In this document: positions 1-64,000 of the stretch, one piece after another | Position numbering within the stretch: the first letter of the stretch is position 1 | Layout of the letters: the number at the start of each line of letters is the position of its first letter | DNA from: Pseudomonas sp. J452 | GTDB lineage: Bacteria > Pseudomonadota > Gammaproteobacteria > Pseudomonadales > Pseudomonadaceae | Length of the DNA: 64,000 nt | Assembly: GCF_024666525.1 (NCBI RefSeq) | Contig: NZ_CP088294.1 | Location: 3,658,001 to 3,722,000 of the forward strand | Direction of reading: 5' to 3' | Program-made: the position numbers and the translations under genes | Notes under the pieces: generated by a model | What the model saw: only the letters and a program-made list of their open reading frames with translations | What the model was told of the DNA's origin: nothing | The model's database searches: none

Positions 1-555
1 AAGTACTACTTCCTGCGCCTGATTCCGCCGGTACTGGCTGCCGGGCTGATCCTCAACTGGCGCCTGCCGCTGGATTTCGACGAGATCCAGGTGGTGGTCG
101 GCGCCGACGGCCTGCCCGAGGCGTTCAAGCTGCCGCACGCCGGCGAGCGCTGGAGCAGCGCGCCGGCCAATGGTTTCGAGCGCTTCTCCGGGCTGCTGGA
201 CGACAACCTGCTGCCTTTCATCGACGCCCTGCGCAGCCATCGCAAGATCGCCGCACGGGTGCTGTGGAGCAACGCCGGCAACTACTTTGAGTGGTTCATG
301 AGCACCCTCGGCGGCCTGCCGTTCCCCAAGCCGATGCTGGCCCAGGGCTTCGAGGTGCTGGAAAGCAAGCTGCGCCCCGACGGCAGCCGCAATCCGCTGT
401 GCGAACCGGTGCTCTACGTGCCCCAGGGCGAGGGCTGCGCGCCCTGGCGGCAACGCAAGCTGTGCTGCATCCGCAACGAGCTGGGTATGGCGATGTGCGA
501 CAACTGCCCGCTGCTGGAAGAGCCGCCGGCGGAAGGGGTAGCCGTGCTGGACTGA
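1..555 (+). CDS. FhuF-like ferric-siderophore reductase, C-terminal part
   Basis: The reading frame is open from the first base, so the N-terminus lies outside the window; 184 codons are visible before TGA. Near the C-terminus is a paired-cysteine cluster, CC followed nine residues later by CDNC. This is the 2Fe-2S ligand pattern of the FhuF family, cytoplasmic proteins that reduce ferric iron to release it from hydroxamate siderophores. The gene converges on fhuB, part of a hydroxamate-iron importer, which fits that role. The family assignment rests on the cysteine cluster and context; the exact siderophore cannot be read from the sequence. Confidence 0.75.
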   Translation, partial: KYYFLRLIPPVLAAGLILNWRLPLDFDEIQVVVGADGLPEAFKLPHAGERWSSAPANGFERFSGLLDDNLLPFIDALRSHRKIAARVLWSNAGNYFEWFMSTLGGLPFPKPMLAQGFEVLESKLRPDGSRNPLCEPVLYVPQGEGCAPWRQRKLCCIRNELGMAMCDNCPLLEEPPAEGVAVLD

Positions 556-579
556 TGCCATGGGCGAGCAGCATCTGTC

Positions 580-638
580 GTAGCCCGGATGCAATCCGGG
601 ACACAGGCGGCTCGGCTCCCGGATTGCATCCGGGCTAC
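580..638. repeat. REP-like inverted repeat
   Basis: Two 22-base arms (580-601 and 617-638) are perfect reverse complements separated by 15 bases, containing GTAGCCCGGATGCAATCCGG. This matches the style of Pseudomonas REP/BIME elements. It lies between the convergent fhuF-like and fhuB genes and may also stop transcription from both sides. Confidence 0.8.
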
Positions 639-646
639 AAATATCG

Positions 647-685
647 CTCGCTCCTACATGCATGGTTGGTTTGCGTAGGAGCGAG
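647..685. repeat. second inverted repeat, possible bidirectional terminator
   Basis: CTCGCTCCTAC (647-657) is the reverse complement of GTAGGAGCGAG (675-685), with a 17-base loop. It is immediately followed by GCTCTGCTCGCGAA, a string typical of another Pseudomonas intergenic repeat. It sits 20 bases from the fhuB stop. Confidence 0.6.
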
Positions 686-705
686 CTCTGCTCGCGAATA
701 GCGGT

Positions 706-2721
706 TCAGCGCCGATACAGGCACAGCATGAAGTAGGCGCCGCCGAGCAGCGATGCCAGCAGCCCCGCCGGCAATTGCGCGGGGAACAGCAGGGTGCGCC
801 CCAGCCAATCCGCCGCCACCATCACCAGCGCGCCGAGCAGCGCCGCACCGAGTAGTTGCGGCACGGCGCGGGCCAGGCCGAGCAGGCGCGCCAGGTGCGG
901 CGCCAGCAGGCCGATAAAGCTCAGCGGCCCGACTATCAGGGTGGCGCCGGCGGTCAGCAGCGCTGCCAACAGCAACAGCACGAAGCGGCTGCGCCCTAGC
1001 GGCACGCCGAGGGCGCGCGGGGTGCCATCGCCCAGCGGCAGCAATTCCAGCCAGCGGCCGAAGGGCAGGGCAGCGACCAGCAGCACCAGGCTGCAGACCA
1101 GCACCCAGAGCGCCATCTGCGGACCGACGAAGTAGGTGGAGCCGGACATCCAGCCCAGCAGGTTCTGCCCGCGCGGATCGCCGCCGGCCAGCAGGATCAC
1201 CTGCAGGGCGTCGAACAGCGCGGTGATGCTGATGCCGATCAGCAGCACCCGTTCTGGGGCGAAGCCGGAGCGCCGCGACAGGCCAAGCAACAGCAGCAGG
1301 GTCAGTCCGGCGCCCAGGCCGCCCAATGCCAGCTGGGCCAGCGGCCCGGAGTAGGGCAGCAGGAACAACAGGGCGATCAGGCCCAGGGCGGCGCCGGCGC
1401 TGATGCCGAGCACCTCGGGGCTGGCCATCGGGTTGCCGGTCAGGCGCTGGATCATGCAGCCGGCCAGGGCCAGCATGCAGCCGGCGGCGGCCGCGGCCAT
1501 TACCCGCGGCCAGCGCCAGTCGAGCAGAGTTGCGTCGCCCAGACTCCACTGCCAGCCGTCCAGGCCGCGGCCCAGGCCGAGGGCGATCAGCAGCGCGCAG
1601 CCCAGCGCCACGCACAGCGGCAACAGACGCCTAAGCGGGAAGGGGTGACGAGTGAAGTGATGGCCGTCGCCACCGTGCGGCTGACCGCCGGCCAGGCGCA
1701 GGCGTGGCAGCAACCAGAGCAACAGCGGCGCACCGAACAGGGCGGTGGCGGCACCGGTGGGCACCAGCTCGGCCAGGGACCCGGCCAGGCGCTGAATGCC
1801 CAGGTCGGTGACGCTCAGCAGCAGGCCGCCGAGCAGCGGCGCCCAGCACAGGCGCTGGGCGAAGGTGCGCGCGCCGAGCAGACGCACCAGAGCCTGGGCG
1901 GCCAGGCCGATGAAACCGATCACGCCCACCGTGCTGACCACGCAGGCGGCCAGGTACACGGACAGAGTCAGGGTGACGAAGCGCAGCAAGCGCAGCGGCA
2001 CGCCCAGGCTCTTCACGCCGCTGTCATCGAGTTCCAGCAGGGCCAGCGGGCGCAGCAGCGGTAGCAGGAGCAACAGGCCGACGACCAGGCGTGGCACGAG
2101 GAACTGCACGCCGCTCCAGCTGTTCTGGCTGAGCGAGCCGGAGCCCCAGATAAACACCGCGTTGAGATCCTGCTGCTGGACCAGCATCAGGGTCACGTTG
2201 AGCGCGCTGAGATACAGCGTCACCACCAGGCCGGCGAGGATCAGCGTCAGCGGCGCCAAGCCACGCCGCCAGGCCAGGGCGAACACCAGCAGGGAGGCCA
2301 GGCCACCACCGGCCAGGGCCACCCATTCGCGGCCGAAATCCAGCAGCCAGGGCGCCCATAAGGTGGCCACCAGCAGGCCGAGCTGGGCGCCGCTGGCCAC
2401 GCCGAGGGTGGTCGGCGAGGCCAGCGGGTTGCGCAGCACCTGCTGCATCAGGGTGCCGGCCAGGGCCAGCACGGCGCCGCAGAGCAGGGCCATACACAGG
2501 CGTGGCAACCAGCTGAAATGCAGGATCAGTTGCGCCATGTCGCCGTCTTGCGGGGCAAACATGGCCTGCAGCCATTGTCCGCTCGGCAAACGTTGGCCCA
2601 GGTCGGTGAAAGCCAGGACCAGGGTCAGTGCCAACAGCAGGCCACAGAGCCAGGCGGGATGACTGGAAAAGCTGCGGCGAGTGCGTACGGGTAACGGCCC
2701 CTGGGCCAGCAGGTCGGTCAT
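706..2721 (-). CDS. fhuB: iron-hydroxamate ABC transporter permease FhuB (duplicated)
   Basis: The 671-residue, very hydrophobic protein has two homologous permease halves joined head to tail, as in E. coli FhuB (about 660 residues); most other FecCD-family permeases are single halves that dimerise. Each half has the FecCD-type segment with a GLAAQALVRLLG or GLLAPHLARLLG motif, the loop that couples to the ATPase (around residues 270 and 610). It forms the inner-membrane channel for ferric hydroxamates delivered by FhuD and powered by FhuC. Its ATG overlaps the fhuD stop by four bases (ATGA), so the three genes are translationally coupled. Confidence 0.93.
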   Translation of the reverse strand: MTDLLAQGPLPVRTRRSFSSHPAWLCGLLLALTLVLAFTDLGQRLPSGQWLQAMFAPQDGDMAQLILHFSWLPRLCMALLCGAVLALAGTLMQQVLRNPLASPTTLGVASGAQLGLLVATLWAPWLLDFGREWVALAGGGLASLLVFALAWRRGLAPLTLILAGLVVTLYLSALNVTLMLVQQQDLNAVFIWGSGSLSQNSWSGVQFLVPRLVVGLLLLLPLLRPLALLELDDSGVKSLGVPLRLLRFVTLTLSVYLAACVVSTVGVIGFIGLAAQALVRLLGARTFAQRLCWAPLLGGLLLSVTDLGIQRLAGSLAELVPTGAATALFGAPLLLWLLPRLRLAGGQPHGGDGHHFTRHPFPLRRLLPLCVALGCALLIALGLGRGLDGWQWSLGDATLLDWRWPRVMAAAAAGCMLALAGCMIQRLTGNPMASPEVLGISAGAALGLIALLFLLPYSGPLAQLALGGLGAGLTLLLLLGLSRRSGFAPERVLLIGISITALFDALQVILLAGGDPRGQNLLGWMSGSTYFVGPQMALWVLVCSLVLLVAALPFGRWLELLPLGDGTPRALGVPLGRSRFVLLLLAALLTAGATLIVGPLSFIGLLAPHLARLLGLARAVPQLLGAALLGALVMVAADWLGRTLLFPAQLPAGLLASLLGGAYFMLCLYRR

Positions 2722-3575
2722 TGCACGTGCTCCGGTGCCAGGCGCGCTTGCAGCAGGTTGGCGAATCGTTCGGCGGCCATCAAGCCGTTGAAGCTCCAGA
2801 CCGGCGGCAGGTCATACAGGCGCCCCGCGCGCACGGCCGGCAGCTGGTTCCACAGGGCGCTGCTGGCCAGACCATCCTGAGCGCCGGGCGGCATGGGTTT
2901 CAGGTAGAGCAGGGCGGCCTCGGGCGTCTCCGCCAGGCGGTCGATGCCCTGCTGGCTGAAGCCCCAGTAGTTGGTCGGGCCCTGCCAGGCGTTGCGCAGG
3001 CCGACGCGATCGAGCACGCCCTGGTAGATGCTCTGCCTGCCGAACAGGCGCACATGGCGCTGGTCGAGGAAGGTCAGCACATAGAACGGCGGCAGCTCTC
3101 GGGGCTCAAGCTGCTGGCGGACCCGCGCCAGGGTGGCATCGATGCGGGCGATCATCGCCTCGCCCTCGGCCTGGCGCCCGAGCAGCTCGGCCAGCTCGCG
3201 GGTCACCCGCTGGGCGCCGACATAGGCCTCGGCCTCCGGCGTATAGATGGCCAGGGTGTGCACCGGCGCCACCCGCTCCAGCTGCGCGCGGCTGGCGGCG
3301 AACTGCGGGGTGATCAGGATCATGTCCGGCTTGAGCTGGCTGAGCAGCTCCAGATTGGGCTCGATGCGCAGGCCGAGGTCGACCACCTGGGCGGGCAGTT
3401 CGGGGGCCTGCACCCAGCGCCGGTAGCCCTCGGTCTGGGCCACCGCGATGGGCGTCACGCCCAGGCCGAGCAGGGTCTCGGTCAGGCCCCAGTCGATTAC
3501 CGCGATGCGCGGCTGGCGGGTATCGGCCTGGGCGATTGCCGCCAGCAGGGCGAGCATGCAGAGCAGCCAGCGCAT
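2718..3575 (-). CDS. fhuD: iron-hydroxamate periplasmic binding protein FhuD
   Basis: A 285-residue protein begins with a cleavable signal peptide (MRWLLCMLALLAAIAQA). A TroA/FhuD-type binding domain follows, with IAVIDWGLTETLLGLG near the N-terminus and a C-terminal WGFSQQGIDRLAETP segment typical of siderophore-binding proteins. It captures ferric hydroxamates in the periplasm and docks on FhuB. The start at 3575 is chosen because it follows the fhuC stop as TGATG and gives a proper signal peptide; a longer frame upstream would overlap fhuC entirely. No lipobox cysteine is evident, so it is probably soluble. Confidence 0.9.
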   Translation of the reverse strand: MRWLLCMLALLAAIAQADTRQPRIAVIDWGLTETLLGLGVTPIAVAQTEGYRRWVQAPELPAQVVDLGLRIEPNLELLSQLKPDMILITPQFAASRAQLERVAPVHTLAIYTPEAEAYVGAQRVTRELAELLGRQAEGEAMIARIDATLARVRQQLEPRELPPFYVLTFLDQRHVRLFGRQSIYQGVLDRVGLRNAWQGPTNYWGFSQQGIDRLAETPEAALLYLKPMPPGAQDGLASSALWNQLPAVRAGRLYDLPPVWSFNGLMAAERFANLLQARLAPEHVQ

Positions 3576-4348
3576 CAGACCACCACGGCAATGGGTTGTT
3601 GGCCGCGCGGGTGGCTGAGCACCTGCATGGGCAGGCCGTAGATGGCCTCCAGGTTGCTGTCGGTCATCAGCTCGGCCGGGCTGCCGTCCAGCAGCAGGCG
3701 CCCGCTGTGCAGGGCGATCAGGCGGTCGCAGTAGCGGCTGGCCATGTTGATGTCGTGCAACACCACGATCACGCTCAGGCCCAGCTGCTGGCTGAGGCGA
3801 TGAACCAGGCCGAGCACGTCGACCTGGTGGGCGATGTCGAGGGCCGAGGTCGGCTCGTCGAGCAGCAGGTAGCGGCTGTTCTGCGCCAGCAGCATGGCCA
3901 GCCACACACGCTGGCGCTCGCCACCGGAGAGGCTGTCGACCATGCGTTCGGCGAAGCGTGTGGTGTCGGTCAGCTCCATGGCCTCGCGCACCTTGGCGTG
4001 GTCTTCGCTGCCGAAGCGGCCGAGCAGGCCGTGCCAGGGATAGCGACCGAAACCGACCAGCTCGCGCACCGTCAGGCTGTCGGCGGGCGGCAGCTGCTGT
4101 GGCAGGTAGGCGACCTGGCGGGCGAAGTCGCGATCCTTCCAGGCGGCCAGCGGTTTATCGTCCAGCAGCAGGTGGCCGGCGCTGGCCGGTTGCTGGCGAG
4201 CGAGCATCTTCAGCAGGGTGGATTTGCCGGAGCCGTTGTGGCCGATCAGGCCGACCATCTGGCCTTGCGGGATGTCGAGCGACAGCGGATGCAGGAGGGT
4301 ACGCTCCGGCAGGCTGAAGCTGACCGCATCGAGTCGGAACATGGACAA
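3575..4348 (-). CDS. fhuC: iron-hydroxamate ABC transporter ATPase FhuC
   Basis: A 257-residue ABC ATPase with Walker A GHNGSGKST (residues 36-44), Q-loop YLPQQLP (about 81-87), signature LSGGERQR (140-147), Walker B LLLDEPTS (161-168) and a switch histidine in VVLHDINMA. It energises FhuB at the cytoplasmic face. It is the first gene of fhuCDB; a Fur-box-like sequence lies 42-60 bases upstream of the ATG, so the operon is probably repressed by iron. Confidence 0.95.
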   Translation of the reverse strand: MSMFRLDAVSFSLPERTLLHPLSLDIPQGQMVGLIGHNGSGKSTLLKMLARQQPASAGHLLLDDKPLAAWKDRDFARQVAYLPQQLPPADSLTVRELVGFGRYPWHGLLGRFGSEDHAKVREAMELTDTTRFAERMVDSLSGGERQRVWLAMLLAQNSRYLLLDEPTSALDIAHQVDVLGLVHRLSQQLGLSVIVVLHDINMASRYCDRLIALHSGRLLLDGSPAELMTDSNLEAIYGLPMQVLSHPRGQQPIAVVV

Positions 4349-4389
4349 TCCTTGGCGAGCCTGGCTATACCGAAGCCGGCGACTTTAGC

Positions 4390-4408
4390 CAAAATGATAA
4401 TCCCTTGC
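4390..4408. promoter_or_regulatory. Fur-box-like operator upstream of fhuC
   Basis: This 19-base segment contains AATGATAAT and matches 13 of 19 positions of the classic Fur consensus (GATAATGATAATCATTATC). It lies in the only intergenic gap upstream of fhuC, where Fur repression of iron uptake is expected. Confidence 0.6.
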
Positions 4409-4442
4409 AAACGCAATTGGTTCCTGATGGGGCGGCGCCGAC

Positions 4443-4937
4443 TCAGCGCTTCTGCAGATCGCCCTGCATCTGTTTGATGGCGGCAGTCAGCGCCTGCTGG
4501 CGTTCCTCTAGCTCCTGTTTGCGTCTTTCGTTGAGCGTGCCGATATTCTTCGCCAGGTCGCGCAGCGGTTTTTCCTTGGCGATCACCCGGTTCAGCTCCG
4601 GCTCCGCCAGCACCGCGGCGGTTTGCGCCACCGCCTCCTGCGCCGCGGCGAAGCGGGGGCCCAGAAGGCGGGCGAAGGCCTGTAGCTCGTTGCTCAGGTG
4701 GTCGGCCAGCTGGTCGTCCGGCTTGCCGCCGGCGCGGTTGGCCTTGGCCCGCAGCTCCGGCAGGTCCGGCACCTTGAGCAGGGTGCCGGCACGCAGGCTG
4801 GTGATCTGGTCCAGCTGTGGATTGGCCTGCAGCAGGGCGCCTTCGACCTTCTCGCGCTGGCGCGGGGTGAGCTTCAGGAACAGTTTGTCGGCCAGCTCGC
4901 CGAGGTTCTTTTCGCCGCGAAAGGTGGTGACGGCCAT
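4443..4937 (-). CDS. eCIS operon terminal gene, unknown function
   Basis: A soluble, charged 164-residue protein with no signal peptide. The N-terminal half contains LTPRQREKVEGALLQANPQL followed by LRAGTLLKVPDLPEL, which resembles the hydrophobic core of a LysM-like repeat. The C-terminal half is alpha-helical and probably coiled coil (NERRKQELEERQQALTAAIKQM). A strong GGAG ribosome site precedes the ATG. It is the last gene of the injection-system operon, 11 bases after the beta-helix gene. Candidate roles are an assembly factor or a fibre chaperone, inferred from position only. Confidence 0.7.
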   Translation of the reverse strand: MAVTTFRGEKNLGELADKLFLKLTPRQREKVEGALLQANPQLDQITSLRAGTLLKVPDLPELRAKANRAGGKPDDQLADHLSNELQAFARLLGPRFAAAQEAVAQTAAVLAEPELNRVIAKEKPLRDLAKNIGTLNERRKQELEERQQALTAAIKQMQGDLQKR

Positions 4938-4948
4938 GTCTTGCTCTC

Positions 4949-7900
4949 CTAGAAGCCAATGATGTTGGTCAACGCCATGTCGTTGGGGATGGGCGCGCCG
5001 TTGATGACCCGGATGTTGCCGGTACTGGTATTGCCGATGACGATGGCCTGCTTGACCTGGACATCCGGGTGCAGATGCAGGGTGTCGTGGTCGCCCTGGC
5101 CACGTAGGCGGTTGTTGCTGGCATTCAGGGTGCGCGCCTGCAGCTCGCCGGATTGCGCGCCATCGTTGGCGGCGCCCAGCGTTTCGCAGTGATTGCCGGC
5201 AAACAGGCAGTGCTCGAGGCTGGCGCAGAGGTTGAGCGGCACACTGCTCAGGTGCGCGCGCAGGCGATTGTTCTGGATCGCCAGGTCGGCCGGTTGGCGC
5301 GCGAGTGCATAAGCGCGGTTGGCGCTGAGCAGGTAGGTGCTTTCCGGCGCGGGCACCATGTAGGCGACGCTGAAGTTGGCCGGGCCGCCGAGCGTGACCG
5401 GGGCTATCTGGATTGCCCGCCAGATGGCGTTGACCGGTTTCTGCTGCTCATCGTCGCCGACCCGGTCGACATGGTTGCCCTCGACCACGCTGCGCTCGAA
5501 GGGTGGCAGGATCTGGATGGCCACCATCTCGCCGCTGCTGCGATCCGGGCCGATGCCGAGGAAGCGATTGCCCACCACCCGCAACTGGCCAACCGCCGCC
5601 GCGCGCAGGCCGGCGATGGCGGGCGAGATCACGGCGTCGCGCGCCACTTCGGCGATCAGGTTGTCGCAGAAGTCGCCGCGCTGTACGCGGATCAGCTGCA
5701 CCGCGGCATAGGCGCTGCCATCGACATTCGCCGCCAGGCCCAGGTGGCGGCAGCGGTTGCCGGTCACGCCCAGGGTAGTGGCCGAACCGCCTTCGCCCAT
5801 CACCAGGGCGCCGAGACCGATACCCTCGATCAGGTTGCCGGCGATGCTGGCGTTGTCCAGGTGCTGGTGGATGAGGATGGCGTTGCCCTGCAGTTGGCTC
5901 AGGCGGTTACCCTCGATGCGCACGTCGCTCAGGCCCTGCGGGTCGAGGCCTTCCTCCAGCACGATGCCATCGCCGCTGCGTTCGCCCGCGCCGCTGATCT
6001 CGTTGTCGCGGATGCGCAGGCCATCCACCCCGGCGCGAATGCCATCGCCCTGGGTGTAGATGACGTTGTCGGCGATGGTGAACGGCGAGCCCGGCAGCAC
6101 CGCGCCGGTCGCCACCAGCGCCGTTTGCGTGCCGGTGATCATCAGGTTGCCGTCGATCCGCGTGTTGCCGTAGTGCAGGCTGATGCCGTCCAGGTTGATA
6201 GCGCGCTGGCTGCAGAAGAACAGGTTGCGCGTCACCCGCAGTTCGGCGCTGAGCAGGTACTCGCCGGCGCGGACGATGCCGCGCTCGGCCACCAGGGCGC
6301 AATCGTCGATGCTCACGCCGAGCATGTTGCTGCCCAGGCTGATGGCTGCGCTGCTGCCTTCGCCCGTGGCCAGGCACAGCACGTTGATGTGCTCGGCGCG
6401 CAGGTCGACCGTGTTGCGTGCGCGCAGCGCCGCCGTGCTGCTGGCGCTGCTGGTCGAGGCGATCAGGCTGAGGTTCTCCAGGGCCACGCTATTGCTGGCA
6501 CTGATGTCGATCACGCTGCCGGGCTGGCTGCCGACCAGCAGGCTGCCCCAGCCCTGGCCGCGGATGCGCAGAGAGTTGGCGTCGTCCACCGTCAGCGTTT
6601 CGCGCAGGTTGTAGGTGCCGATGCCCAGGCAAATGGTGCCGCCGACGTCCTTGATTGAGTCGATGGCCTGCTGGATGGTGGCCACGCCGCTGTTGTGGCC
6701 CTCGGCGCTGACGCACACGGTACAGTCGCAGCCTTCGCCCTCGGCAATTGGCGGCCAGAGCACGCGGCAGTCGGTCTCGTTGTCGGGGAAGTTGACCATC
6801 GCCAGGCGTGCGTAGTGGTGATGGATGCCTAGCGGCGGCGCCTGGTTGAGCGCCTCGATGCTGGCATCCACGGTGCGCGCGGCGAATACCCAGTAGTCGC
6901 CCGTCTTGAACTGGCCGCCGGCCGGGGCCAGGGCGAATTCGACCAGGATGCCGTGTTCGAGGAACAGGCGGGTGCCCGCGGCGGGAATCACGATGTCGCC
7001 AGCAGCACCTGGGGCGTTGAGGTCGACTACCTGGTTGCCGTTCTCGCGGCGCACCACGCCGGCCTGGTCCCAGCGCCGCACGCGGGTGTTGCGCGCGGCC
7101 TGGGTGGCCTGCTGGGCGTTGGTGGGGAACATGCCGGCGGGTAGCGCCAGGTCGAACTGCAGGGTCCGCGCGCTTTCGTCTACGCCGCCGGCGACACGGA
7201 TGCGCCGCAGCTCGCCGGGCAGGCCGTGCAGCTCGCGCCAGTCGTCAGTCACCTCGACCCAGTCGCCGTCATGGAAGCGCAGCACGTCGTCGCGGCCGAT
7301 GCTCTCGACGGTGATGCGATCGCGCGCCGGGTTGATGTGGCTGACCCGCGAGGCCACCGTGGCGTTGTCCCGCGACCATTTGAAGGTGGCGGTGCCGAGA
7401 GCGCCGCCGCGGTGCACTTCGACCCGATAGAGTTGGTTCTCCAGCCCGCGATAGCCGGCGGCTGGCGGCACCTGGCACGGGTCGGGCTCGAAATTCGGCA
7501 CGCCGGTACTGGTCGACAGGCGCGCCGCCGAGGGCGCGGTGAGGGCCAGCCAGCCAGGTACATCCTCATCCTCGGTGGCACAGGTGCTGTTGCCGACATT
7601 GGCCAGCACCTTGACCTGCCACACCGTCTGCAGGCGCCCGGTGCTGTCCACGCCGACTGCCTTCTCGATCAGGTCGGGGGCCTCCACGGCGGTGACGTCG
7701 CGTTGCCACACATCGACATACACCAGGTGCGGCCCGCCCTGGGGCAGCGCCGGCGGATTGGGGTAGTAGGGCTGGTTGGCGTAACCCAGCGGGTTGCTGC
7801 CGGTCAGCTCGGCCAGGCGCGGTTCCCAGACGTTGGGCGCGGCGCCGTGGTTTTCCGCCAGCAGGCCGTCCACGTAGATGCGTCCGGCGCCGATGGTGAA

Positions 7901-8116
7901 GCTGCCGCCGCCAGCCTCGATGCGGAAGCCATCCGGGGTGATGCGCGGCACCACGTTGCCGCCGAAGGTATCCAGCGCGCCGGCCTGGATGCGCCGGGCC
8001 AGCTGCGCCACCCACTCGTTCCAGTCGGCGTCCAGTTGGACCCGACCCTGTTGCATGACCACGCCGAGGAAGTCGCGGCGGGCGTCGAAGCGGACTCGAC
8101 TCAGATCGAAGCTCAT
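4949..8116 (-). CDS. DUF6519-type right-handed beta-helix protein of the eCIS
   Basis: A 1055-residue protein. The N-terminus (MSFDLSRVRFDARRDFLGVV, then QQGRVQLDADWNEW) is the DUF6519 signature found beside contractile-tail gene sets. From about residue 470 to the end it consists of irregular repeats rich in N-x-I/V turns (for example VEGNHVDRV, IQNNRLRAHL, FAGNHCETLG), as expected of a right-handed parallel beta-helix. A cysteine cluster EGCDCTVC lies near residue 465. It has no signal peptide, as expected for a particle component. Its position after the baseplate genes, where Afp/PVC loci carry fibre genes, suggests a fibre or surface-binding component; this is inference. Confidence 0.75.
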   Translation of the reverse strand: MSFDLSRVRFDARRDFLGVVMQQGRVQLDADWNEWVAQLARRIQAGALDTFGGNVVPRITPDGFRIEAGGGSFTIGAGRIYVDGLLAENHGAAPNVWEPRLAELTGSNPLGYANQPYYPNPPALPQGGPHLVYVDVWQRDVTAVEAPDLIEKAVGVDSTGRLQTVWQVKVLANVGNSTCATEDEDVPGWLALTAPSAARLSTSTGVPNFEPDPCQVPPAAGYRGLENQLYRVEVHRGGALGTATFKWSRDNATVASRVSHINPARDRITVESIGRDDVLRFHDGDWVEVTDDWRELHGLPGELRRIRVAGGVDESARTLQFDLALPAGMFPTNAQQATQAARNTRVRRWDQAGVVRRENGNQVVDLNAPGAAGDIVIPAAGTRLFLEHGILVEFALAPAGGQFKTGDYWVFAARTVDASIEALNQAPPLGIHHHYARLAMVNFPDNETDCRVLWPPIAEGEGCDCTVCVSAEGHNSGVATIQQAIDSIKDVGGTICLGIGTYNLRETLTVDDANSLRIRGQGWGSLLVGSQPGSVIDISASNSVALENLSLIASTSSASSTAALRARNTVDLRAEHINVLCLATGEGSSAAISLGSNMLGVSIDDCALVAERGIVRAGEYLLSAELRVTRNLFFCSQRAINLDGISLHYGNTRIDGNLMITGTQTALVATGAVLPGSPFTIADNVIYTQGDGIRAGVDGLRIRDNEISGAGERSGDGIVLEEGLDPQGLSDVRIEGNRLSQLQGNAILIHQHLDNASIAGNLIEGIGLGALVMGEGGSATTLGVTGNRCRHLGLAANVDGSAYAAVQLIRVQRGDFCDNLIAEVARDAVISPAIAGLRAAAVGQLRVVGNRFLGIGPDRSSGEMVAIQILPPFERSVVEGNHVDRVGDDEQQKPVNAIWRAIQIAPVTLGGPANFSVAYMVPAPESTYLLSANRAYALARQPADLAIQNNRLRAHLSSVPLNLCASLEHCLFAGNHCETLGAANDGAQSGELQARTLNASNNRLRGQGDHDTLHLHPDVQVKQAIVIGNTSTGNIRVINGAPIPNDMALTNIIGF

Positions 8117-8125
8117 GATGCGCCC

Positions 8126-10204
8126 TCAGGATTCGTGAAAGATGCCGGCGCGCAGGCCGACTCGCAGGTATTCCGCGAGACGGATGCGCAGGTTGGTGAC
8201 CCGTTGTGCGCCATACAGCTGGTGGAACACGCCCATTTCGCTCTCGTCGTCGGCGCCCTGGAGGATTTCCGCCGCGGTGGAGGTGGCGAGCTGGCCGTAG
8301 GCGGGAGTGCCGTAGCGCAGCGAGGTGAAACGCGGTGCGATGTGCCGCGCGGCCGCGCTGGAGTCGGGCTGGCAGCGATGGCGGCGGGGCAGGATCGAGT
8401 TGAACGGCAGCCAGCTGAAACGCACGCAACCGACCTGCTTGCGCTCGGCGCGTACCGGCACCGCCCAGCTGTCGGCCGGTGCCAGGGCGGCGAACAGGAT
8501 GCTGTTGGAGATCAGCCCGACCTCGCTGGTATGCAGCTTGCCGATCAGCGTGCAGGCATCCAGCGACAGCGCGGCGCCCGGTGCTTCGCCATCCATGGCG
8601 GCGAAGGCCACGCCGTCGCGGGCCGTGGCATCGATCAGGCTGTCGCTGGCCTGTACCACGGCGTGCTCGTGCGCGCGGATGGCGCCGACCAGGCTGCGCG
8701 AGATACGGGTGTGCAGGCTGGCGATCTCCAGCAGCAGGCTGGGGCTGGTGGGCTGCAGCGGTTGGCCGCCGGCATCCAGCGCGATGCCGGGCACCAGGGT
8801 GCAGTGGCTCAGTTCCAGACGGGCCAGCAGGTTGCCGGCGCCGGCCGCCACCTGCAGTGGCGCACCGCTGATCAGCAGGCCGTTGAGCAGGCAGGCGCTG
8901 TCTGCCGCGCCGCTGATGCTCAACTGGCTAAGCGCGAGGACCGGACGGCGGCCGTTGCGCGCGCGGATTTCCACGGCGCCATCGACCGCCACCTGGATAG
9001 CCAGCGCTTCCTCATAGCGGCCGTTGTCGGTGATTTCCACCACACCGTCGCCGGCGATCTCGGTCAGCGCCGCCACCAGCGTCGGCTGATCGTCCGGCAC
9101 TCGCACCAGCAGGCGGCCGAGTGGTGGCGTGGGCAGGTCGGCGCCGCGTTCGTATTCGCCGCCGCCAATATCGGCCGAGAAGCCTTCGTGCCAGGTCAGC
9201 TGCACCTCGGCGGGGTCCGGGGCGTCGCCGGGTAGGGCGATGCGCCCCAGCAGCGGATCGATGGAATAGGTGCCGTCGGCCGGTGGCGTGTGCGCCCAGC
9301 CGGCACCGTCGTCGCCAAGGTGGCAGATGCAGATCTGCTCGCGCTCGATCAGCGTGCCGTCGACCCACAGCTGCAGGCTCGGCGCTGGGTTGTCCAGCGG
9401 CGCGCCGGCATTGGCGCGCACCCCGTAATGCCGCGCCAGATGCGCCTCCAGGCGCCGGCGCGACAGCGGCCAGGGCACGTTGTCCGGCTCGGCCAGGTGG
9501 CCGATGTCGTCCTCCACCCGTGGCTTGTTGTACAGCGCCAGGTCGTGGCCCAGCGGGCTGGCCCGGTAGCGCCGTGGGCCGGCGCGCAAACAGGGCGCCT
9601 GGCTGCGCGAGTAGGCCTGGATGCGCCACAGGTGCAGGCCGACGTTGGGGATGTTGTGTCGCCCGCGACCGGTCTCGATGCGCCGCACGTCCACGCTGCG
9701 GTTGGCCGTCTCGAAGGCCGTGCCCAGCCATTCCAGCGCCTGCTCCTGGCGCAGGTCGGGGGCCTGCAGCGCCTGTGGGCGTGGGTGGTTCATATACTGG
9801 GTGGCGCACAGGCGCTGGAAGTACTCGACGGCGCGGGCGTCCCAGCCGGTGACGTCGCGGGCCAGCTGCTCCAGTACCGTGGCAGTGCCTTTGCGCCGAC
9901 GCAGGGCGATGGTGTGGGCGACTTCGGCACGCGGACTGGCGACCTTGGGCACCACCTGATGCAGGCCCTGATAGCCGATCAGGTCGCCGATGTAGGGCAC
10001 TACCCAGTCGGCGCAGGTTTCGATGAACAGGTCGTCGTAGAGCTGTTCCAGGCCTTCTTCGGCGATCCCCAACTGCTCCGCCAGCAAGGCGACCAGCTCC
10101 TCCAGCGGACCGCGCTCGAAACCCTGCGAGGCGGCCAGCTCGGCATCTCTTATGCGATGAATGGCCGGCAGCAGGGCGAACAGTGATTGCGCGTCCAGGC
10201 TCAT
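8126..10204 (-). CDS. gpI-like phage tail/baseplate protein of the eCIS (Afp12-like)
   Basis: A 692-residue protein whose N-terminal 220 residues resemble phage tail protein I-type baseplate components (SLFALLPAIHRIRDAELA, DDLFIETCADWVVPYIGDLIGYQ, LRRRKGTATVLEQLARDVTGW). The remainder looks like beta-helical or beta-rich repeats. ATG at 10204 is chosen because it overlaps the preceding stop (ATGA); the frame stays open far upstream, but that part overlaps the preceding baseplate gene. It probably caps the baseplate wedge and carries or docks the following beta-helix protein. Confidence 0.8.
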   Translation of the reverse strand: MSLDAQSLFALLPAIHRIRDAELAASQGFERGPLEELVALLAEQLGIAEEGLEQLYDDLFIETCADWVVPYIGDLIGYQGLHQVVPKVASPRAEVAHTIALRRRKGTATVLEQLARDVTGWDARAVEYFQRLCATQYMNHPRPQALQAPDLRQEQALEWLGTAFETANRSVDVRRIETGRGRHNIPNVGLHLWRIQAYSRSQAPCLRAGPRRYRASPLGHDLALYNKPRVEDDIGHLAEPDNVPWPLSRRRLEAHLARHYGVRANAGAPLDNPAPSLQLWVDGTLIEREQICICHLGDDGAGWAHTPPADGTYSIDPLLGRIALPGDAPDPAEVQLTWHEGFSADIGGGEYERGADLPTPPLGRLLVRVPDDQPTLVAALTEIAGDGVVEITDNGRYEEALAIQVAVDGAVEIRARNGRRPVLALSQLSISGAADSACLLNGLLISGAPLQVAAGAGNLLARLELSHCTLVPGIALDAGGQPLQPTSPSLLLEIASLHTRISRSLVGAIRAHEHAVVQASDSLIDATARDGVAFAAMDGEAPGAALSLDACTLIGKLHTSEVGLISNSILFAALAPADSWAVPVRAERKQVGCVRFSWLPFNSILPRRHRCQPDSSAAARHIAPRFTSLRYGTPAYGQLATSTAAEILQGADDESEMGVFHQLYGAQRVTNLRIRLAEYLRVGLRAGIFHES

Positions 10205-12984
10205 GGCAGCACCTCCAGTTCCAGCGGCGCAGCGTCCAGGGTCAGCAGCTCTGCCGCCTGCGGCAGGCCGCTGAGTGAGGCCACCGGTAGCGCGGCATAC
10301 AGGCGTGGCGCCAGGCCCGGCGGCTGGCCCTGGCGATACAGGCGGCTGACCTGCACCGCCTGCACCCCGGCGATGCCGTGGGCCACCGCGGCCAGCTCGT
10401 CGACCGACACGGTCTGGCCGAAATCGCGCTTGGCGAAGCCGAAATGTTCGCGCAGCGCGGCCTCCACCTGGCCCAGCACCAGCTCGCCGTCGTATTCCGC
10501 CAGCACCTTGATCGCCAGGCGGCAACGGAAGCGCGCATCGGCGTAGCCGACCATGCGCAGCGGTACCAGCGGGTCGCCGTAGGCCAGCAGCGCGGCGCGC
10601 AGCGAGGCATACACCGTGTCGCCCTCGGCCACCGTCGCGCCTTGCGCACCGGCCAGGCTGAGGAACACGCCACGCGCCGGACCGCTGGGAATCCACAGGG
10701 CGTGGGCCTTGTCGATACCGGCGAAGGCGCGGGCGAAGTTGGCGTAGTCGGCGATGGACACGGCGCGGTCCAGGGTCAGCACCGTCAGCGGCGCGTTGCC
10801 GCGGGCCTGGGCCAGCGACTCGCCATCCTCGCCACCGCTGGCGGGCACCGGGTTGACCACTTCGCTGACGCCAAGCGGTCGCGAGAGCAGGGTGGTGAGC
10901 TTGCCGGCGGCCAGGTTGCCGGCGCCGCCGAGGCCCTTGCGGTAGCGCACGCGCACGTTGCTGTGGCCGCTGGGCAGGCGCGCGCCCTCGTTGCCGTCGC
11001 CAAACTGCAGGGTGGTGTAGCCGGCCTCGTCCTGGCTGGTTTCGTAGCTGCGCGCATTGGCCGCGGCGTGGTACAGGGTCGGCGCCTCGCTCCACAGCAC
11101 ATCGTTGATCCGCAGCTCCAGGGACGAGGCGCGCCCACTGGGCGTGCTGGCGCTGAGGTAGGTCAGTGGCGCCTGGTTTAGCGCGAAGCGCTGGTTGGCC
11201 TGGGCCGCGTTGCCGTCGCCGAGGATCGCCTCGACCGTCTCGCCGTGGCTGGCTGGGGCGACGTTGGCGTTGATGCGCAAGGTGGCGCGCTCGAACACAT
11301 GCTGCAAGGGCGTCTGCAGCTGGAGGCTGGTGCGGTCGCGGTCGTGACTGAGGGCATCCTCGGTGTCGCCGATAAAGGCGATCTGGCGCACCAGCGGATC
11401 GTCCTTGTGGCCCACGGCCAGGCCAATCTGGCTGGCCTTGGCCTGCAAGCGGCCGCTGCGCCCGTCGCGATCCAGCACCTGCAAGCGCAGGTTGACCGAC
11501 GCGCTGCCCAGCAGCCCGGCAAACTCCTCGGCGCCGAGTGCCACCGGGGTGCTGCCGAACAGGCGGTCGGCGGCGCTGAGCATAAACAGTTCATCGCCTT
11601 GCTCCAGTGCCACGCTGCCGCCCAGGTCCAGCTGCAGGGCCAGGCCGCTGGCCAGCAGGGCGATGCGCTGGCGCCGGCCGGACAGCGCCAAGGCCTGGCC
11701 CGGCTGCAGGCCGTCGACGCGCTGGTCGAGTTCGAGGAGATCGCCATACGCCGGGTGGAACAGCGGCGTGGCCAGCGTCTCCAGCGCCTCGCTGTGGGCC
11801 AGCACCAGGGTCTGGCGAAGCGGGAAGGTGGTGGTGCTGAGATTTTCGTCGGTGTCCGGGGTGATGCGGGTGATCTTGCCGGACAGGGCGAAAGCACTGC
11901 GGGTGCGATGGATAACCCGCGTGGCGCGGTACAGCTCGACATAGCCGGGCAGGTCGGCGCTGCCGTAGGCCGGGTTGTTGGAGACCAGGGCGAACCAGCT
12001 GCCGGCGACAATCTTGGCGTTGTCGGTGTCCAGGTCGACAGCGGCCGGATCGACTGTGAAGTTGGCCCAGCGCCAGTTGTTGCTGGTGCTCTTGTCGATC
12101 TGGTGGCCGATCTGCGGGTTGTCCGGGCCGAACAGGTTGGGATCGGGCGCGTTGTGGCCGAACAGCGCGGTGCGCTGGCGCAGGGCAAACACCCGGGCGC
12201 CGGCGCCACTCGGGCTCATGGCCGGGAAACCGCTGCCCAGCGGGTGATTCCACAGCAGTCGGGTGCGCCCATTCGCGCTGTCCGCCTCGACCTTGGCCAG
12301 CACGCGCACGTCCCAGCGCTCGCTGCCAGGGTCGCTGAGACGCTCGTCGCCGACGATGAGGATGGCGTCGCCCACCTGCAACTGGTGAAGAACCCCGGCC
12401 AGCCACAGCTCGGTGTCGCCCTTGCGCGGCCGCCAGGCGCGGCTGGCCTGGGCCGGGATGGCGTTCCAGGCGGCGCGGGCCGGTGCCGGGGCGAGGGTCT
12501 CGAAGGTCTGCGCCTGTTCGTCCTGGCCGGGCACGCTCTGCACCTTGCTGCCGACTGGAATGACGATCGGCTCGCTGGGCATGCCCGGCGCGCTCTGCAG
12601 GGTGAAGGCCAGGTGGGTGGAGGCGGCCACGCCGGGTGCCGGCCGATAGCCGATCAGCCGCGCCATCTGCCGCACCGACAGCTGCTCGGTGGCGGTGCGC
12701 AGGTAGTGCTCCTGGGCGTAGCGCTCGGTGTAGAAGCCGAGCACGTCCAGCGAGCAGGCCAGGGCGTCGGACAGCGCCAGAGTGAAGTCGCTGGCCTCGC
12801 GGCTGGTGAAGGCAGCCAGGGCCGGATGTTCGGCGCTGGACAGGCGCGCCTGCAGGCTGTCCATAAAGTCGCCATGGCGGCCGATGCGATAGTCGATCGC
12901 CGGCAGCCCCGGCGGGTTGTCGATGCGCCGTGGCGTATCGGCGTCCACGCCGGTGCAGCAGTCACACTCGGGTTTGCTGGCCAT
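10201..12984 (-). CDS. eCIS putative baseplate assembly protein, second copy
   Basis: A 927-residue protein of the putative baseplate assembly family (gpJ/Afp11-like wedge proteins). The N-terminal region has SDFTLALSDALACSLDVLGFYTERYAQE followed by RQMARLIGYRPAPGVAAS. The C-terminal gpJ-like part includes VLTLDRAVSIADYANFARAF and a final VQVSRLYRQG. A GGAGG site six bases before the ATG supports start 12984; an in-frame GTG one codon earlier is possible. A cysteine cluster (CDCC, about residues 8-11) is unusual. The gene overlaps both neighbours, and with the next gene upstream in transcription (12984-15554) it forms a tandem pair of wedge proteins. Confidence 0.85.
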   Translation of the reverse strand: MASKPECDCCTGVDADTPRRIDNPPGLPAIDYRIGRHGDFMDSLQARLSSAEHPALAAFTSREASDFTLALSDALACSLDVLGFYTERYAQEHYLRTATEQLSVRQMARLIGYRPAPGVAASTHLAFTLQSAPGMPSEPIVIPVGSKVQSVPGQDEQAQTFETLAPAPARAAWNAIPAQASRAWRPRKGDTELWLAGVLHQLQVGDAILIVGDERLSDPGSERWDVRVLAKVEADSANGRTRLLWNHPLGSGFPAMSPSGAGARVFALRQRTALFGHNAPDPNLFGPDNPQIGHQIDKSTSNNWRWANFTVDPAAVDLDTDNAKIVAGSWFALVSNNPAYGSADLPGYVELYRATRVIHRTRSAFALSGKITRITPDTDENLSTTTFPLRQTLVLAHSEALETLATPLFHPAYGDLLELDQRVDGLQPGQALALSGRRQRIALLASGLALQLDLGGSVALEQGDELFMLSAADRLFGSTPVALGAEEFAGLLGSASVNLRLQVLDRDGRSGRLQAKASQIGLAVGHKDDPLVRQIAFIGDTEDALSHDRDRTSLQLQTPLQHVFERATLRINANVAPASHGETVEAILGDGNAAQANQRFALNQAPLTYLSASTPSGRASSLELRINDVLWSEAPTLYHAAANARSYETSQDEAGYTTLQFGDGNEGARLPSGHSNVRVRYRKGLGGAGNLAAGKLTTLLSRPLGVSEVVNPVPASGGEDGESLAQARGNAPLTVLTLDRAVSIADYANFARAFAGIDKAHALWIPSGPARGVFLSLAGAQGATVAEGDTVYASLRAALLAYGDPLVPLRMVGYADARFRCRLAIKVLAEYDGELVLGQVEAALREHFGFAKRDFGQTVSVDELAAVAHGIAGVQAVQVSRLYRQGQPPGLAPRLYAALPVASLSGLPQAAELLTLDAAPLELEVLP

Positions 12985-15554
12985 CACTTGCCTCCATGCA
13001 GATTGAGCCGCAGCACGCCGTGCTCCGGAAAATTCGGATCGTTGTCGAGGCGCACAATTTCCAGGCGGCCGAGTGCCATGAAGCCATCGGCCAGCGGTTT
13101 GGGATCGACCTGGCCCTGGCGCTGGAAGCGCGTCACCTGCACCGCGGCCACGCCGGGCACGGTGCGCGCGGCGGCGTACAGCGGGCTGAGGAAGAAGGTT
13201 TGGCCGAAGCTGAAGTTGTCCGGGTGGAACAGGCCGCGTGTGCCGTCGCTGCGCTGGCGGCTGCCGAGCACGTCGAGCAGGCCGTGGCGTACATCGCTGC
13301 GGAAGTAGCCGGCCTTGACGCAGACCAGCAGGTCGATCTCCAGCGATACATGCAGCGGCTCGTTGACCCGCAGGTCATGGCCGGCCATGCGGTAACGGTC
13401 CAGGTGCTCGACCACGTTCTCGGCGAATGGCACATCGACCGGTTCACCGCCCTCGCGATCCACCGTGACGAACACCGTGTGCCAGCTGCCGGTCCAGCGC
13501 AGCCCGGCGGCGGCGCGCTGCACGCCATCCAGGCGTTCGGTGACTTCGGCGTAGTCGGCCGGGGTCACCGCCCGTTCCTGGGTGCGGAATGCCTGTGGCG
13601 CCGCGCGGCGCAGCTCGGCCTGGTTCTCCGCGGCGATGCCGCCGTGGGCCGGCAGCGGGTTGCTCACCGCCTCGATGCGCGCCTCGGCGCTGACCACATG
13701 GGCAATGCTGGCCGCGCCGACATTACCGGCGGGGCCGTTGCCGACCCGGTAATAGGCGCGAAAGTCCATGCCGCTGTCCGGGCGCCGGCCGTGGCGGTCG
13801 TCGCCGAAGCGCAGGTGGGTGCTGCCGTCGTGCTCCGCCTCGACGACGAAATGGCGGTCCTCGGCCTTGCTGTCCAGCAGGTTGCGCTGCACGTTCCAGT
13901 GGTCCGGGCTGGCCTCAAGTCCGCTTTCCAGGCGCAGGGCGGGGATCGCGTCGGCGGCGCGCCAGTGCAGGGCGCTGCTGGCCGAGGCCTGGGGGTCGAA
14001 CAGCACCCACTCGCGGCGCAGCAGACCGCCATCCAGCACCCGCCGGACGACGCGGCCGCGGTGGGTCACCGGGCCCTCGGCCAGTAGCGGGCGATAGCGC
14101 GGCGGCAACGGCTCCGGCGCCAGGCGCTGGCAGGCGCCGCCGCTGGCCGGGTATTGCATCAGCGGTGCCGGTACGCTGCCCAGTGCCTCGCCGATCACGC
14201 TGCGGCCGTGGTCGACCAGGACGATATTGCCCAGCGCCACGCTGACATCCTCCAGTTGCAGGCTGCCATGAGCCTCGTCGGTCTCGCTGGAGATGCACAG
14301 GGCAAAGGGCAGGGCGTCGGCAGCGTGCCAGGCAATCTCGGTAATTTCGCTGTCGTCCAGCGGATCGAGCAGTGGGTCCGTGCCGTCGAAGGCACGCACC
14401 TGGGTCAGACGCACCGCGTGGCGCCGCGCAGGATCGGCGTCGGCCGCCTCGCCGGTGAGCGGGCCGAGCACTTCCTGCAACACCAGCACGTCGCCCACCG
14501 CCAGGTCCGGCAGGTGGCCGCGCAGGGTAGCGGCGGTGGAGCCGCTCGCCAGGCAGCAGCGGGCGTCACTCCAGGTGTGGAAGAACAGGCGGTTGTGTGC
14601 CTGGTTCAAGCTGGCCTGTTGCATCGGCTCGAACACCAGCGGCGTGCTCTGCAGCGCCTGGCGTTCCTCCGGCGAGTCGCTGAGGATGCGCGGCGGCACA
14701 CCGGGTACGCGGGTATAGAAGCGCAGCCCGTCCGGCAGCGGAAAAGGCCCGCCGCTGACCTGCAGATGTAGCCAGGCGCGGGCGTTGCAGCCTTCGTGCA
14801 GCTGGTAGTCCACCAGCAGGGCATGGCGGCGCAGGCTGCTGCGCTTGCGCGCGGTGTGCAGGTAGGCCTCGGTGGTGACGGCGTCGAGCTGGTAGTGCTG
14901 CAGATCGCCGACATAGGCGATCAGCTCGCCCAGGGTGGTGGCCAGGTCGGCCGGGCTGCGGTCGCGCCAGCCGGGCATCTGCCGGGCCAGGCGATCCATC
15001 ACCAGGCGGCGCAGGCTGGCGTAGTCGCGGGCCAGGTAGTTGATGTCCGGCGCTGGCGTGGCGGGCTCGGCACAGTCCTGCTGCGGGCGGCAGTCGAAAT
15101 CGCTGGGGCACTCGACCTTGAAGGCGAAGTCCACGGCCGACAGACGCGGGTCGAAATCCGCCAGCGGCGTGTCGAGGGAGCCGGCTTGGCGCAGTTGCAG
15201 GTGATAGGTGGAGTGGTCGCCATCGGTGTCGGTGCGCAGCACCAGCACATGCTCGGGTTCCACCAAGGCCAGGAACAATGCTTGCTCGGCGGCGCTGGCC
15301 TGGGCCGGTGGGGCGCTGGCGATGCCGAGCCACTCGACGCTCACCCGGCGCACGCGCTCGCCACCGCTGATATGCAGGTTGTCCACGCTCAGCCCGGCAG
15401 GCACCGGCTTGAGCAGACGAACCAGCAGGGTGCGCTGGCGCGGGCTGCCGGGCGGGGCGTCGAGGTCGAGCACCTCCAGGTAGTCGATGCCGTTGAGGCT
15501 GGGGTGGGCATCCACCAGCGCGCGGCGATTTTCTTCGCAGCAGTGGTAGATCAT
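12984..15554 (-). CDS. eCIS putative baseplate assembly protein, Afp11-like
   Basis: An 856-residue wedge protein. It has DINYLARDYASLRRLVMDRLARQMPGW, then LGELIAYVGDLQHYQLDAVTTEAYL, and a C-terminal gpJ-like domain with ERAVTPADYAEVTERLDGVQ and VQVTRFQRQG. These are the hallmarks of the large putative baseplate assembly proteins of Afp/PVC-type particles. It shares its C-terminal organisation with the next gene, suggesting an old duplication. The ATG overlaps the gp25 gene stop by four bases. It likely links hub, sheath and fibre in the baseplate. Confidence 0.88.
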   Translation of the reverse strand: MIYHCCEENRRALVDAHPSLNGIDYLEVLDLDAPPGSPRQRTLLVRLLKPVPAGLSVDNLHISGGERVRRVSVEWLGIASAPPAQASAAEQALFLALVEPEHVLVLRTDTDGDHSTYHLQLRQAGSLDTPLADFDPRLSAVDFAFKVECPSDFDCRPQQDCAEPATPAPDINYLARDYASLRRLVMDRLARQMPGWRDRSPADLATTLGELIAYVGDLQHYQLDAVTTEAYLHTARKRSSLRRHALLVDYQLHEGCNARAWLHLQVSGGPFPLPDGLRFYTRVPGVPPRILSDSPEERQALQSTPLVFEPMQQASLNQAHNRLFFHTWSDARCCLASGSTAATLRGHLPDLAVGDVLVLQEVLGPLTGEAADADPARRHAVRLTQVRAFDGTDPLLDPLDDSEITEIAWHAADALPFALCISSETDEAHGSLQLEDVSVALGNIVLVDHGRSVIGEALGSVPAPLMQYPASGGACQRLAPEPLPPRYRPLLAEGPVTHRGRVVRRVLDGGLLRREWVLFDPQASASSALHWRAADAIPALRLESGLEASPDHWNVQRNLLDSKAEDRHFVVEAEHDGSTHLRFGDDRHGRRPDSGMDFRAYYRVGNGPAGNVGAASIAHVVSAEARIEAVSNPLPAHGGIAAENQAELRRAAPQAFRTQERAVTPADYAEVTERLDGVQRAAAGLRWTGSWHTVFVTVDREGGEPVDVPFAENVVEHLDRYRMAGHDLRVNEPLHVSLEIDLLVCVKAGYFRSDVRHGLLDVLGSRQRSDGTRGLFHPDNFSFGQTFFLSPLYAAARTVPGVAAVQVTRFQRQGQVDPKPLADGFMALGRLEIVRLDNDPNFPEHGVLRLNLHGGK

Positions 15555-15919
15555 GGCGTCGCTCCCTGGACGAAGCTTTCGTCACGGCGCTGGTTGGTGC
15601 GGCGGATGCGGTACTGCACCTGCACCGCCAGACGTGCCTCGACGGCGCTGACCTCGACCGACTCGACCAGGATCAGGTCGGCCAGCCATTGCTGCAGCGC
15701 ACCCTGCACGAGGAACTGCACGGTGGCGGCTAGCTCCGGGCTGTTGGGCGCAAACACCAGCTCGCGCAGGCCGCTGCCGAAGTCCGGGCGCATCACCCGT
15801 TCGCCCGGTGCGGTAAACAGCACCTGCTCGATCAGGCCGCGGATCCAGCTGGCTTCATCGGCCTCGCGGCTGCGGCCGTGGCCATCGAAGGCATAGGGAA
15901 AGTGCAGGCGCTGGGTCAT
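15551..15919 (-). CDS. GPW/gp25 family baseplate protein (Afp9-like)
   Basis: A 122-residue protein with the gp25 pattern: SWIRGLIEQVLFTAPGERVMRPDFGSGLRELVF, then a helix and a C-terminal strand with VSAVEARLAVQVQYRIRRT. gp25 proteins form the inner baseplate ring from which sheath polymerisation starts. The ATG at 15919 has a nearby purine-rich ribosome site and lies two bases after the PAAR stop; the longer open frame upstream is PAAR shadow sequence. Confidence 0.92.
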   Translation of the reverse strand: MTQRLHFPYAFDGHGRSREADEASWIRGLIEQVLFTAPGERVMRPDFGSGLRELVFAPNSPELAATVQFLVQGALQQWLADLILVESVEVSAVEARLAVQVQYRIRRTNQRRDESFVQGATP

Positions 15920-15921
15920 GG

Positions 15922-16242
15922 TCAGCTCCCGATCACGCGTGTCTGCGCGGCCACCGGCAGCAGCGGTGTGCCGTTGGGCGCGCAGACCGCCTGGCTGTCC
16001 ATCAGCACCACGGGCTGGCCGTTGGAGAGCACCCGGGTCGCGGCCACCACCCACTGGCCGGTGACACAGGGCACCGGGCTGCCGGAGACGTTGAACGGGC
16101 AGCCGGCGATCACGTAGGGGCCGCTCATCAACACGGTTGGCTGGCCGCTGACCAGCACGCGCGGGTTGGGCACGGTCGGATTGGCGGTGCCGCCATGGGC
16201 GCAGAGCACGCTGGCACCGACATGCAGGAGGGGGCCGGGCAT
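15922..16242 (-). CDS. PAAR-like tip protein of the eCIS (Afp10-like)
   Basis: A 106-residue protein rich in Pro-Gly and short strands (GPLLHVGASVLCAHGGTANP, VSGQPTVLMSGPYVIAGCPF, CVTGQWVVAATRVLSNGQPVVLMDSQAVC), the composition of PAAR-type cones that sharpen the spike. Conserved Cys/His positions could hold the stabilising metal. GGAGGG lies eight bases before ATG 16242, supporting this start over longer upstream frames. Confidence 0.82.
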   Translation of the reverse strand: MPGPLLHVGASVLCAHGGTANPTVPNPRVLVSGQPTVLMSGPYVIAGCPFNVSGSPVPCVTGQWVVAATRVLSNGQPVVLMDSQAVCAPNGTPLLPVAAQTRVIGS

Positions 16243-16363
16243 CTCAGCAACCCTCCGCGTGCCATATAGCGCGTGGCCGTGCACGGCTCGGGCGGCGCTG
16301 CTGCGTTGCGTATCTGTCCATACCTGCCTCCTTGTTCCGCATTCCACGGGAACTGCCTGCGAC

Positions 16364-16377
16364 CGCCCGCGCGGGCG
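16364..16377. repeat. 14-base perfect palindrome inside the eCIS operon
   Basis: CGCCCGCGCGGGCG lies just before the spike gene stop-codon boundary on the minus strand, in the 137-base gap between the spike and PAAR genes. This is the largest gap within the structural part of the operon. It could be an RNA stem that tunes expression of the downstream baseplate genes; no T tract follows, so it is not a classic terminator. Confidence 0.45.
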
Positions 16378-16379
16378 AC

Positions 16380-16889
16380 CTAGATCACCGTCAACGCGCC
16401 GTTATTGATGGTTACCGCCGGGCCCACCAGGGTGAGCATGGCGCCCTTGCCGTTCTGGATATAAATGCCGGTGTCGTTGACGATCAGGGTCGCCCCGGTG
16501 GCGCTCTTGAGCATGATTCCGCCGGTCGGGCCGGGCAGGTCGGAGATGGTCAGGCCGTTCTGCAGCGGGGTTTGCAGGGTGATGGCCTGCATGCCGGGCG
16601 GGGTGGCCAGGGCCAGCGCGGGGATCTCCGCCGCGCTGCCCCAGAAGCAGCCGACCCAGATCGGGTGGTCCGGGTTGCCCTGTTCGAACTCCACCCATAC
16701 CCCGGAACCGATCATTGGCAGCGCCACCATGCCGTTCTGGATGCCGGCGATCGGCACGCAGGGCATGGCCCAGCTGGCCGGGATCAGCCCGGCCACATCG
16801 GGCACCTGCACCTGCAGGCGGCCCTGCTGCATGGGGTCGATGTTGTTCAACACCATGCCGCGGTACTTGCCGTAGTAGCGCTGGCTCAT
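16380..16889 (-). CDS. gpV-type spike protein of the eCIS
   Basis: A 169-residue protein. It begins with an OB-fold as in T4 gp5 and phage gpV (YYGKYRGMVLNNIDPMQQGRLQVQVP, then SGVWVEFEQGNPDHPIWVGCFWG). It ends in short beta repeats (LKSATGATLIVNDTGIYIQNGKGAML) expected of a trimeric beta-helical needle. In Afp/PVC the spike Afp8 carries hub and needle in one chain; here the needle is a separate gene overlapping the hub gene by four bases. Confidence 0.9.
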   Translation of the reverse strand: MSQRYYGKYRGMVLNNIDPMQQGRLQVQVPDVAGLIPASWAMPCVPIAGIQNGMVALPMIGSGVWVEFEQGNPDHPIWVGCFWGSAAEIPALALATPPGMQAITLQTPLQNGLTISDLPGPTGGIMLKSATGATLIVNDTGIYIQNGKGAMLTLVGPAVTINNGALTVI

Positions 16890-18025
16890 GCGGGCACCGT
16901 TGGCGTGATGGAGATCAACCCGTTGCGGCTGAGGTTGAAACTCTGGGTGAATTTGCCGCGGCCCAGGGTGCTGGTGACGCTGCTGACGTAGTACAGGCCG
17001 TCGTAGGCGACCCCGGCGCCACGCACGCCTACCAGCTTGCGTGGGCGCAGGATGCGCCCGTAACGCAGCACGTCAAGGCTGCCGCTGGCGCTCACCGCGT
17101 CCTGGGATTTCTTCGCCTCGGCCAGGCCGGCACAGATGGCCTGCATCGGGCTCATCTTGGCCGTTTCCTTCATCATCTTGAGGTTGGCCAGCGGCGTGGA
17201 CAGCACGCCCAGCGGCGGCTGCAGCGGGTTGAGATTGGGGATCGGAATGGGGATCGGCGCGCGGGTCATCTGGTTCTGGATGAACACGATCGGCAGCACG
17301 CCCTTGGTCGGATCGAAACTGAAGTTCAGCGACTCGACATTGGTGTGCGCGTCCATGTCGATGTTCAGCGCCGGTTGCGGTATGCCGACTTTGATCTCGG
17401 GGCCGAAGTAGGCGATGTTGGTCAGCGGCACCTCGCCCGGCTCGATGTAGAACACATGGCCGACTTCCTCGGCCAGTTGACGGATGTAGGCCAGGTCCGT
17501 GCCCTGCTGGGCAGGAATGCGCTCGATGGGGATCGGCACGTCCGGGAAGAACGACGGGATCGGCAGCGGAATAATGCCGAACGCCGCGTACTTGGCGCAG
17601 ATCAGCGCCACACGGGCCTCGACCGGCATGGCCGGGTAGGGCATGCCGGAGAAGTCGATCAGGTCCATCACCTTGGTCAGGTCTTCGCCGGTGATGGTGA
17701 TGCTGCCGGGCTGGCGATTCTGCCCGGCCTGCACCTCGACATTGGTCAGCACGCCATCGAACAGCGGCTGCGCCCGCCCGCCGAGGGTGACGATCAGCAC
17801 CACCCGCAGCGGCGGCGTGCCCAGGCTGGCGTTGTTGCCCACGGCAATCAGGAACAGGGTATTCAGTTCGGACTTGCTGTTGACCTTGAAGCGCAGCTGG
17901 AAGCCGCTGGCGCCCTCGCTGGCACTGGTCACCGTGACCTCTTCGAGGGCGTCGATCAGCATCGCCGGCACGGGCAGCGGAATGATCGGGCCGATCAGCA
18001 GGCTGAGGTGGACGGCATTGCTCAT
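16886..18025 (-). CDS. gpD/late-control-type hub protein of the eCIS
   Basis: A 379-residue protein of the phage late control D (gp27/VgrG N-terminal) family. It has a beta-barrel region with LFDGVLTNVEVQAGQNRQPGSITITGEDLTKVMDL, then YIRQLAEEVGHVFYIEPGEVP, and a final segment GLYYVSSVTSTLGRGKFTQSFNLSRNG, a common ending of hub proteins. It trimerises at the centre of the baseplate and connects the inner tube to the spike. Overlapping ATGA junctions join it to both neighbours. Confidence 0.88.
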   Translation of the reverse strand: MSNAVHLSLLIGPIIPLPVPAMLIDALEEVTVTSASEGASGFQLRFKVNSKSELNTLFLIAVGNNASLGTPPLRVVLIVTLGGRAQPLFDGVLTNVEVQAGQNRQPGSITITGEDLTKVMDLIDFSGMPYPAMPVEARVALICAKYAAFGIIPLPIPSFFPDVPIPIERIPAQQGTDLAYIRQLAEEVGHVFYIEPGEVPLTNIAYFGPEIKVGIPQPALNIDMDAHTNVESLNFSFDPTKGVLPIVFIQNQMTRAPIPIPIPNLNPLQPPLGVLSTPLANLKMMKETAKMSPMQAICAGLAEAKKSQDAVSASGSLDVLRYGRILRPRKLVGVRGAGVAYDGLYYVSSVTSTLGRGKFTQSFNLSRNGLISITPTVPA

Positions 18026-18381
18026 GCGTCGTCTCCCGGCACGCCTTCCGGCAAGGTGATGCGCAGGCGGCGGCCGACGGTCTCGGTCAGCTCATCCGGG
18101 CGCAGCGCGCCGTTGCCGTCGCACAGCCGCCAGTACTGCTGCGGGTCGCCCAGATGGCGCGCGGCCAGGTTGTCGAGGCGGTCGCCGACTTCCACCCGAT
18201 GCTCGCCCAGGGTGGCGAAGTTCTCCGGCGGTGGCACGAAGCGCCGGCGTACATAACTCAGCACCTCGCCGTCGGCACGCACCCACTGGGCGATATCCAG
18301 GCCGTGGTAGCGACTGTCCGGAGCGAAAGCCGGGGCGGTGAGGGCGTTGGCCTGCAGAAAGGCCTTGAGCGGATCGATCAT
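18022..18381 (-). CDS. tail protein X/LysM-like adaptor of the eCIS
   Basis: A 119-residue protein with a LysM-like or phage tail X module in the C-terminal half: EHRVEVGDRLDNLAARHLGDPQQYWRLCDGNG. The N-terminal part contains DSRYHGLDIAQWVRADGEVLSYVRRRFVP, a region seen in baseplate LysM proteins of contractile systems. It probably pairs with the preceding tube-type protein; together they correspond to the Afp7 position. It overlaps both neighbours by four bases. Confidence 0.8.
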   Translation of the reverse strand: MIDPLKAFLQANALTAPAFAPDSRYHGLDIAQWVRADGEVLSYVRRRFVPPPENFATLGEHRVEVGDRLDNLAARHLGDPQQYWRLCDGNGALRPDELTETVGRRLRITLPEGVPGDDA

Positions 18382-19043
18382 GGCAGGCCTCCAATGCCCA
18401 GAGCGTCGAAACCGAAGGTGGCGGCTTTACCGGCCAGCTTCTCGCGTGATTGCAGGTAGGCCATGAACAGCCCGCCGCCCTTGTGATCGAAACCGAGGTC
18501 GTCCACCGAGAGCACGCGTAGGCCGAGGTTGCAGGTGGCGTTGATCGGGTTGAGCTGCGGGTCGAACGCCTCTTCGGCGATGGAGAAATCGGTCACCCGC
18601 ACCGGCACAATGCGCTTGGCGCCCCAGACGAACAGCACCAGGGCCGACTCCATCGGCGCGATCTCCAGGGTGCCCGCCGCGGCCAGCGCCTTGCCGGCCA
18701 GCAGATCGGCTGCCGCCGGGTTGATCAGCGACTCCAGCACCGCCAGCTGCGGGGCGATGCCGGCATCCACCACGGCCTGATGTTGTTCCGGATACTGCAG
18801 CTGGTCGGCGGCGTCGATCTCCACCTCCAGTTGGAAGGTCTCCACCGCCGGCCCCTTCAAGCGCAGCGCCTCGGAACGCTCGGCCCCGTCGCCGGCCCCT
18901 TGCACCTGCAGGCTGCGGGTGAGCTTTTCCGGGTTGTACTGCAGGGCGATCACCCGACGCACCTGGGCCGATTGCGGGTCGATCATGACCAGGCCGGCTT
19001 TGACCAGGCGGGGGGAATTACTGAGGCCAGTCATGCTGAACAT
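18378..19043 (-). CDS. CIS tube-type baseplate adaptor (Afp7-like)
   Basis: A 221-residue protein of the contractile-injection tube/adaptor family. It contains VIALQYNPEKLTRSLQVQG near the N-terminus and a FEVEIDAADQ-like segment (FQLEVEIDAADQLQYP). A C-terminal stretch has LEIAPMESALVLFVWG and VRVTDFSIAEEAFDP, typical of Afp7-like proteins that link tube to hub. The usual C-terminal LysM is absent here and is supplied by the next gene. The start could also be the ATG three codons further in. Confidence 0.85.
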   Translation of the reverse strand: MFSMTGLSNSPRLVKAGLVMIDPQSAQVRRVIALQYNPEKLTRSLQVQGAGDGAERSEALRLKGPAVETFQLEVEIDAADQLQYPEQHQAVVDAGIAPQLAVLESLINPAAADLLAGKALAAAGTLEIAPMESALVLFVWGAKRIVPVRVTDFSIAEEAFDPQLNPINATCNLGLRVLSVDDLGFDHKGGGLFMAYLQSREKLAGKAATFGFDALGIGGLP

Positions 19044-19126
19044 GCTCCGTAGCGGGTTGCGTCTTGCCGTGCATTTACCCTGAACGCTGTCTTCATGGAT
19101 CGCCCATCCTGTGTGGCAGCAGCTGT

Positions 19127-20404
19127 CTAATCGCAGCTGCTGTGTCTGGCGTAAGCGCCGGTGTAGCTACCGCTGACCTCGACCGTGGTGACGTTCGAGC
19201 GGGCACTGTCGAAGATGATCTTGGAGGCGCCCCGGTGCAGCCTGACGCAACCGTGGGAAGCGGGGTGGCTGGGCACGCTGGAGTAGTAGTGGAAGCCCAC
19301 TCCGTCGCGCTGGAAACCACTGAAGTTCTGCAACCCCAGGCGTGGCGTAACGCAGCTCTGCGCGCCCAGGGTGAAGGTGCCTTTGGGGGTACAACAGCTG
19401 CCGCTACTCTTGCTGTGCTCGGTGTCGTTGCAGCTGGCCTGGCCCGTCACTCCGGCACCGGTGGAACAGTTGATGATGCCGTCACCGGTAGCAGCCAGTA
19501 CGTTCCGCTCGGCCTCCGCGACGCTGGGGCCGGTCCAGTCCAGGGTGACCTTCTGATTGGTCAGCGAGACGTTGATCTTGCTGATGTAGGTCTCCGGAAA
19601 GTCCAGCGGCTGGGTGCTGGGGTGCTCGTTGTCCCTGCCGCTGCAGATGGTCGCCTGGTAGAGCTGCCAGCCTATCGGGGCCGGGGAGATATTCGGTGGT
19701 GCATCCTGTAGCCGGGCGGTATTCGCGGTTACCCCTGCGCGGGCTGCCACCAGAGGTGCGCGGCCCTGCTGCACCACATGGGTCAGCTCGTGGGCGAGCA
19801 AGCCCCTGGGGCGGCTGGAGGCGACCCGCTCGGACAGGTAGATATGGTTGCTGCGGGTGGCCGCCAGGGCGTTGATCTGCCGGGTGTATTGATGGGCCTG
19901 GCTGTCGTTGTGAATACGCACGGCTGAGAAGTCCCGGCCGAAGAAGTTTTCGAAAGGGCGACGCTCTGCGCTGGGCATGGCAGATCCCCCGCCCATCGAT
20001 GAGGGGGCATGGCTGACAGGCTCAACTCGGGCGTCGGCACGCTTGGTCAGTACCTCGTCGGCGGCGGTTCCAGGCTCGCCAAGGTTGCTCTCGGCGGTTT
20101 CCGTCACCGAGCCGTCGCCCTTGTTCCCCTGCGCGGCACCTTGCGCCGGCGCGGGACTTTCCTCGTCGTCCTTCTTCAGCACAGCCTGCTGTGGGGCGGC
20201 GCTGGCTGTCGGGCGCGGCCCACCGCCCGCGAAGCCGGAGCGAGTAAAGCGCTCGGCCATCAGATCGGCCTCGCTCTCCAGGCGCTGGCGTTGCGCCTGA
20301 CTCAACAGTGAGGGCTCTTGCCCTCGCGCAGCGGCGCTTGGTGCGCGCTCCTTGCAACTTGCGCACTGGCTGCAGGGTGCCGACTTGCTGCTACATGAGC
20401 CCAT
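19127..20404 (-). CDS. eCIS-core (DUF4157) protein with L,D-transpeptidase domain
   Basis: A 425-residue protein. Residues 1-60 carry a cysteine-rich leader (CSQCASCKER) and a helix beginning EADLMAERF. A low-complexity linker follows to about residue 140, then the eCIS-core/DUF4157 domain with zinc-protease-like HELTH at 205-209. The C-terminal domain is YkuD-type: SHGCVR (383-388) supplies the catalytic Cys386, with a histidine upstream in FHYYSS. YkuD enzymes form 3-3 peptidoglycan cross-links or attach proteins to peptidoglycan. There is no signal peptide, so delivery through the particle is the likely route. It lies among two other eCIS-core genes between the ATPase and baseplate genes. 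Confidence 0.87.
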   Translation of the reverse strand: MGSCSSKSAPCSQCASCKERAPSAAARGQEPSLLSQAQRQRLESEADLMAERFTRSGFAGGGPRPTASAAPQQAVLKKDDEESPAPAQGAAQGNKGDGSVTETAESNLGEPGTAADEVLTKRADARVEPVSHAPSSMGGGSAMPSAERRPFENFFGRDFSAVRIHNDSQAHQYTRQINALAATRSNHIYLSERVASSRPRGLLAHELTHVVQQGRAPLVAARAGVTANTARLQDAPPNISPAPIGWQLYQATICSGRDNEHPSTQPLDFPETYISKINVSLTNQKVTLDWTGPSVAEAERNVLAATGDGIINCSTGAGVTGQASCNDTEHSKSSGSCCTPKGTFTLGAQSCVTPRLGLQNFSGFQRDGVGFHYYSSVPSHPASHGCVRLHRGASKIIFDSARSNVTTVEVSGSYTGAYARHSSCD

Positions 20405-20418
20405 GTTCGCTCCTGCCT

Positions 20419-21828
20419 TTACGGCTTCTCGAAGGAAACCGTTGAGTTGTGGTCGCGGCGCATGACCAGGGTGATGTGGTCCATGACCGCGCCCAGGTGC
20501 GTGGAAGAGTTGCGCCGAATGTCGTGGTAGAGCATGACGATCTTGGGGGCCGAAGGCGTGGTACCCCGCCAGCTGCGTGCAGCCATGGCACTTAGCCCGG
20601 TTTCAACGTTGGTCTTGAGCTGGACCAGTGACAGCTCGCCACCGGGGTCGCCGTCTATGTCCCAGAGCAGGTTGGTCAGGCTGAGCGAGGCGTAGGTACT
20701 GCGTACAGCGGCGTCCGAGCTGCCAAACGGAGGCCTGACCAGGGTGGCTGTTACGCCGGCCTCGGTCTCGGTGGCGGTGGTGTCGCGGATAAAGTCGCGG
20801 GCACCGGCCAGCTCGCCGCTCAGACGGCCGGCGGCCTGGGCGGTGATATGTGACTCATGATCCCGGGTGCCACCGGTGTGGATGCCAATGGCGTGGCCTT
20901 CGGCATGCATGCGGCGGATCAACTGCCGGCCCACCCTGGTGTTGCCCCGAATGGGCCGTCCATCGCCGCCCTGCGCATGGCTCTGAATGAAAAAGCCGGC
21001 CTTGGCCCCTTTGTCGCGCAGGGTGTCGAGGACCTTCTCGGTCCTGTTGCTGCCGGTGCCCAACCCGGCCGCATGCGGGCCGTCGTCGAAGGTCAGGGCG
21101 ACTACCCGGGCTGTTGGCGTAGGGGGAACACGTTGTGCAGGCTCTGCCACTGCTCCCGCTTCTGCCTCTGCCTGGGGCGGCGCACTGGCCGTAGAGCCGC
21201 CCGCACCGTCGCCAGTGCGCTGCACCCGCTGGTTCCCTGTGGCAGATGCGCCTTGTTGCACGACATGCGCCAACTCATGGGCCAGCAGTGCGCGCCCGCT
21301 GCCACTGTCGGGCGCGTAACGGCCCTGGGCAAACACGACATGCCGCCCCACGGTATAGGCATGCGCGGCAACATCCCGTGCCGAGTTGGCGGCGGCATTG
21401 TCGCGGTGTACCCGGACCTGAGCGAAATCATGGCCGAAGCGGGGCTCGAAGAAGGCTCTGGCGGCGCCGGGCAGCGGCTCGCCAGCAGACTGCAAGGTTC
21501 TGGTTACGCTCGCCGGGGCCACCGATGTAGCGGCGGCGCCATGGGCAACGCGGCTGAGATGGGGGCGCGCCGAGGGCTGAATGCGGGTCTTGCCGGCGTC
21601 ACCGAGCACCTGAGCGGCGGCCCGGTCGGCTTCCTGCTCCAGCGGGTCATTAGTGGCGCCCACCGCCAGCCGGGTTTGCATCCCCAGCGCCTGGGGACGT
21701 CGGCACTGCTCGCAGTCAGCCGCTAGGCTGGAGGCCGGGTTGCCATAGGCACACTTGCGCTGCAGCAATGGCGCTGCAGCGCTGGTGGCGGCGACCGGGC
21801 TCAAGGCGGACTTGCTGCTCATCGACAT
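20419..21828 (-). CDS. eCIS-core (DUF4157) protein with NodB polysaccharide deacetylase domain
   Basis: A 469-residue protein. A leader with LLQRKCAYG and CEQC (about 21-42) is followed by the DUF4157 domain ending in HELAH (184-188), a linker, and a NodB domain. NodB motifs: TFDDGP (246-251), IHTGGTRDH (316-324, metal-binding histidines with unusual spacing), RPPFG (365-369), WDID (389-392) and LYHD (433-436). The enzyme class removes acetyl groups from N-acetylglucosamine polymers such as peptidoglycan, chitin or capsule. A second ATG at 21822 has better ribosome-site spacing (GAGG seven bases away). It has no signal peptide, consistent with a particle cargo. Confidence 0.87.
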   Translation of the reverse strand: MSMSSKSALSPVAATSAAAPLLQRKCAYGNPASSLAADCEQCRRPQALGMQTRLAVGATNDPLEQEADRAAAQVLGDAGKTRIQPSARPHLSRVAHGAAATSVAPASVTRTLQSAGEPLPGAARAFFEPRFGHDFAQVRVHRDNAAANSARDVAAHAYTVGRHVVFAQGRYAPDSGSGRALLAHELAHVVQQGASATGNQRVQRTGDGAGGSTASAPPQAEAEAGAVAEPAQRVPPTPTARVVALTFDDGPHAAGLGTGSNRTEKVLDTLRDKGAKAGFFIQSHAQGGDGRPIRGNTRVGRQLIRRMHAEGHAIGIHTGGTRDHESHITAQAAGRLSGELAGARDFIRDTTATETEAGVTATLVRPPFGSSDAAVRSTYASLSLTNLLWDIDGDPGGELSLVQLKTNVETGLSAMAARSWRGTTPSAPKIVMLYHDIRRNSSTHLGAVMDHITLVMRRDHNSTVSFEKP

Positions 21829-21852
21829 GCCTCGGGCACGCTACCCATAGAC

Positions 21853-23382
21853 TCAAGGGCTCGGGTACTGATCACTGAAGTCTCCTTTTTTCCTGCAGGC
21901 GTTGTTCTTCGCATCCGTTGCGGTGACGGTCTGCCAGGCGGAACCATCCCAATAGGTCACGGTTCCGCCCTGGTAGATGCCCGGCTGCGGGGCGGTCTGC
22001 CCCTTGTGGCGCGACTCCACGACCGACTTCCAGATGGCAATGATCGCCGCCACATCGACGGGCTGATCGAGCAGCAGGGGGCGATTGAGTTCGTTGATGC
22101 GCTTGGTCAGGTCGGCGCGCACGGCTGCTCCTTCTAGAGGGGCCGACTTGCGGTAGCCGAGGATCACCGCGTTGGGGAACAGGCCGCTGAACACAGAGGC
22201 AGCCTCCTGGCACAAGGTTGCGCAGCTGGTGCTGATCATCAGCTTGACGTTGCCGAAGCCACCTTTCTTCTCGACATAGCGCAGGTCGAAGCCTTTGCTC
22301 TCATCGCCATTGGCGAACAGCCCTGGCGCCTTGTACTGGGCGTATTGATGGCCACGGAAATAGACGATGTCGGTGCGCTCCAGATCGGCCACGTCACCGG
22401 CGCCCGCTTTCTTGGCCCTTGTCTTGTGCGTCTTGCCTTCACTGGACAACTCGAAGGTATTGGACTTCAGCGACTCGCTCGTGCCCAGCTTGTCCAGATG
22501 CGTTTTGACGTCGGGGGCATAGCCCGGGTAGAAGCCGACATAGCCACCAAACGCGGTACCGGCTGCCGCCCAGGCTTCGTCGGCCTTGGCTGTGGACAGG
22601 CTGCTGCTCAGGCTGTCCTTGACCTCGGTCTGCTGCTTGGCCGTGGCGCAACGGCGGATCGGCTTGAGCGCACGGATCAATGGCAACAGGTCAGCGGTTT
22701 TACTCGCTTTCTTGGCCTGCGCCTCGACTGCCTTGCGCGCGCTAGCGAAATTGAAGGTTTCGCACAGCGGGTCGGCAGGCGCTTTGGCAGCCGGCGCCCT
22801 GCGTAGGACCTGGCTCTGTTGCGTGACGTGAGTTAGCTCATGGGCCAGCAGGCGCTTGCCCTCCTGGCTATGGGGGGCGTACTGACCGGCCGCGAACACC
22901 AGGTCCTGGCCGACCGTGTAGGCGCGGGCCTGGACCGCTCTGGCCGACGCTGCCGCAGTCCCGTCGGTATGCACGCGCACCTTGGCAAAGTCGTGGCCGA
23001 GGCGCGGTTCGAAGAACGCGCGCGCGTCGTTGCCCAGTGGTTCCCCAGGTGAGCGCAGCGCCTGATTAACTACTGGCGGTACAGCTGCGCCGCCGGCGCC
23101 GCCATCGTCTGACTTGCGCCGCAGCGGTGTGGCTGTGGCCGGGTGCACGGTGGGAGCATTGCCGGGTGATCCGCCCACGACTTGCTCGGCAATTCGATCA
23201 GCCTCACGTTCGTACTGATCGTCTGCGGGGCCGATGGCCAGCTTGCGCTGCAGGCGCTGCGCGCATTCCGTGCATTCACCGGTAAGCCCTGAGGCCTGGC
23301 CACCGCAGCTGCATTTGCGTTGCAGCAATAGCCCTGAGTGCTCGGGCGACGGGTTCAGCTGTTCGACTCGCCCCAGGCTCAT
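21853..23382 (-). CDS. eCIS-core (DUF4157) protein with candidate caspase-fold C-terminus
   Basis: A 509-residue protein. The leader contains LLQRKCSCGG and CTEC (about 19-40), then the EADRIAEQV helix, and DUF4157 with HELTH at 181-185. The C-terminal 300 residues match no family I recognise with confidence. Two hydrophobic strands end in possible catalytic residues: TDIVYFRGHQ (His345) and VKLMISTSCATLC (Cys387). This strand-His, strand-Cys order is typical of clan CD (caspase/CHAT) cysteine peptidases. It overlaps the previous small gene by ATGA, so it belongs to the operon. Function is inferred from pattern only. Confidence 0.8.
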   Translation of the reverse strand: MSLGRVEQLNPSPEHSGLLLQRKCSCGGQASGLTGECTECAQRLQRKLAIGPADDQYEREADRIAEQVVGGSPGNAPTVHPATATPLRRKSDDGGAGGAAVPPVVNQALRSPGEPLGNDARAFFEPRLGHDFAKVRVHTDGTAAASARAVQARAYTVGQDLVFAAGQYAPHSQEGKRLLAHELTHVTQQSQVLRRAPAAKAPADPLCETFNFASARKAVEAQAKKASKTADLLPLIRALKPIRRCATAKQQTEVKDSLSSSLSTAKADEAWAAAGTAFGGYVGFYPGYAPDVKTHLDKLGTSESLKSNTFELSSEGKTHKTRAKKAGAGDVADLERTDIVYFRGHQYAQYKAPGLFANGDESKGFDLRYVEKKGGFGNVKLMISTSCATLCQEAASVFSGLFPNAVILGYRKSAPLEGAAVRADLTKRINELNRPLLLDQPVDVAAIIAIWKSVVESRHKGQTAPQPGIYQGGTVTYWDGSAWQTVTATDAKNNACRKKGDFSDQYPSP

Positions 23383-23642
23383 GGCGCACCTCGTTCGGTT
23401 GTCGGCAGCAACTGACTGGCGACCGCCTGGCCAAACTGCTCGCTGCTGGTGTGGGGCGCGAGTCGGATGGGGGCAGGCCGGTAACGTGCCTGCCGCTCAT
23501 GGCCCTGTAGCGCCGCCAGCCCGCCGTCAGCGGCGAGACGCTGCTGCAGCTCGGCCTGCAAGGCTTCGGCGAATGTGGCGGCGTCCTCTGGGGCGATGCC
23601 ACGCAGCACCAGGCGATCGATATGCAGCACGACACGGCTCAT
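23379..23642 (-). CDS. small conserved-looking eCIS protein
   Basis: An 87-residue soluble protein (MSRVVLHIDRLVLRG..., then FAEALQAELQQRLA). The N-terminal strand-turn-helix resembles small proteins that follow the eCIS ATPase gene in other loci. The start at 23642 is favoured by the ATGA overlap with the ATPase stop; an ATG two codons earlier is possible. It might be a chaperone or adaptor for the cargo genes that follow, judged from position alone. Confidence 0.75.
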   Translation of the reverse strand: MSRVVLHIDRLVLRGIAPEDAATFAEALQAELQQRLAADGGLAALQGHERQARYRPAPIRLAPHTSSEQFGQAVASQLLPTTERGAP

Positions 23643-25537
23643 ACCCACCCCCGTGTTTCCGCATCGGAAATCGGTTTGTCGCGTTTACCTGCCTCGATAT
23701 GCGCGGCCCGCAGCAGATGGCGCATGCCCACCGCCGTTCCGCCCTCGGCGGCGAGGAAGGCGGCGCCGAGGGCGATGTTACGGATGGTGCCGCCCGGTAC
23801 GGACAGGTTCGCCAGCTTGCGGTAGTCCAGCGGCTCCAGCGGTGTCGCCGCCGGAAACACGCCATGCCAGAGCGCCTCACGCTGGATCTGGTCGGGGAAG
23901 GGGAAGTGCACCACGAAGCGCAGGCGCCGGGCGAAGGCGCTGTCCAGCGCGGCTTTGTGGTTGGTGGTGAGGATGGCCAGGCCGCGATAGGACTCCATCC
24001 GTTGCAACAGGTAGCTGACTTCGATGTTGGCGTAGCGGTCGTGACTGTCCTTGACCTCGCTGCGTTTGCCGAACAGCGCATCGGCCTCATCGAATAGCAA
24101 AATGGCGCCGAGCTCTTCGGCGCTGTCGAAGACCCGGCGCAGATTCTTTTCTGTTTCGCCGATGTACTTGCTGACCACGGCCGACAGGTCGATGCGGTAG
24201 AGCACTAGGCCCAGGGTATTGGCCAGCACCTCGGCGGCCAGGGTCTTGCCGGTGCCGGAGTCGCCCCAGAACAGGGTGGCGATGCCCAGGCCACGCGAGC
24301 TTTTCTCGGCAAAGCCCCAGTCGTGATGCACGGTGAGGCGATGCTGGGTATGCACGGCGATCTGCTGCAGGATCCGCCGCTGCGCTTCGGGCAGTACCAG
24401 ATCGTCCCAGTCGGCCCGTGCTTCTATACGCTGAGCCAGTTCGCTCATGCTCGGTGCATCGGCCCGGCAGGCGCGGTGCAGCTCGGCCAGGTCGAGCTCT
24501 GCGCCAAGCCGCGCCGCGATGCTGGCGATGCGCCGCGCGCCGAGGCGGTATTGTCCGGCCAAGCTGTCGAGGGTCGGCGCCAGTTCGTCGTCCCGTTGAC
24601 CCAGGGCCTCGCGCCAGAGCCGGCGTTGCTCGGGGACGTCGGGGCGCTCGACGATGAACGCCTCGCCATCCAGCGCGAGGGGCGCCCGTGACGCGATGAT
24701 CAGCAGTCCGCCAATACGTTCGACGAAGCGTTCCAGTGTTTTGCTCTCGTCATCGCGTAGTTCGATCAGCAGAGCACTGCCGAGCAGGACGGCCTCGCGC
24801 TGCCAGAGCGTGGCCAGTGCTGCCTGCTCGTGGGCCGTGGCGGGAATGTCCACGGCGCGCAGACAATGCAGCGCGACGCCCAGACGCCGGGCAATGTCGG
24901 CGGCGACATCCTGTTGCCCCTGCGGGTCATCGCCGGCCAGCAGGATGGCTCTGGGCCTGGCGCCATCACGCTGCAAGTGGCTGCAGGCGTGCGCACTGAC
25001 AGCAGCATGCGCCCGGCACATCAATCCGGGAGGCGGCAGTGGCGACAGCAAGGGTTGCAGGCGCTGATCCAGATGGTTGAGACCCGCCAGGTAGTGCAAC
25101 ACGCGCTCATCCATGCGTACGCGTCCGCTGGCTAGCCCGCTACTCTCGTCCACCTCCAGCAAGCGCCAACGGCGCAGCGGTTCCGACGGAACCAGAGCAT
25201 CCCAGTGGGCGGAGGGCAACAGGCTCATGGCCAGACCAAACGTCGCCCAGGGGCGGCCTGCCTGGCCATTGGCCTGGGCGCAGAGCGGGCCCAGGCGGGC
25301 GTCCATCTCGACGCCCGCGACGAGCAGCAGGAGGTCGCGCTCGAAGTCGCTCAGTTCGAACAGCTGTGCCAGGGTATCGATGGCCGGCGGCGCGCTCATT
25401 GCCGCACGCAGCTCTGCGCCGCGCATCCGCTCATCCTGCGCGTCGCTGCCGTCGAGCAAGGCCCGCAGACGGGCGAACTCGGCCGCCAGCAACTGCTGGT
25501 TGGCGCTCGACCAGTCCATGGCTGCCGGGGCGTTCAT
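23639..25537 (-). CDS. AAA+ ATPase of the eCIS (Afp15-like)
   Basis: A 632-residue protein. The C-terminal AAA module has Walker A GDSGTGKT (425-432), Walker B LLFDEADALF (480-489), sensor 1 LAILTTNH and an arginine finger region ARRLRFVVHF. The N-terminal half includes a degenerate nucleotide fold (ILLAGDDPQGQQ near 198-209), so it is a winged, two-module ATPase like Afp15/PVC15. Such ATPases are required for assembly or cargo loading of eCIS particles. Overlaps of four bases join it to the DUF4255 gene and the next small gene. Confidence 0.93.
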   Translation of the reverse strand: MNAPAAMDWSSANQQLLAAEFARLRALLDGSDAQDERMRGAELRAAMSAPPAIDTLAQLFELSDFERDLLLLVAGVEMDARLGPLCAQANGQAGRPWATFGLAMSLLPSAHWDALVPSEPLRRWRLLEVDESSGLASGRVRMDERVLHYLAGLNHLDQRLQPLLSPLPPPGLMCRAHAAVSAHACSHLQRDGARPRAILLAGDDPQGQQDVAADIARRLGVALHCLRAVDIPATAHEQAALATLWQREAVLLGSALLIELRDDESKTLERFVERIGGLLIIASRAPLALDGEAFIVERPDVPEQRRLWREALGQRDDELAPTLDSLAGQYRLGARRIASIAARLGAELDLAELHRACRADAPSMSELAQRIEARADWDDLVLPEAQRRILQQIAVHTQHRLTVHHDWGFAEKSSRGLGIATLFWGDSGTGKTLAAEVLANTLGLVLYRIDLSAVVSKYIGETEKNLRRVFDSAEELGAILLFDEADALFGKRSEVKDSHDRYANIEVSYLLQRMESYRGLAILTTNHKAALDSAFARRLRFVVHFPFPDQIQREALWHGVFPAATPLEPLDYRKLANLSVPGGTIRNIALGAAFLAAEGGTAVGMRHLLRAAHIEAGKRDKPISDAETRGWV

Positions 25538-26844
25538 GTGATGGTCAGCCGCAGATTGAGGAAGGTCGGCGGCGTGGTGGCGTGATCGACGATGGGGCTG
25601 TCGACCCCATCGATGCGCAGGCGCACCAGGTGCTCGCCGACTTCGGCTTGCTCGATCAGGAAATCCAGCGTGTCGGTCGGTGCGGCGAAGCTTTGTGGCG
25701 GTACCTCGCGCTGGCCGACCAAGAGAGTGGCACGCTGACCGGCGCGCAATTCGGGAGTGAACTCTATGCTTACCAGGGCATCGCCGTCGCCGTCACGCGC
25801 CACGTTCTGCGGCAGATTGGTGATGTCCGGAGCGAGGGTGAAAGCCAGGCGATTGCTCTCTCTGGCGAGCGTTTCCCCGGGACGGATCAGCCGCGCATTC
25901 GCCTCATAGACGCCCACCGGGAAGTCATCCGCGCGCGACACGGGGATCAGCAGTTCCATGCGCTCACCCAGGTTGGCACCGCTGGCGGCCAGGACTTCGC
26001 TCACTTCATAGCGGGGGTTGCCGATGCGCACTTCACGGTCGCTGCCGTTCAGGTGGTGGCCGCGCAGCACGATGCTCTGCCCGAGCCGGGCCACCGGCTG
26101 GGCTCCACTTGGCAGGATGGCTTCCAGGGTCGGCAGGGCCGGGATCAGACTGGGCGAAACCACCACGCCACGCTCGCGCCCCGAGAGCGGGTCGACCTCT
26201 CCGCGCGTCAGCACCGGCAAGGGGGCGAGGGCAGGGCGGGTGGCCTCGATCAGCACCACGGATACCTGGTAGGCAGCGGTGGGGCGTAGGCTGGACTGGG
26301 TAGCCGACCACAGCTTGGAGCTTTCCTCGGTGTTGAGCGTCTGCGGCGTGATACGTAGCAACTCGAACTGATCGGCCAGACCACACTCGGCCAGCGCCCG
26401 CAGGGCTGGCGGCAACACCACGCCGAGGTCGGGTGAGGGGGTGAGGGCGGTACGGATCATCTCGCGGGTGATGATCGGAAACTCATGCATCAGCTGCATG
26501 GCATAGCCGAGCAGGATTTCGGCGTGCAGATCGCCGCCGCTGTAGGCGGAAATCAGGTAGTACAGGTCCAGGGCCAGCGGCTGGTTGGTCAGGCGCTGGC
26601 GGCCAGCGGAGTCATGGGAGGGCAACGCCTGATTGCGCCAGCTGGCGTTGGGCATTGCCTGATAAAGGAACAGGTTGAGCTGGCTGGATTCGGTGCCATC
26701 GGCCGGCACCACGCGGTCGGGCGGCAGCACGCTGACGCTCACTGTGCTGCCAAGGATGCCGGCGACATTATGGTTGACCAGGCCATCGTTGAGCCGGTCG
26801 CGCAGCACGGCGGTGACGCCGGCCAGAGCCAAGGCGGTACTCAT
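25534..26844 (-). CDS. DUF4255 cap/terminator protein of the eCIS (Afp16-like)
   Basis: A 436-residue protein. The N-terminal 190 residues are the DUF4255 (Pvc16 N-terminal) domain: VTAVLRDRLNDGLVNHN, SSQLNLFLYQAMPNASWRN, LALDLYYLISAYSGGDLHAEILLGYAMQ. In Afp/PVC this domain caps the sheath-tube end and sets particle length with the tape-measure protein. The C-terminal part carries two or more beta-sandwich, IPT-like repeats (SIVLRGHHLNGSDREVRIGN and later strands). The ATG overlaps the stop of the preceding frameshifted gene (ATGA). Confidence 0.9.
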   Translation of the reverse strand: MSTALALAGVTAVLRDRLNDGLVNHNVAGILGSTVSVSVLPPDRVVPADGTESSQLNLFLYQAMPNASWRNQALPSHDSAGRQRLTNQPLALDLYYLISAYSGGDLHAEILLGYAMQLMHEFPIITREMIRTALTPSPDLGVVLPPALRALAECGLADQFELLRITPQTLNTEESSKLWSATQSSLRPTAAYQVSVVLIEATRPALAPLPVLTRGEVDPLSGRERGVVVSPSLIPALPTLEAILPSGAQPVARLGQSIVLRGHHLNGSDREVRIGNPRYEVSEVLAASGANLGERMELLIPVSRADDFPVGVYEANARLIRPGETLARESNRLAFTLAPDITNLPQNVARDGDGDALVSIEFTPELRAGQRATLLVGQREVPPQSFAAPTDTLDFLIEQAEVGEHLVRLRIDGVDSPIVDHATTPPTFLNLRLTIT

Positions 26845-27664
26845 CGACCGTCTCCCTTGCGCTTGGCCAGGTAGTCATCCAGCGACAACGGTGCCGCGCC
26901 TTTGCGTGACGTGCGCTTGCTCGGCGCACTTTCCTGGATGGCAGTGACTTCGATGCGGCCGATATGAATATGCACTTCGTCCGGCTGCGGACTGGGTGCG
27001 GTGGGGGGGGCGATGCGAGCGGGACGGCAGTAACCGCCTGCCTGGGCGCAACCGGGCGCGGCGAGAGCAGGGTGGCCGGCAAGGGCAGGGTGCCGCTGTC
27101 ATCCTCGAAGACAGGTTCTTCGGTCACGGCTGATTGATTGTGTGCCGAGCCAGCCAGCGGGCTCGGCGCATGCCCTGCGGCTGTTTGCCTCGGACCTTGT
27201 GGGGAAGCGGCATCCGCTTGCTGCGCAGAGTGGTTCGCCGTTGCCGTTCTTATCGGCTGCGTTATCAAACTAGGGGGCACAGCCAGCGAGGAGGGAGCAT
27301 GCGTATCCGTTTGCGCCCGGTTGGACAGGGGGGACGCCGTCGCTGGTTCGTCATGTGCCTGAAAAGCACGGGGGGCGACGGCGGGCGTCTGCTTATCCGG
27401 TACCTGCGAATTCATCGCCTCGCTGTCCGGCAACCTATGCGGTGGGCGGGCGGGCAGCCTCGCGGCGGTTTCGCTCCCCGGAGCAAAAACTGGCTGCTCC
27501 GTCGCAGTAGCTTGCACCATCGGCAAATCCGGCTGATCCGCACTGGACTCAAGCGGCTCCACTCGCTCCGGGGCGCTCTGATAGGGCAGTGCCGCAGGCG
27601 AACGCAGGGTAGCGCCGCGCTGACCGCTGGCCTGTGCGGCCAGACGCTGGAACAGGCCACTCAT
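26841..27664 (-). CDS. eCIS linker protein interrupted by a frameshift at a run of eight C
   Basis: ATG 27664 overlaps the preceding stop (ATGA). The first 219 codons encode MSGLFQRLAAQASGQ and then a long Pro/Ala/Gln-rich, disordered region. After eight consecutive C on the coding strand (plus-strand G at 27003-27010), the original frame runs through implausible sequence into the next gene. The -1 frame instead encodes a tail with DEVHIHIGRIEVTAIQ and LSLDDYLAKRKGDGR, whose TGA overlaps the DUF4255 ATG exactly. A IxIGRIEV tail is recurrent in eCIS and phage-like loci. One extra C, or -1 slippage, would restore a 274-residue product. Sequencing error, phase variation and programmed slippage are all possible. 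Confidence 0.8.
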
Positions 27665-28347
27665 GGCGCCACCCTGGTCAGATAGGCGCTGCGCCGCGTG
27701 GCGCTGAGTGCCAGGATCTGGGGCTCGCTCCAACCGTAGGCCTGGGCGAGCAGGTGAACCTCGTTCAGCAGCTGGCGGGCGCTGACATCGACTTCTTCCC
27801 ACAGATAGCCCGCCACATCGAAACAGGCCTCGCCACCCTGGCCACAGGTCGGGCACTGGAAGGCCAGCGACAGATCGGCCCAGGGGTCGGCATCCTCCAG
27901 TGCCGCCTCAACCAGCTCACGGCGGATGTCCGAAACGCATGCATCTTCGGCACAGCCCAGCAGCAGTTGTTGCGCGGCCGACTCCCGGTCGGTGAGGTTG
28001 GCAACAGCAGCCAGATCGCGACTGGTTGGGCAACGAAAACGCTGCCCGGCCACTTCAATGGAATCGGGAGGTGGCTGCATGGGCGGCAACTGCTCCGGCA
28101 GCAGCTCGAACTCCATACGCTCGCCACAGGCGGGACAATCCAGCCACAACGGCATGCGGCTGCCGAAGCTGCGCCAGCGCAGGCGCATCAGGGCCGCATG
28201 GCACTCGCCCAGCGGCCGGTCCGCCAGACTCTCTGCCGGCAACTGCGGAGCGGCCTGGGCGAAGAGCAGCAGCGCGCGGTCGAGCGGATGCCGGGCCGCG
28301 CCATGCTCCCAGAGCGCCAGCAGCTGTGCTGAAGTCAGCGGCAACAT
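27661..28347 (-). CDS. T4-type baseplate chaperone/zinc-site protein of the eCIS
   Basis: A 228-residue protein of the T4 baseplate hub-chaperone group seen after tube genes in contractile systems: LLALWEHGAARHPLDRALLLFAQA and DRPLGECHAALMRLRWRSFG. It has two CxxC pairs (CPACGE near residue 74 and CPTCGQ near 166), which probably bind zinc. A C-terminal segment VSARQLLNEVHLLAQAYGWSEPQILAL matches the motif shared with phage gp-type proteins that act on the tape measure or hub. It is separated from the tube gene by five bases. Confidence 0.8.
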   Translation of the reverse strand: MLPLTSAQLLALWEHGAARHPLDRALLLFAQAAPQLPAESLADRPLGECHAALMRLRWRSFGSRMPLWLDCPACGERMEFELLPEQLPPMQPPPDSIEVAGQRFRCPTSRDLAAVANLTDRESAAQQLLLGCAEDACVSDIRRELVEAALEDADPWADLSLAFQCPTCGQGGEACFDVAGYLWEEVDVSARQLLNEVHLLAQAYGWSEPQILALSATRRSAYLTRVAP

Positions 28348-28352
28348 GCTGT

Positions 28353-28877
28353 TCAGGCCGGCTCGGTGTAGCTGGGCTCGCTGGGTTCGCTCACGTCGTA
28401 GTCGCGCTCCCAGCCCTCGTTTTCCAGCTTGATGGTCTGGATGGCCACCGCATTGGCGTTAGCGTCCAGGTCTGGCATCGCCTGGAACTCCGACACCCAG
28501 CAACGGAATACCTTGTAGGCGAGGGCGAGCTGACCGGCCTCGTTGTAGACCTCGATGATCAGGTCCTTGCGGAAGTCCTTGAGCGATACCTCGGCACCCA
28601 GCCCGGCACCGAAATTCCACACCTTGTTGGCCCACTTTTCGAACTCGGTGTCATGGGTGACACCGCGCTCCAGGGTGATGGCCTCGAACTTGGTGCGCCC
28701 GGGCGATTTGCGCGAGGTGGATGGGTCGCCACCTTCGCGGTGCTCGACCAACTCGGTGCTGCGCTTGAGGGCGCCCACCTTGCTGATGCCGGCGACATAG
28801 CGGCCATCCCACTTCACCCGGAATTTGAAGTTCTTGTACGGATCGAAACGCTGTGCGTTGACGCTGAACTGAGCCAT
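28353..28877 (-). CDS. inner tube protein of the eCIS (gp19-like)
   Basis: A 174-residue tube protein: FDPYKNFKFRVKWDGRYVAGISKVGALKRSTEL, ITLERGVTHDTEFEKWANKVW, and FRCWVSEFQAMPDLDANANAVAIQTIKLENEGWERD near the C-terminus. These are the conserved segments of T4 gp19/Afp1/5-type tube subunits, which stack as hexameric rings. A GGAG site eight bases before the ATG is consistent with high expression. Only one tube gene is visible, while Afp/PVC loci usually carry two. Confidence 0.95.
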   Translation of the reverse strand: MAQFSVNAQRFDPYKNFKFRVKWDGRYVAGISKVGALKRSTELVEHREGGDPSTSRKSPGRTKFEAITLERGVTHDTEFEKWANKVWNFGAGLGAEVSLKDFRKDLIIEVYNEAGQLALAYKVFRCWVSEFQAMPDLDANANAVAIQTIKLENEGWERDYDVSEPSEPSYTEPA

Positions 28878-28889
28878 GGTCTGGTTCTC

Positions 28890-30470
28890 CTAGACGTCGA
28901 TCTGGCCGGCCATCTGCTGCAGCTTGATGACCACGAACTCGGCGGGTTTGAGCGGGGCGAAGCCAACGAGAATGTTCACCACACCTCGATTGATATCGCT
29001 CTGCGTGGTGGTTTCGCGGTCGCATTTGACGAAGTAGGCGTCGCGCGGACTGGAACCCTGGAATGCGCCCTGGCGGAACAGGTCCTGCATGAAGGCGCCG
29101 ATGTTCAGGCGAATCTGCGCCCACAGCGGCTCGTCATTGGGCTCGAACACCACCCACTGGGTACCGCGGAACAGACTTTCCTCGAGAAACAACGCCAGGC
29201 GGCGGATCGGCACGTACTTCCACTCGGAAGCCAACAGGTCCGCACCCGCCAACGTGCGCGCGCCCCAGACCAGATGACCGGCCACGGGGAAACTGCGCAG
29301 GCAGTTGAGGCCCACCGGGTTGAGCACACCGTTCTGCCGGTCGGTCATGGTGTAGCTGAAGCCCTGCACCCCGGAAAACGAGGCCGCCAGGCCGGCTGGG
29401 GCTTTCCATACGCCGCGCTGCACATCGGTACGCGCCATGATCCCGGCCACCGCACCGCAGGGAGCGAACTCGGCCAGGCGATTCTCGGACAGCGGATCGG
29501 CCATGCGCAGACGCGGGTAGTACACCGCCGCGTTGATCGCATCATCGTTGCCGATCGTGCCGCGCAGCGCGTTCACCCCGTCCTCGGCGTCGCTGATGGC
29601 CGTACTCGGGCTTGCGGTCCAGGCCGCAGGGGCGTCGATGATCAGTACCGCGCGGCGCGTTTGGCAGTAGCTCGCCGCCGCCGCCAAAGTGGCAGGATCG
29701 AGGTCGGCGTCACGGGTGAGGGGAGGAATGCACAACAGGTTGAACAGGTCGGCCGCATCCAGCGCGAAGATGCCAGTGCGCTGGTCTTCGTCGCCAGTGA
29801 TTTCGGCGTCTCCGATGGGGTCGCCATCCTCACCGAGGACGCCTGCCGCCGTGGCTGTGCCGTCGTCATTGGCTACGGTCAGCGTGCCGTCGGTGGGGCT
29901 TTCGTCAACCGGTGCCGAGGCCTGTACGTTGACCAGTGCGGACTGCTCGTTGAGCACCGTGTCGACAAAGCGCGGGCTGAGCGGATCGACCGAGAGGTTG
30001 CGAAACACCTCAGACGCAACAGTCACAGTGCCCCCGGGCCGGTCCAGCTCTTCGATCAGCAGATTGAACAGCAGCGGATCGGCAGGATCGCGCGTCAGGT
30101 GATCGACCGTGGCCTGCAGGCGGCTGCCCCAGACGCCGGGACTGGCGGCCTCGAGCAGCAGCGAACCGCCCGCAGTTGGTAGCTCAAGCGTCGCGCTAAC
30201 AGCCGCGTTGGCTACCCGAACGATCAAGGCGTCGCTGCCGCCATGCTGGAAGAACTGCAGCACCGCATAACTCAGGGTGCTTGGCTGCCAGAGACCGCCA
30301 AACAGCCTGGAATACTCGGCGAAACTCTGGACTCGCACAGGGTCATTGACCGGACCGCGTAGCGCGCGACCGATGAACGCCGTGATCGAGGTAGCGACGC
30401 CGGTAATACTGCGCACGCCGCTGGGCACTTCTTCGATATAGACGCCTGGATAACTCAGGTTGGAAGGCAT
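28890..30470 (-). CDS. contractile sheath protein of the eCIS
   Basis: A 526-residue sheath protein. The N-terminus (SYPGVYIEEVPSGVRSITGVATSITAFIGRALRGPVNDPV, then FAEYSRLFGG) and C-terminus (ARTLAGADLLASEWKYVPIRRLALFLEESL, NILVGFAPLKPAEFVVIKLQQM) are diagnostic of the phage tail sheath family. The variable middle domain (residues about 190-300) would face outward. It is the first gene of the operon, with a GAGGAG ribosome site nine bases before the ATG. One sheath gene is present, against up to three in Afp. Confidence 0.96.
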   Translation of the reverse strand: MPSNLSYPGVYIEEVPSGVRSITGVATSITAFIGRALRGPVNDPVRVQSFAEYSRLFGGLWQPSTLSYAVLQFFQHGGSDALIVRVANAAVSATLELPTAGGSLLLEAASPGVWGSRLQATVDHLTRDPADPLLFNLLIEELDRPGGTVTVASEVFRNLSVDPLSPRFVDTVLNEQSALVNVQASAPVDESPTDGTLTVANDDGTATAAGVLGEDGDPIGDAEITGDEDQRTGIFALDAADLFNLLCIPPLTRDADLDPATLAAAASYCQTRRAVLIIDAPAAWTASPSTAISDAEDGVNALRGTIGNDDAINAAVYYPRLRMADPLSENRLAEFAPCGAVAGIMARTDVQRGVWKAPAGLAASFSGVQGFSYTMTDRQNGVLNPVGLNCLRSFPVAGHLVWGARTLAGADLLASEWKYVPIRRLALFLEESLFRGTQWVVFEPNDEPLWAQIRLNIGAFMQDLFRQGAFQGSSPRDAYFVKCDRETTTQSDINRGVVNILVGFAPLKPAEFVVIKLQQMAGQIDV

Positions 30471-30793
30471 GAGCTGAACTCCTCAGAGGTAATCTGATGC
30501 CCGGCCTAATGCATAGATGGCGCGCAGACCGGGCATGGAACTACTCGGTGCACAAAATGGGATCGATGCGGACAATGCGATGCGCACAATCAGGAAAGAC
30601 GAGCGTCCAGGCCCAAATGCGGCGGAGAGGAAAGTTGCTTCCGTCCTTGAAAACTAGGCGTCAAACGCGGACTACAGGAGCCCGATTGGCCATACGGCCG
30701 ATAAATCTATTAACACCATAGGTCAGCGAAGCCGAGCCGCAATGCTGTCACTTTGCCAGGCTGACGAGAGGTAGCTGTACTGGTCTATATCAT
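30471..30793. other. upstream region of the eCIS operon
   Basis: These 323 bases between the sheath start and dif contain no convincing gene. The eCIS promoter must lie here or beyond dif; I could not identify an unambiguous -35/-10 pair. Composition shifts from GC-rich to AT-rich over this stretch. Confidence 0.5.
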
Positions 30794-30821
30794 GCTTCGC
30801 ATAATGTATATTATGTTAAAT
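30794..30821 (+). other. dif: dif chromosome-dimer resolution site
   Basis: An 11+6+11 XerC/XerD site: left arm GCTTCGCATAA (30794-30804), centre TGTATA (30805-30810), right arm TTATGTTAAAT (30811-30821). The centre and XerD arm are identical to E. coli dif, and the XerC arm matches 9 of 11, for 26 of 28 overall. XerCD resolve chromosome dimers here at septation, activated by FtsK. Octamers of the FtsK-orienting type change strand at this point, as expected for a working dif. Confidence 0.93.
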
Positions 30822-30922
30822 TACATATACGGCGCAGAGATTGTTTAAACCCATGTCCTTGTGATCGAGTGAATTTGAAACAAAAAGCACCTGAACACCT
30901 CTATCGTGAGCAGTTTGGAAGC

Positions 30923-30968
30923 CAAATTTGAAACTCCACCTTCTATGATTCGACAAATTTGAGACTCC
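30923..30968 (+). repeat. two 15-base direct repeats beside dif
   Basis: CAAATTTGAAACTCC (30923-30937) and CAAATTTGAGACTCC (30954-30968) match at 14 of 15 positions, offset by 31 bases. They lie between dif and the KfrA-like gene, about 100 bases from dif. Function unknown; they could be binding sites of a terminus-associated protein or remnants of a mobile element end. Confidence 0.55.
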
Positions 30969-31036
30969 AAGGAGACACCCTCACGGCATTATTGCACCTC
31001 GCAATCACTCTTCTGACCGAGTTGCAACAGCTACTT

Positions 31037-31900
31037 TTACTTCGCTTCTGTCGCTGCATTTTGCGCTGCCTCTCTCTCCAGGGCTTTAGAGAGCTCATCG
31101 CGCACAGATTTCAAATCCTCATTAAGGGTGATTAGTTGCAGGTCGCGGTCGGCGATCTGCACAGTAGTCGTCTGTGAGAGTAAGTAGCACTCAAGGCTCA
31201 GGGCTACTCGATCGATGTCCACTTTAGCTAGCTGCTTCTGTAGGGCTTTGAACTCAGCTTGAGCAGCAGCTAAGACGTTTTCGTGTGCCGCCTGCAGGCT
31301 TATCAGCTTGGTCGCAAATCCCGCTGAATCTTTTCGCTGGCGCTCCTCAGACTCCTGAACGTATTCCAGATGCTGCTGAAATCGCAATTCGAGCGTCTGC
31401 CTCGTGTCAGCGATTTCGCTATTCAAGAGCATCAGATCGCGTGTTTTCGCATCCAGTCTTACCTCAAGCTTGCGAACCATTTCGGTAGCTGCGGCATGCC
31501 TCTCCGACAGTTTGGTCAGGGCACTGACGGCATTCTCATTCTCCTTGAGCACGCGAGTGAGCTCATTCAGCAGTGTTTCACTAGATAACCTATATATATT
31601 CAGTTGGGCCTGTAACTCCTCGACTTTGCTCTGTGCCTCGGTTCGAGCAATGGCAACCTCTTCCTGGAACACGTCTAGGAGTTGGCGTTGAGCGTCCTGG
31701 AAAATTTTTTGGAGCAGCCCCTGCTCACCGAAAAACTCGCCTTTACTCATCGTGTCCAACTTGAGCAACTGCGTCTGTATGGCAGTATTTGAGCCCCCAG
31801 CCTTCGTCTGGATATTGCGGACGCATGGCTTCAAGCCCTGCCTGAGGAGTTCCTCTCGCGCTATTCGCACGTCCATTAGCGATATGCCGTCTTTTGCCAT
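31037..31900 (-). CDS. KfrA-like DNA-binding coiled-coil protein
   Basis: A 287-residue protein. The N-terminal 50 residues resemble the KfrA/plasmid-replication DNA-binding domain (SLMDVRIAREELLRQGLKPCVRNIQTKAGGSNTAIQTQLL). The remainder, about residue 65 to 280, is almost continuous alpha-helical coiled coil. KfrA is an autoregulated plasmid protein that forms filaments near partition sites; chromosomal relatives often accompany integrated elements. It lies 216 bases from dif and could be cargo of a former Xer-integrated element or a terminus organiser; the sequence does not decide. Codon use is less GC-rich than in the eCIS genes. Confidence 0.75.
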   Translation of the reverse strand: MAKDGISLMDVRIAREELLRQGLKPCVRNIQTKAGGSNTAIQTQLLKLDTMSKGEFFGEQGLLQKIFQDAQRQLLDVFQEEVAIARTEAQSKVEELQAQLNIYRLSSETLLNELTRVLKENENAVSALTKLSERHAAATEMVRKLEVRLDAKTRDLMLLNSEIADTRQTLELRFQQHLEYVQESEERQRKDSAGFATKLISLQAAHENVLAAAQAEFKALQKQLAKVDIDRVALSLECYLLSQTTTVQIADRDLQLITLNEDLKSVRDELSKALEREAAQNAATEAK

Positions 31901-32394
31901 TACTTTCGCCTTTTGCGAATGTTGGACTTAGCTCGCAGGTCTCATACATTGCATTCTAACGGCTCCTGGCGACTAGTCTCCAATTTACGATCTTTTGCAG
32001 GCCAGAGTTCTGGCCAGGCTTTCGTGTTAGGCAGGGTGGAACTTCACTTCTTGTTTGGGAGGAAACTTGGGGCGTGGCCCATGCGGCCAACTGATCGACT
32101 TTAGCCTTCACCGGGGCGTGAGCTGTCTCCGGTCAAAGGCTAGACTGCAGTCGCTCTAGAATGAGCTTTATAGCGGATTATAGAGCGATTATAGAATCCT
32201 CTTTGGCACGTAATTTTGTACGCTTGAAGCCGCTAGAAGTACCAATCTGTAAGAGCCCCACTTTTGCCTTGAACGCCTAATCAACACTATGTTCCTGACA
32301 CCACAGCGGATGAGTTCGGCCTCGTTATAGCTGAAAGCAGGCTGTTCCGGGACTGGAATTTGCCTTCCACGGATCAGGTTGCCGGGCTCTTGTG
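31901..32394. other. intergenic region with phased TTATAG repeats
   Basis: No supportable gene. TTATAG occurs at 32168, 32178 and 32189, a spacing of 10-11 bases that puts the copies on one face of the helix. They lie about 270 bases upstream of the KfrA-like start and could be binding sites for that protein or another regulator. Confidence 0.5.
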
Positions 32395-33291
32395 CTAGCT
32401 CGCCGAGTGGTTTTTGCGAATCCTACGAGCTTGAGAAATCCGCTTAAACGGAGCTACCAGTTGAGCCCGATACCCTGTCGGGTAGTCACGCTCTTGCAGT
32501 CCTACCTGTGCATCGCCGAGCTTGTCTGTCCCGCCATAGAATGTTCTGAACAGGTGATCCCACAGAAGCAGGAACTCGCCGAAGTTAACTTGAGCATCTT
32601 CGAACTCCCGCTTGTGGTGCCAGCGGTGTGTCTCAGCGACGCCAATCACATTGCGCATCCAGCCTAGCGAGTAGTCCAGGTTGGAGTGCTGAAATGCGAG
32701 ATGCACTGTCAGGATGCCAAACCAGGTTGCGACGAGTGCTGAAGGCGTTCCCATCGCGAAGAGCACCAAGAGCCCAGGGCCTGCCATAATTGCTGCGTGT
32801 AGTGGATGTCGACGCTCGCCATTCATCCAATAGAGACGTTCTGCACTGTGATGGGGCTCGTGTAAGCGCCATAGCCACGGTACCAAATGGCTGAATCGGT
32901 GCATGGCATAGAGACTGAGATCCAAAACCATGGCTACGATGAGTAGCTGGCACCACAGCGGCAGATCCGTTGGGAAGGTACGCGCAGCGTCAGGCACCCA
33001 ATCGCCCAGCCGAGCCAGAACCGCAGCGGTGAACTGGATGACAGATAGATTCACGATCAGGTGAAGCAGATCGGTCAGTGTATCGTGGTGGTCGGCAAGC
33101 CAGCTTTTCCGGAATGGCTGCAGACGCTCCAACATGACGACCGGAAGAATACCGACTACGGCTATCAGGGCTGTGCTGGGCCAATATGGCAAGCCCTCGT
33201 AAAGCTGCCAAATCATCCAGCCAGCCGTACCTCCAAAGATGACGGGATAGCTGAACCAGCGGATCATGAACCTGAAGTAATTGCTCATCAT
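32395..33291 (-). CDS. sterol desaturase/fatty acid hydroxylase family membrane protein
   Basis: A 298-residue protein with about four membrane segments and the eight-histidine di-iron pattern: HRFSH (about 137-141), HEPHH (about 150-154) and HRWHH (about 229-233). Members hydroxylate or desaturate fatty acids, sterols or carotenoids at the membrane. The substrate cannot be inferred. It sits 69 bases after an AraC regulator on the same strand and is probably controlled by it or cotranscribed with it. It is isolated from any lipid-biosynthesis genes. Confidence 0.87.
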   Translation of the reverse strand: MMSNYFRFMIRWFSYPVIFGGTAGWMIWQLYEGLPYWPSTALIAVVGILPVVMLERLQPFRKSWLADHHDTLTDLLHLIVNLSVIQFTAAVLARLGDWVPDAARTFPTDLPLWCQLLIVAMVLDLSLYAMHRFSHLVPWLWRLHEPHHSAERLYWMNGERRHPLHAAIMAGPGLLVLFAMGTPSALVATWFGILTVHLAFQHSNLDYSLGWMRNVIGVAETHRWHHKREFEDAQVNFGEFLLLWDHLFRTFYGGTDKLGDAQVGLQERDYPTGYRAQLVAPFKRISQARRIRKNHSAS

Positions 33292-33360
33292 GCAGCCCTC
33301 TTCTTGAAGACCGTACGTTAAGCGGCCCCCATAGTTCTGGCTTGAACAAAAAAGCTGATC

Positions 33361-34089
33361 TCAGCTGCTGAGACTGACCTGGCTCAGAGCTGAAGAAGGA
33401 TCGAGGCCAAATAGGCTCCGAAAGGTTCGGGAAAAGTGTGCGGAATCCGAAAATCCCGCTGCATGGGCGGCCCGAGTCAGACTTTGGCCAACCGTAATGA
33501 GTTGTAACGCTGCGACCAGGCGAAGCCATTTACGGTAGCTGCGCAATGGCAAGCCGGTCTGTTCAACAAACCAATGAGAAAAGCGAGTCGTTGACAGGTG
33601 CATCAGATCGGCCAGTTCTTGTCTGCCATTGGTGGGCTCGTTCAAGGCTTCAAGGACAAGCCGTAGCCGTTGATCGATGATCGGCAGATCGGTGAGATTA
33701 AGAAATTGGCGTACCGCTCCCCGCATTTGCTGTGCGGTGATATTGGGAGTTGCCAACAGTCTCTGCAGAGACAAAATTTTTTGCGCATCGATAGGCAAGA
33801 TGCTCGTAGAGGCATTGAATGCCCGTGCCTCCTCAGAAAGGGCATCAAGGTAAATCGAAATAACTTCAACTGCTTCGATTCGATGAGTTACGCCCGCTTG
33901 AATGCAAATAGCTCGGGCCGTGACGTGGCTATCAGGTGTAGTCACCGTCAAGTCGTGGTTAATGCCAATAGTGATCTGGTGAGCCATGTGGCGGTGCCAA
34001 TCATGATTGCCTGCCTGCCCTAAAAACACTCCAAAGCCTGGAGATATCCAGGCTTTGCCGTGCCAGCTGGCGCTCTGTGATGCAGTCAA
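33361..34089 (-). CDS. AraC family transcriptional regulator
   Basis: A 242-residue protein. The N-terminal half is a small cupin-like sensing domain (HDWHRHMAHQITIGIN, then ICIQAGVTHRIEA). The C-terminal 100 residues hold the double helix-turn-helix of AraC regulators, ending in RAAHAAGFSDSAHFSRTFRSLFGLDPSS. It is divergent from the copper genes and lies directly upstream of the hydroxylase gene. A perfect Anr/FNR-type box is centred about 58 bases upstream of its ATG, so oxygen limitation may affect its expression. The ligand is unknown. Confidence 0.88.
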   Translation of the reverse strand: MTASQSASWHGKAWISPGFGVFLGQAGNHDWHRHMAHQITIGINHDLTVTTPDSHVTARAICIQAGVTHRIEAVEVISIYLDALSEEARAFNASTSILPIDAQKILSLQRLLATPNITAQQMRGAVRQFLNLTDLPIIDQRLRLVLEALNEPTNGRQELADLMHLSTTRFSHWFVEQTGLPLRSYRKWLRLVAALQLITVGQSLTRAAHAAGFSDSAHFSRTFRSLFGLDPSSALSQVSLSS

Positions 34090-34140
34090 TTGATAGTCCC
34101 TCTGCTTTGCTTCCCGCCCCTACCCTGCATGACACTCTAT

Positions 34141-34154
34141 TTGATCCAAATCAA
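34141..34154. promoter_or_regulatory. perfect Anr/FNR-type box
   Basis: TTGATCCAAATCAA matches TTGATNNNNATCAA at all ten fixed positions. It lies between the divergent AraC gene and the copper operon. A class II promoter for the AraC gene would start about 17 bases before its ATG; for the copper side the start would fall near the leader ORF. Confidence 0.55.
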
Positions 34155-34185
34155 CGAAGTGCTGTTATCGTCAAAAGGAGCGTTC

Positions 34186-34233
34186 ATGCGTTGGGGCAAT
34201 CTGCTATCGTCGGCCTATTGCCTCGCCTGGTGA
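34186..34233 (+). CDS. 15-codon leader ORF before the Cys-rich protein
   Basis: ATG 34186 follows a strong AAAGGAG site by five bases and encodes MRWGNLLSSAYCLAW before TGA. The next gene begins at GTG 34240, six bases beyond this stop and in the same frame, with no good ribosome site of its own. That arrangement suggests translational coupling or attenuation. Alternatively the TGA is a nonsense mutation in a longer N-terminus. Confidence 0.45.
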   Translation: MRWGNLLSSAYCLAW

Positions 34234-34239
34234 ATTGCT

Positions 34240-34584
34240 GTGCGTCGGATTGGATTGATCCTGCTAATGATTGCTAGCCTCGTGCTGCCGACCTTCGGCG
34301 GTGTTGCTTTCAGCATGCCGGCACAACCTTGCCCGATGCAGAGCGCCGATAATCAGGACCATGCAACGGCTGATGCTTCGTGCTGTGAGCAGATGGACAA
34401 GTCCGATGGGCTGGCCAGTAAGTCCCCCTGCAAATCCGGGCAGGAATGCAAGACTGGAGGACTTATCCAGACCGCCGTGATCAAGAGCATATCCCCCCTC
34501 CCCTCACGCCCCGAAATATTGCTGACCCAGTCGGTGATTAAGCGAGAGCCTGCAGGACTCTGGCGCCCTCCTCGTTTCGTCTAA
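34240..34584 (+). CDS. Cys-rich secreted protein of the copper operon
   Basis: A 114-residue protein from a GTG start with a signal peptide (GLILLMIASLVLPTFGGVAFS). The mature part has cysteines in PCPMQSADNQDH, SCCEQM, SPCKSGQECK and several His/Met, a composition suited to periplasmic Cu(I)/Ag(I) binding. Similar short proteins precede CusCBA-type genes in other pseudomonads. It is probably a periplasmic metal scavenger or chaperone for the efflux pump; this is inference. Confidence 0.7.
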   Translation: MRRIGLILLMIASLVLPTFGGVAFSMPAQPCPMQSADNQDHATADASCCEQMDKSDGLASKSPCKSGQECKTGGLIQTAVIKSISPLPSRPEILLTQSVIKREPAGLWRPPRFV

Positions 34585-34676
34585 TGCAGTGATCATCCCG
34601 CGCCTTAAAGTCAGGCGCATTGTCGCGACCACGTTTCGTGGTACTGACCTCGATCAATCGCATTGGAGGCGAAAGC

Positions 34677-35939
34677 ATGTCCGCTTTCCTTTTCACACGC
34701 CGTGGCTATCTCGGCGTGTTTGCTGCCGCATTCTCGGTAGTTCCTTGGGTTGCCGCTCAGGCGCAGCCCCTGACCTTCGAAAGAGCGCAGGCACTCGCTG
34801 AGCAGAGCGCCCCCGAGAACCTCGCGCGAAAAGCGCAGGTCGTATCGGCACAACAGTCAGTTGAACCTGCTGCTGCCCTACCTGACCCTAAACTGATCCT
34901 CGGTGTCGACAACCTGCCCATCGAAGGACCGGACCGTTACACCCTGAATCGGGACTTTATGACCATGCGCCGCATTGGGCTCATGCAGGAAGTCCCCAAC
35001 AGTGACAAGCGTCAGGCTCGGCGCCAGTTGGCCGAGGCTTCAGTTGTCCGAGCCGAGGCAGAGCAGCGTGCCATGCAGTTGGAGATCAAGCGCCAGACAG
35101 CAGTGAGCTGGCTGGACGTGTACTACGCCGAACGCAGTGTTGGCCTCTTCGATCAACTGGACCGTCAGATCGAGATGCTTCGCTCGACCGTGCAATCGCT
35201 GATTGCCGGCGATAGTGCTCAGCCTGGCGAGCTGTTGCAGGCCGACCAGGAAGCTCTGGCATTACAGGACCGGCGAGACGAGCTGAATCGCGATGCGGCA
35301 GTAGCTCGTGCCAATCTGCGCCGCTGGATAGGCAACGAGGCTGACCAGCCTTTGCAAGGAGGTGTTCCCAATCTAAGCCTGGAGGCACCGCACTTGCAGC
35401 AACGCATTGCCTCACACCCTGAGTTGCGCGCTGCCTCCGCCCGAGTCGGCGAGGCTAGCGCCGAGCTGTACGAGGCCATCGCCGAAAAGACTCCCGATTG
35501 GGGTGTCGAGTTTGCCTATAACAATCGCGACAACCAGTTCGGCGATATGGTGATGGTGCAATTCACCTTCGACCTGCCGTTGTTCGTAGGCACACGTCAG
35601 GGGCCCAAGATCAACGCCAGACAACAAAGCGTGTCGCAGATGGAAGCCGAGCAGGAGGCATTACTGCGCGCCCATCAGGCTGAGCTGGAAGGCGGTATTG
35701 CCGAGCTTGAGCAACTGCGCAGGACCTTGTCGCGCACCGAAAAAACCTTGATCCCGCTTGCAAGCAAGCGTGCCGATCTCGAGCTGGCCGCCTACCAAGC
35801 CGGTAACAGCCAACTCACTTCCGTTTTTACCGCCCAGCGCGACCTGATTGAGGCGCAGCTGCGGCAGATTGAACAGCAGCGCAAGTTGAGCCAGCTCTCC
35901 GCAAGCCTTTACTACGCCTATGTGGAGGGCCTGAAATGA
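34677..35939 (+). CDS. cusC: outer-membrane channel of the Cu/Ag efflux pump (CusC-like, TolC family)
   Basis: A 420-residue OEP/TolC-family protein with a signal peptide (MSAFLFTRRGYLGVFAAAFSVVPWVAAQA). The long helical hairpins have the repeat start SFERAQALAEQSAPENLARKAQ and later LPDPKLILGVDNLPI, ADQEALALQDRRDELNRDAAVARANL. GGAGG seven bases upstream supports ATG 34677 over an earlier ATG. It overlaps the adaptor gene by four bases. No N-terminal lipobox cysteine is apparent, unlike E. coli CusC. Confidence 0.9.
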   Translation: MSAFLFTRRGYLGVFAAAFSVVPWVAAQAQPLTFERAQALAEQSAPENLARKAQVVSAQQSVEPAAALPDPKLILGVDNLPIEGPDRYTLNRDFMTMRRIGLMQEVPNSDKRQARRQLAEASVVRAEAEQRAMQLEIKRQTAVSWLDVYYAERSVGLFDQLDRQIEMLRSTVQSLIAGDSAQPGELLQADQEALALQDRRDELNRDAAVARANLRRWIGNEADQPLQGGVPNLSLEAPHLQQRIASHPELRAASARVGEASAELYEAIAEKTPDWGVEFAYNNRDNQFGDMVMVQFTFDLPLFVGTRQGPKINARQQSVSQMEAEQEALLRAHQAELEGGIAELEQLRRTLSRTEKTLIPLASKRADLELAAYQAGNSQLTSVFTAQRDLIEAQLRQIEQQRKLSQLSASLYYAYVEGLK

Positions 35940-37396
35940 AGATATCGGCATTTGGTTTTGCGGTCGCCTTGCTGGCCGTGGGCATTGGCGCGGCAGGCGG
36001 TGGCTACTGGCTGGCTCAGCGGCAGGCCAAACAAGAGATCCTGCCTAGCTCCGCACCGACGGATGAGCGCAAGGTGCTCTATTGGTACGACCCGATGCAG
36101 CCTGAGCAGCGGTTCGATAAACCGGGCAAGTCACCTTTCATGGATATGGAGCTTGTCCCTAAATACGCAGGATCCGAGCAGGATCCGTCTGTCCTGAGCG
36201 TCCCCGCTCAAGCCGTGCAGAACCTCGGAATGCGAACCTCAAAGGTGGTCCGCGGTGTACTTCCCTCCGGCATCGAGGCTGTCGGTTCTCTGGCCTACAA
36301 CCAGCGCGAGGTGGCGAACCTTCAGGCCCGCGCTGGCGGATTCGTCGAACGCGTCTACGGACGTGCCCCGGGCGATGTGCTGCCCGCCGGCACGCCTCTC
36401 GTCGACCTCCTGATTCCCGAGTGGTCTGCAGCCCAGCTTGAGTTCCTGGCGGTACTGCGCACCGGTGATGCCCGCCTGATCGCTGCAGGCCAGGAACGAC
36501 TGCGCCTGCTGGGCATGCCGCGCGCACTGATCGAACAAGTTCGACACAGCGGAAAACTGCAGGCGGTGCAAACCCTCACCACACCTATTAGCGGCGAGCT
36601 CCAAACCTTGGAGGTACGCGCTGGGATGACCGTCGAAGCCGGGCAGGATCTGGCGCGTATCAACGGGCTGTCCACGGTCTGGCTCGATGCGGCAATACCC
36701 GAAGCGATGGCTGGAGCAGTTCAGGTTGGGAGCGACATCCGGGCCACCCTGACAGCCTTCCCCGGGCAACCGCTACAAGGCCGTATCATCGCTTTATTAC
36801 CGAGTGCCGACCCGCAGACGCGTACGATCACCGTGCGCAGCGAACTGTCCAACACCGCAGGCAAGCTGCGCCCCGGCATGTTCGCGGCCGTGCGCTTGGA
36901 CAGCGATGTCGAGCCGCCCTTACTTCTGGTGCCGAGTGAGGCGGTGATCCGCACGGGCAAACGTGCGCTGGTCATGCTGACCAACGGTGACGGGCGCTAC
37001 CGCCCCCAGGAAATCATCCTGGGCCGTGAAGCCGATGGGCGCCTGGAAGTGTTGTCTGGCCTAGAGGAAGGTCAGGCCGTCGTCACCTCTGGCCAGTTCC
37101 TCATCGATTCGGAAGCCAGCCTTCAGGGCGTCATGGCCAGCAACGCGGAACAGGACAGCGCGAATGGGCTGCATGAGTCTCATGGTGTGATTCGTGCTCT
37201 GGACGCTGAGGAAGTCACCCTGGAGCACGGGCCCTTCGAGAGCCTGAACATGCCCGGTATGACCATGGCATTTCCACTGGCCAGCCCCGAAGTAGCGGCT
37301 GGGCTTAAGCCCGGGGATCAAGTGCGTATCGGCGTCCGCCAGACGGACTCTGGCCTGCAGGTCGAGCGGCTGGTCAATCAAGGAGATCAGCCATGA
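35936..37396 (+). CDS. cusB: RND periplasmic adaptor CusB with fused CusF-like domain
   Basis: A 486-residue protein. An N-terminal membrane anchor is followed by a heavy-metal-binding motif ([29 protein letters not shown], about 44-72), then barrel-sandwich, hairpin and beta-barrel modules of the membrane fusion family. The last 75 residues (about 412-486) form a CusF-like OB domain, with [17 protein letters not shown] and [12 protein letters not shown] bearing the Met/His Cu(I) ligands. In E. coli CusF is a separate chaperone; here it is fused. The protein bridges CusA and CusC and delivers Cu(I)/Ag(I). Confidence 0.92.
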
Positions 37397-40300
37397 TCGC
37401 ACGTCTGATCCACTGGTCTATCGGCAATCGCTTTCTGGTGCTGCTGGCGACCCTGTTCATCACCGCCCTGGGCATCTGGTCACTGCGCAACACGCCGTTG
37501 GATGCACTGCCGGATCTGTCCGACACCCAGGTCATCATCCGCACCAGCTTCCCCGGCCAGGCACCGCAGATTGTCGAGAACCAGGTGACCTACCCGCTGG
37601 CCACCACCATGCTCTCGGTGCCGGGGGCGAAGACAGTGCGCGGCTACTCGTTCTTCGGCGACTCCTTCGTTTATGTGCTGTTCGAGGACGATACCGACCT
37701 CTACTGGGCGCGCTCGCGGGTGCTGGAGTACCTCAATCAGGCGCAGGAACGCCTGCCCGAGGGTGTTACCACCACCCTTGGGCCGGATGCCACCGGCGTG
37801 GGCTGGATCTACCAGTACGCCTTGGTCGACCGCAGCGGCCAGCATGATCTTGCCCAGCTGCGGGCACTGCAGGACTGGTTCCTTAAGTACGAACTCAAGA
37901 GCCTGCCCAACGTAGCCGAAGTGGCCACCCTCGGCGGCATGGTCAAGCAATACCAAGTGCTGCTCGATCCGCAGAAGCTAGTGGCTTATGGGGTAACTCA
38001 GCAGGAGGTCGAAGCGGCGCTGAAGAGCGCCAATCAGGAAACCGGCGGCGCCATCCTGGAGCTGGCAGAGCGCGAGTACATGGTGCGGGCTTCAGGCTAT
38101 CTAGAAAGCTTGGAGGATTTCCGCAATGTGCCGCTTCGGGCTTCGGCAGGCGGAATTCCGGTGCTTCTGGGTCAGGTGGCCACCATTCAACTGGGACCAG
38201 AGATGCGGCGTGGCATTGCCGAGTTGGATGGTCAGGGTGAAGTGGTAGGCGGCGTAGTCATCCTTCGCTCCGGCAAAAATGCCCGCGATACCATCGCCGC
38301 GGTGAAGACCAGGCTGGACAGCCTGAAGGGCAGCCTGCCGGCCGGCGTCGAGGTGGTCACCACCTATGACCGTTCGCAACTGATCGACCGCGCCATCGAC
38401 AACCTCAGCTATAAGCTGCTGGAAGAGTTCGCGGTGGTTGCCCTGGTTTGCCTGATCTTCCTCTGGCACCTGCGCTCGTCGCTGGTCGCGATCATCACCC
38501 TGCCCCTGGGCATCCTGATGGCCTTCATTGTCATGCGCTACCAAGGCGTCAATGCCAACATCATGTCGCTCGGCGGGATCGCCATCGCCATCGGTGCCAT
38601 GGTCGACGCAGCCGTGGTGATGATCGAGAACGCGCACAAGCACATCGAGGCCTGGAAGGCCCGGAATCCTGATGAGCACCTCCATGGCGAGGCGCACTGG
38701 CGAGTGATCGGCGAAGCCGCAGCCGAAGTCGGGCCCGCGCTGTTCTTCAGCCTGCTGATCATCACCCTGTCCTTCCTCCCCGTTTTCACTCTGGAGGCTC
38801 AGGAGGGCCGGTTATTTGGCCCACTGGCCTTTACCAAGACCTATGCCATGGCGGCCGCCGCCGGACTGTCGGTCACCCTGGTGCCGGTGCTGATGGGCTA
38901 CTGGATTCGTGGGCATATCCCCAACGAACAGCAAAACCCGCTAAATCGCTGGCTGATCAATGCCTACCGGCCGGTGTTGGAAGCGGTGCTGGCTTGGCCG
39001 AAAACAACGCTGACGCTGGCATTAGTGGTTTTTCTCTCTAGCGTCTGGCCACTTAGCCAGCTAGGCGGTGAGTTCCTGCCACCCATGGATGAGGGCGATC
39101 TGCTGTACATGCCATCTGCCCTGCCCGGCCTGCCGGCAAGCAAGGCCAGTCAGTTGCTGCAGCAGACCAACCGGATGATCCTTACCGTGCCGGAAGTGGC
39201 GCGGGTGTTCGGCAAAGCCGGTCGAGCAGAAACGGCCACCGACCCAGCGCCGCTGGAGATGTTCGAGACCACGGTACAGTTCAAGCCGCGCGATCAGTGG
39301 CGCCCGGGAATGACACCAGAGAAGCTCATCGAGGCATTGGACCAGGCGGTGAAAGTCCCGGGGCTGTCCAACATCTGGGTTCCACCGATCCGTAACCGCA
39401 TCGATATGCTGGCCACGGGGATCAAGAGTCCCATCGGGGTGAAAGTTTCCGGAACCTCGCTGGCCGAGATTGAGCGCATAACGCGTGACATTGAGGCCGT
39501 GGCCAAGGAGGTACCTGGCGTGAGTTCGGCGCTGGCGGAGCGGCTGACCGGCGGTCGCTATGTGGACATCCAGATCGATCGCCTGGCCGCGGCGCGCTAT
39601 GGCCTGAGCATCGCCGACGTGCAGGCGGTGGTATCGGGCGCTATAGGCGGCAGCAATATCGGTGAAACGGTCGAGGGGCTGGCCCGCTTCCCGATCAGCC
39701 TGCGCTATCCCAGGGAGTGGCGTGACAGCCCGGAAGCGTTGCAGCGCATGCCGATTCTCACCGCAGTGGGCCAGCAAATCACCCTAGGAACCGTCGCCCA
39801 GATCAGTCTGACAGAAGGGCCGCCGATGTTGCGCAGCGAGAACGGGCGTCTCTCGGGCTGGGTCTATGTCGATGTCCGCGGTCGCGATCTGGCATCGACT
39901 GTGCGAGAACTGCAGGAGCGTGTCACGAATGGTGTGCCACTGGTTGCGGGGGTGACAGTCTCCTACTCCGGTCAATTTGAATTCCTAGAGCGCGCCAATG
40001 CACGCCTGACTTGGGTCGTGCCGGCGACCTTGCTGATCATCTTCGTGCTGCTCTACCTGACATTCAGCCGTTTCAGCGAGGCCCTGTTGATCATGGCCAC
40101 ACTACCCTTCGCCCTGTCAGGCGGTGTCTGGTTGCTCTACTGGTTCGGCTTCAACCTGTCGGTTGCCACTGGGGTCGGCTTTATCGCCTTGGCGGGAGTC
40201 TCGGCGGAATTTGGGGTGATCATGCTGCTGTATCTGAAGAACGCCTGGCATGCGCGCGTGGATGCAGGGCGCAGCGACGATCCGGCCCTGCTGGAGGCAA

Positions 40301-40527
40301 TTCGCGAAGGAGCTGTCCTGCGTGTCAGACCCAAGGTGATGACCGTTGCCGTGATCATCGCTGGCCTGCTGCCCATTCTCTGGGGTGGCGGAGCGGGTTC
40401 AGAGGTCATGAAACGCATTGCCGCACCTATGGTTGGCGGCATGATCACAGCCCCGCTGCTGTCCATGCTGGTGTTGCCTGCCGCCTATTGGTTGATGCGT
40501 CGACGGGGTAAACGAAAGAGTTACTAA
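37393..40527 (+). CDS. cusA: Cu/Ag RND efflux transporter CusA
   Basis: A 1044-residue HME-RND pump with 12 predicted membrane helices. The TM4 region reads [21 protein letters not shown] (about 394-414), the CusA-type pattern, not the DFGxxxDG pattern of CzcA. Met residues in the periplasmic cleft region fit Cu(I)/Ag(I) transport. It is driven by proton influx and expels metal through CusC. The gene overlaps cusB by four bases and ends at a hairpin shared with the convergent gene. Confidence 0.93.
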
Positions 40528-40559
40528 CCACAGGAGCTATAGCTCTGAATGTTCAGGTG

Positions 40560-40587
40560 AGCCCCTCCGCCATATGACGAAGGGGCT
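40560..40587. terminator. bidirectional hairpin between cusA and the anchor-protein gene
   Basis: AGCCCCT (40560-40566) pairs with AGGGGCT (40581-40587) across a 14-base loop, in the gap between convergent genes. T-rich bases follow on the right side only, so termination efficiency may differ by direction. Confidence 0.65.
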
Positions 40588-40595
40588 TATCTGTC

Positions 40596-41258
40596 TTAAA
40601 TCACGCGTTTAACGCTCAGGTAATCGCCCTTGGTCTTCAGCGTGATGGTCACGTCGCGGTTGCTGCGGTTGCGCCAGAACCAGCCGTGTGTACCGTCGAA
40701 GATGGCGGTGAATTCACCCTTGTCGCCCTTGATCTGCTTACCCTTGCTATAGCTGTGGTAGTAGCCCTTTGGGCCGTTGTAGGGTTCGCCATGGGTGTCG
40801 TGGTTGACCGGAACACCATTGGTCGTCCACTCGTAGCTGACCGTGGCCTTGTCCAGCATCTCCAGTTTGATTTCACTGGCCTCGCCCGGCTTCAGCGTGA
40901 CGGTCACTTCATCTGACTTCAGGGCTGGCTCAGGCTCAGCTACGGGTTCGGCCACAGGTGCTGCTGCAACAGGCTCTTGCACTACCGGCTGAACAGGCGC
41001 GGGAGCTTGAGCGACTGGAGCCGCAGCTGGCTGAACCGCTGCATCCGCTGCCGCTTCTTCGGCCAGGGTTATCTTCATTTCGCCCATCTGGGTCAGGCCG
41101 AGTACGCGACCAACGCCCGTTGGGTCGATGGCGTACTCCGAAGGCATCACCACGGTGACCAGTAAGGCTGCGGCAACACCCACGGCGATCACAGTGGAGC
41201 GCAGCAGTTGGTGGCTGGTAGGCAATTCGCTTTGGGTCGGAAGCTGGGTATTGAACAT
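40596..41258 (-). CDS. transmembrane anchor protein of the metal cluster
   Basis: A 220-residue protein with one membrane helix (residues about 22-42, STVIAVGVAAALLVTVV). An Ala/Pro/Glu/Val-rich spacer (about 75-115) spans the periplasm, and a beta-rich C-terminal domain contains VSYEWTTNGVPVNHDTHGEPYNG and DGTHGWFWRNRSNRDVTITL. Proteins of this architecture accompany HupE-like genes in heavy-metal islands of pseudomonads; function is not established. It ends 12 bases before the HupE-like gene region begins upstream of it, so the two form one operon. Confidence 0.72.
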   Translation of the reverse strand: MFNTQLPTQSELPTSHQLLRSTVIAVGVAAALLVTVVMPSEYAIDPTGVGRVLGLTQMGEMKITLAEEAAADAAVQPAAAPVAQAPAPVQPVVQEPVAAAPVAEPVAEPEPALKSDEVTVTLKPGEASEIKLEMLDKATVSYEWTTNGVPVNHDTHGEPYNGPKGYYHSYSKGKQIKGDKGEFTAIFDGTHGWFWRNRSNRDVTITLKTKGDYLSVKRVI

Positions 41259-41270
41259 GCTGAGAATTCC

Positions 41271-42008
41271 TTACTGAGAGACGATCAGGCCGGTGAGCTG
41301 GTAACCCATCAAGAGGAAACCGGCGCTCATCATGGCGACGTTGGCGGTGTAGGCATGACGCCAGAAGCTGGCGGTGCGCCGCCAGTAGCCCATGACAATC
41401 AGGATGGCGCTCAAGGCCAGGAGCTGGCCGATTTCGACGCCGACGTTGAAGGCAATCAGGTTGGCGATCAGGCCATCTGCCGAGATCTCGTATTCCTGAA
41501 TCTTGGTGGCCAGACCAAAGCCGTGCAGTAAGCCAAAAATCAGCGTAGCTGCCTTGGTATTGGGCTGATAACCGAACCAGCGCTGGAATGCCCCGAGATT
41601 ATCGAGCGCCTTGTACACCACCGAGAAGCCGATGATGGCGTCGATCACGTAAGAGCTGATGCTGATTTCAGTCAGCACACCCAGCAGCAGGGTGACCGAA
41701 TGACCCACGGCGAACAGGGTGACGTAGAGCCCCACGTCCTTCAGGCGGTAGAGAAAGAAGATCACCCCGAAGAGGAACAGCAGGTGGTCGTACCCGGTCA
41801 TCATGTGCTTAGCGCCCATGTAGATGAACGGCAGTAACATCACCCCGGAGCTTTCCTGGATAAAGCCCTTGTCGCCCTCGGCAACAGCGTGGGCCAGTGC
41901 GTCAGGCATGCCGAGAAACAGCAATGCCGTGAACAACAGCAACAGTAGTAGCGAACGATTCGGACGCACAGCAGCTGCGTCCATTGCGCCCATAGATAGC
42001 GAATGCAT
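41271..42008 (-). CDS. HupE/UreJ-type membrane protein
   Basis: A 245-residue protein with a signal-like N-terminus and about six or seven membrane segments. The family motifs are GAKHMMTGYDHLLFLFGVIFF (near 65-85), FAVGHSVTLLLGV and LLHGFGLA with conserved His. HupE/UreJ proteins are candidate nickel/cobalt permeases; this larger two-domain form is common beside RND metal pumps. It is cotranscribed with the anchor-protein gene. The transported ion is unknown. Confidence 0.82.
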   Translation of the reverse strand: MHSLSMGAMDAAAVRPNRSLLLLLLFTALLFLGMPDALAHAVAEGDKGFIQESSGVMLLPFIYMGAKHMMTGYDHLLFLFGVIFFLYRLKDVGLYVTLFAVGHSVTLLLGVLTEISISSYVIDAIIGFSVVYKALDNLGAFQRWFGYQPNTKAATLIFGLLHGFGLATKIQEYEISADGLIANLIAFNVGVEIGQLLALSAILIVMGYWRRTASFWRHAYTANVAMMSAGFLLMGYQLTGLIVSQ

Positions 42009-42055
42009 AGTTGAGTCCTAAATTGCAGTGGTCTTGGGCCGCACAGCGGCCTGTG

Positions 42056-42415
42056 TCAGATCACGAATGTGGCGCGCGGCGGCCGCTCGATCAGGAAGAT
42101 CGGGCTTGGAGGAATGGAGTAATGAGGGGCTGGTATCGGCTGCGCACGTTCTGGCAGCGTGCTGATGCTCAGCCGTGCGGTCAGGTGTGGTGTTTCATGC
42201 AGATGGTCGGCGGTCAGCGGCGAGTGGCAGTGATCCCCGTACGCCGCACAGGCCAGCGTCTCGTCACCATGCGCATGCGAATGAGCACCGTCATTGCCAC
42301 CCAAGGCTGGCTGGCTCGACCCCATAAACAGCGCAGAGGTATGCCCGGCCCAGGCCATCAAGATGGCGAGAGCAAGGGCAAAAATCACCTTGGTGCTGAT
42401 GGGATTGCTGAGCAT
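42056..42415 (-). CDS. small His-rich secreted protein, paralogue A
   Basis: A 119-residue protein with a membrane or signal helix (VIFALALAILMAWAGHTSAL). A His-rich part follows (GAHSHAHGDE, then CAAYGDHCHSPLTADHLHETPHL) and the end is IFLIERPPRATFVI. The same plan is seen in the protein at 45365-45724, including the HSPxTADHxHETP core and IERPPR end. It probably binds metal in the periplasm. It is divergent from the CsoR/RcnR-type gene and shares its operator region. Family unknown to me. Confidence 0.7.
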   Translation of the reverse strand: MLSNPISTKVIFALALAILMAWAGHTSALFMGSSQPALGGNDGAHSHAHGDETLACAAYGDHCHSPLTADHLHETPHLTARLSISTLPERAQPIPAPHYSIPPSPIFLIERPPRATFVI

Positions 42416-42475
42416 GTTGTGGTTCTTTCGATGCCTAAGCGGGTGGCTTTTCTGGAGGGTTGGTCGGTTTGACCA

Positions 42476-42494
42476 TATCCCCCCCTGGGGGATA
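42476..42494. promoter_or_regulatory. CsoR/RcnR-type G-tract operator
   Basis: TATCCCCC (42476-42483) and GGGGGATA (42487-42494) are perfect inverted arms around CCT. AT-flanked G/C tracts of this kind are the operators of CsoR/RcnR repressors. It lies 40 bases before the regulator start and about 60 bases before the divergent His-rich gene. Confidence 0.7.
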
Positions 42495-42533
42495 GCATGC
42501 GAGCGTAATTCATCGACGCACGAGACTCAAGGC

Positions 42534-42821
42534 ATGAGCGATCACGAACACGGCCACCAGCACCAAAGTCATGGCGACATCATCAAAAGGTTGAAAAGAG
42601 CGGAGGGCCACCTGCGCAGCATCGTCACCATGATCGAAGAAAGCCGGGCCTGCGTCGACATCGCCCAGCAGCTGCATGCCGTGGAAAAAGCCGTCTGCCA
42701 GGCCAAGCGTGTGCTTATCCAAGACCATATCGACCACTGCCTGGAACATACGGTCGAAGCACTTGCGATAGGCGAGCGCGCATCACTCGAAGACTTCAAG
42801 CAAATCACCAAGTACCTCTAG
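42534..42821 (+). CDS. CsoR/RcnR family metal-responsive repressor
   Basis: A 95-residue all-helical DUF156-type regulator. Likely ligands are Cys40, His65 and Cys69, spaced as the C-H-C set of CsoR. RcnR would have His at the third position. The N-terminus is His-rich (SDHEHGHQHQSH), as in nickel sensors such as RcnR and InrS. The next gene is an RcnA-type Ni/Co exporter, so nickel or cobalt is the likely inducer, though copper cannot be excluded from the ligand set. ATG 42534 gives the expected family length. Confidence 0.88.
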   Translation: MSDHEHGHQHQSHGDIIKRLKRAEGHLRSIVTMIEESRACVDIAQQLHAVEKAVCQAKRVLIQDHIDHCLEHTVEALAIGERASLEDFKQITKYL

Positions 42822-42830
42822 GCCCCTCCC

Positions 42831-43955
42831 ATGTCGAGTTTCGCCGAACTGCTGCAACAGGGGGCCTCGCAGGCCTGGCTGTACTTCCCTAGTGCCATAT
42901 TACTGGGTGCCTTGCATGGCCTTGAGCCTGGGCATTCGAAAACCATGATGGCGGCGTTTATCGTGGCCATTCGTGGCACGGTGAAGCAGGCCATTCTGCT
43001 AGGCCTTGCCGCAACGCTTTCGCACACCGCTGTAGTCTGGCTGGTGGCCATGGGCGGCATGTACCTAGGGCAGAATTTGGATGCCGAAACTACCGAGCCG
43101 TATTTCCAGCTCGCGTCCGCCGCCATCATTATCACTATCGCCCTGTGGATGCTCTGGCGCACCTGGCGTGGCGAGCAGATGTGGCGCTTCGAGGAAGGTG
43201 ATGAGCATCAACACGAGCACCACCACGATGAAACGCAGCGCATCGACACCGGACATGGGCGTATCGAGCTGTCGATCTTCGAGGAAAGTACTCCACCGCG
43301 CTGGCGGCTGAAGACCTTGAGTGGCCATGTCTGGCCGGCTGCCGAAGTGAGCCTGCTGACGACTCGCCCCGATGGACTGGCCCAGCAGTTTTGCTTCGTT
43401 GACCGCGGTGATTACCTAGAGTCAGTCGACGTGATTCCCGAGCCCCACGAATTCACCGCGCGCCTGAGTCTGGGCCATGCCGGACATTCCCACGACTATG
43501 ACCTGGAGTTCCGCGAGCACGACCACGGTCATGAGCACTCCGAGCTGGAAGAGCTGGAGCTGTCGCTGGACGGCTATCAGGATGCCCATGAGCGGGCGCA
43601 TGCCAACGACATCCGCAAGCGCTTCAGCAACCGCAATGTCACCACCGGCCAGATCGTCCTGTTCGGCCTAACAGGCGGGCTGATTCCCTGCCCGGCCGCG
43701 ATCACCGTGCTGTTGCTCTGCCTACAAGTGAAAGAAGTCGCCCTGGGTGCCGTCCTGGTGCTGTGTTTCAGCATTGGTCTGGCCATCACCCTGGTCACCG
43801 TTGGTGCCGCCGCCGCTATTGGCGCTCGGCAAGCCTCCAATCGCTGGCCCTGGCTCGGTGCTGTCGCGCGTCGCGCCCCTTACCTGTCCAGCCTGCTGAT
43901 CATTGGGGTGGGGATTTACGTTGGCTTCCACGGCTGGATCGGCCTGAACGCCTAG
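42831..43955 (+). CDS. RcnA-type nickel/cobalt efflux protein
   Basis: A 374-residue membrane protein. The N-terminal helices contain LGALHGLEPGHSKTMMAAF (about 23-41), the NiCoT/RcnA signature. A His/Glu-rich cytosolic or periplasmic loop (HQHEHHHDE near 124, then about residue 215-260 with HDHGHEHSE) sits in the middle, followed by the helix motif GGLIPCPAAITVLLLCLQ (about 280-297). It exports Ni(II)/Co(II). It follows the regulator by nine bases and should be derepressed by metal. A 90-residue insertion between helices is longer than in E. coli RcnA. Confidence 0.9.
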   Translation: MSSFAELLQQGASQAWLYFPSAILLGALHGLEPGHSKTMMAAFIVAIRGTVKQAILLGLAATLSHTAVVWLVAMGGMYLGQNLDAETTEPYFQLASAAIIITIALWMLWRTWRGEQMWRFEEGDEHQHEHHHDETQRIDTGHGRIELSIFEESTPPRWRLKTLSGHVWPAAEVSLLTTRPDGLAQQFCFVDRGDYLESVDVIPEPHEFTARLSLGHAGHSHDYDLEFREHDHGHEHSELEELELSLDGYQDAHERAHANDIRKRFSNRNVTTGQIVLFGLTGGLIPCPAAITVLLLCLQVKEVALGAVLVLCFSIGLAITLVTVGAAAAIGARQASNRWPWLGAVARRAPYLSSLLIIGVGIYVGFHGWIGLNA

Positions 43956-43958
43956 CCG

Positions 43959-44399
43959 ATGTGGGAGTTATCCGGTTATTTCGGCCTGTTCTTCGCCGCC
44001 TTCGGTGCCGCCACGCTGCTGCCCATGCAGTCGGAGGCGGTGCTGGTCGGGTTGCTGCTGACCGACCGCTACGCGGCCTGGGCACTGCTGGCAGTGGCCA
44101 CCACGGGCAATGTGCTGGGTTCGGCACTGAACTGGCTGCTGGGCCGTTCCATCGAGCATTACCGGCACAAGCGCTGGTTTCCCGTCAGCGAAGGCAAACT
44201 GAAAAAGGCCCAGCAGGCTTATCACCGCTTCGGTCGCTGGTCACTGCTGCTTAGCTGGGTGCCGATCATTGGTGATCCGCTTACCGTGGTAGCCGGTGTT
44301 ATGCGCGAACCATTCTGGAGCTTTCTGTTGATCGTGCTGCTGGCTAAGACCACTCGCTATCTGGCACTAGCTGCCATGACGCTTGGGTGGTTTGGGTGA
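43959..44399 (+). CDS. YqaA family membrane protein
   Basis: A 146-residue, DedA-related membrane protein: FGAATLLPMQSEAVLVGLLL, ATTGNVLGSALNWLLGR, and SWVPIIGDPLTVVAGVMR. YqaA relatives are small inner-membrane proteins of unclear function, often seen in metal or alkalinity stress regions. It starts three bases after the RcnA stop and overlaps the TraX-like gene by four bases, so it belongs to this operon. Confidence 0.85.
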   Translation: MWELSGYFGLFFAAFGAATLLPMQSEAVLVGLLLTDRYAAWALLAVATTGNVLGSALNWLLGRSIEHYRHKRWFPVSEGKLKKAQQAYHRFGRWSLLLSWVPIIGDPLTVVAGVMREPFWSFLLIVLLAKTTRYLALAAMTLGWFG

Positions 44400-45112
44400 G
44401 CCTGCAGAAGCGCGACACCAACCTAGATCTGATCAAGTGGCTGGCGATGCTGACCATGCTGCTGGATCACCTGCGCTACATCTGGCCTGACAACGGATGG
44501 TTGTTCATCGTTGGGCGCTTAGCCTTTCCAATGTTCTGCCTGGGGATCGCCGCCAATGTCGCGCGCTCGCAAACAGGTGAGCTGTATTCCGATAACAACG
44601 TTCGCTACATGGGCTGGATGACTGCGTTTGCAGTGATCTCGGAGTTGCCCTATCGCCTGCTTTCTAACGACAGCAGCACGCTCAACGTTATGCCTTCGCT
44701 GCTGTTGGGCCTGCTTATCACCTGGGGAGCACATCACCGTGGTCGCGACGGTTTGATCCTGGCTTTGGCCGGCGTGACTGTCGCGGTGTTGATGCAAGAG
44801 CGCCTGATGTACGGCGTTTTCGGCGCACTGCTGCCTGCAGCGTTGCTGCTGGCCATTCAGCGCCCTGGGCTTGTGTGGCTATTGCCTGCCTCACTTTGCG
44901 TACTGGCCAACAGTCGCAACCGCTGGCTCGCCGAGTGGGAGTTGCAGCCCTATACGTTGCTGATCCTGGCCACAGCGTTCGCTGCGCCCTTAATTGGGCT
45001 ATGGCTACTGCGCCGAACGCGCCATTTCAGGATCTGGCCGGTCAAGCGCTGGGGCTACTGGTTCTACCCTAGTCATCTAGTAGCACTGCACCTGATCCGC
45101 ACGCTCAGCTAG
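44396..45112 (+). CDS. TraX-like membrane protein
   Basis: A 238-residue, highly hydrophobic protein with the TraX pattern: LIKWLAMLTMLLDHLRYI, FIVGRLAFPMFCLGIAANVAR, LPYRLLSN. F-plasmid TraX acetylates pilin; chromosomal relatives are membrane acyltransferase-like proteins of unknown substrate. GTG 44396 overlapping the YqaA stop (GTGA) is preferred to another GTG nine bases earlier. It is the last gene of the regulator-exporter operon. Confidence 0.82.
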   Translation: MSLQKRDTNLDLIKWLAMLTMLLDHLRYIWPDNGWLFIVGRLAFPMFCLGIAANVARSQTGELYSDNNVRYMGWMTAFAVISELPYRLLSNDSSTLNVMPSLLLGLLITWGAHHRGRDGLILALAGVTVAVLMQERLMYGVFGALLPAALLLAIQRPGLVWLLPASLCVLANSRNRWLAEWELQPYTLLILATAFAAPLIGLWLLRRTRHFRIWPVKRWGYWFYPSHLVALHLIRTLS

Positions 45113-45364
45113 TGTGGGTTTTCCTTCTTCAAAGCCTGCTTGCTCACTCCATATAATCAGCAAGGAACCATCGTTTACAGTCGCCGTGCACTGTGTAATT
45201 AGCCCTCTGGGCGCGTCACCTTTTAAAAGGTTATGCGATGCCTATGGTGCTTGTGCCGCCCACCTGAGAATGATCTCATGCGGGACAATTCGTACGACGA
45301 CCGTATTTTCAATGAGGCTAGGCTCAAACCTCCCTCCCCCACTTAATGCCTACCGACATCAACG

Positions 45365-45724
45365 ATGCCCAGCCGTACTATTACAACTCAAGCAGTACTT
45401 GCACTGAGCCTGGCATTACTGCTGGTCATGGTCTGGCATACATCTTCCTTGTTGACGGGTACAGAGCCGCAAGCGGGATTCAAAAGCGAATCCACGCACA
45501 GTAGTTTGTCCACAGATACAGCCCCCTCTTGCTCATGGTGTGAAGATCATCGGCACTCGCCGGTGACTGCTGACCATGTGCATGAAACCCCTTACCTCGG
45601 GCCGTTGCTTACCCTGCCTGCCCAAGCAGAAAACAACGCACTTGCGGCTATTTCGGATCAAGCTACGCCAGTTCGCCCTATCTACCTGATTGAGCGCCCT
45701 CCACGATCCAGACGCGTGATCTAG
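45365..45724 (+). CDS. small His-rich secreted protein, paralogue B
   Basis: A 119-residue protein with an N-terminal membrane or signal helix (AVLALSLALLLVMVWHTSSLL). A Cys/His core CSWCEDHRHSPVTADHVHETPYL and the end IYLIERPPRSRRVI follow. It shares length, core and end with the protein at 42056-42415, so the two are paralogues. The CxxC is not conserved between them, where paralogue A has CAAYGDHC. Probable periplasmic metal-binding protein; family unknown to me. No clear ribosome site is visible. Confidence 0.68.
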   Translation: MPSRTITTQAVLALSLALLLVMVWHTSSLLTGTEPQAGFKSESTHSSLSTDTAPSCSWCEDHRHSPVTADHVHETPYLGPLLTLPAQAENNALAAISDQATPVRPIYLIERPPRSRRVI

Positions 45725-45771
45725 ACAAAGCCGCATTGCGGCCAAAGACCACTGCAATCCAGGATCAACTT

Positions 45772-45969
45772 ATGCAATCGCTTTCTCCTCGCTGGTTCGT
45801 GGCTCTGTCCGCGCACCTACGCCGCCCGGCGCTCTTATCGCTGTTCGCCATCTCGTTGATGGTTATGGGCATGGCAGATGCACGGGCTCAAGACGTCACC
45901 ACAAGCGGTATAGCGCCAAAGCTAGTTTCCGCGCCATCCACCTCAGTCGAGGGCAGGTGTCAACCATGA
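45772..45969 (+). CDS. small signal-peptide protein before dsbB
   Basis: A 65-residue protein with a hydrophobic segment and probable cleavage site (ALLSLFAISLMVMGMADARAQ), then a short mature part ending in VEGRCQP. Its end overlaps the dsbB-like start. It may be a short periplasmic peptide in the disulfide operon; no family is recognised. Translation of such a short mature protein is uncertain. Confidence 0.5.
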   Translation: MQSLSPRWFVALSAHLRRPALLSLFAISLMVMGMADARAQDVTTSGIAPKLVSAPSTSVEGRCQP

Positions 45970-46409
45970 AGGAAGCAGAGACAAACACTCACGCTATCAA
46001 CCCCTGGGGACTGCTACTTATGGCCTGGGGTATTGCGCTTGTTGCAACTTTAGCCGCGCTGTTCATCGGCGAGGTCATGGGGAAAACACCCTGCGTTCTC
46101 TGCTGGTTCCAGCGCGCATTCATGTTCCCACTGGTCGTGATTCTGGCCGTTGGTTGCTACATCTCAGATTTCGGCGTCTGGCGCTATGCGTTGCCAGTTA
46201 CCGTCGTGGGTTGGCTCATCGCGCTTTACCACAGCCTGCTCTACCTCGGGATCATCCCGGAGAGCATCAAGCCCTGTGGTGCAGGCCCATCATGCTCCAG
46301 CGCTGACATGATGATTTTCGGCAGCATACCGCTGCCACTGCTTTCGCTGGGTGCATTCACCCTTATCGCTGTTCTTCTTGTTCTCATCCGCCGGAGGTCT
46401 TCCCTATGA
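45966..46409 (+). CDS. DsbB-type disulfide bond formation protein
   Basis: A 147-residue protein with four membrane helices. The quinone-side pair is in TPCVLCWFQR (Cys43 and Cys46), and the second pair is in CGAGPSC (Cys104 and Cys110). This smaller form (BdbC-like) reoxidises a DsbA partner; the partner is encoded immediately downstream with a four-base overlap. ATG 45966 has a GAGG-type site upstream; a GTG three codons earlier is possible. Placement inside a metal cluster suggests a dedicated role in periplasmic thiol protection. Confidence 0.9.
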   Translation: MKEAETNTHAINPWGLLLMAWGIALVATLAALFIGEVMGKTPCVLCWFQRAFMFPLVVILAVGCYISDFGVWRYALPVTVVGWLIALYHSLLYLGIIPESIKPCGAGPSCSSADMMIFGSIPLPLLSLGAFTLIAVLLVLIRRRSSL

Positions 46410-47050
46410 GCAGACGTGCAATCGTCCTCGTCATCAGCATTCTTACTGCGCTCGGCTTCGCTGCTGCGGCATTCGTTTATGATCGATATTCGGCAAGCGA
46501 AGAAACTCCGCCAGCGGCCCCGGCAACCAGCTCCTTGGTGCGCTTCCATTCGCCAGTTATCGGTGCCGCTACTGCGCCAGTAACCATTGTTGAGTTCTTC
46601 GATCCGTCCTGCGAAGCCTGCCGTGCCTTCTTTCCACTGGTTAAGCAGATCCTGGCTGAGAACCCGAAAGATGTGCGCTTGGTGCTGCGTTACGTCCTCT
46701 TCCATGAAGGCTCTGAAACAGCGGCAAGAATCCTTGAAACTGCGCGTAAGCAGGGGGTCTATGAGCCGGTTCTGGAGGCAATCATGGCGGCTCAACCGCA
46801 ATGGCACAGTGACCCTCAGGTGCTCAAAGCCTGGGAGGCTGCTGAAGCTGCAGGCTTAGATGTGGAAAAGGCCCGCGCAGAGATGATGGCTACCGATATC
46901 ACCGAAACGCTTAAAACAGACGCCCAGGATGCCCAAGCTGCTGCCGTGCGCCAGACGCCCACGTTCTTTGTGAATGGCAAGCCGCTCCTGAGCTTTGGTG
47001 CACAGCCACTGATTGATCTGGTTAAAGCTGAAATCGAACAAAGCAAATAA
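46406..47050 (+). CDS. DsbA-type thiol oxidoreductase
   Basis: A 214-residue protein. The N-terminal membrane anchor or signal (AIVLVISILTALGFAAAAFVY) is followed by a thioredoxin-fold domain with the active site DPSCEACRAFF (about 69-79) and the cis-proline region VRQTPTFFVNGKPL. It probably oxidises or shuffles disulfides of periplasmic metal proteins and is recycled by the adjacent DsbB-type protein. Family: DsbA/Com1/ScsC-like, where relatives protect against copper; specificity is inferred. Confidence 0.9.
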   Translation: MSRRAIVLVISILTALGFAAAAFVYDRYSASEETPPAAPATSSLVRFHSPVIGAATAPVTIVEFFDPSCEACRAFFPLVKQILAENPKDVRLVLRYVLFHEGSETAARILETARKQGVYEPVLEAIMAAQPQWHSDPQVLKAWEAAEAAGLDVEKARAEMMATDITETLKTDAQDAQAAAVRQTPTFFVNGKPLLSFGAQPLIDLVKAEIEQSK

Positions 47051-47128
47051 GCGCTTGCAGTCTGTAAACAAACCCGCACCACCGCCTGCAATGTCTCGTG
47101 CCGAGTACTGCAGGTGGTGGCGCATTGT

Positions 47129-47581
47129 TTAGTGGCGATGGCTTTTCCCAACGTGGGTATGGCCATCATCTGGAAGTGCACTGACTCCGCCGGTGGTATT
47201 CAGGCGCTGGAGAATTCCACACTCGTCTACACCCCGCTCAGAGGCGCAACGGTGTCGTAACTCAACCAGCTGTTGTTGCAGTGCCAGGAGGCTGGTCACT
47301 CGCGCTTGCACATGCTCGATGTGCTCATCCACTAAGCTATTCACACCCTCACAGTTCCCCTCTGGCCGATCCATCAGCGCCAACAAGCTTCTGATCTCGT
47401 CCAGGGTCATGTCCAGTGTTCGGCAATTACGAATAAACGTAAGCCTCTCAAGATGCTCACTGCTGTAAAGACGATAATTGCCCTCGCTGCGAGCCGGTGT
47501 CGGCAACAGCCCTTCACGCTCGTAATAGCGAACCGTTTCAACCTGGCAATCGGCAAGCTTGGCCAGCTCTCCAATTTTCAT
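47129..47581 (-). CDS. cadR: CadR MerR-family Cd/Pb regulator
   Basis: A 150-residue regulator: N-terminal winged helix (MKIGELAKLADCQVETVRYYEREGLLP), dimerisation helix, and metal ligands Cys77, Cys112 and Cys121. A C-terminal His-rich tail (HTHVGKSHRH) is typical of CadR in pseudomonads. It binds Cd(II) and twists the promoter to activate cadA. It is divergent from cadA over an 82-base region holding a 21-base dyad operator. Confidence 0.94.
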   Translation of the reverse strand: MKIGELAKLADCQVETVRYYEREGLLPTPARSEGNYRLYSSEHLERLTFIRNCRTLDMTLDEIRSLLALMDRPEGNCEGVNSLVDEHIEHVQARVTSLLALQQQLVELRHRCASERGVDECGILQRLNTTGGVSALPDDGHTHVGKSHRH

Positions 47582-47606
47582 GAAATACCCCTTCTACAAA
47601 CTCTTG

Positions 47607-47627
47607 ACCCTGTAGTGGCTTCAGGGT
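47607..47627. promoter_or_regulatory. CadR operator-promoter
   Basis: A 21-base dyad with arms ACCCTGTAG and CTTCAGGGT around the centre TGG, highly similar to the Pseudomonas CadR box. TTGACC at 47604-47609 is a plausible -35 for cadA, giving the overlong spacer typical of MerR-type promoters. Confidence 0.8.
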
Positions 47628-47663
47628 GTTCACTCTACAGCACTGACCAATAAGGATACCCCC

Positions 47664-50099
47664 ATGGCTGGTTGCTGCAGTGATGAACAAAAACCTGAAG
47701 CGGTTTCAAAGGATGTCTGCTGTGACCCCAGCGGCGCGTTTAAGTGCTCGGCCACGGCAACTACAACGGTAAATGCCATGGTTCGCTCCAGGCTCAGCAG
47801 TTTCCGTATTGAACAAATGGACTGCCCCACCGAACAGACGCTGATTCAAGACAAACTGAGCAAGCTGGCTGGCATAGACAAGCTCGATTTCAATCTGATC
47901 AATCGCGTTCTTGGGGTATGGCACAGCTTGCCGTCGACCGCTCTTATTGAAGCGGCGATCTCATCCCTAGGTATGCAAGCAGAACCGCTCTCTGCTGAGG
48001 GGCAAGCCCGCATCACAATCGAACAGATGGACTGCCCAACGGAAGAAAAGCTGATCCGCGACAAGCTCTCCTCCCTGACCGGCATCAGCGCGCTGGAGTT
48101 CAACTTGCTTCAGCGCGTATTGACGTTTAGCCACACAGCAGAAGCATTGCCAGCAGCCCTGGCAGCGATTCGCGACCTTGGTTTCACGCCAGTGGTTGAG
48201 GGTGCAGCAACAGTAAACGATGAAGCGCAAGCAGCGCCGCGCAAGAAGGCTTGGTGGCCTGTAGCGCTATCCGGTGTGGCTGCCGTATCGGCTGAAGTGC
48301 TGCACTTCGCCGAGCTTGCACCTGAGTGGGTTGTGGCCGGTGTGGCGCTGCTCGCCATTCTGCTGTGCGGCCTGACGACCTATAAAAAGGGTTGGATTGC
48401 GCTGAAGAACCGCAACCTGAACATCAATGCACTGATGAGTATTGCGGTTACCGGTGCGGTGCTGATTGGGCAATGGCCGGAAGCCGCCATGGTCATGTTC
48501 CTCTTTTCTGTGGCCGAGCTGATCGAGGCAAAATCGCTGGATCGGGCTCGTAATGCCATCCGCGGCCTGATGGATCTGACCCCAGAGCGCGCCACGGTGC
48601 AGCAAGCAGACGGCTCATGGCTTGAAGTTGAGGTTAAAACCATAGCCTTAGGTGCATTGGTCAGGGTTCGGCCTGGCGAGCGGATCGGCCTCGATGGCGA
48701 GGTGACTTCCGGCAACTCCACCATCAACCAAGCGCCGATCACGGGGGAAAGCCTGCCCGTAGAGAAAACCGTCGGAGACCCGGTTTTTGCTGGCACCATC
48801 AATCAAGCAGGCTCGCTGGAATACCGCGTCGTGGCAGCCGCTACCAACACCACGCTGGCACGCATCATTCACGCGGTCGAAGAGGCACAGGGTTCACGTG
48901 CTCCGACCCAGCGCTTTGTCGACCAATTCGCCAAGGTATACACCCCTGTCGTATTCCTATTCGCCCTGGCTATCGCCATTGTGCCGCCACTCTTCATGGC
49001 CGAACCCTGGTACGACTGGATCTATCGTGCCTTGGTACTGCTGGTGGTCGCTTGCCCTTGCGCCTTGGTTATTTCAACGCCCGTCACCATTGTCAGTGGC
49101 CTGGCTGCGGCTGCGCGCAAAGGCATTCTGATCAAAGGCGGTGTCTACCTTGAAACCGGCGGCAAGCTTGGCTTCCTGGCACTCGACAAGACCGGCACTA
49201 TTACTCACGGCAAGCCGGTGCAGACCGATTACATGCCGCTGGTTGATCAGGACTCAGAAGTCTACCGCACACATGCCGCCAGCCTCGCCAGTCGGTCTGA
49301 CCATCCGGTATCGCAAGCGATAGCCAAGCATGCCAGTAAGAATGGGCTGGCGTTTACCGCCGTTGAAGGATTCGAAGCCCTGCCTGGTCGAGGTGTACGG
49401 GGCACCATCGACGGCACAGATCTTCATCTGGGCAACCACCGCCTGGTGGAGGAGCTTGGTCTCTGTTCACCAGAGCTTGAAGCGACACTGGAGCGCCTCG
49501 AACGCCAAGGCAAGACGGTGGTGGTGCTGTGCAATCAGCAACGTGCGATTGCCATGTTCGCCGTTGCCGACACAGTCAAAGACTCCAGCCGCATGGCAAT
49601 TGAGGAGTTACACGCACTCGGGGTGAAAACCACGATGCTGACAGGTGATAACCCGTACACCGCAGAAGCTATCGCAAAGCAGGTCGGTATCGATGAGGCA
49701 CGCGGCAATCTCCTCCCGGTCGACAAATTGCAAGCCATTGAGGCATTACAAGCCCGCGGCTTTGTTGTCGGGATGGTCGGTGATGGGATCAACGACGCGC
49801 CGGCGCTGGCAAAGTCTGAAATCGGTTTTGCCATGGCCGCCGCCGGCACGGACACCGCTATTGAGACCGCAGATGTAGCGTTGATGGATGACGACCTGCG
49901 CAAAATTCCGGCTTTCATTCGCCTGTCCCAGCAAACCGCTGCCATCCTCAAGCAGAACATCGTGCTAGCGTTGGGGATCAAGGCCTTGTTTCTCGTCATT
50001 ACGCTCACGGGGCAAGCCACCATGTGGATGGCCGTCTTTGCAGACATGGGCGTTAGCCTGCTGGTGGTGTTCAACGGCCTGCGCCTGCTTAAAAAGTAG
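47664..50099 (+). CDS. cadA: Cd/Zn/Pb-translocating P1B-type ATPase CadA
   Basis: An 811-residue P-type ATPase. A Cys-rich N-terminus (GCCSDE, VCCDPSG) is followed by two heavy-metal-associated-like repeats, each starting EQMDCPTE (MDCPTE at 52-57 and 122-127) in place of the usual GMTCxxC. The ion-binding CPC is at 464-466 and the phosphorylation motif DKTGT begins at Asp508, followed by MVGDGINDAPAL. It exports Cd(II), Zn(II) or Pb(II) from the cytosol. Expression should be driven by CadR on the 21-base operator. Confidence 0.95.
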   Translation: MAGCCSDEQKPEAVSKDVCCDPSGAFKCSATATTTVNAMVRSRLSSFRIEQMDCPTEQTLIQDKLSKLAGIDKLDFNLINRVLGVWHSLPSTALIEAAISSLGMQAEPLSAEGQARITIEQMDCPTEEKLIRDKLSSLTGISALEFNLLQRVLTFSHTAEALPAALAAIRDLGFTPVVEGAATVNDEAQAAPRKKAWWPVALSGVAAVSAEVLHFAELAPEWVVAGVALLAILLCGLTTYKKGWIALKNRNLNINALMSIAVTGAVLIGQWPEAAMVMFLFSVAELIEAKSLDRARNAIRGLMDLTPERATVQQADGSWLEVEVKTIALGALVRVRPGERIGLDGEVTSGNSTINQAPITGESLPVEKTVGDPVFAGTINQAGSLEYRVVAAATNTTLARIIHAVEEAQGSRAPTQRFVDQFAKVYTPVVFLFALAIAIVPPLFMAEPWYDWIYRALVLLVVACPCALVISTPVTIVSGLAAAARKGILIKGGVYLETGGKLGFLALDKTGTITHGKPVQTDYMPLVDQDSEVYRTHAASLASRSDHPVSQAIAKHASKNGLAFTAVEGFEALPGRGVRGTIDGTDLHLGNHRLVEELGLCSPELEATLERLERQGKTVVVLCNQQRAIAMFAVADTVKDSSRMAIEELHALGVKTTMLTGDNPYTAEAIAKQVGIDEARGNLLPVDKLQAIEALQARGFVVGMVGDGINDAPALAKSEIGFAMAAAGTDTAIETADVALMDDDLRKIPAFIRLSQQTAAILKQNIVLALGIKALFLVITLTGQATMWMAVFADMGVSLLVVFNGLRLLKK

Positions 50100-50115
50100 G
50101 GCCGGAGGATTGCAG

Positions 50116-50478
50116 ATGAAAGCAGCATTGCAACTCGCAGTTGAACAAGCCTTTCAACAGGCAGAGCACGCCATGCAGGAAAAGCGCAGTACAGAGGCCT
50201 TTCAATGGCTGGAACGCACGCACATCCTGACCCAACGCCACCCCTTGCTGCATGCCAGGTCGCACTGGTTGATGCTCATACTCGGATGGCAGACTGGCGA
50301 CTATCGCGAGGTCGCGGGGCAAATACCCCGCATTTTCGCGGCCCTGCTGTTCTCCAAGATCTGGGTGCCGATTGGTAACACAGGCCGCTCCAGAGTCAGT
50401 GCTTTCAGGCCCATGCCGGTTCCTGAAGAACTGCAGGCCCTGCTTGCAAACGAAGATCCGACCCCATCCAATCGGTGA
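50116..50478 (+). CDS. DUF3703 family protein
   Basis: A 120-residue protein: AVEQAFQQAEHAMQEKRSTEAFQWLERTHIL, HPLLHARSHWLMLILGW and IFAALLFSKIWVPIGNTGRSRVS are DUF3703 features. Function unknown; the family recurs next to cadA and other metal genes. GGAGG is seven bases before the ATG, 16 bases after cadA, so it is cotranscribed with the pump. Confidence 0.82.
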   Translation: MKAALQLAVEQAFQQAEHAMQEKRSTEAFQWLERTHILTQRHPLLHARSHWLMLILGWQTGDYREVAGQIPRIFAALLFSKIWVPIGNTGRSRVSAFRPMPVPEELQALLANEDPTPSNR

Positions 50479-50957
50479 TTGCATCCATGCTGTCTATGCG
50501 CACGCTTGAGAACAAAATACCCCCACCCATTATTGCCGCCCTGCTTGGAGGGCTAATGTGGGCGGGATCTATCTTTGCTCCAAGTCTCAACACAGCCTTT
50601 TCAGCGCGCGTGACGGCCGCTCTGTTGGTGCTCTGCATAGGGGTTTTCTTTAGCCTTGCAGGAGCGCTGTCTTTTCGGAAAGCGAAGACAACCGTCAATC
50701 CGTTGAAGCCTGAAACAGCCTCAGCGCTTGTGAGCTCGGGTATCTATCGGTACTCACGCAACCCGATGTATGTCGGCTTTGCGCTGTTTCTCACGGCCTG
50801 GGCTTGCTACCTGGCATCACCGCTTTCGTTGCTCGGCGTACTGGGCTTTGTCCTGTATACGAACAAGTTCCAAATCGCCGCCGAGGAGCGAGCGCTGAAG
50901 GCTCTATTTAAGGGCGACTTCTTGGCCTACCAGGCGAAAGTGCGCCGCTGGCTATAA
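50475..50957 (+). CDS. ICMT-like membrane methyltransferase
   Basis: A 160-residue protein with four membrane helices and GIYRYSRNPMYVGF (near 92-105), the motif of isoprenylcysteine carboxyl methyltransferase-like enzymes. It uses S-adenosylmethionine; the substrate is not known. GTG 50475 overlaps the DUF3703 stop; ATG 50487 is an alternative. It completes the cadA operon. Confidence 0.85.
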   Translation: MIASMLSMRTLENKIPPPIIAALLGGLMWAGSIFAPSLNTAFSARVTAALLVLCIGVFFSLAGALSFRKAKTTVNPLKPETASALVSSGIYRYSRNPMYVGFALFLTAWACYLASPLSLLGVLGFVLYTNKFQIAAEERALKALFKGDFLAYQAKVRRWL

Positions 50958-51134
50958 GTCATTGCTCATCACAAGAGCAGTAATCTGTTTACTCGCGCGA
51001 GTTCAGCCACAACGGCGACCTAGACGATCTTGCGACTGACAGCTGTTCATCTACACAGCGCTACCGTGAGCTGACTGACCTCCTCGTTAACCACACAGTC
51101 AATTTAAGACTGAGATTTCTCACGTCCTATGCGT

Positions 51135-51155
51135 CGTATTTTCGTTGAAAATACG
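51135..51155. repeat. perfect 9-base inverted repeat with 3-base loop
   Basis: CGTATTTTC, GTT, GAAAATACG. It lies 207 bases upstream of the porin gene. It could be an operator or an RNA hairpin of a leader transcript; no T tract follows, so a terminator is less likely. Confidence 0.6.
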
Positions 51156-51198
51156 CATGTAAATGTCGCTTTAAGACAACTTTTATTGCCGGCTTATG

Positions 51199-51220
51199 AA
51201 GATTACAGAATTGTAATCTT
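51199..51220. promoter_or_regulatory. putative two-component regulator box upstream of porin gene
   Basis: AAGATTACA and TGTAATCTT are perfect inverted arms around GAAT. TTACA-N-TGTAA dyads of this kind resemble binding sites of CopR/CzcR-type OmpR-family regulators, which repress oprD in Pseudomonas. CzcR is encoded in the same window; the link is inference. Confidence 0.5.
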
Positions 51221-51361
51221 TCAATCATCTCCAAGTTATCTTCGCCTTGCAAGGATAGGACTCAGCCCCCAAAGGTGCAGAGCGCTTGAGGGTGCGCAAC
51301 CAATAAGAACGCAATGGCGAAAAAACTAGACCTATAACTGCCAATTATAAAGGAGCAATAA

Positions 51362-52687
51362 ATGCTTAATAAAACCAAGCTATCCCTTGCAGTATTTTCG
51401 GCGATTGTCAGCTCAACTCCTCTTATGGCGGCTGCAGAAGAGCAAGCCGAAGGTTTTGTAGAAGGTAGCAGTTTCAATATTCTCAACCGTAACTTCTACA
51501 TGAACCGTGACTTTCGTAAAGGTCAGTCGAGCAACACTGAAAATGGCTACTCTGAGGCATGGGCCCACGGGATCATTGGAAAGTTTGAATCGGGCTTTAC
51601 CCAAGGCACTGTAGGCTTTGGTATTGATGCCTTCGCCATGCTCGGCCTTAAGCTGGATACCGGTGATGGTCGTTATGGTCCAGGCGGCAGCATTAACCTG
51701 CTCCCTGTAAACAGTGATGGCGAAGCTGAAGACAATTACTCCAAAGTCGGCGGTGCAGTAAAAGCCCGGCTACTCGACACTGTTGTCAAAGTGGGTGATG
51801 TATTCCCCATGACGCCAGTGGTTCACTACGGTGACGCCCGCCTGCTGCCGGAAAGCTTTCGCGGCGTTACGGTTGAGAACACCAGCTTTGATGGTTTGAC
51901 CCTTCAAGGTGGCCGCCTGCATGCCATGAGCCAGCCGCAAGTCAGCACAATGCGCGATGAGTTCGCAACATTCTACGCAGGCTCCGTCGCATCCCCATGG
52001 GTTGCCTATTTCGGTGGTGACTACGCGCTGAACGATAACCTGCGCTTCAGCCTCTATAGCAGCCAACTCAAGGATGCGTGGAAGCAACACTATGCCGGTA
52101 CGTCCTTCACCTACCCGCTGACCGACAGTGTTTCCTTGTTCGGTGGTTTGAACTACTACAAAGCTGTCGATGACGGCCAACAGCTGCTGGGCGAGTTCGA
52201 CAACGATATCTACAGCGGCAAAGTGGGCGTGCAATTCGGTGCACACAGCGTTGCCCTGTCGCACCAGCGCAACAACGGCGACGATGATTTCGACTACCTG
52301 CGCCAGTCTGATTCCATCTTCCTCGACAACTCCATTCAGTACAGCGACTTCAACTCGCCGAAAGAGAAATCCTGGATGCTGCGCTACGACCTGGATATGG
52401 CCAGCTATGGCGTTCCTGGACTGACCTTCATGACGCGCTATGCGCTGGGTACAGATGCGGATTACTCCGACGCCAACAATGTGTATATGCGTCGTGATGC
52501 CGATGGTAATCCGCTGACCGACCAGAAGCGCTGGGAGCGCAACATCGAAGCCAAGTACGTCGTACAAGCTGGCTCGCTGAAAGATATGTCCTTCCGCGTT
52601 CGTCAGATGACTACCCGCGCAACGGATTACGAGTCGGATCTGGACGAGGTTCGTCTGATCGTTGAGTACCCACTGAGCGTGCTCTAA
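51362..52687 (+). CDS. OprD family outer-membrane porin
   Basis: A 441-residue protein with a signal peptide (LSLAVFSAIVSSTPLMAAA). OprD features include FNILNRNFYMNRDFR, YSEAWAHGIIGKFESGFTQGTVGFGIDAFAMLGLKLDTG and the end VRLIVEYPLSVL. OprD-family channels take up amino acids, peptides or small acids. The surrounding metal genes suggest a regulated permeability change or a metal-complex substrate; the sequence does not show which. A likely terminator follows. Confidence 0.93.
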   Translation: MLNKTKLSLAVFSAIVSSTPLMAAAEEQAEGFVEGSSFNILNRNFYMNRDFRKGQSSNTENGYSEAWAHGIIGKFESGFTQGTVGFGIDAFAMLGLKLDTGDGRYGPGGSINLLPVNSDGEAEDNYSKVGGAVKARLLDTVVKVGDVFPMTPVVHYGDARLLPESFRGVTVENTSFDGLTLQGGRLHAMSQPQVSTMRDEFATFYAGSVASPWVAYFGGDYALNDNLRFSLYSSQLKDAWKQHYAGTSFTYPLTDSVSLFGGLNYYKAVDDGQQLLGEFDNDIYSGKVGVQFGAHSVALSHQRNNGDDDFDYLRQSDSIFLDNSIQYSDFNSPKEKSWMLRYDLDMASYGVPGLTFMTRYALGTDADYSDANNVYMRRDADGNPLTDQKRWERNIEAKYVVQAGSLKDMSFRVRQMTTRATDYESDLDEVRLIVEYPLSVL

Positions 52688-52693
52688 AAATGG

Positions 52694-52726
52694 ATGGGCG
52701 GGCGGGCTCTAAAAGCCCTGCCCGCT
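52694..52726 (+). terminator. terminator-like hairpin after the porin gene
   Basis: GGGCGGGCGGGCT before TCTAAA pairs imperfectly with AGCCCTGCCCGCTC. It is a strong GC stem seven bases after the porin stop, without a long T tract. Confidence 0.6.
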
Positions 52727-52879
52727 CATGCATAACAAGATAGACAGTTATTAGATTTCAAGAATGTAATGTTGGGCTCACGCTGCTGTTAGCTTCACCC
52801 CCGTAAAATTCATTCGAACTTGCAGAACTTGTCCATAAACCTCGACAAGCGACTAATTGAATTTTACGAGGCCTGCCTT

Positions 52880-53113
52880 ATGAAGATGTTGAAAGCCCTA
52901 GTTATTGGATCGGTACTTCTTGTCGGATCCACACAGATTTATGCTGCAGACGGCTCTGGACGCTCAATTAAAATGAATGAAAAGTTCAGAGCAGATCAAA
53001 AACGAATTCACGGAACTGAGCGCGCCGCTAAAGCGGCGGACGAGTTAAAAGCTAAGGCCACCAGCCAAGATCGGATCGATACCGATACTAAAAAAGAAAC
53101 CAAAGCTGACTAG
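52880..53113 (+). CDS. small secreted basic protein
   Basis: A 77-residue protein with a signal peptide (MKMLKALVIGSVLLVGSTQIYAA) and a charged, helical mature part (FRADQKRIHGTERAAKAADELKAKA) without cysteine. An ACGAGG site eight bases before ATG 52880 supports this start. It is followed by a clear rho-independent terminator, so it is a single-gene unit. Function unknown; it could be a periplasmic stress or metal-buffering peptide by location only. Confidence 0.65.
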   Translation: MKMLKALVIGSVLLVGSTQIYAADGSGRSIKMNEKFRADQKRIHGTERAAKAADELKAKATSQDRIDTDTKKETKAD

Positions 53114-53180
53114 CTGCTCACTTCCGAACGTTGTTCACCTCTAGAAGCTCCCGAGCTCCTTTGGAAAGAGGTGTACCCTA

Positions 53181-53205
53181 AGCGCCCTTCGGGGCGCTTT
53201 TTTTA
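53181..53205 (+). terminator. rho-independent terminator
   Basis: AGCGCCC, TTCG, GGGCGCT followed by a run of T is a textbook intrinsic terminator after the small secreted protein. Confidence 0.92.
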
Positions 53206-53385
53206 TTTAATCTTTTAATAATAAAAGAGATTTACTGAGAATATAAGCTTCCACGCTAGGCAACTAACCCTACTCTTCCGCAAGTAATTCATATCTGCAA
53301 AAAATCATCGCAGTCAGCGTATAGCAAGACAGGAAAATGATACGTACCGAAGGCCTTTACATCCAATCTGCACCGATAGTGCTGG

Positions 53386-53976
53386 TCACAGAGTCGCGTG
53401 CTCTATAACGGATTCATCGTAGACATAGCAGACGCGCTGCCCGAGCCAGGAATGCGGAAACGGTTGCTCCTGCCGAATCGTGTCATCGATGGTGGCAACC
53501 CATGACTTGCCGTGCGAGAGCCCGCAGCGCTTGGCCTCTAGCAGGCTGCATAGTCGGCGTTGGCTCTGATAGGCCTCATTGAGGCTGGAGCGCAATACAC
53601 CAAAACCTCTGAGTAGGCGGGCCAGGCCGCTCACCTGCTCGAAACGAATCGGCGTCTCCGTGGCCAGTTGCCCAAGCAATTGAATCCCACCTGCGGCCTG
53701 GTAATGCTCGTCCGACTCAAGCAATTCAGAGAGCGTCAGGATGTCGATGGCTTCGCCGAGACTGGCCAGCGTCTCCATAGCCAGGTAAATCCGGCAATGT
53801 GGATATCCCTCGAAATCACCGGGATCGATAATTTCTGCCACCAAGCGTAACGCCTCACCATTGAGCATCAGGTAGCCTAGCAGATGGCGCTCTGCGAGAT
53901 GGGCTGCCAGGGCATAGGCCGGGTCGAGGCGAATCAAGCTGGGGCTGGTCAGGGCGGAGTCAAGCGCGAGGGACAT
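53386..53976 (-). CDS. stand-alone DnaB N-terminal-domain protein
   Basis: A 196-residue protein whose residues about 20-110 match the replicative helicase N-terminal domain: AERHLLGYLMLNGEALRLVAEIIDPGDFEGYPHCRIYLAMETLASLGEAIDILTLSELL, then AGGIQLLGQLATETP. The RecA-like motor domain is absent; instead there is an unrelated 85-residue C-terminus. It could bind primase or helicase loaders as an inhibitor or adaptor, for example in a mobile element; that is inference. It is divergent from two small genes of unknown function. Confidence 0.8.
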   Translation of the reverse strand: MSLALDSALTSPSLIRLDPAYALAAHLAERHLLGYLMLNGEALRLVAEIIDPGDFEGYPHCRIYLAMETLASLGEAIDILTLSELLESDEHYQAAGGIQLLGQLATETPIRFEQVSGLARLLRGFGVLRSSLNEAYQSQRRLCSLLEAKRCGLSHGKSWVATIDDTIRQEQPFPHSWLGQRVCYVYDESVIEHATL

Positions 53977-54085
53977 TTGTACCTTTGTACCTTTTCTGGA
54001 CAGCTATGAAGCGGGGTTACGACAATAGCGCGCATTGTACGGCCCTCCAAACACGGAGCGGCGCGGCAGGAAAGGAACTCAAGTC

Positions 54086-54445
54086 ATGCTTTACCTTACC
54101 GATGTGCAACCTGCCTATTGCCCAAAGTGCGGCAAGCCCATGGAGCCAAGGCTGCATGGTTGGGAAGCACAGGATCGGTTCTACAACGCCAAACAACCAT
54201 TTATCTGCGATTGTGGCGCGCGTTATCTGCTCAATGAGAATGCCATTGCCAATGCACTCGATCACGCCGAGTCAGTAGGCGGTGATGCCGGCTTCGATCG
54301 CGCAGCCAGGATGAACGTGTTGTCCGAGTTGTACGTGATTCTCGGTGCTCTCGACGCCCCTGAGGCGGTACTGGACCAAGTATTAGCCGCAGCCGAAGGT
54401 GATGCACTGCCGTACTCCACGCTGCTCCCTTTCGAGAAGAAATAA
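54086..54445 (+). CDS. zinc-ribbon-like small protein
   Basis: A 119-residue protein with CPKCGKPM (about 12-19) and CDCGARYL (about 41-48), a CxxC and CxC pair suitable for one zinc. The rest is helical. AAAGGAA is a modest ribosome site 10 bases before the ATG. It abuts the next gene without a gap. Function unknown; location beside a DnaB-N protein suggests a replication or mobile-element association. Confidence 0.7.
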   Translation: MLYLTDVQPAYCPKCGKPMEPRLHGWEAQDRFYNAKQPFICDCGARYLLNENAIANALDHAESVGGDAGFDRAARMNVLSELYVILGALDAPEAVLDQVLAAAEGDALPYSTLLPFEKK

Positions 54446-54757
54446 ATGGACAGAATTCATTGGTTTGCCGTTTCAAATTCCGAGCAGAAGCAGTTCCCCG
54501 AATGGAGGCGCACTTTCGGTATTAGCGACAACGGCATCGTCTTCGTGCCCGCGGCGATGGCCGGTGATGATTCAGAGTTGAACGTCATGCTCTGCGCGGC
54601 TGCCGAAGGCCAAAGCACAATCGTTCACCTCGATCATCACTTCGTGCCCAGCAACTGGCTCAAGCGAGAGTTCCCCAAACATTTCGAGCTAATCGAGATT
54701 ATCGAGGCACGTGCACAGTTGACGCTGGCGGCAGCCTTTCAGCAGCACGAGGGCTAA
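54446..54757 (+). CDS. small protein of unknown function
   Basis: A 103-residue soluble protein (MDRIHWFAVSNSEQKQFPEWRRTFGISDNGIVFVPA, then HFVPSNWLKREFPKHFELIEIIEAR). It begins directly after the zinc-ribbon gene stop, so the two are coupled. I recognise no family. Confidence 0.6.
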   Translation: MDRIHWFAVSNSEQKQFPEWRRTFGISDNGIVFVPAAMAGDDSELNVMLCAAAEGQSTIVHLDHHFVPSNWLKREFPKHFELIEIIEARAQLTLAAAFQQHEG

Positions 54758-54871
54758 GGGCTCCTCTGATCAGGGCTTCTTGGCGATAACTAAGAGCCCG
54801 GCCACGATCAATCCCGCTCTGGCCAGCATAGGCACAGTCACCGCCTACATTAAGTGGTATTTCCGGTAAGC

Positions 54872-54900
54872 AAAAAGCCCCGCTCAAGAGCGGGGCTTTT
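54872..54900. terminator. bidirectional rho-independent terminator
   Basis: AAAAAGCCCCGCTC and GAGCGGGGCTTTT around AA form a long stem with A and T tracts on both sides, between the plus-strand small gene and the minus-strand czcA. It can terminate both. Confidence 0.93.
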
Positions 54901-54927
54901 CAGTTGCACACGAATAGCGCTGTGAAC

Positions 54928-58403
<3,476 letters not shown>

Positions 58404-58417
58404 GGCTCGACTCCGGA

Positions 58418-60007
58418 TTAGTGGTCATGGCTCGCGCCGGCTTTGCCAAGCTCAGCCTTGATCAGGAAGCTGTTCTTCAGTGCGTAACGATCCCCCGCCT
58501 TCAGCCCCGAGATAACCTCGACGAAGCGGCCGTCGGATTTGCCCAACTCAAGCGGCCGAGCTTCCAGCTGGCTATCGAAGCGGCCGAACACCACCTGCCA
58601 ATCGCGAACGGTCTGGATCGCTTCGACGGCCACTGCAACGGGAACCTCGTTCTCCTCGGCAATCACCTCGACCGTCACCGGCAAACCAGGCCGCCATAGC
58701 CGATCTGGGTTGGCGAGCACGATGCGAGCAGTCGCCGAGCGGGTTTGCGCCCCAACCAGAGCGCTGACATACGAAATACTGCCCTCTGCCTTGGCGGCGA
58801 ATGCGCTGGAACTCACGACAACGTTTTGCCCTTCGGCGATTACGCCCAAGTCTTTCGCCGCCACAGTTGAGTCCACCCATACGGTCGACAAATCCGAGAC
58901 GGTAAAGACGGCGGAATCCTCTTTGAGCACTTCACCAACAGAGATGCTTTTGCTGGTTATCACGCCATCGATAGGGGCACGAATCTCGAACTCGGTGAGA
59001 TTCTGGCCTTTGGCTGGGGCACCGCCCAGCGAGGCTATTTGTTGCTGGACGCGCTGCACTGCGATAGCGGCTTCCTGCATGGCAACCTGCGCCTGCAGGA
59101 AGTCCTGTTCGGCGGAAATCTTCTCTTCCCACAATTGCTTTTCGCGCGCATAGGTCGTGCGGGCAAACGCCGAACGCTGCTGCGCAGCCAACAGCTCGCC
59201 ACGCAGCTCGGCAAGTGCCTGGCTGGATATCTTGGCCAGCACCTGACCCTTGCGGACCGTATCGCCAGCGCTCACTGCCACCGAGTCGACCCGACCGGCA
59301 AGTTGCGGGGTCACCTGAACGGTGCGGTCACCGTTGTAGCGAACCTCGCCCAGAATTTGCAGCGTGGAAGCGATTTTTGCGGGCCCCGCAGTGGCTAGCG
59401 TGACACCACCCTGTTCAAGCTGCGCATCCGTCATGGTCACTCGCGCCTCAACCTGCTCGTAACCGAACGAGTAGCTCTTGCCACTGTGCTTGGCACTGAT
59501 GGAAACCTGGAATGAATGCGGCTCTACAACCGCGGCATCGCCACGCAGGTAGTCATTCTCTTTGCTGAAATTGATAATTTGTGCAGGTTGACCAAGGCGC
59601 GACAAGGTCACTTGCACCTTGCTGTCCGCAGGATTAAGAAGCTTGCCGTCCAGGTAGGTATAGAGCCTGAACTGAGGCTCTACGCCTTCCTCAAAAATCG
59701 TCACTTCAAGCGCATAATCACCCTCAGTGAAAAGCTTGCCGCCATGCTCGCCCTTGGTGGGTTCTACGGTTTCATGGTGCTCTTTATCTGCATGCTCGTC
59801 GGCCTCTTCATGCGCCTCTGGCGAAGCATCCCCATGGTGTTCGGGATCTGCGTGAGCCGATGCATCCTCATGACTTTCATCATGGCCATGGCCTTCCTCC
59901 CCGGACTGACCTGGGCTGCCACTTAAAATCAGACCCGCCACAGCCAAACCGATGGCGACAACGGCCGCAATCATCAGCCACTGTTTTCTGGGAGTTGTTG
60001 ATGCCAT
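58418..60007 (-). CDS. czcB: RND periplasmic adaptor CzcB
   Basis: A 529-residue membrane fusion protein. The N-terminal anchor (WLMIAAVVAIGLAVAGLIL) is followed by a His/Asp/Glu-rich stretch (GHGHDESHEDASAHADPEHH through DEHADKEHHE, about 33-76) that can buffer zinc. An extra beta domain and the usual barrel-sandwich, hairpin and barrel modules follow. GGAG five bases before ATG 60007 supports this start; a TTG four codons earlier is possible. It couples CzcA to CzcC. Confidence 0.92.
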   Translation of the reverse strand: MASTTPRKQWLMIAAVVAIGLAVAGLILSGSPGQSGEEGHGHDESHEDASAHADPEHHGDASPEAHEEADEHADKEHHETVEPTKGEHGGKLFTEGDYALEVTIFEEGVEPQFRLYTYLDGKLLNPADSKVQVTLSRLGQPAQIINFSKENDYLRGDAAVVEPHSFQVSISAKHSGKSYSFGYEQVEARVTMTDAQLEQGGVTLATAGPAKIASTLQILGEVRYNGDRTVQVTPQLAGRVDSVAVSAGDTVRKGQVLAKISSQALAELRGELLAAQQRSAFARTTYAREKQLWEEKISAEQDFLQAQVAMQEAAIAVQRVQQQIASLGGAPAKGQNLTEFEIRAPIDGVITSKSISVGEVLKEDSAVFTVSDLSTVWVDSTVAAKDLGVIAEGQNVVVSSSAFAAKAEGSISYVSALVGAQTRSATARIVLANPDRLWRPGLPVTVEVIAEENEVPVAVAVEAIQTVRDWQVVFGRFDSQLEARPLELGKSDGRFVEVISGLKAGDRYALKNSFLIKAELGKAGASHDH

Positions 60008-60160
60008 TGGTAACTCCAAATTATCAAAAGTATTGAATTTGACTCATGCCCCGACGGCGACTGAACGGGCTCAATAAGCATGCAACCGCCCGGAACGCAG
60101 GTGAGGCTTCATGCCGTATGGCGCGACCGCCTGAGGCGTTATGTAGGTCTGCGGAGATGC

Positions 60161-61444
60161 TTATTTTTTGAATTCGACGTTGAGTTGGGAACCGTAGATT
60201 TTCTCCAAGCTCACCCAGGCCGAAATAGCTTCATCCAGGGTATTCAGGTACTGGGAACGCATGCTCACAAGGGTGCGCTGAGCATCGAGCACATCGATAA
60301 AGGCAAACTTACCCATCTCAAACCCCCGCACGGCACCCTCTACCGCTTGCTGCGCCGTCGGCAGCAATGTGCGGCTGATCGAGTCGACTTCACCTCTAGC
60401 GTTTTCCCATTGCTCAAACGCCTGCTGAGCCTCCGCGCGCATGCGAAGCTCTGTGGCATTGCGCAAATCCCGCGCCTGGTCAGCCCCTTGAGCAGCGGCC
60501 AACACATTGCCCTGGTTGCGGTTGAACAATGGAATAGGCATCGACAAGCCGAGCAAATTGACGCGCTCGCCAAGCCCTTCGTCGTATTGGCTGCCAACGC
60601 TGACAGTTAGGTCTGGAATGCGTTGCGACTTTTCGAGTTCCAAGGAAGACTCGGCACGCTGGATTTGCATGCTGGCCAGCCGCAGGTCCGCTGTATCTGT
60701 TATGCGTGCAAGCATCTCAGCCTGCGACGGCAGGTACGGCAGGCGCTCAAGATCACCCTCGACATGTTCGAAGTTCGGCGTCTTGGCACCCGTTATGAGC
60801 GCCAGTTGCTTGTAGGCATTGCTTCGATTGAGGCGTGCGCGATTCAGCTCCAGTTGAATTTCCGAAAGCTGCACCTGAGCACGCGAAATTTCGATTGGCG
60901 AAGCCTTGCCGGCCTTTACGCGCCCTTCGACCACCTGAAGTCCGCGACGGGCAAGGTCTAACGACTGAGTGGAAAGCTGCAGTCCTTCCTGGGCACGCAG
61001 TGCCGAGTAAAAGGCCTGGATAACCTCAGCGCGCAAGGTATTTTTCTTACGCTCTAGGTCAATCGCCACAGCGTCCTGATCACGTTCAGAAACATCGATG
61101 CGCGCGCCACGCTTGCCGCCCAGCTCAATTGGCTGAGATACCTGAATGCTGGTAACGCGCGACTCACTGCGCGTGTCCTCAACGCTCCAGGACAGCTCAG
61201 GATTTGGGATCAGCCCAGCCTGGGTACGAGCGCCTTTGGCAATGCCAGTATTCCATTGTGCTGCAGCGAACTCCTGGTTCTCGGTGAGCGCTTGCGCCAG
61301 CGCCTCCTCAATCGTTATTGATTGCCCGACTGATTCAGTAGCAATTGTTGTCACTGGAGCAATCAACAATGCGGCCAGTAGGCCTGAAAATACACAGAGC
61401 TTACCTATGCCTACACCATAACCGGCGACTGTTTCTACATACAC
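60161..61444 (-). CDS. czcC: outer-membrane channel CzcC (TolC family)
   Basis: A 427-residue OEP-family protein with an N-terminal signal segment (LCVFSGLLAALLIAPVTTIA). The repeat starts TIEEALAQALTENQEF, then LIPNPELSWSVEDTRS and SQPIELGGKRGARIDVSE match CzcC. The start could be a little downstream, since the first 15 residues are atypical. First gene of the czc operon, divergent from czcRS. Confidence 0.91.
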   Translation of the reverse strand: MYVETVAGYGVGIGKLCVFSGLLAALLIAPVTTIATESVGQSITIEEALAQALTENQEFAAAQWNTGIAKGARTQAGLIPNPELSWSVEDTRSESRVTSIQVSQPIELGGKRGARIDVSERDQDAVAIDLERKKNTLRAEVIQAFYSALRAQEGLQLSTQSLDLARRGLQVVEGRVKAGKASPIEISRAQVQLSEIQLELNRARLNRSNAYKQLALITGAKTPNFEHVEGDLERLPYLPSQAEMLARITDTADLRLASMQIQRAESSLELEKSQRIPDLTVSVGSQYDEGLGERVNLLGLSMPIPLFNRNQGNVLAAAQGADQARDLRNATELRMRAEAQQAFEQWENARGEVDSISRTLLPTAQQAVEGAVRGFEMGKFAFIDVLDAQRTLVSMRSQYLNTLDEAISAWVSLEKIYGSQLNVEFKK

Positions 61445-62000
61445 TTAAAAGCCCTCCGCAGAACTAACTCTGCTGGAATAAATGAAGGCCTTGCTATTTA
61501 TTTAGCCTGAGAAATCTCGCAGGTTATTACTTAGGAAAATAAGTAGAAAGCCAATTCCCGGCAGAATGTAGTGCTCTATGCCTATCAGCAAGGTGACTGG
61601 AAAATTACAAATACGTTATCCAGCACTTTTTCAGGTGGGGCTGTATTAGTATTGGCAGCGCTCAAGAGAGCAGGTGATTTAGTGTCCAGCAACAAATAGA
61701 AACAAACGCAGATAAATAAGGATTGCCCCGTTCCTAGCGCCACGGGGCAGCCCTGCCAGTCCAAAGTTGGGTGTTTTGGATGAGTTCGAGACGTGCGACA
61801 CGTTGTCGCTAACCCCATGGAGCCCAGTCAAAACGCGCATTACGGCTTGACCCTAAAGCCGCTACAGGCTTTAGCCTTGGCGAAACCTGAAACGCCTCAG
61901 GTCATGTCAGTGACCACCGATTAAAGAATTAAAACCACTCTGCAGCCACAACAAAAGAAAATCTAAAAAATACTGGCCGCACATTTTAAGGTGAATATTT
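61445..62000. other. divergent promoter region of czcCBA and czcRS
   Basis: These 556 bases hold no convincing gene. AT-rich stretches near 61490-61530 and 61940-61995 fit promoters for the two directions. I found no perfect repeat of the dyad seen upstream of the porin gene; a half-like AAATTACAAATA occurs near 61608. Confidence 0.5.
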
Positions 62001-62675
62001 ATGCGAATCCTTATTGTCGAGGACGAGCCCAAGACTGCCGAGTACTTACACCAAGGATTAAGCGAAAGTGGCTATGTAGTTGATAAGGCTGCCACGGGAG
62101 TTGACGGCCTCCATCTTGTTAGGCAACACGCTTATGACTTGGTAGTGCTTGATGTAAACCTTCCGGAAATTGATGGCTGGGGTGTGCTTGAGCATATACG
62201 CAGCAACAGCAGTACTCGCGTAATAATGCTGACCGCACGCGGCCGCTTAGTGGATAAAATTAAAGGCTTGGATTTGGGCGCGGATGATTATTTAGTCAAA
62301 CCGTTTGAGTTCCCTGAATTACTTGCGCGAATTCGTACGTTGCTACGGCGAAGCGAACAAATTCCTGTACCGGAAGTGCTGCGGGTAGCCGACCTAGAAC
62401 TTGATCCGGCTAGGCACCGCGCGTTCCGTGGCGAACAGCGCATCGACCTGACTACCAAAGAGTTTGCGTTGCTGCACCTACTGATGCGCCGCTCTGGGGA
62501 AGTGCTATCGCGCACCCAGATCATTTCACTTGTCTGGGATATGAATTTTGACTGCGATACCAACGTCGTCGAAGTCTCCATCCGCAGGCTACGTGCCAAA
62601 ATTGATGACCCGTTCGATAACAAGCTGATCCACACCCTCAGGGGCGTCGGTTACGTGCTTGAGGAACGAGCATGA
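62001..62675 (+). CDS. czcR: CzcR-type OmpR-family response regulator
   Basis: A 224-residue regulator. The receiver domain has acidic residues EDE (7-9), phospho-acceptor Asp51 in [11 protein letters not shown], Thr in MLTARG and Lys in YLVKPF. The C-terminal winged helix contains [22 protein letters not shown] and [13 protein letters not shown]. It is divergent from czcCBA and coupled to the next kinase gene (ATGA overlap), the usual czcRS arrangement. It probably activates czcCBA on zinc, cadmium or cobalt and may affect porin expression. Confidence 0.92.
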
Positions 62676-64000
62676 AGCCGGCCAGTCTATCCATGCGCCT
62701 TGGCCTGTCGGTCAGCCTAATGGGTGCTGCGTTGGTGGTTCTGCTGGCGGCGCTCGCATATTTCGCGCTTACCCATGAGCTGGATTCCCTGGCGAAGAAG
62801 AGCCTTGATGGCAAACTAGAGCAGATTCAGCACAATCTCGCCGATGACATGAGCGCTCATGCAATTGCTCAGCAGCCTCATGCACTGTTGGACCTGGTCA
62901 TGGGGCATGACAACCTGCACTTGACGATTTACGGGAAAAAGTCAGGTACCAAGTTGCTCCTTAACCTTGGTAAAAAATCCTTGGAACCCGTTCTTGCCAA
63001 CATACCGGCAGGCGATACCCCTAATTACCGGAGCTGGGCCGATGCTGATGGAAACAACTTCCTGACCGCATCCAAAGTGATGCTACTTAACGATGGCGAC
63101 CACGTCAGAGTCTTGCTCTCAATTGATCGATCTGCCGACGAAGCGCTGCTCAGCGCCTACCTCAAGTCAACACTGATCGCACTCCCTCTTCTGCTCGCGC
63201 TGATTGGCATGGGCGCATGGTGGATCGTGCAGCGAGGCCTTTCTCCGCTCCGGCAATTTCGGCAGGTTGCATCGCTGATCTCCACACAGGATCTGACCCA
63301 CCGAATTTCTGTGGATAAGCTTCCGCAAGAACTCAGCGCGCTGGCCCACGGCATCAACTTCATGCTGCATCGACTTGATGGCGGCGTTCAGCAGCTATCG
63401 CAATTCTCTGATGACTTGGCCCATGAGTTGCGTTCGCCCATCACCAACCTGATGGGCAAAGCCCAGGTAACTCTCTCCAGAGAGCGTCCGCCAGAGGAAT
63501 ACAAAGCCGTACTGGAGTGCTGTACAGAAGAGCTTGAGCGCGTCACCCGGATTGTTTCCGACATGCTGTTTCTCGCTCAAGTCAGCCACCCGGCGTCCCT
63601 GGTTCCCTTCGAGAAGATTGCCCTAGAAGATGAGGCAAGACGCGTTGTGGATCTGTTCAGCATCTCCGCGGAAGAGAAGCAGATCAGTCTGAGCATTGCC
63701 GGAGCAGGCCTAACCTTCGGTGATCGGCTGATGGTGCAGCGCGCGATTTCAAACCTGTTGTCCAATGCGATTCGACATAGCCCCATCGGCGCAAACATTT
63801 CGTTGCTGATCGAAAAGCACAGCGAAACCGTATCGTTCTCGGTGGGAAACCCCGGGATTGGCATTCCCGCACAACACATCCCTCATTTGTTCGAACGCTT
63901 CTACCGCGTCGATACCAGCCGCTCTCGTGCCGAAGGTGGAACAGGGCTTGGCCTGGCAATTGTTCGCTCGATCATGAGCCTGCATCAGGGCACGGTCGAG
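62672..64000 (+). CDS. czcS: CzcS/CusS-type heavy-metal sensor kinase, 3' end outside the window
   Basis: 443 codons are visible, open to the last base. TM1 lies at about 10-30, a periplasmic sensor loop with several His at about 31-165, TM2 at about 168-188 ([18 protein letters not shown]), then HAMP. The H-box [12 protein letters not shown] places phospho-His at 251; N-box [10 protein letters not shown] is near 356 and GGTGLGLAI near 420. Such kinases sense periplasmic zinc, cadmium, copper or silver and phosphorylate their partner, here CzcR. The last G-box residues and stop are missing. Confidence 0.9.

What the first reader, a model, noticed from the sequence alone, without database searches (positions are those of the whole stretch)
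26841..27664. Eight-C run splits a conserved eCIS protein: phase switch, slippage or error
Upstream of the run the frame encodes the N-terminus; downstream only the -1 frame encodes the IHIGRIEV tail, and that frame ends exactly on the next start codon. Homopolymer C runs are classic sites of slipped-strand switching and of transcriptional slippage. If real, it could vary particle production.
Basis: partly seen in the sequence, partly recalled or inferred. Interest (0 to 1): 0.8.

Follow-up and report, generated by a model that had tools for sequence, protein, structure and literature searches.

The report
Frame break at C-run, likely artefact
A run of eight Cs splits the reading frame of one gene of a bacterial injection-particle cluster, but intact relatives and several unrelated genes broken the same way in this genome point to a miscounted or one-off slipped run rather than an evolved on/off switch.

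Summary
In detail: a C8 run (minus strand, 27010-27003) lies inside one gene of an eCIS cluster in a Pseudomonas near P. guryensis and P. alcaligenes. Upstream of it the frame encodes the conserved N-terminus; only another frame encodes the conserved IHIGRIEV...SLDDYL tail, which ends in an ATGA overlap with the Pvc16 cap gene. A switch is not supported. Of 84 relative loci with the tail, 80 have start and tail in one frame, 2 are unresolved, 2 disturbed (one by an assembly gap); no G/C run over 7 was seen in the gene. The nearest named relative, P. guryensis, is intact with a shorter run. Tail codons are under purifying selection in the tail frame (dN/dS 0.09; 1.07 in the other frame), so the break is very recent, bypassed or not real. 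The 14 other shared eCIS genes compared are intact. Four unrelated genes elsewhere in this genome are also broken at G/C runs (C6, G7, G7, G10), though most runs that could be judged keep their frame. MutS and MutL look full length. Best reading: a run-length miscall in the assembly; close second, an ordinary recent slippage indel in a C-rich, loosely constrained linker. A switch or recoding site is possible but unsupported.

The parts
26841..27664 (-). split eCIS gene: N-terminal motif, Pro-rich linker, C-terminal IHIGRIEV/SLDDYL tail; 824 nt, not a multiple of three
27003..27010 (-). C8 run where the frame is lost
27011..27664 (-). upstream piece in frame 0 (218 aa, N-terminal motif and linker)
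26841..27002 (-). conserved tail in the -1 frame; stop overlaps the ATG of the next gene (ATGA)
26768..27002 (-). continuation of frame 0 past the run, overrunning the Pvc16 start; no sign of selection in this frame
   Evidence: dN/dS 1.07 in this frame
25534..26844 (-). Pvc16 cap protein gene (Pvc16_N)
27661..28347 (-). T4_baseplate-like gene directly upstream
   Evidence: 23.2 bits, just under the Pfam cut-off of 24.5
28353..28877 (-). tube protein (Phage_T4_gp19)
28890..30470 (-). sheath
23639..25537 (-). AAA ATPase
10201..16889 (-). spike and baseplate genes: Phage_base_V, GPW_gp25, two Baseplate_J

Best explanation
The gene is a normal, conserved eCIS gene whose long proline-rich linker is C-rich. 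The C8 run is one of the runs such a linker readily makes, and its length was most likely miscounted when this genome was assembled, so the cell carries an intact gene and no switch exists at this site. Shown: the run, the break, intact relatives, selection on the tail frame, other breaks at G/C runs in this genome. Inferred: that the cause is a miscall and not a real indel. The gene's likely role, an adaptor with two short docking motifs (N-terminal helix, C-terminal strand and helix) joined by a flexible linker and working near the cap end, is inferred from gene order and motif layout only.
For: Relatives: tail found in 84 of 92 loci; in 69 of the 84 start and tail share a frame by script, in 11 more by reading; no G/C run over 7 seen in the gene. 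P. guryensis is intact with a shorter C run at the site. Tail dN/dS 0.088 in the tail frame, 1.07 in frame 0. The 14 other shared eCIS genes compared with P. guryensis match in one frame. Four other genes of this genome break at G/C runs: ApeI/AMP-ligase at G7 (own open frame 424 aa; 560-736 aa in the 13 near orthologues found among 19 other genomes, one 95% identical); alpha/beta hydrolase at G7 (Abhydrolase_1 split 1-80 and 79-243; own 215 aa, two relatives 289 and 291); PHB depolymerase at C6 (pieces 94% and 96% identical to residues 1-162 and 162-301 of one intact 301-aa protein); metallophosphoesterase and nSTAND6 at G10 (one open frame of 1091-1141 aa in three relatives). mutS and mutL match their families end to end without stops, so a mutator is not indicated.
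Against: Most long runs here that could be judged keep their gene in frame: C9, G9, C10, G8 and G11 in five genes by reading, and 25 of the 27 runs of exactly 7 that the script could judge, of 63 examined. The genome is one contig at 100% completeness. The excess of broken runs over relatives is weak: scored alike by one script, 3 of 35 here against 1 of 111 (runs of 6 or more, p 0.04), and 2 of 34 (p 0.14) if L128, which I judge no real break, is dropped; runs of 5 show no excess (p 0.73). That script flags neither the split gene nor L129 as a break. The metallophosphoesterase gene also ends early in some relatives (361 aa in two), so its split may be biological. No reads were available.
Confidence: 0.5

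Rival explanations
1. A real, recent slipped-strand indel: the sequenced strain carries a one-off frameshift in a loosely constrained linker, removing the tail and making ribosomes overrun the Pvc16 start. Ordinary loss-of-function mutation, not a switch.
For: Breaks fall on G/C runs, the classic slippage sites, in several genes. The linker is weakly constrained (dN/dS 0.595). A metagenomic homologue, P0008, also seems to lose frame in the linker. Most long runs that could be judged are read in frame. In P. aeruginosa mutation accumulation indels fell mostly in homopolymer tracts (PMC8115180, passages).
Against: Tail codons show no relaxation, so the event must be very young; the same holds for the PHB depolymerase, 94-96% identical to an intact protein on both sides of its break. 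mutS and mutL look intact.
Confidence: 0.37
2. An evolved phase-variable contingency locus: the C run gains and loses bases reversibly and switches the tail, and perhaps Pvc16 coupling, on and off, so that some cells make defective particles.
For: Tract within the coding sequence whose length sets the frame. Translational overlap with the cap gene. The same genome has runs of 10-11 beside or within restriction-modification and STAND genes.
Against: No run over 7 seen in the gene in the 84 relative loci. Eight is short next to the 10-11 runs elsewhere in this genome. The run count is ordinary for the genus. Metabolic genes are broken the same way.
Confidence: 0.06
3. Recoding rescue: RNA polymerase or ribosomes slip on the run (C_CCC_CCA is in phase for a -1 shift) and make some joined protein.
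For: Heptamer in phase (reading). Tail still under selection. Low-level frameshifting on a G run that rescues an indel is described for another gene (PMC5009743, passages).
Against: No downstream stem beyond chance (z -0.30). Two-frame layout not conserved. The heptamers named as highly shift-prone in E. coli in the passages read are other ones.
Confidence: 0.05

Closest known systems
Homopolymer length errors / frameshifted genes in assembled bacterial genomes (recalled)
   Same: Single conserved gene broken at a G/C run; relatives intact; several such genes in one genome
   Different: Reads not available, so the error is inferred
Slipped-strand phase variation at homopolymer tracts (recalled; paper listing)
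   Same: Homopolymer in coding sequence whose length sets the frame
   Different: Tract not conserved and short; length variants could not be looked for
Programmed -1 frameshifting in phage tail chaperone genes (recalled)
   Same: Gene near tube and sheath genes; in-phase X_XXY_YYZ heptamer
   Different: Relatives have one uninterrupted frame; no stimulatory structure found; protein type differs
eCIS of the AlgoCIS/PVC/Afp kind (PMC8894135, passages)
   Same: Sheath, tube, spike, gp25, baseplate J, AAA, Pvc16 and eCIS_core genes present
   Different: The split gene's family matched no Pfam, no informative PHROGs and no PDB sequence

Membership tests
eCIS gene cluster | sheath, tube, baseplate (gp25, J), spike, AAA ATPase, Pvc16 cap, eCIS_core cargo | tested here: met
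eCIS linker family (N-motif, Pro-rich linker, IHIGRIEV/SLDDYL tail) | N-terminal motif and tail between T4_baseplate-like gene and Pvc16 gene | tested here: met
   both motifs present but in two frames; 84 of 92 relative loci have the tail
Phase-variable contingency locus | tract kept in relatives | tested here: not met
   no G/C run over 7 seen in the gene in 84 relative loci (a gap hides part of L027)
Phase-variable contingency locus | length heterogeneity within or between isolates | not testable with these tools
   one genome per species held; no reads
Phase-variable contingency locus | frame set by tract length | tested here: met
   true of any coding homopolymer
Programmed -1 ribosomal frameshift | in-phase slippery heptamer | tested here: met
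   C_CCC_CCA by reading; rule recalled
Programmed -1 ribosomal frameshift | downstream stimulatory structure | tested here: not met
   z -0.30, 73 of 200 shuffles fold at least as well; pseudoknots not tested
Programmed -1 ribosomal frameshift | conserved two-frame layout | tested here: not met
   80 of 84 relative loci in one frame, 2 unresolved, 2 disturbed
Transcriptional slippage site | mixed RNA lengths at the run | not testable with these tools
   no RNA data

The most novel reading that the evidence does not exclude
The C8 run is a young phase-variable tract that switches the tail of a conserved eCIS linker protein, and through the ATGA overlap the dose of the Pvc16 cap protein, so that a clone makes both complete and defective particles.
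Probability: 0.06. Interest if true: 0.7.

Novelty: not a real feature. Interest (0 to 1): 0.15.

Why it matters
If the switch were real it would be a phase-variable eCIS; in three paper searches on eCIS (with phase variation, frameshift, pseudogene) I saw no listed title about that, but these cover open-licence papers only and were judged from listings. As it stands the value is a caution: a homopolymer break in one assembly is weak evidence for a switch, and four other breaks show that this genome should be checked at G/C runs. A side result is a widely conserved, unnamed eCIS protein with two end motifs and a variable proline-rich middle, worth a gene-removal test.

Tried and rejected
Viral-contig scan for the intact homologue P0003: 15 stretches matched a pattern, none encoded a relative. 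Pfam and PHROGs on intact homologues: no useful family. Profile of 70 relatives against PDB sequences: no match. AlphaFold model of the P. guryensis protein: mean pLDDT 56, only two end helices; Foldseek against PDB: nothing, as expected of so weak a model. A first codon-score classifier of runs did not recognise my two known cases as coding and was dropped. A first N-terminal profile failed, being seeded by 3 sequences. L027 (gap of Ns) and L081 (several breaks) were read as uninformative; L066 and L069 stayed unresolved. Script-flagged breaks that I dropped on reading or did not follow: L128, L131 and L180 at runs of 5 (viewed), one window run of 5 at 23648, and the flagged runs of relatives (12 of 5 bases, 1 of 6). 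L136, where a gene ends 17 nt past the start of a G8, was not resolved. An earlier test mixing hand-read and scripted counts (p 0.005) was set aside for a like-for-like one (p 0.04 or 0.14); for this I lowered the miscall reading from 0.55 to 0.5 and raised the real indel from 0.32 to 0.37. Mutator idea: mutS and mutL look intact. Chance excess of the run: rejected.

Full report
Observation. The minus strand carries C8 at 27010-27003. The gene starts with ATG at 27664. Its frame stays open through the run to a stop at 26768; the tail VHIHIGRIEVTA...SLDDYLAKRKGDGR lies in the -1 frame and stops at 26841 in an ATGA overlap with the next gene. An intact homologue, P0003, hits the genome in two overlapping pieces in different frames. 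The run is not an excess: 1 against a mean of 3.73 in shuffles of the window, and 21 runs of 8 or more genome-wide, within the 0-84 seen over the 119 genomes of the genus searched, own included.

Setting. Pfam finds sheath, gp19-type tube, a T4_baseplate-like protein (just under its cut-off), Pvc16_N and an AAA ATPase; Phage_base_V, GPW_gp25 and two Baseplate_J proteins; and three eCIS_core proteins. The cluster is an eCIS. The nearest named relatives by tube protein are Pseudomonas guryensis SR9 (99%) and two P. alcaligenes strains (95%). Compared with P. guryensis, 14 of 14 other shared genes from the sheath to 4949 match in one frame over at least 97% of their length; the three eCIS_core genes there differ, and the 89-aa gene 23379-23648 was not compared.

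Relatives of the split gene. A search with the upstream piece found 9 homologues, 8 of them full length with the tail in one frame. One, P0008 (203 aa), looks frame-shifted in the linker, at a place where its relative L005 shows no long C run; its own DNA was not held, so this is an inference. In 92 loci around related tube genes (80 from the genome collection, 12 from congeneric genomes; L004 and L108 are one and the same, so there is at least one duplicate) the tail was found in 84. In 69 of the 84 start and tail share a frame by script; in 11 more by reading; L066 and L069 are unresolved; L027 has a gap of Ns in the linker and L081 several breaks. No G/C run over 7 was seen in the gene in these 84. 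In P. guryensis the gene is intact; at the aligned site it has a shorter C run, in an interval whose length differs from the window's by a non-multiple of three. An alignment of 70 relatives shows a conserved N-terminal motif (MSxFLxRLAxRAxG), a variable proline-rich middle and a conserved tail.

Age. Between the window and P. guryensis the tail has 12 synonymous and 4 non-synonymous changes read in the tail frame (dN/dS 0.088), against 1.07 in frame 0. The linker is loose (0.595) and five neighbouring genes tight (0.023-0.152) (all). The break is thus very young, not real, or bypassed.

Error or mutation. I fetched stretches around the other 20 runs of 8 or more (18 stretches) and around 63 of the genome's 73 runs of exactly 7. 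By reading, five genes keep frame over C9, G9, C10, G8 and G11. Of the 63 runs of 7, the script placed 25 in one coding frame, flagged 2 as breaks and could not judge 36. Four other genes are broken at G/C runs. (1) An ApeI/AMP-ligase gene at G7: 424 aa open here, 560-736 aa in the 13 near orthologues (67-95% identical) found among 19 other genomes, P. guryensis included. (2) An alpha/beta hydrolase at G7 whose two pieces match Abhydrolase_1 1-80 and 79-243; two near relatives have 289 and 291 aa. (3) A PHB depolymerase at C6: the pieces are 94% and 96% identical to residues 1-162 and 162-301 of the intact protein P0010 from Aquipseudomonas campi. (4) A metallophosphoesterase-nSTAND6 gene at G10: one open frame of 1091-1141 aa in three relatives, but only 361 aa in two others, one of which ends near an A11 run, so this one may be a true switch.

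How unusual this is. Scored alike by one script, runs of 6 or more break in 3 of 35 judged cases here and 1 of 111 in relatives' loci (p 0.04); without L128, which I judge no real break, 2 of 34 (p 0.14); runs of 5 show no excess (p 0.73). That script flags neither the split gene nor L129 as a break, and relatives' runs were sampled in eCIS regions. So the statistics are weak; the weight lies on the clear cases 1-3, where genes of ordinary metabolism with intact relatives are broken. MutS and MutL match end to end without stops. Together with selection on the tail this favours a run-length miscall, with a recent slipped indel close behind; the long runs kept in frame argue against a generally poor assembly.

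Recoding. The run is in phase for C_CCC_CCA, a -1 heptamer by the recalled X_XXY_YYZ rule. The 73 nt downstream fold no better than shuffles. The review passages read (PMC5009743) name other heptamers as strongly shift-prone in E. coli, and describe an indel in a G run rescued by low-level frameshifting, so slight rescue is possible.

Consequence if real. The tail would be lost and ribosomes in frame 0 would overrun the Pvc16 start by 77 nt, which could lower cap protein by disturbing coupling; this is inference. In AlgoCIS, removal of the cap adaptor Alg16B, a different protein, gives misassembled particles (PMC8894135, passages).

Print. Three searches listed 1, 10 and 6 papers; no listed title is about phase variation or frame switching of an eCIS gene. 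Of those papers I saw passages of PMC8894135 only; the rest I saw as listings. PMC5009743 (found) and PMC8115180 were seen in passages.

Noticed in passing
genome C1:1539450 (L129:3001), L134:3001, L139:3001: Runs of 10-11 G/C lie in or beside defence genes: metallophosphoesterase-nSTAND6 (frame broken at G10), the HsdS stop/HsdM start overlap (G10), an NgoFVII-like nuclease (G11). Candidates for real phase variation or for miscalls.
   Followed up: partly
genome C1:1705205 (L171), C1:220614 (L158), L140:3871: ApeI/AMP-ligase, alpha/beta hydrolase and PHB depolymerase genes broken at G7, G7 and C6.
   Followed up: yes
genome C1:15098 and C1:4759225: Homopolymers of 18 and 29 G in a one-contig genome, unusually long, in no clear coding frame.
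   Followed up: no
19127-23382: Three eCIS_core proteins, one with a YkuD L,D-transpeptidase and one with a polysaccharide deacetylase domain; different genes stand here in P. guryensis while both flanks are conserved: a swappable accessory module.
   Followed up: partly
relative loci L003-L115: The split gene's family is widespread beside eCIS tube genes (records titled Proteobacteria, Nitrospira, cyanobacteria and others) and has no Pfam or PDB match.
   Followed up: partly
G034 (unnamed congeneric genome): A one-contig genome with no C8 run at all, the only such one of 119, perhaps a sign of truncated homopolymers in that assembly.
   Followed up: no
genome C1:4339985-4340890: A second metallophosphoesterase-like match in this genome with one TGA inside.
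   Followed up: no
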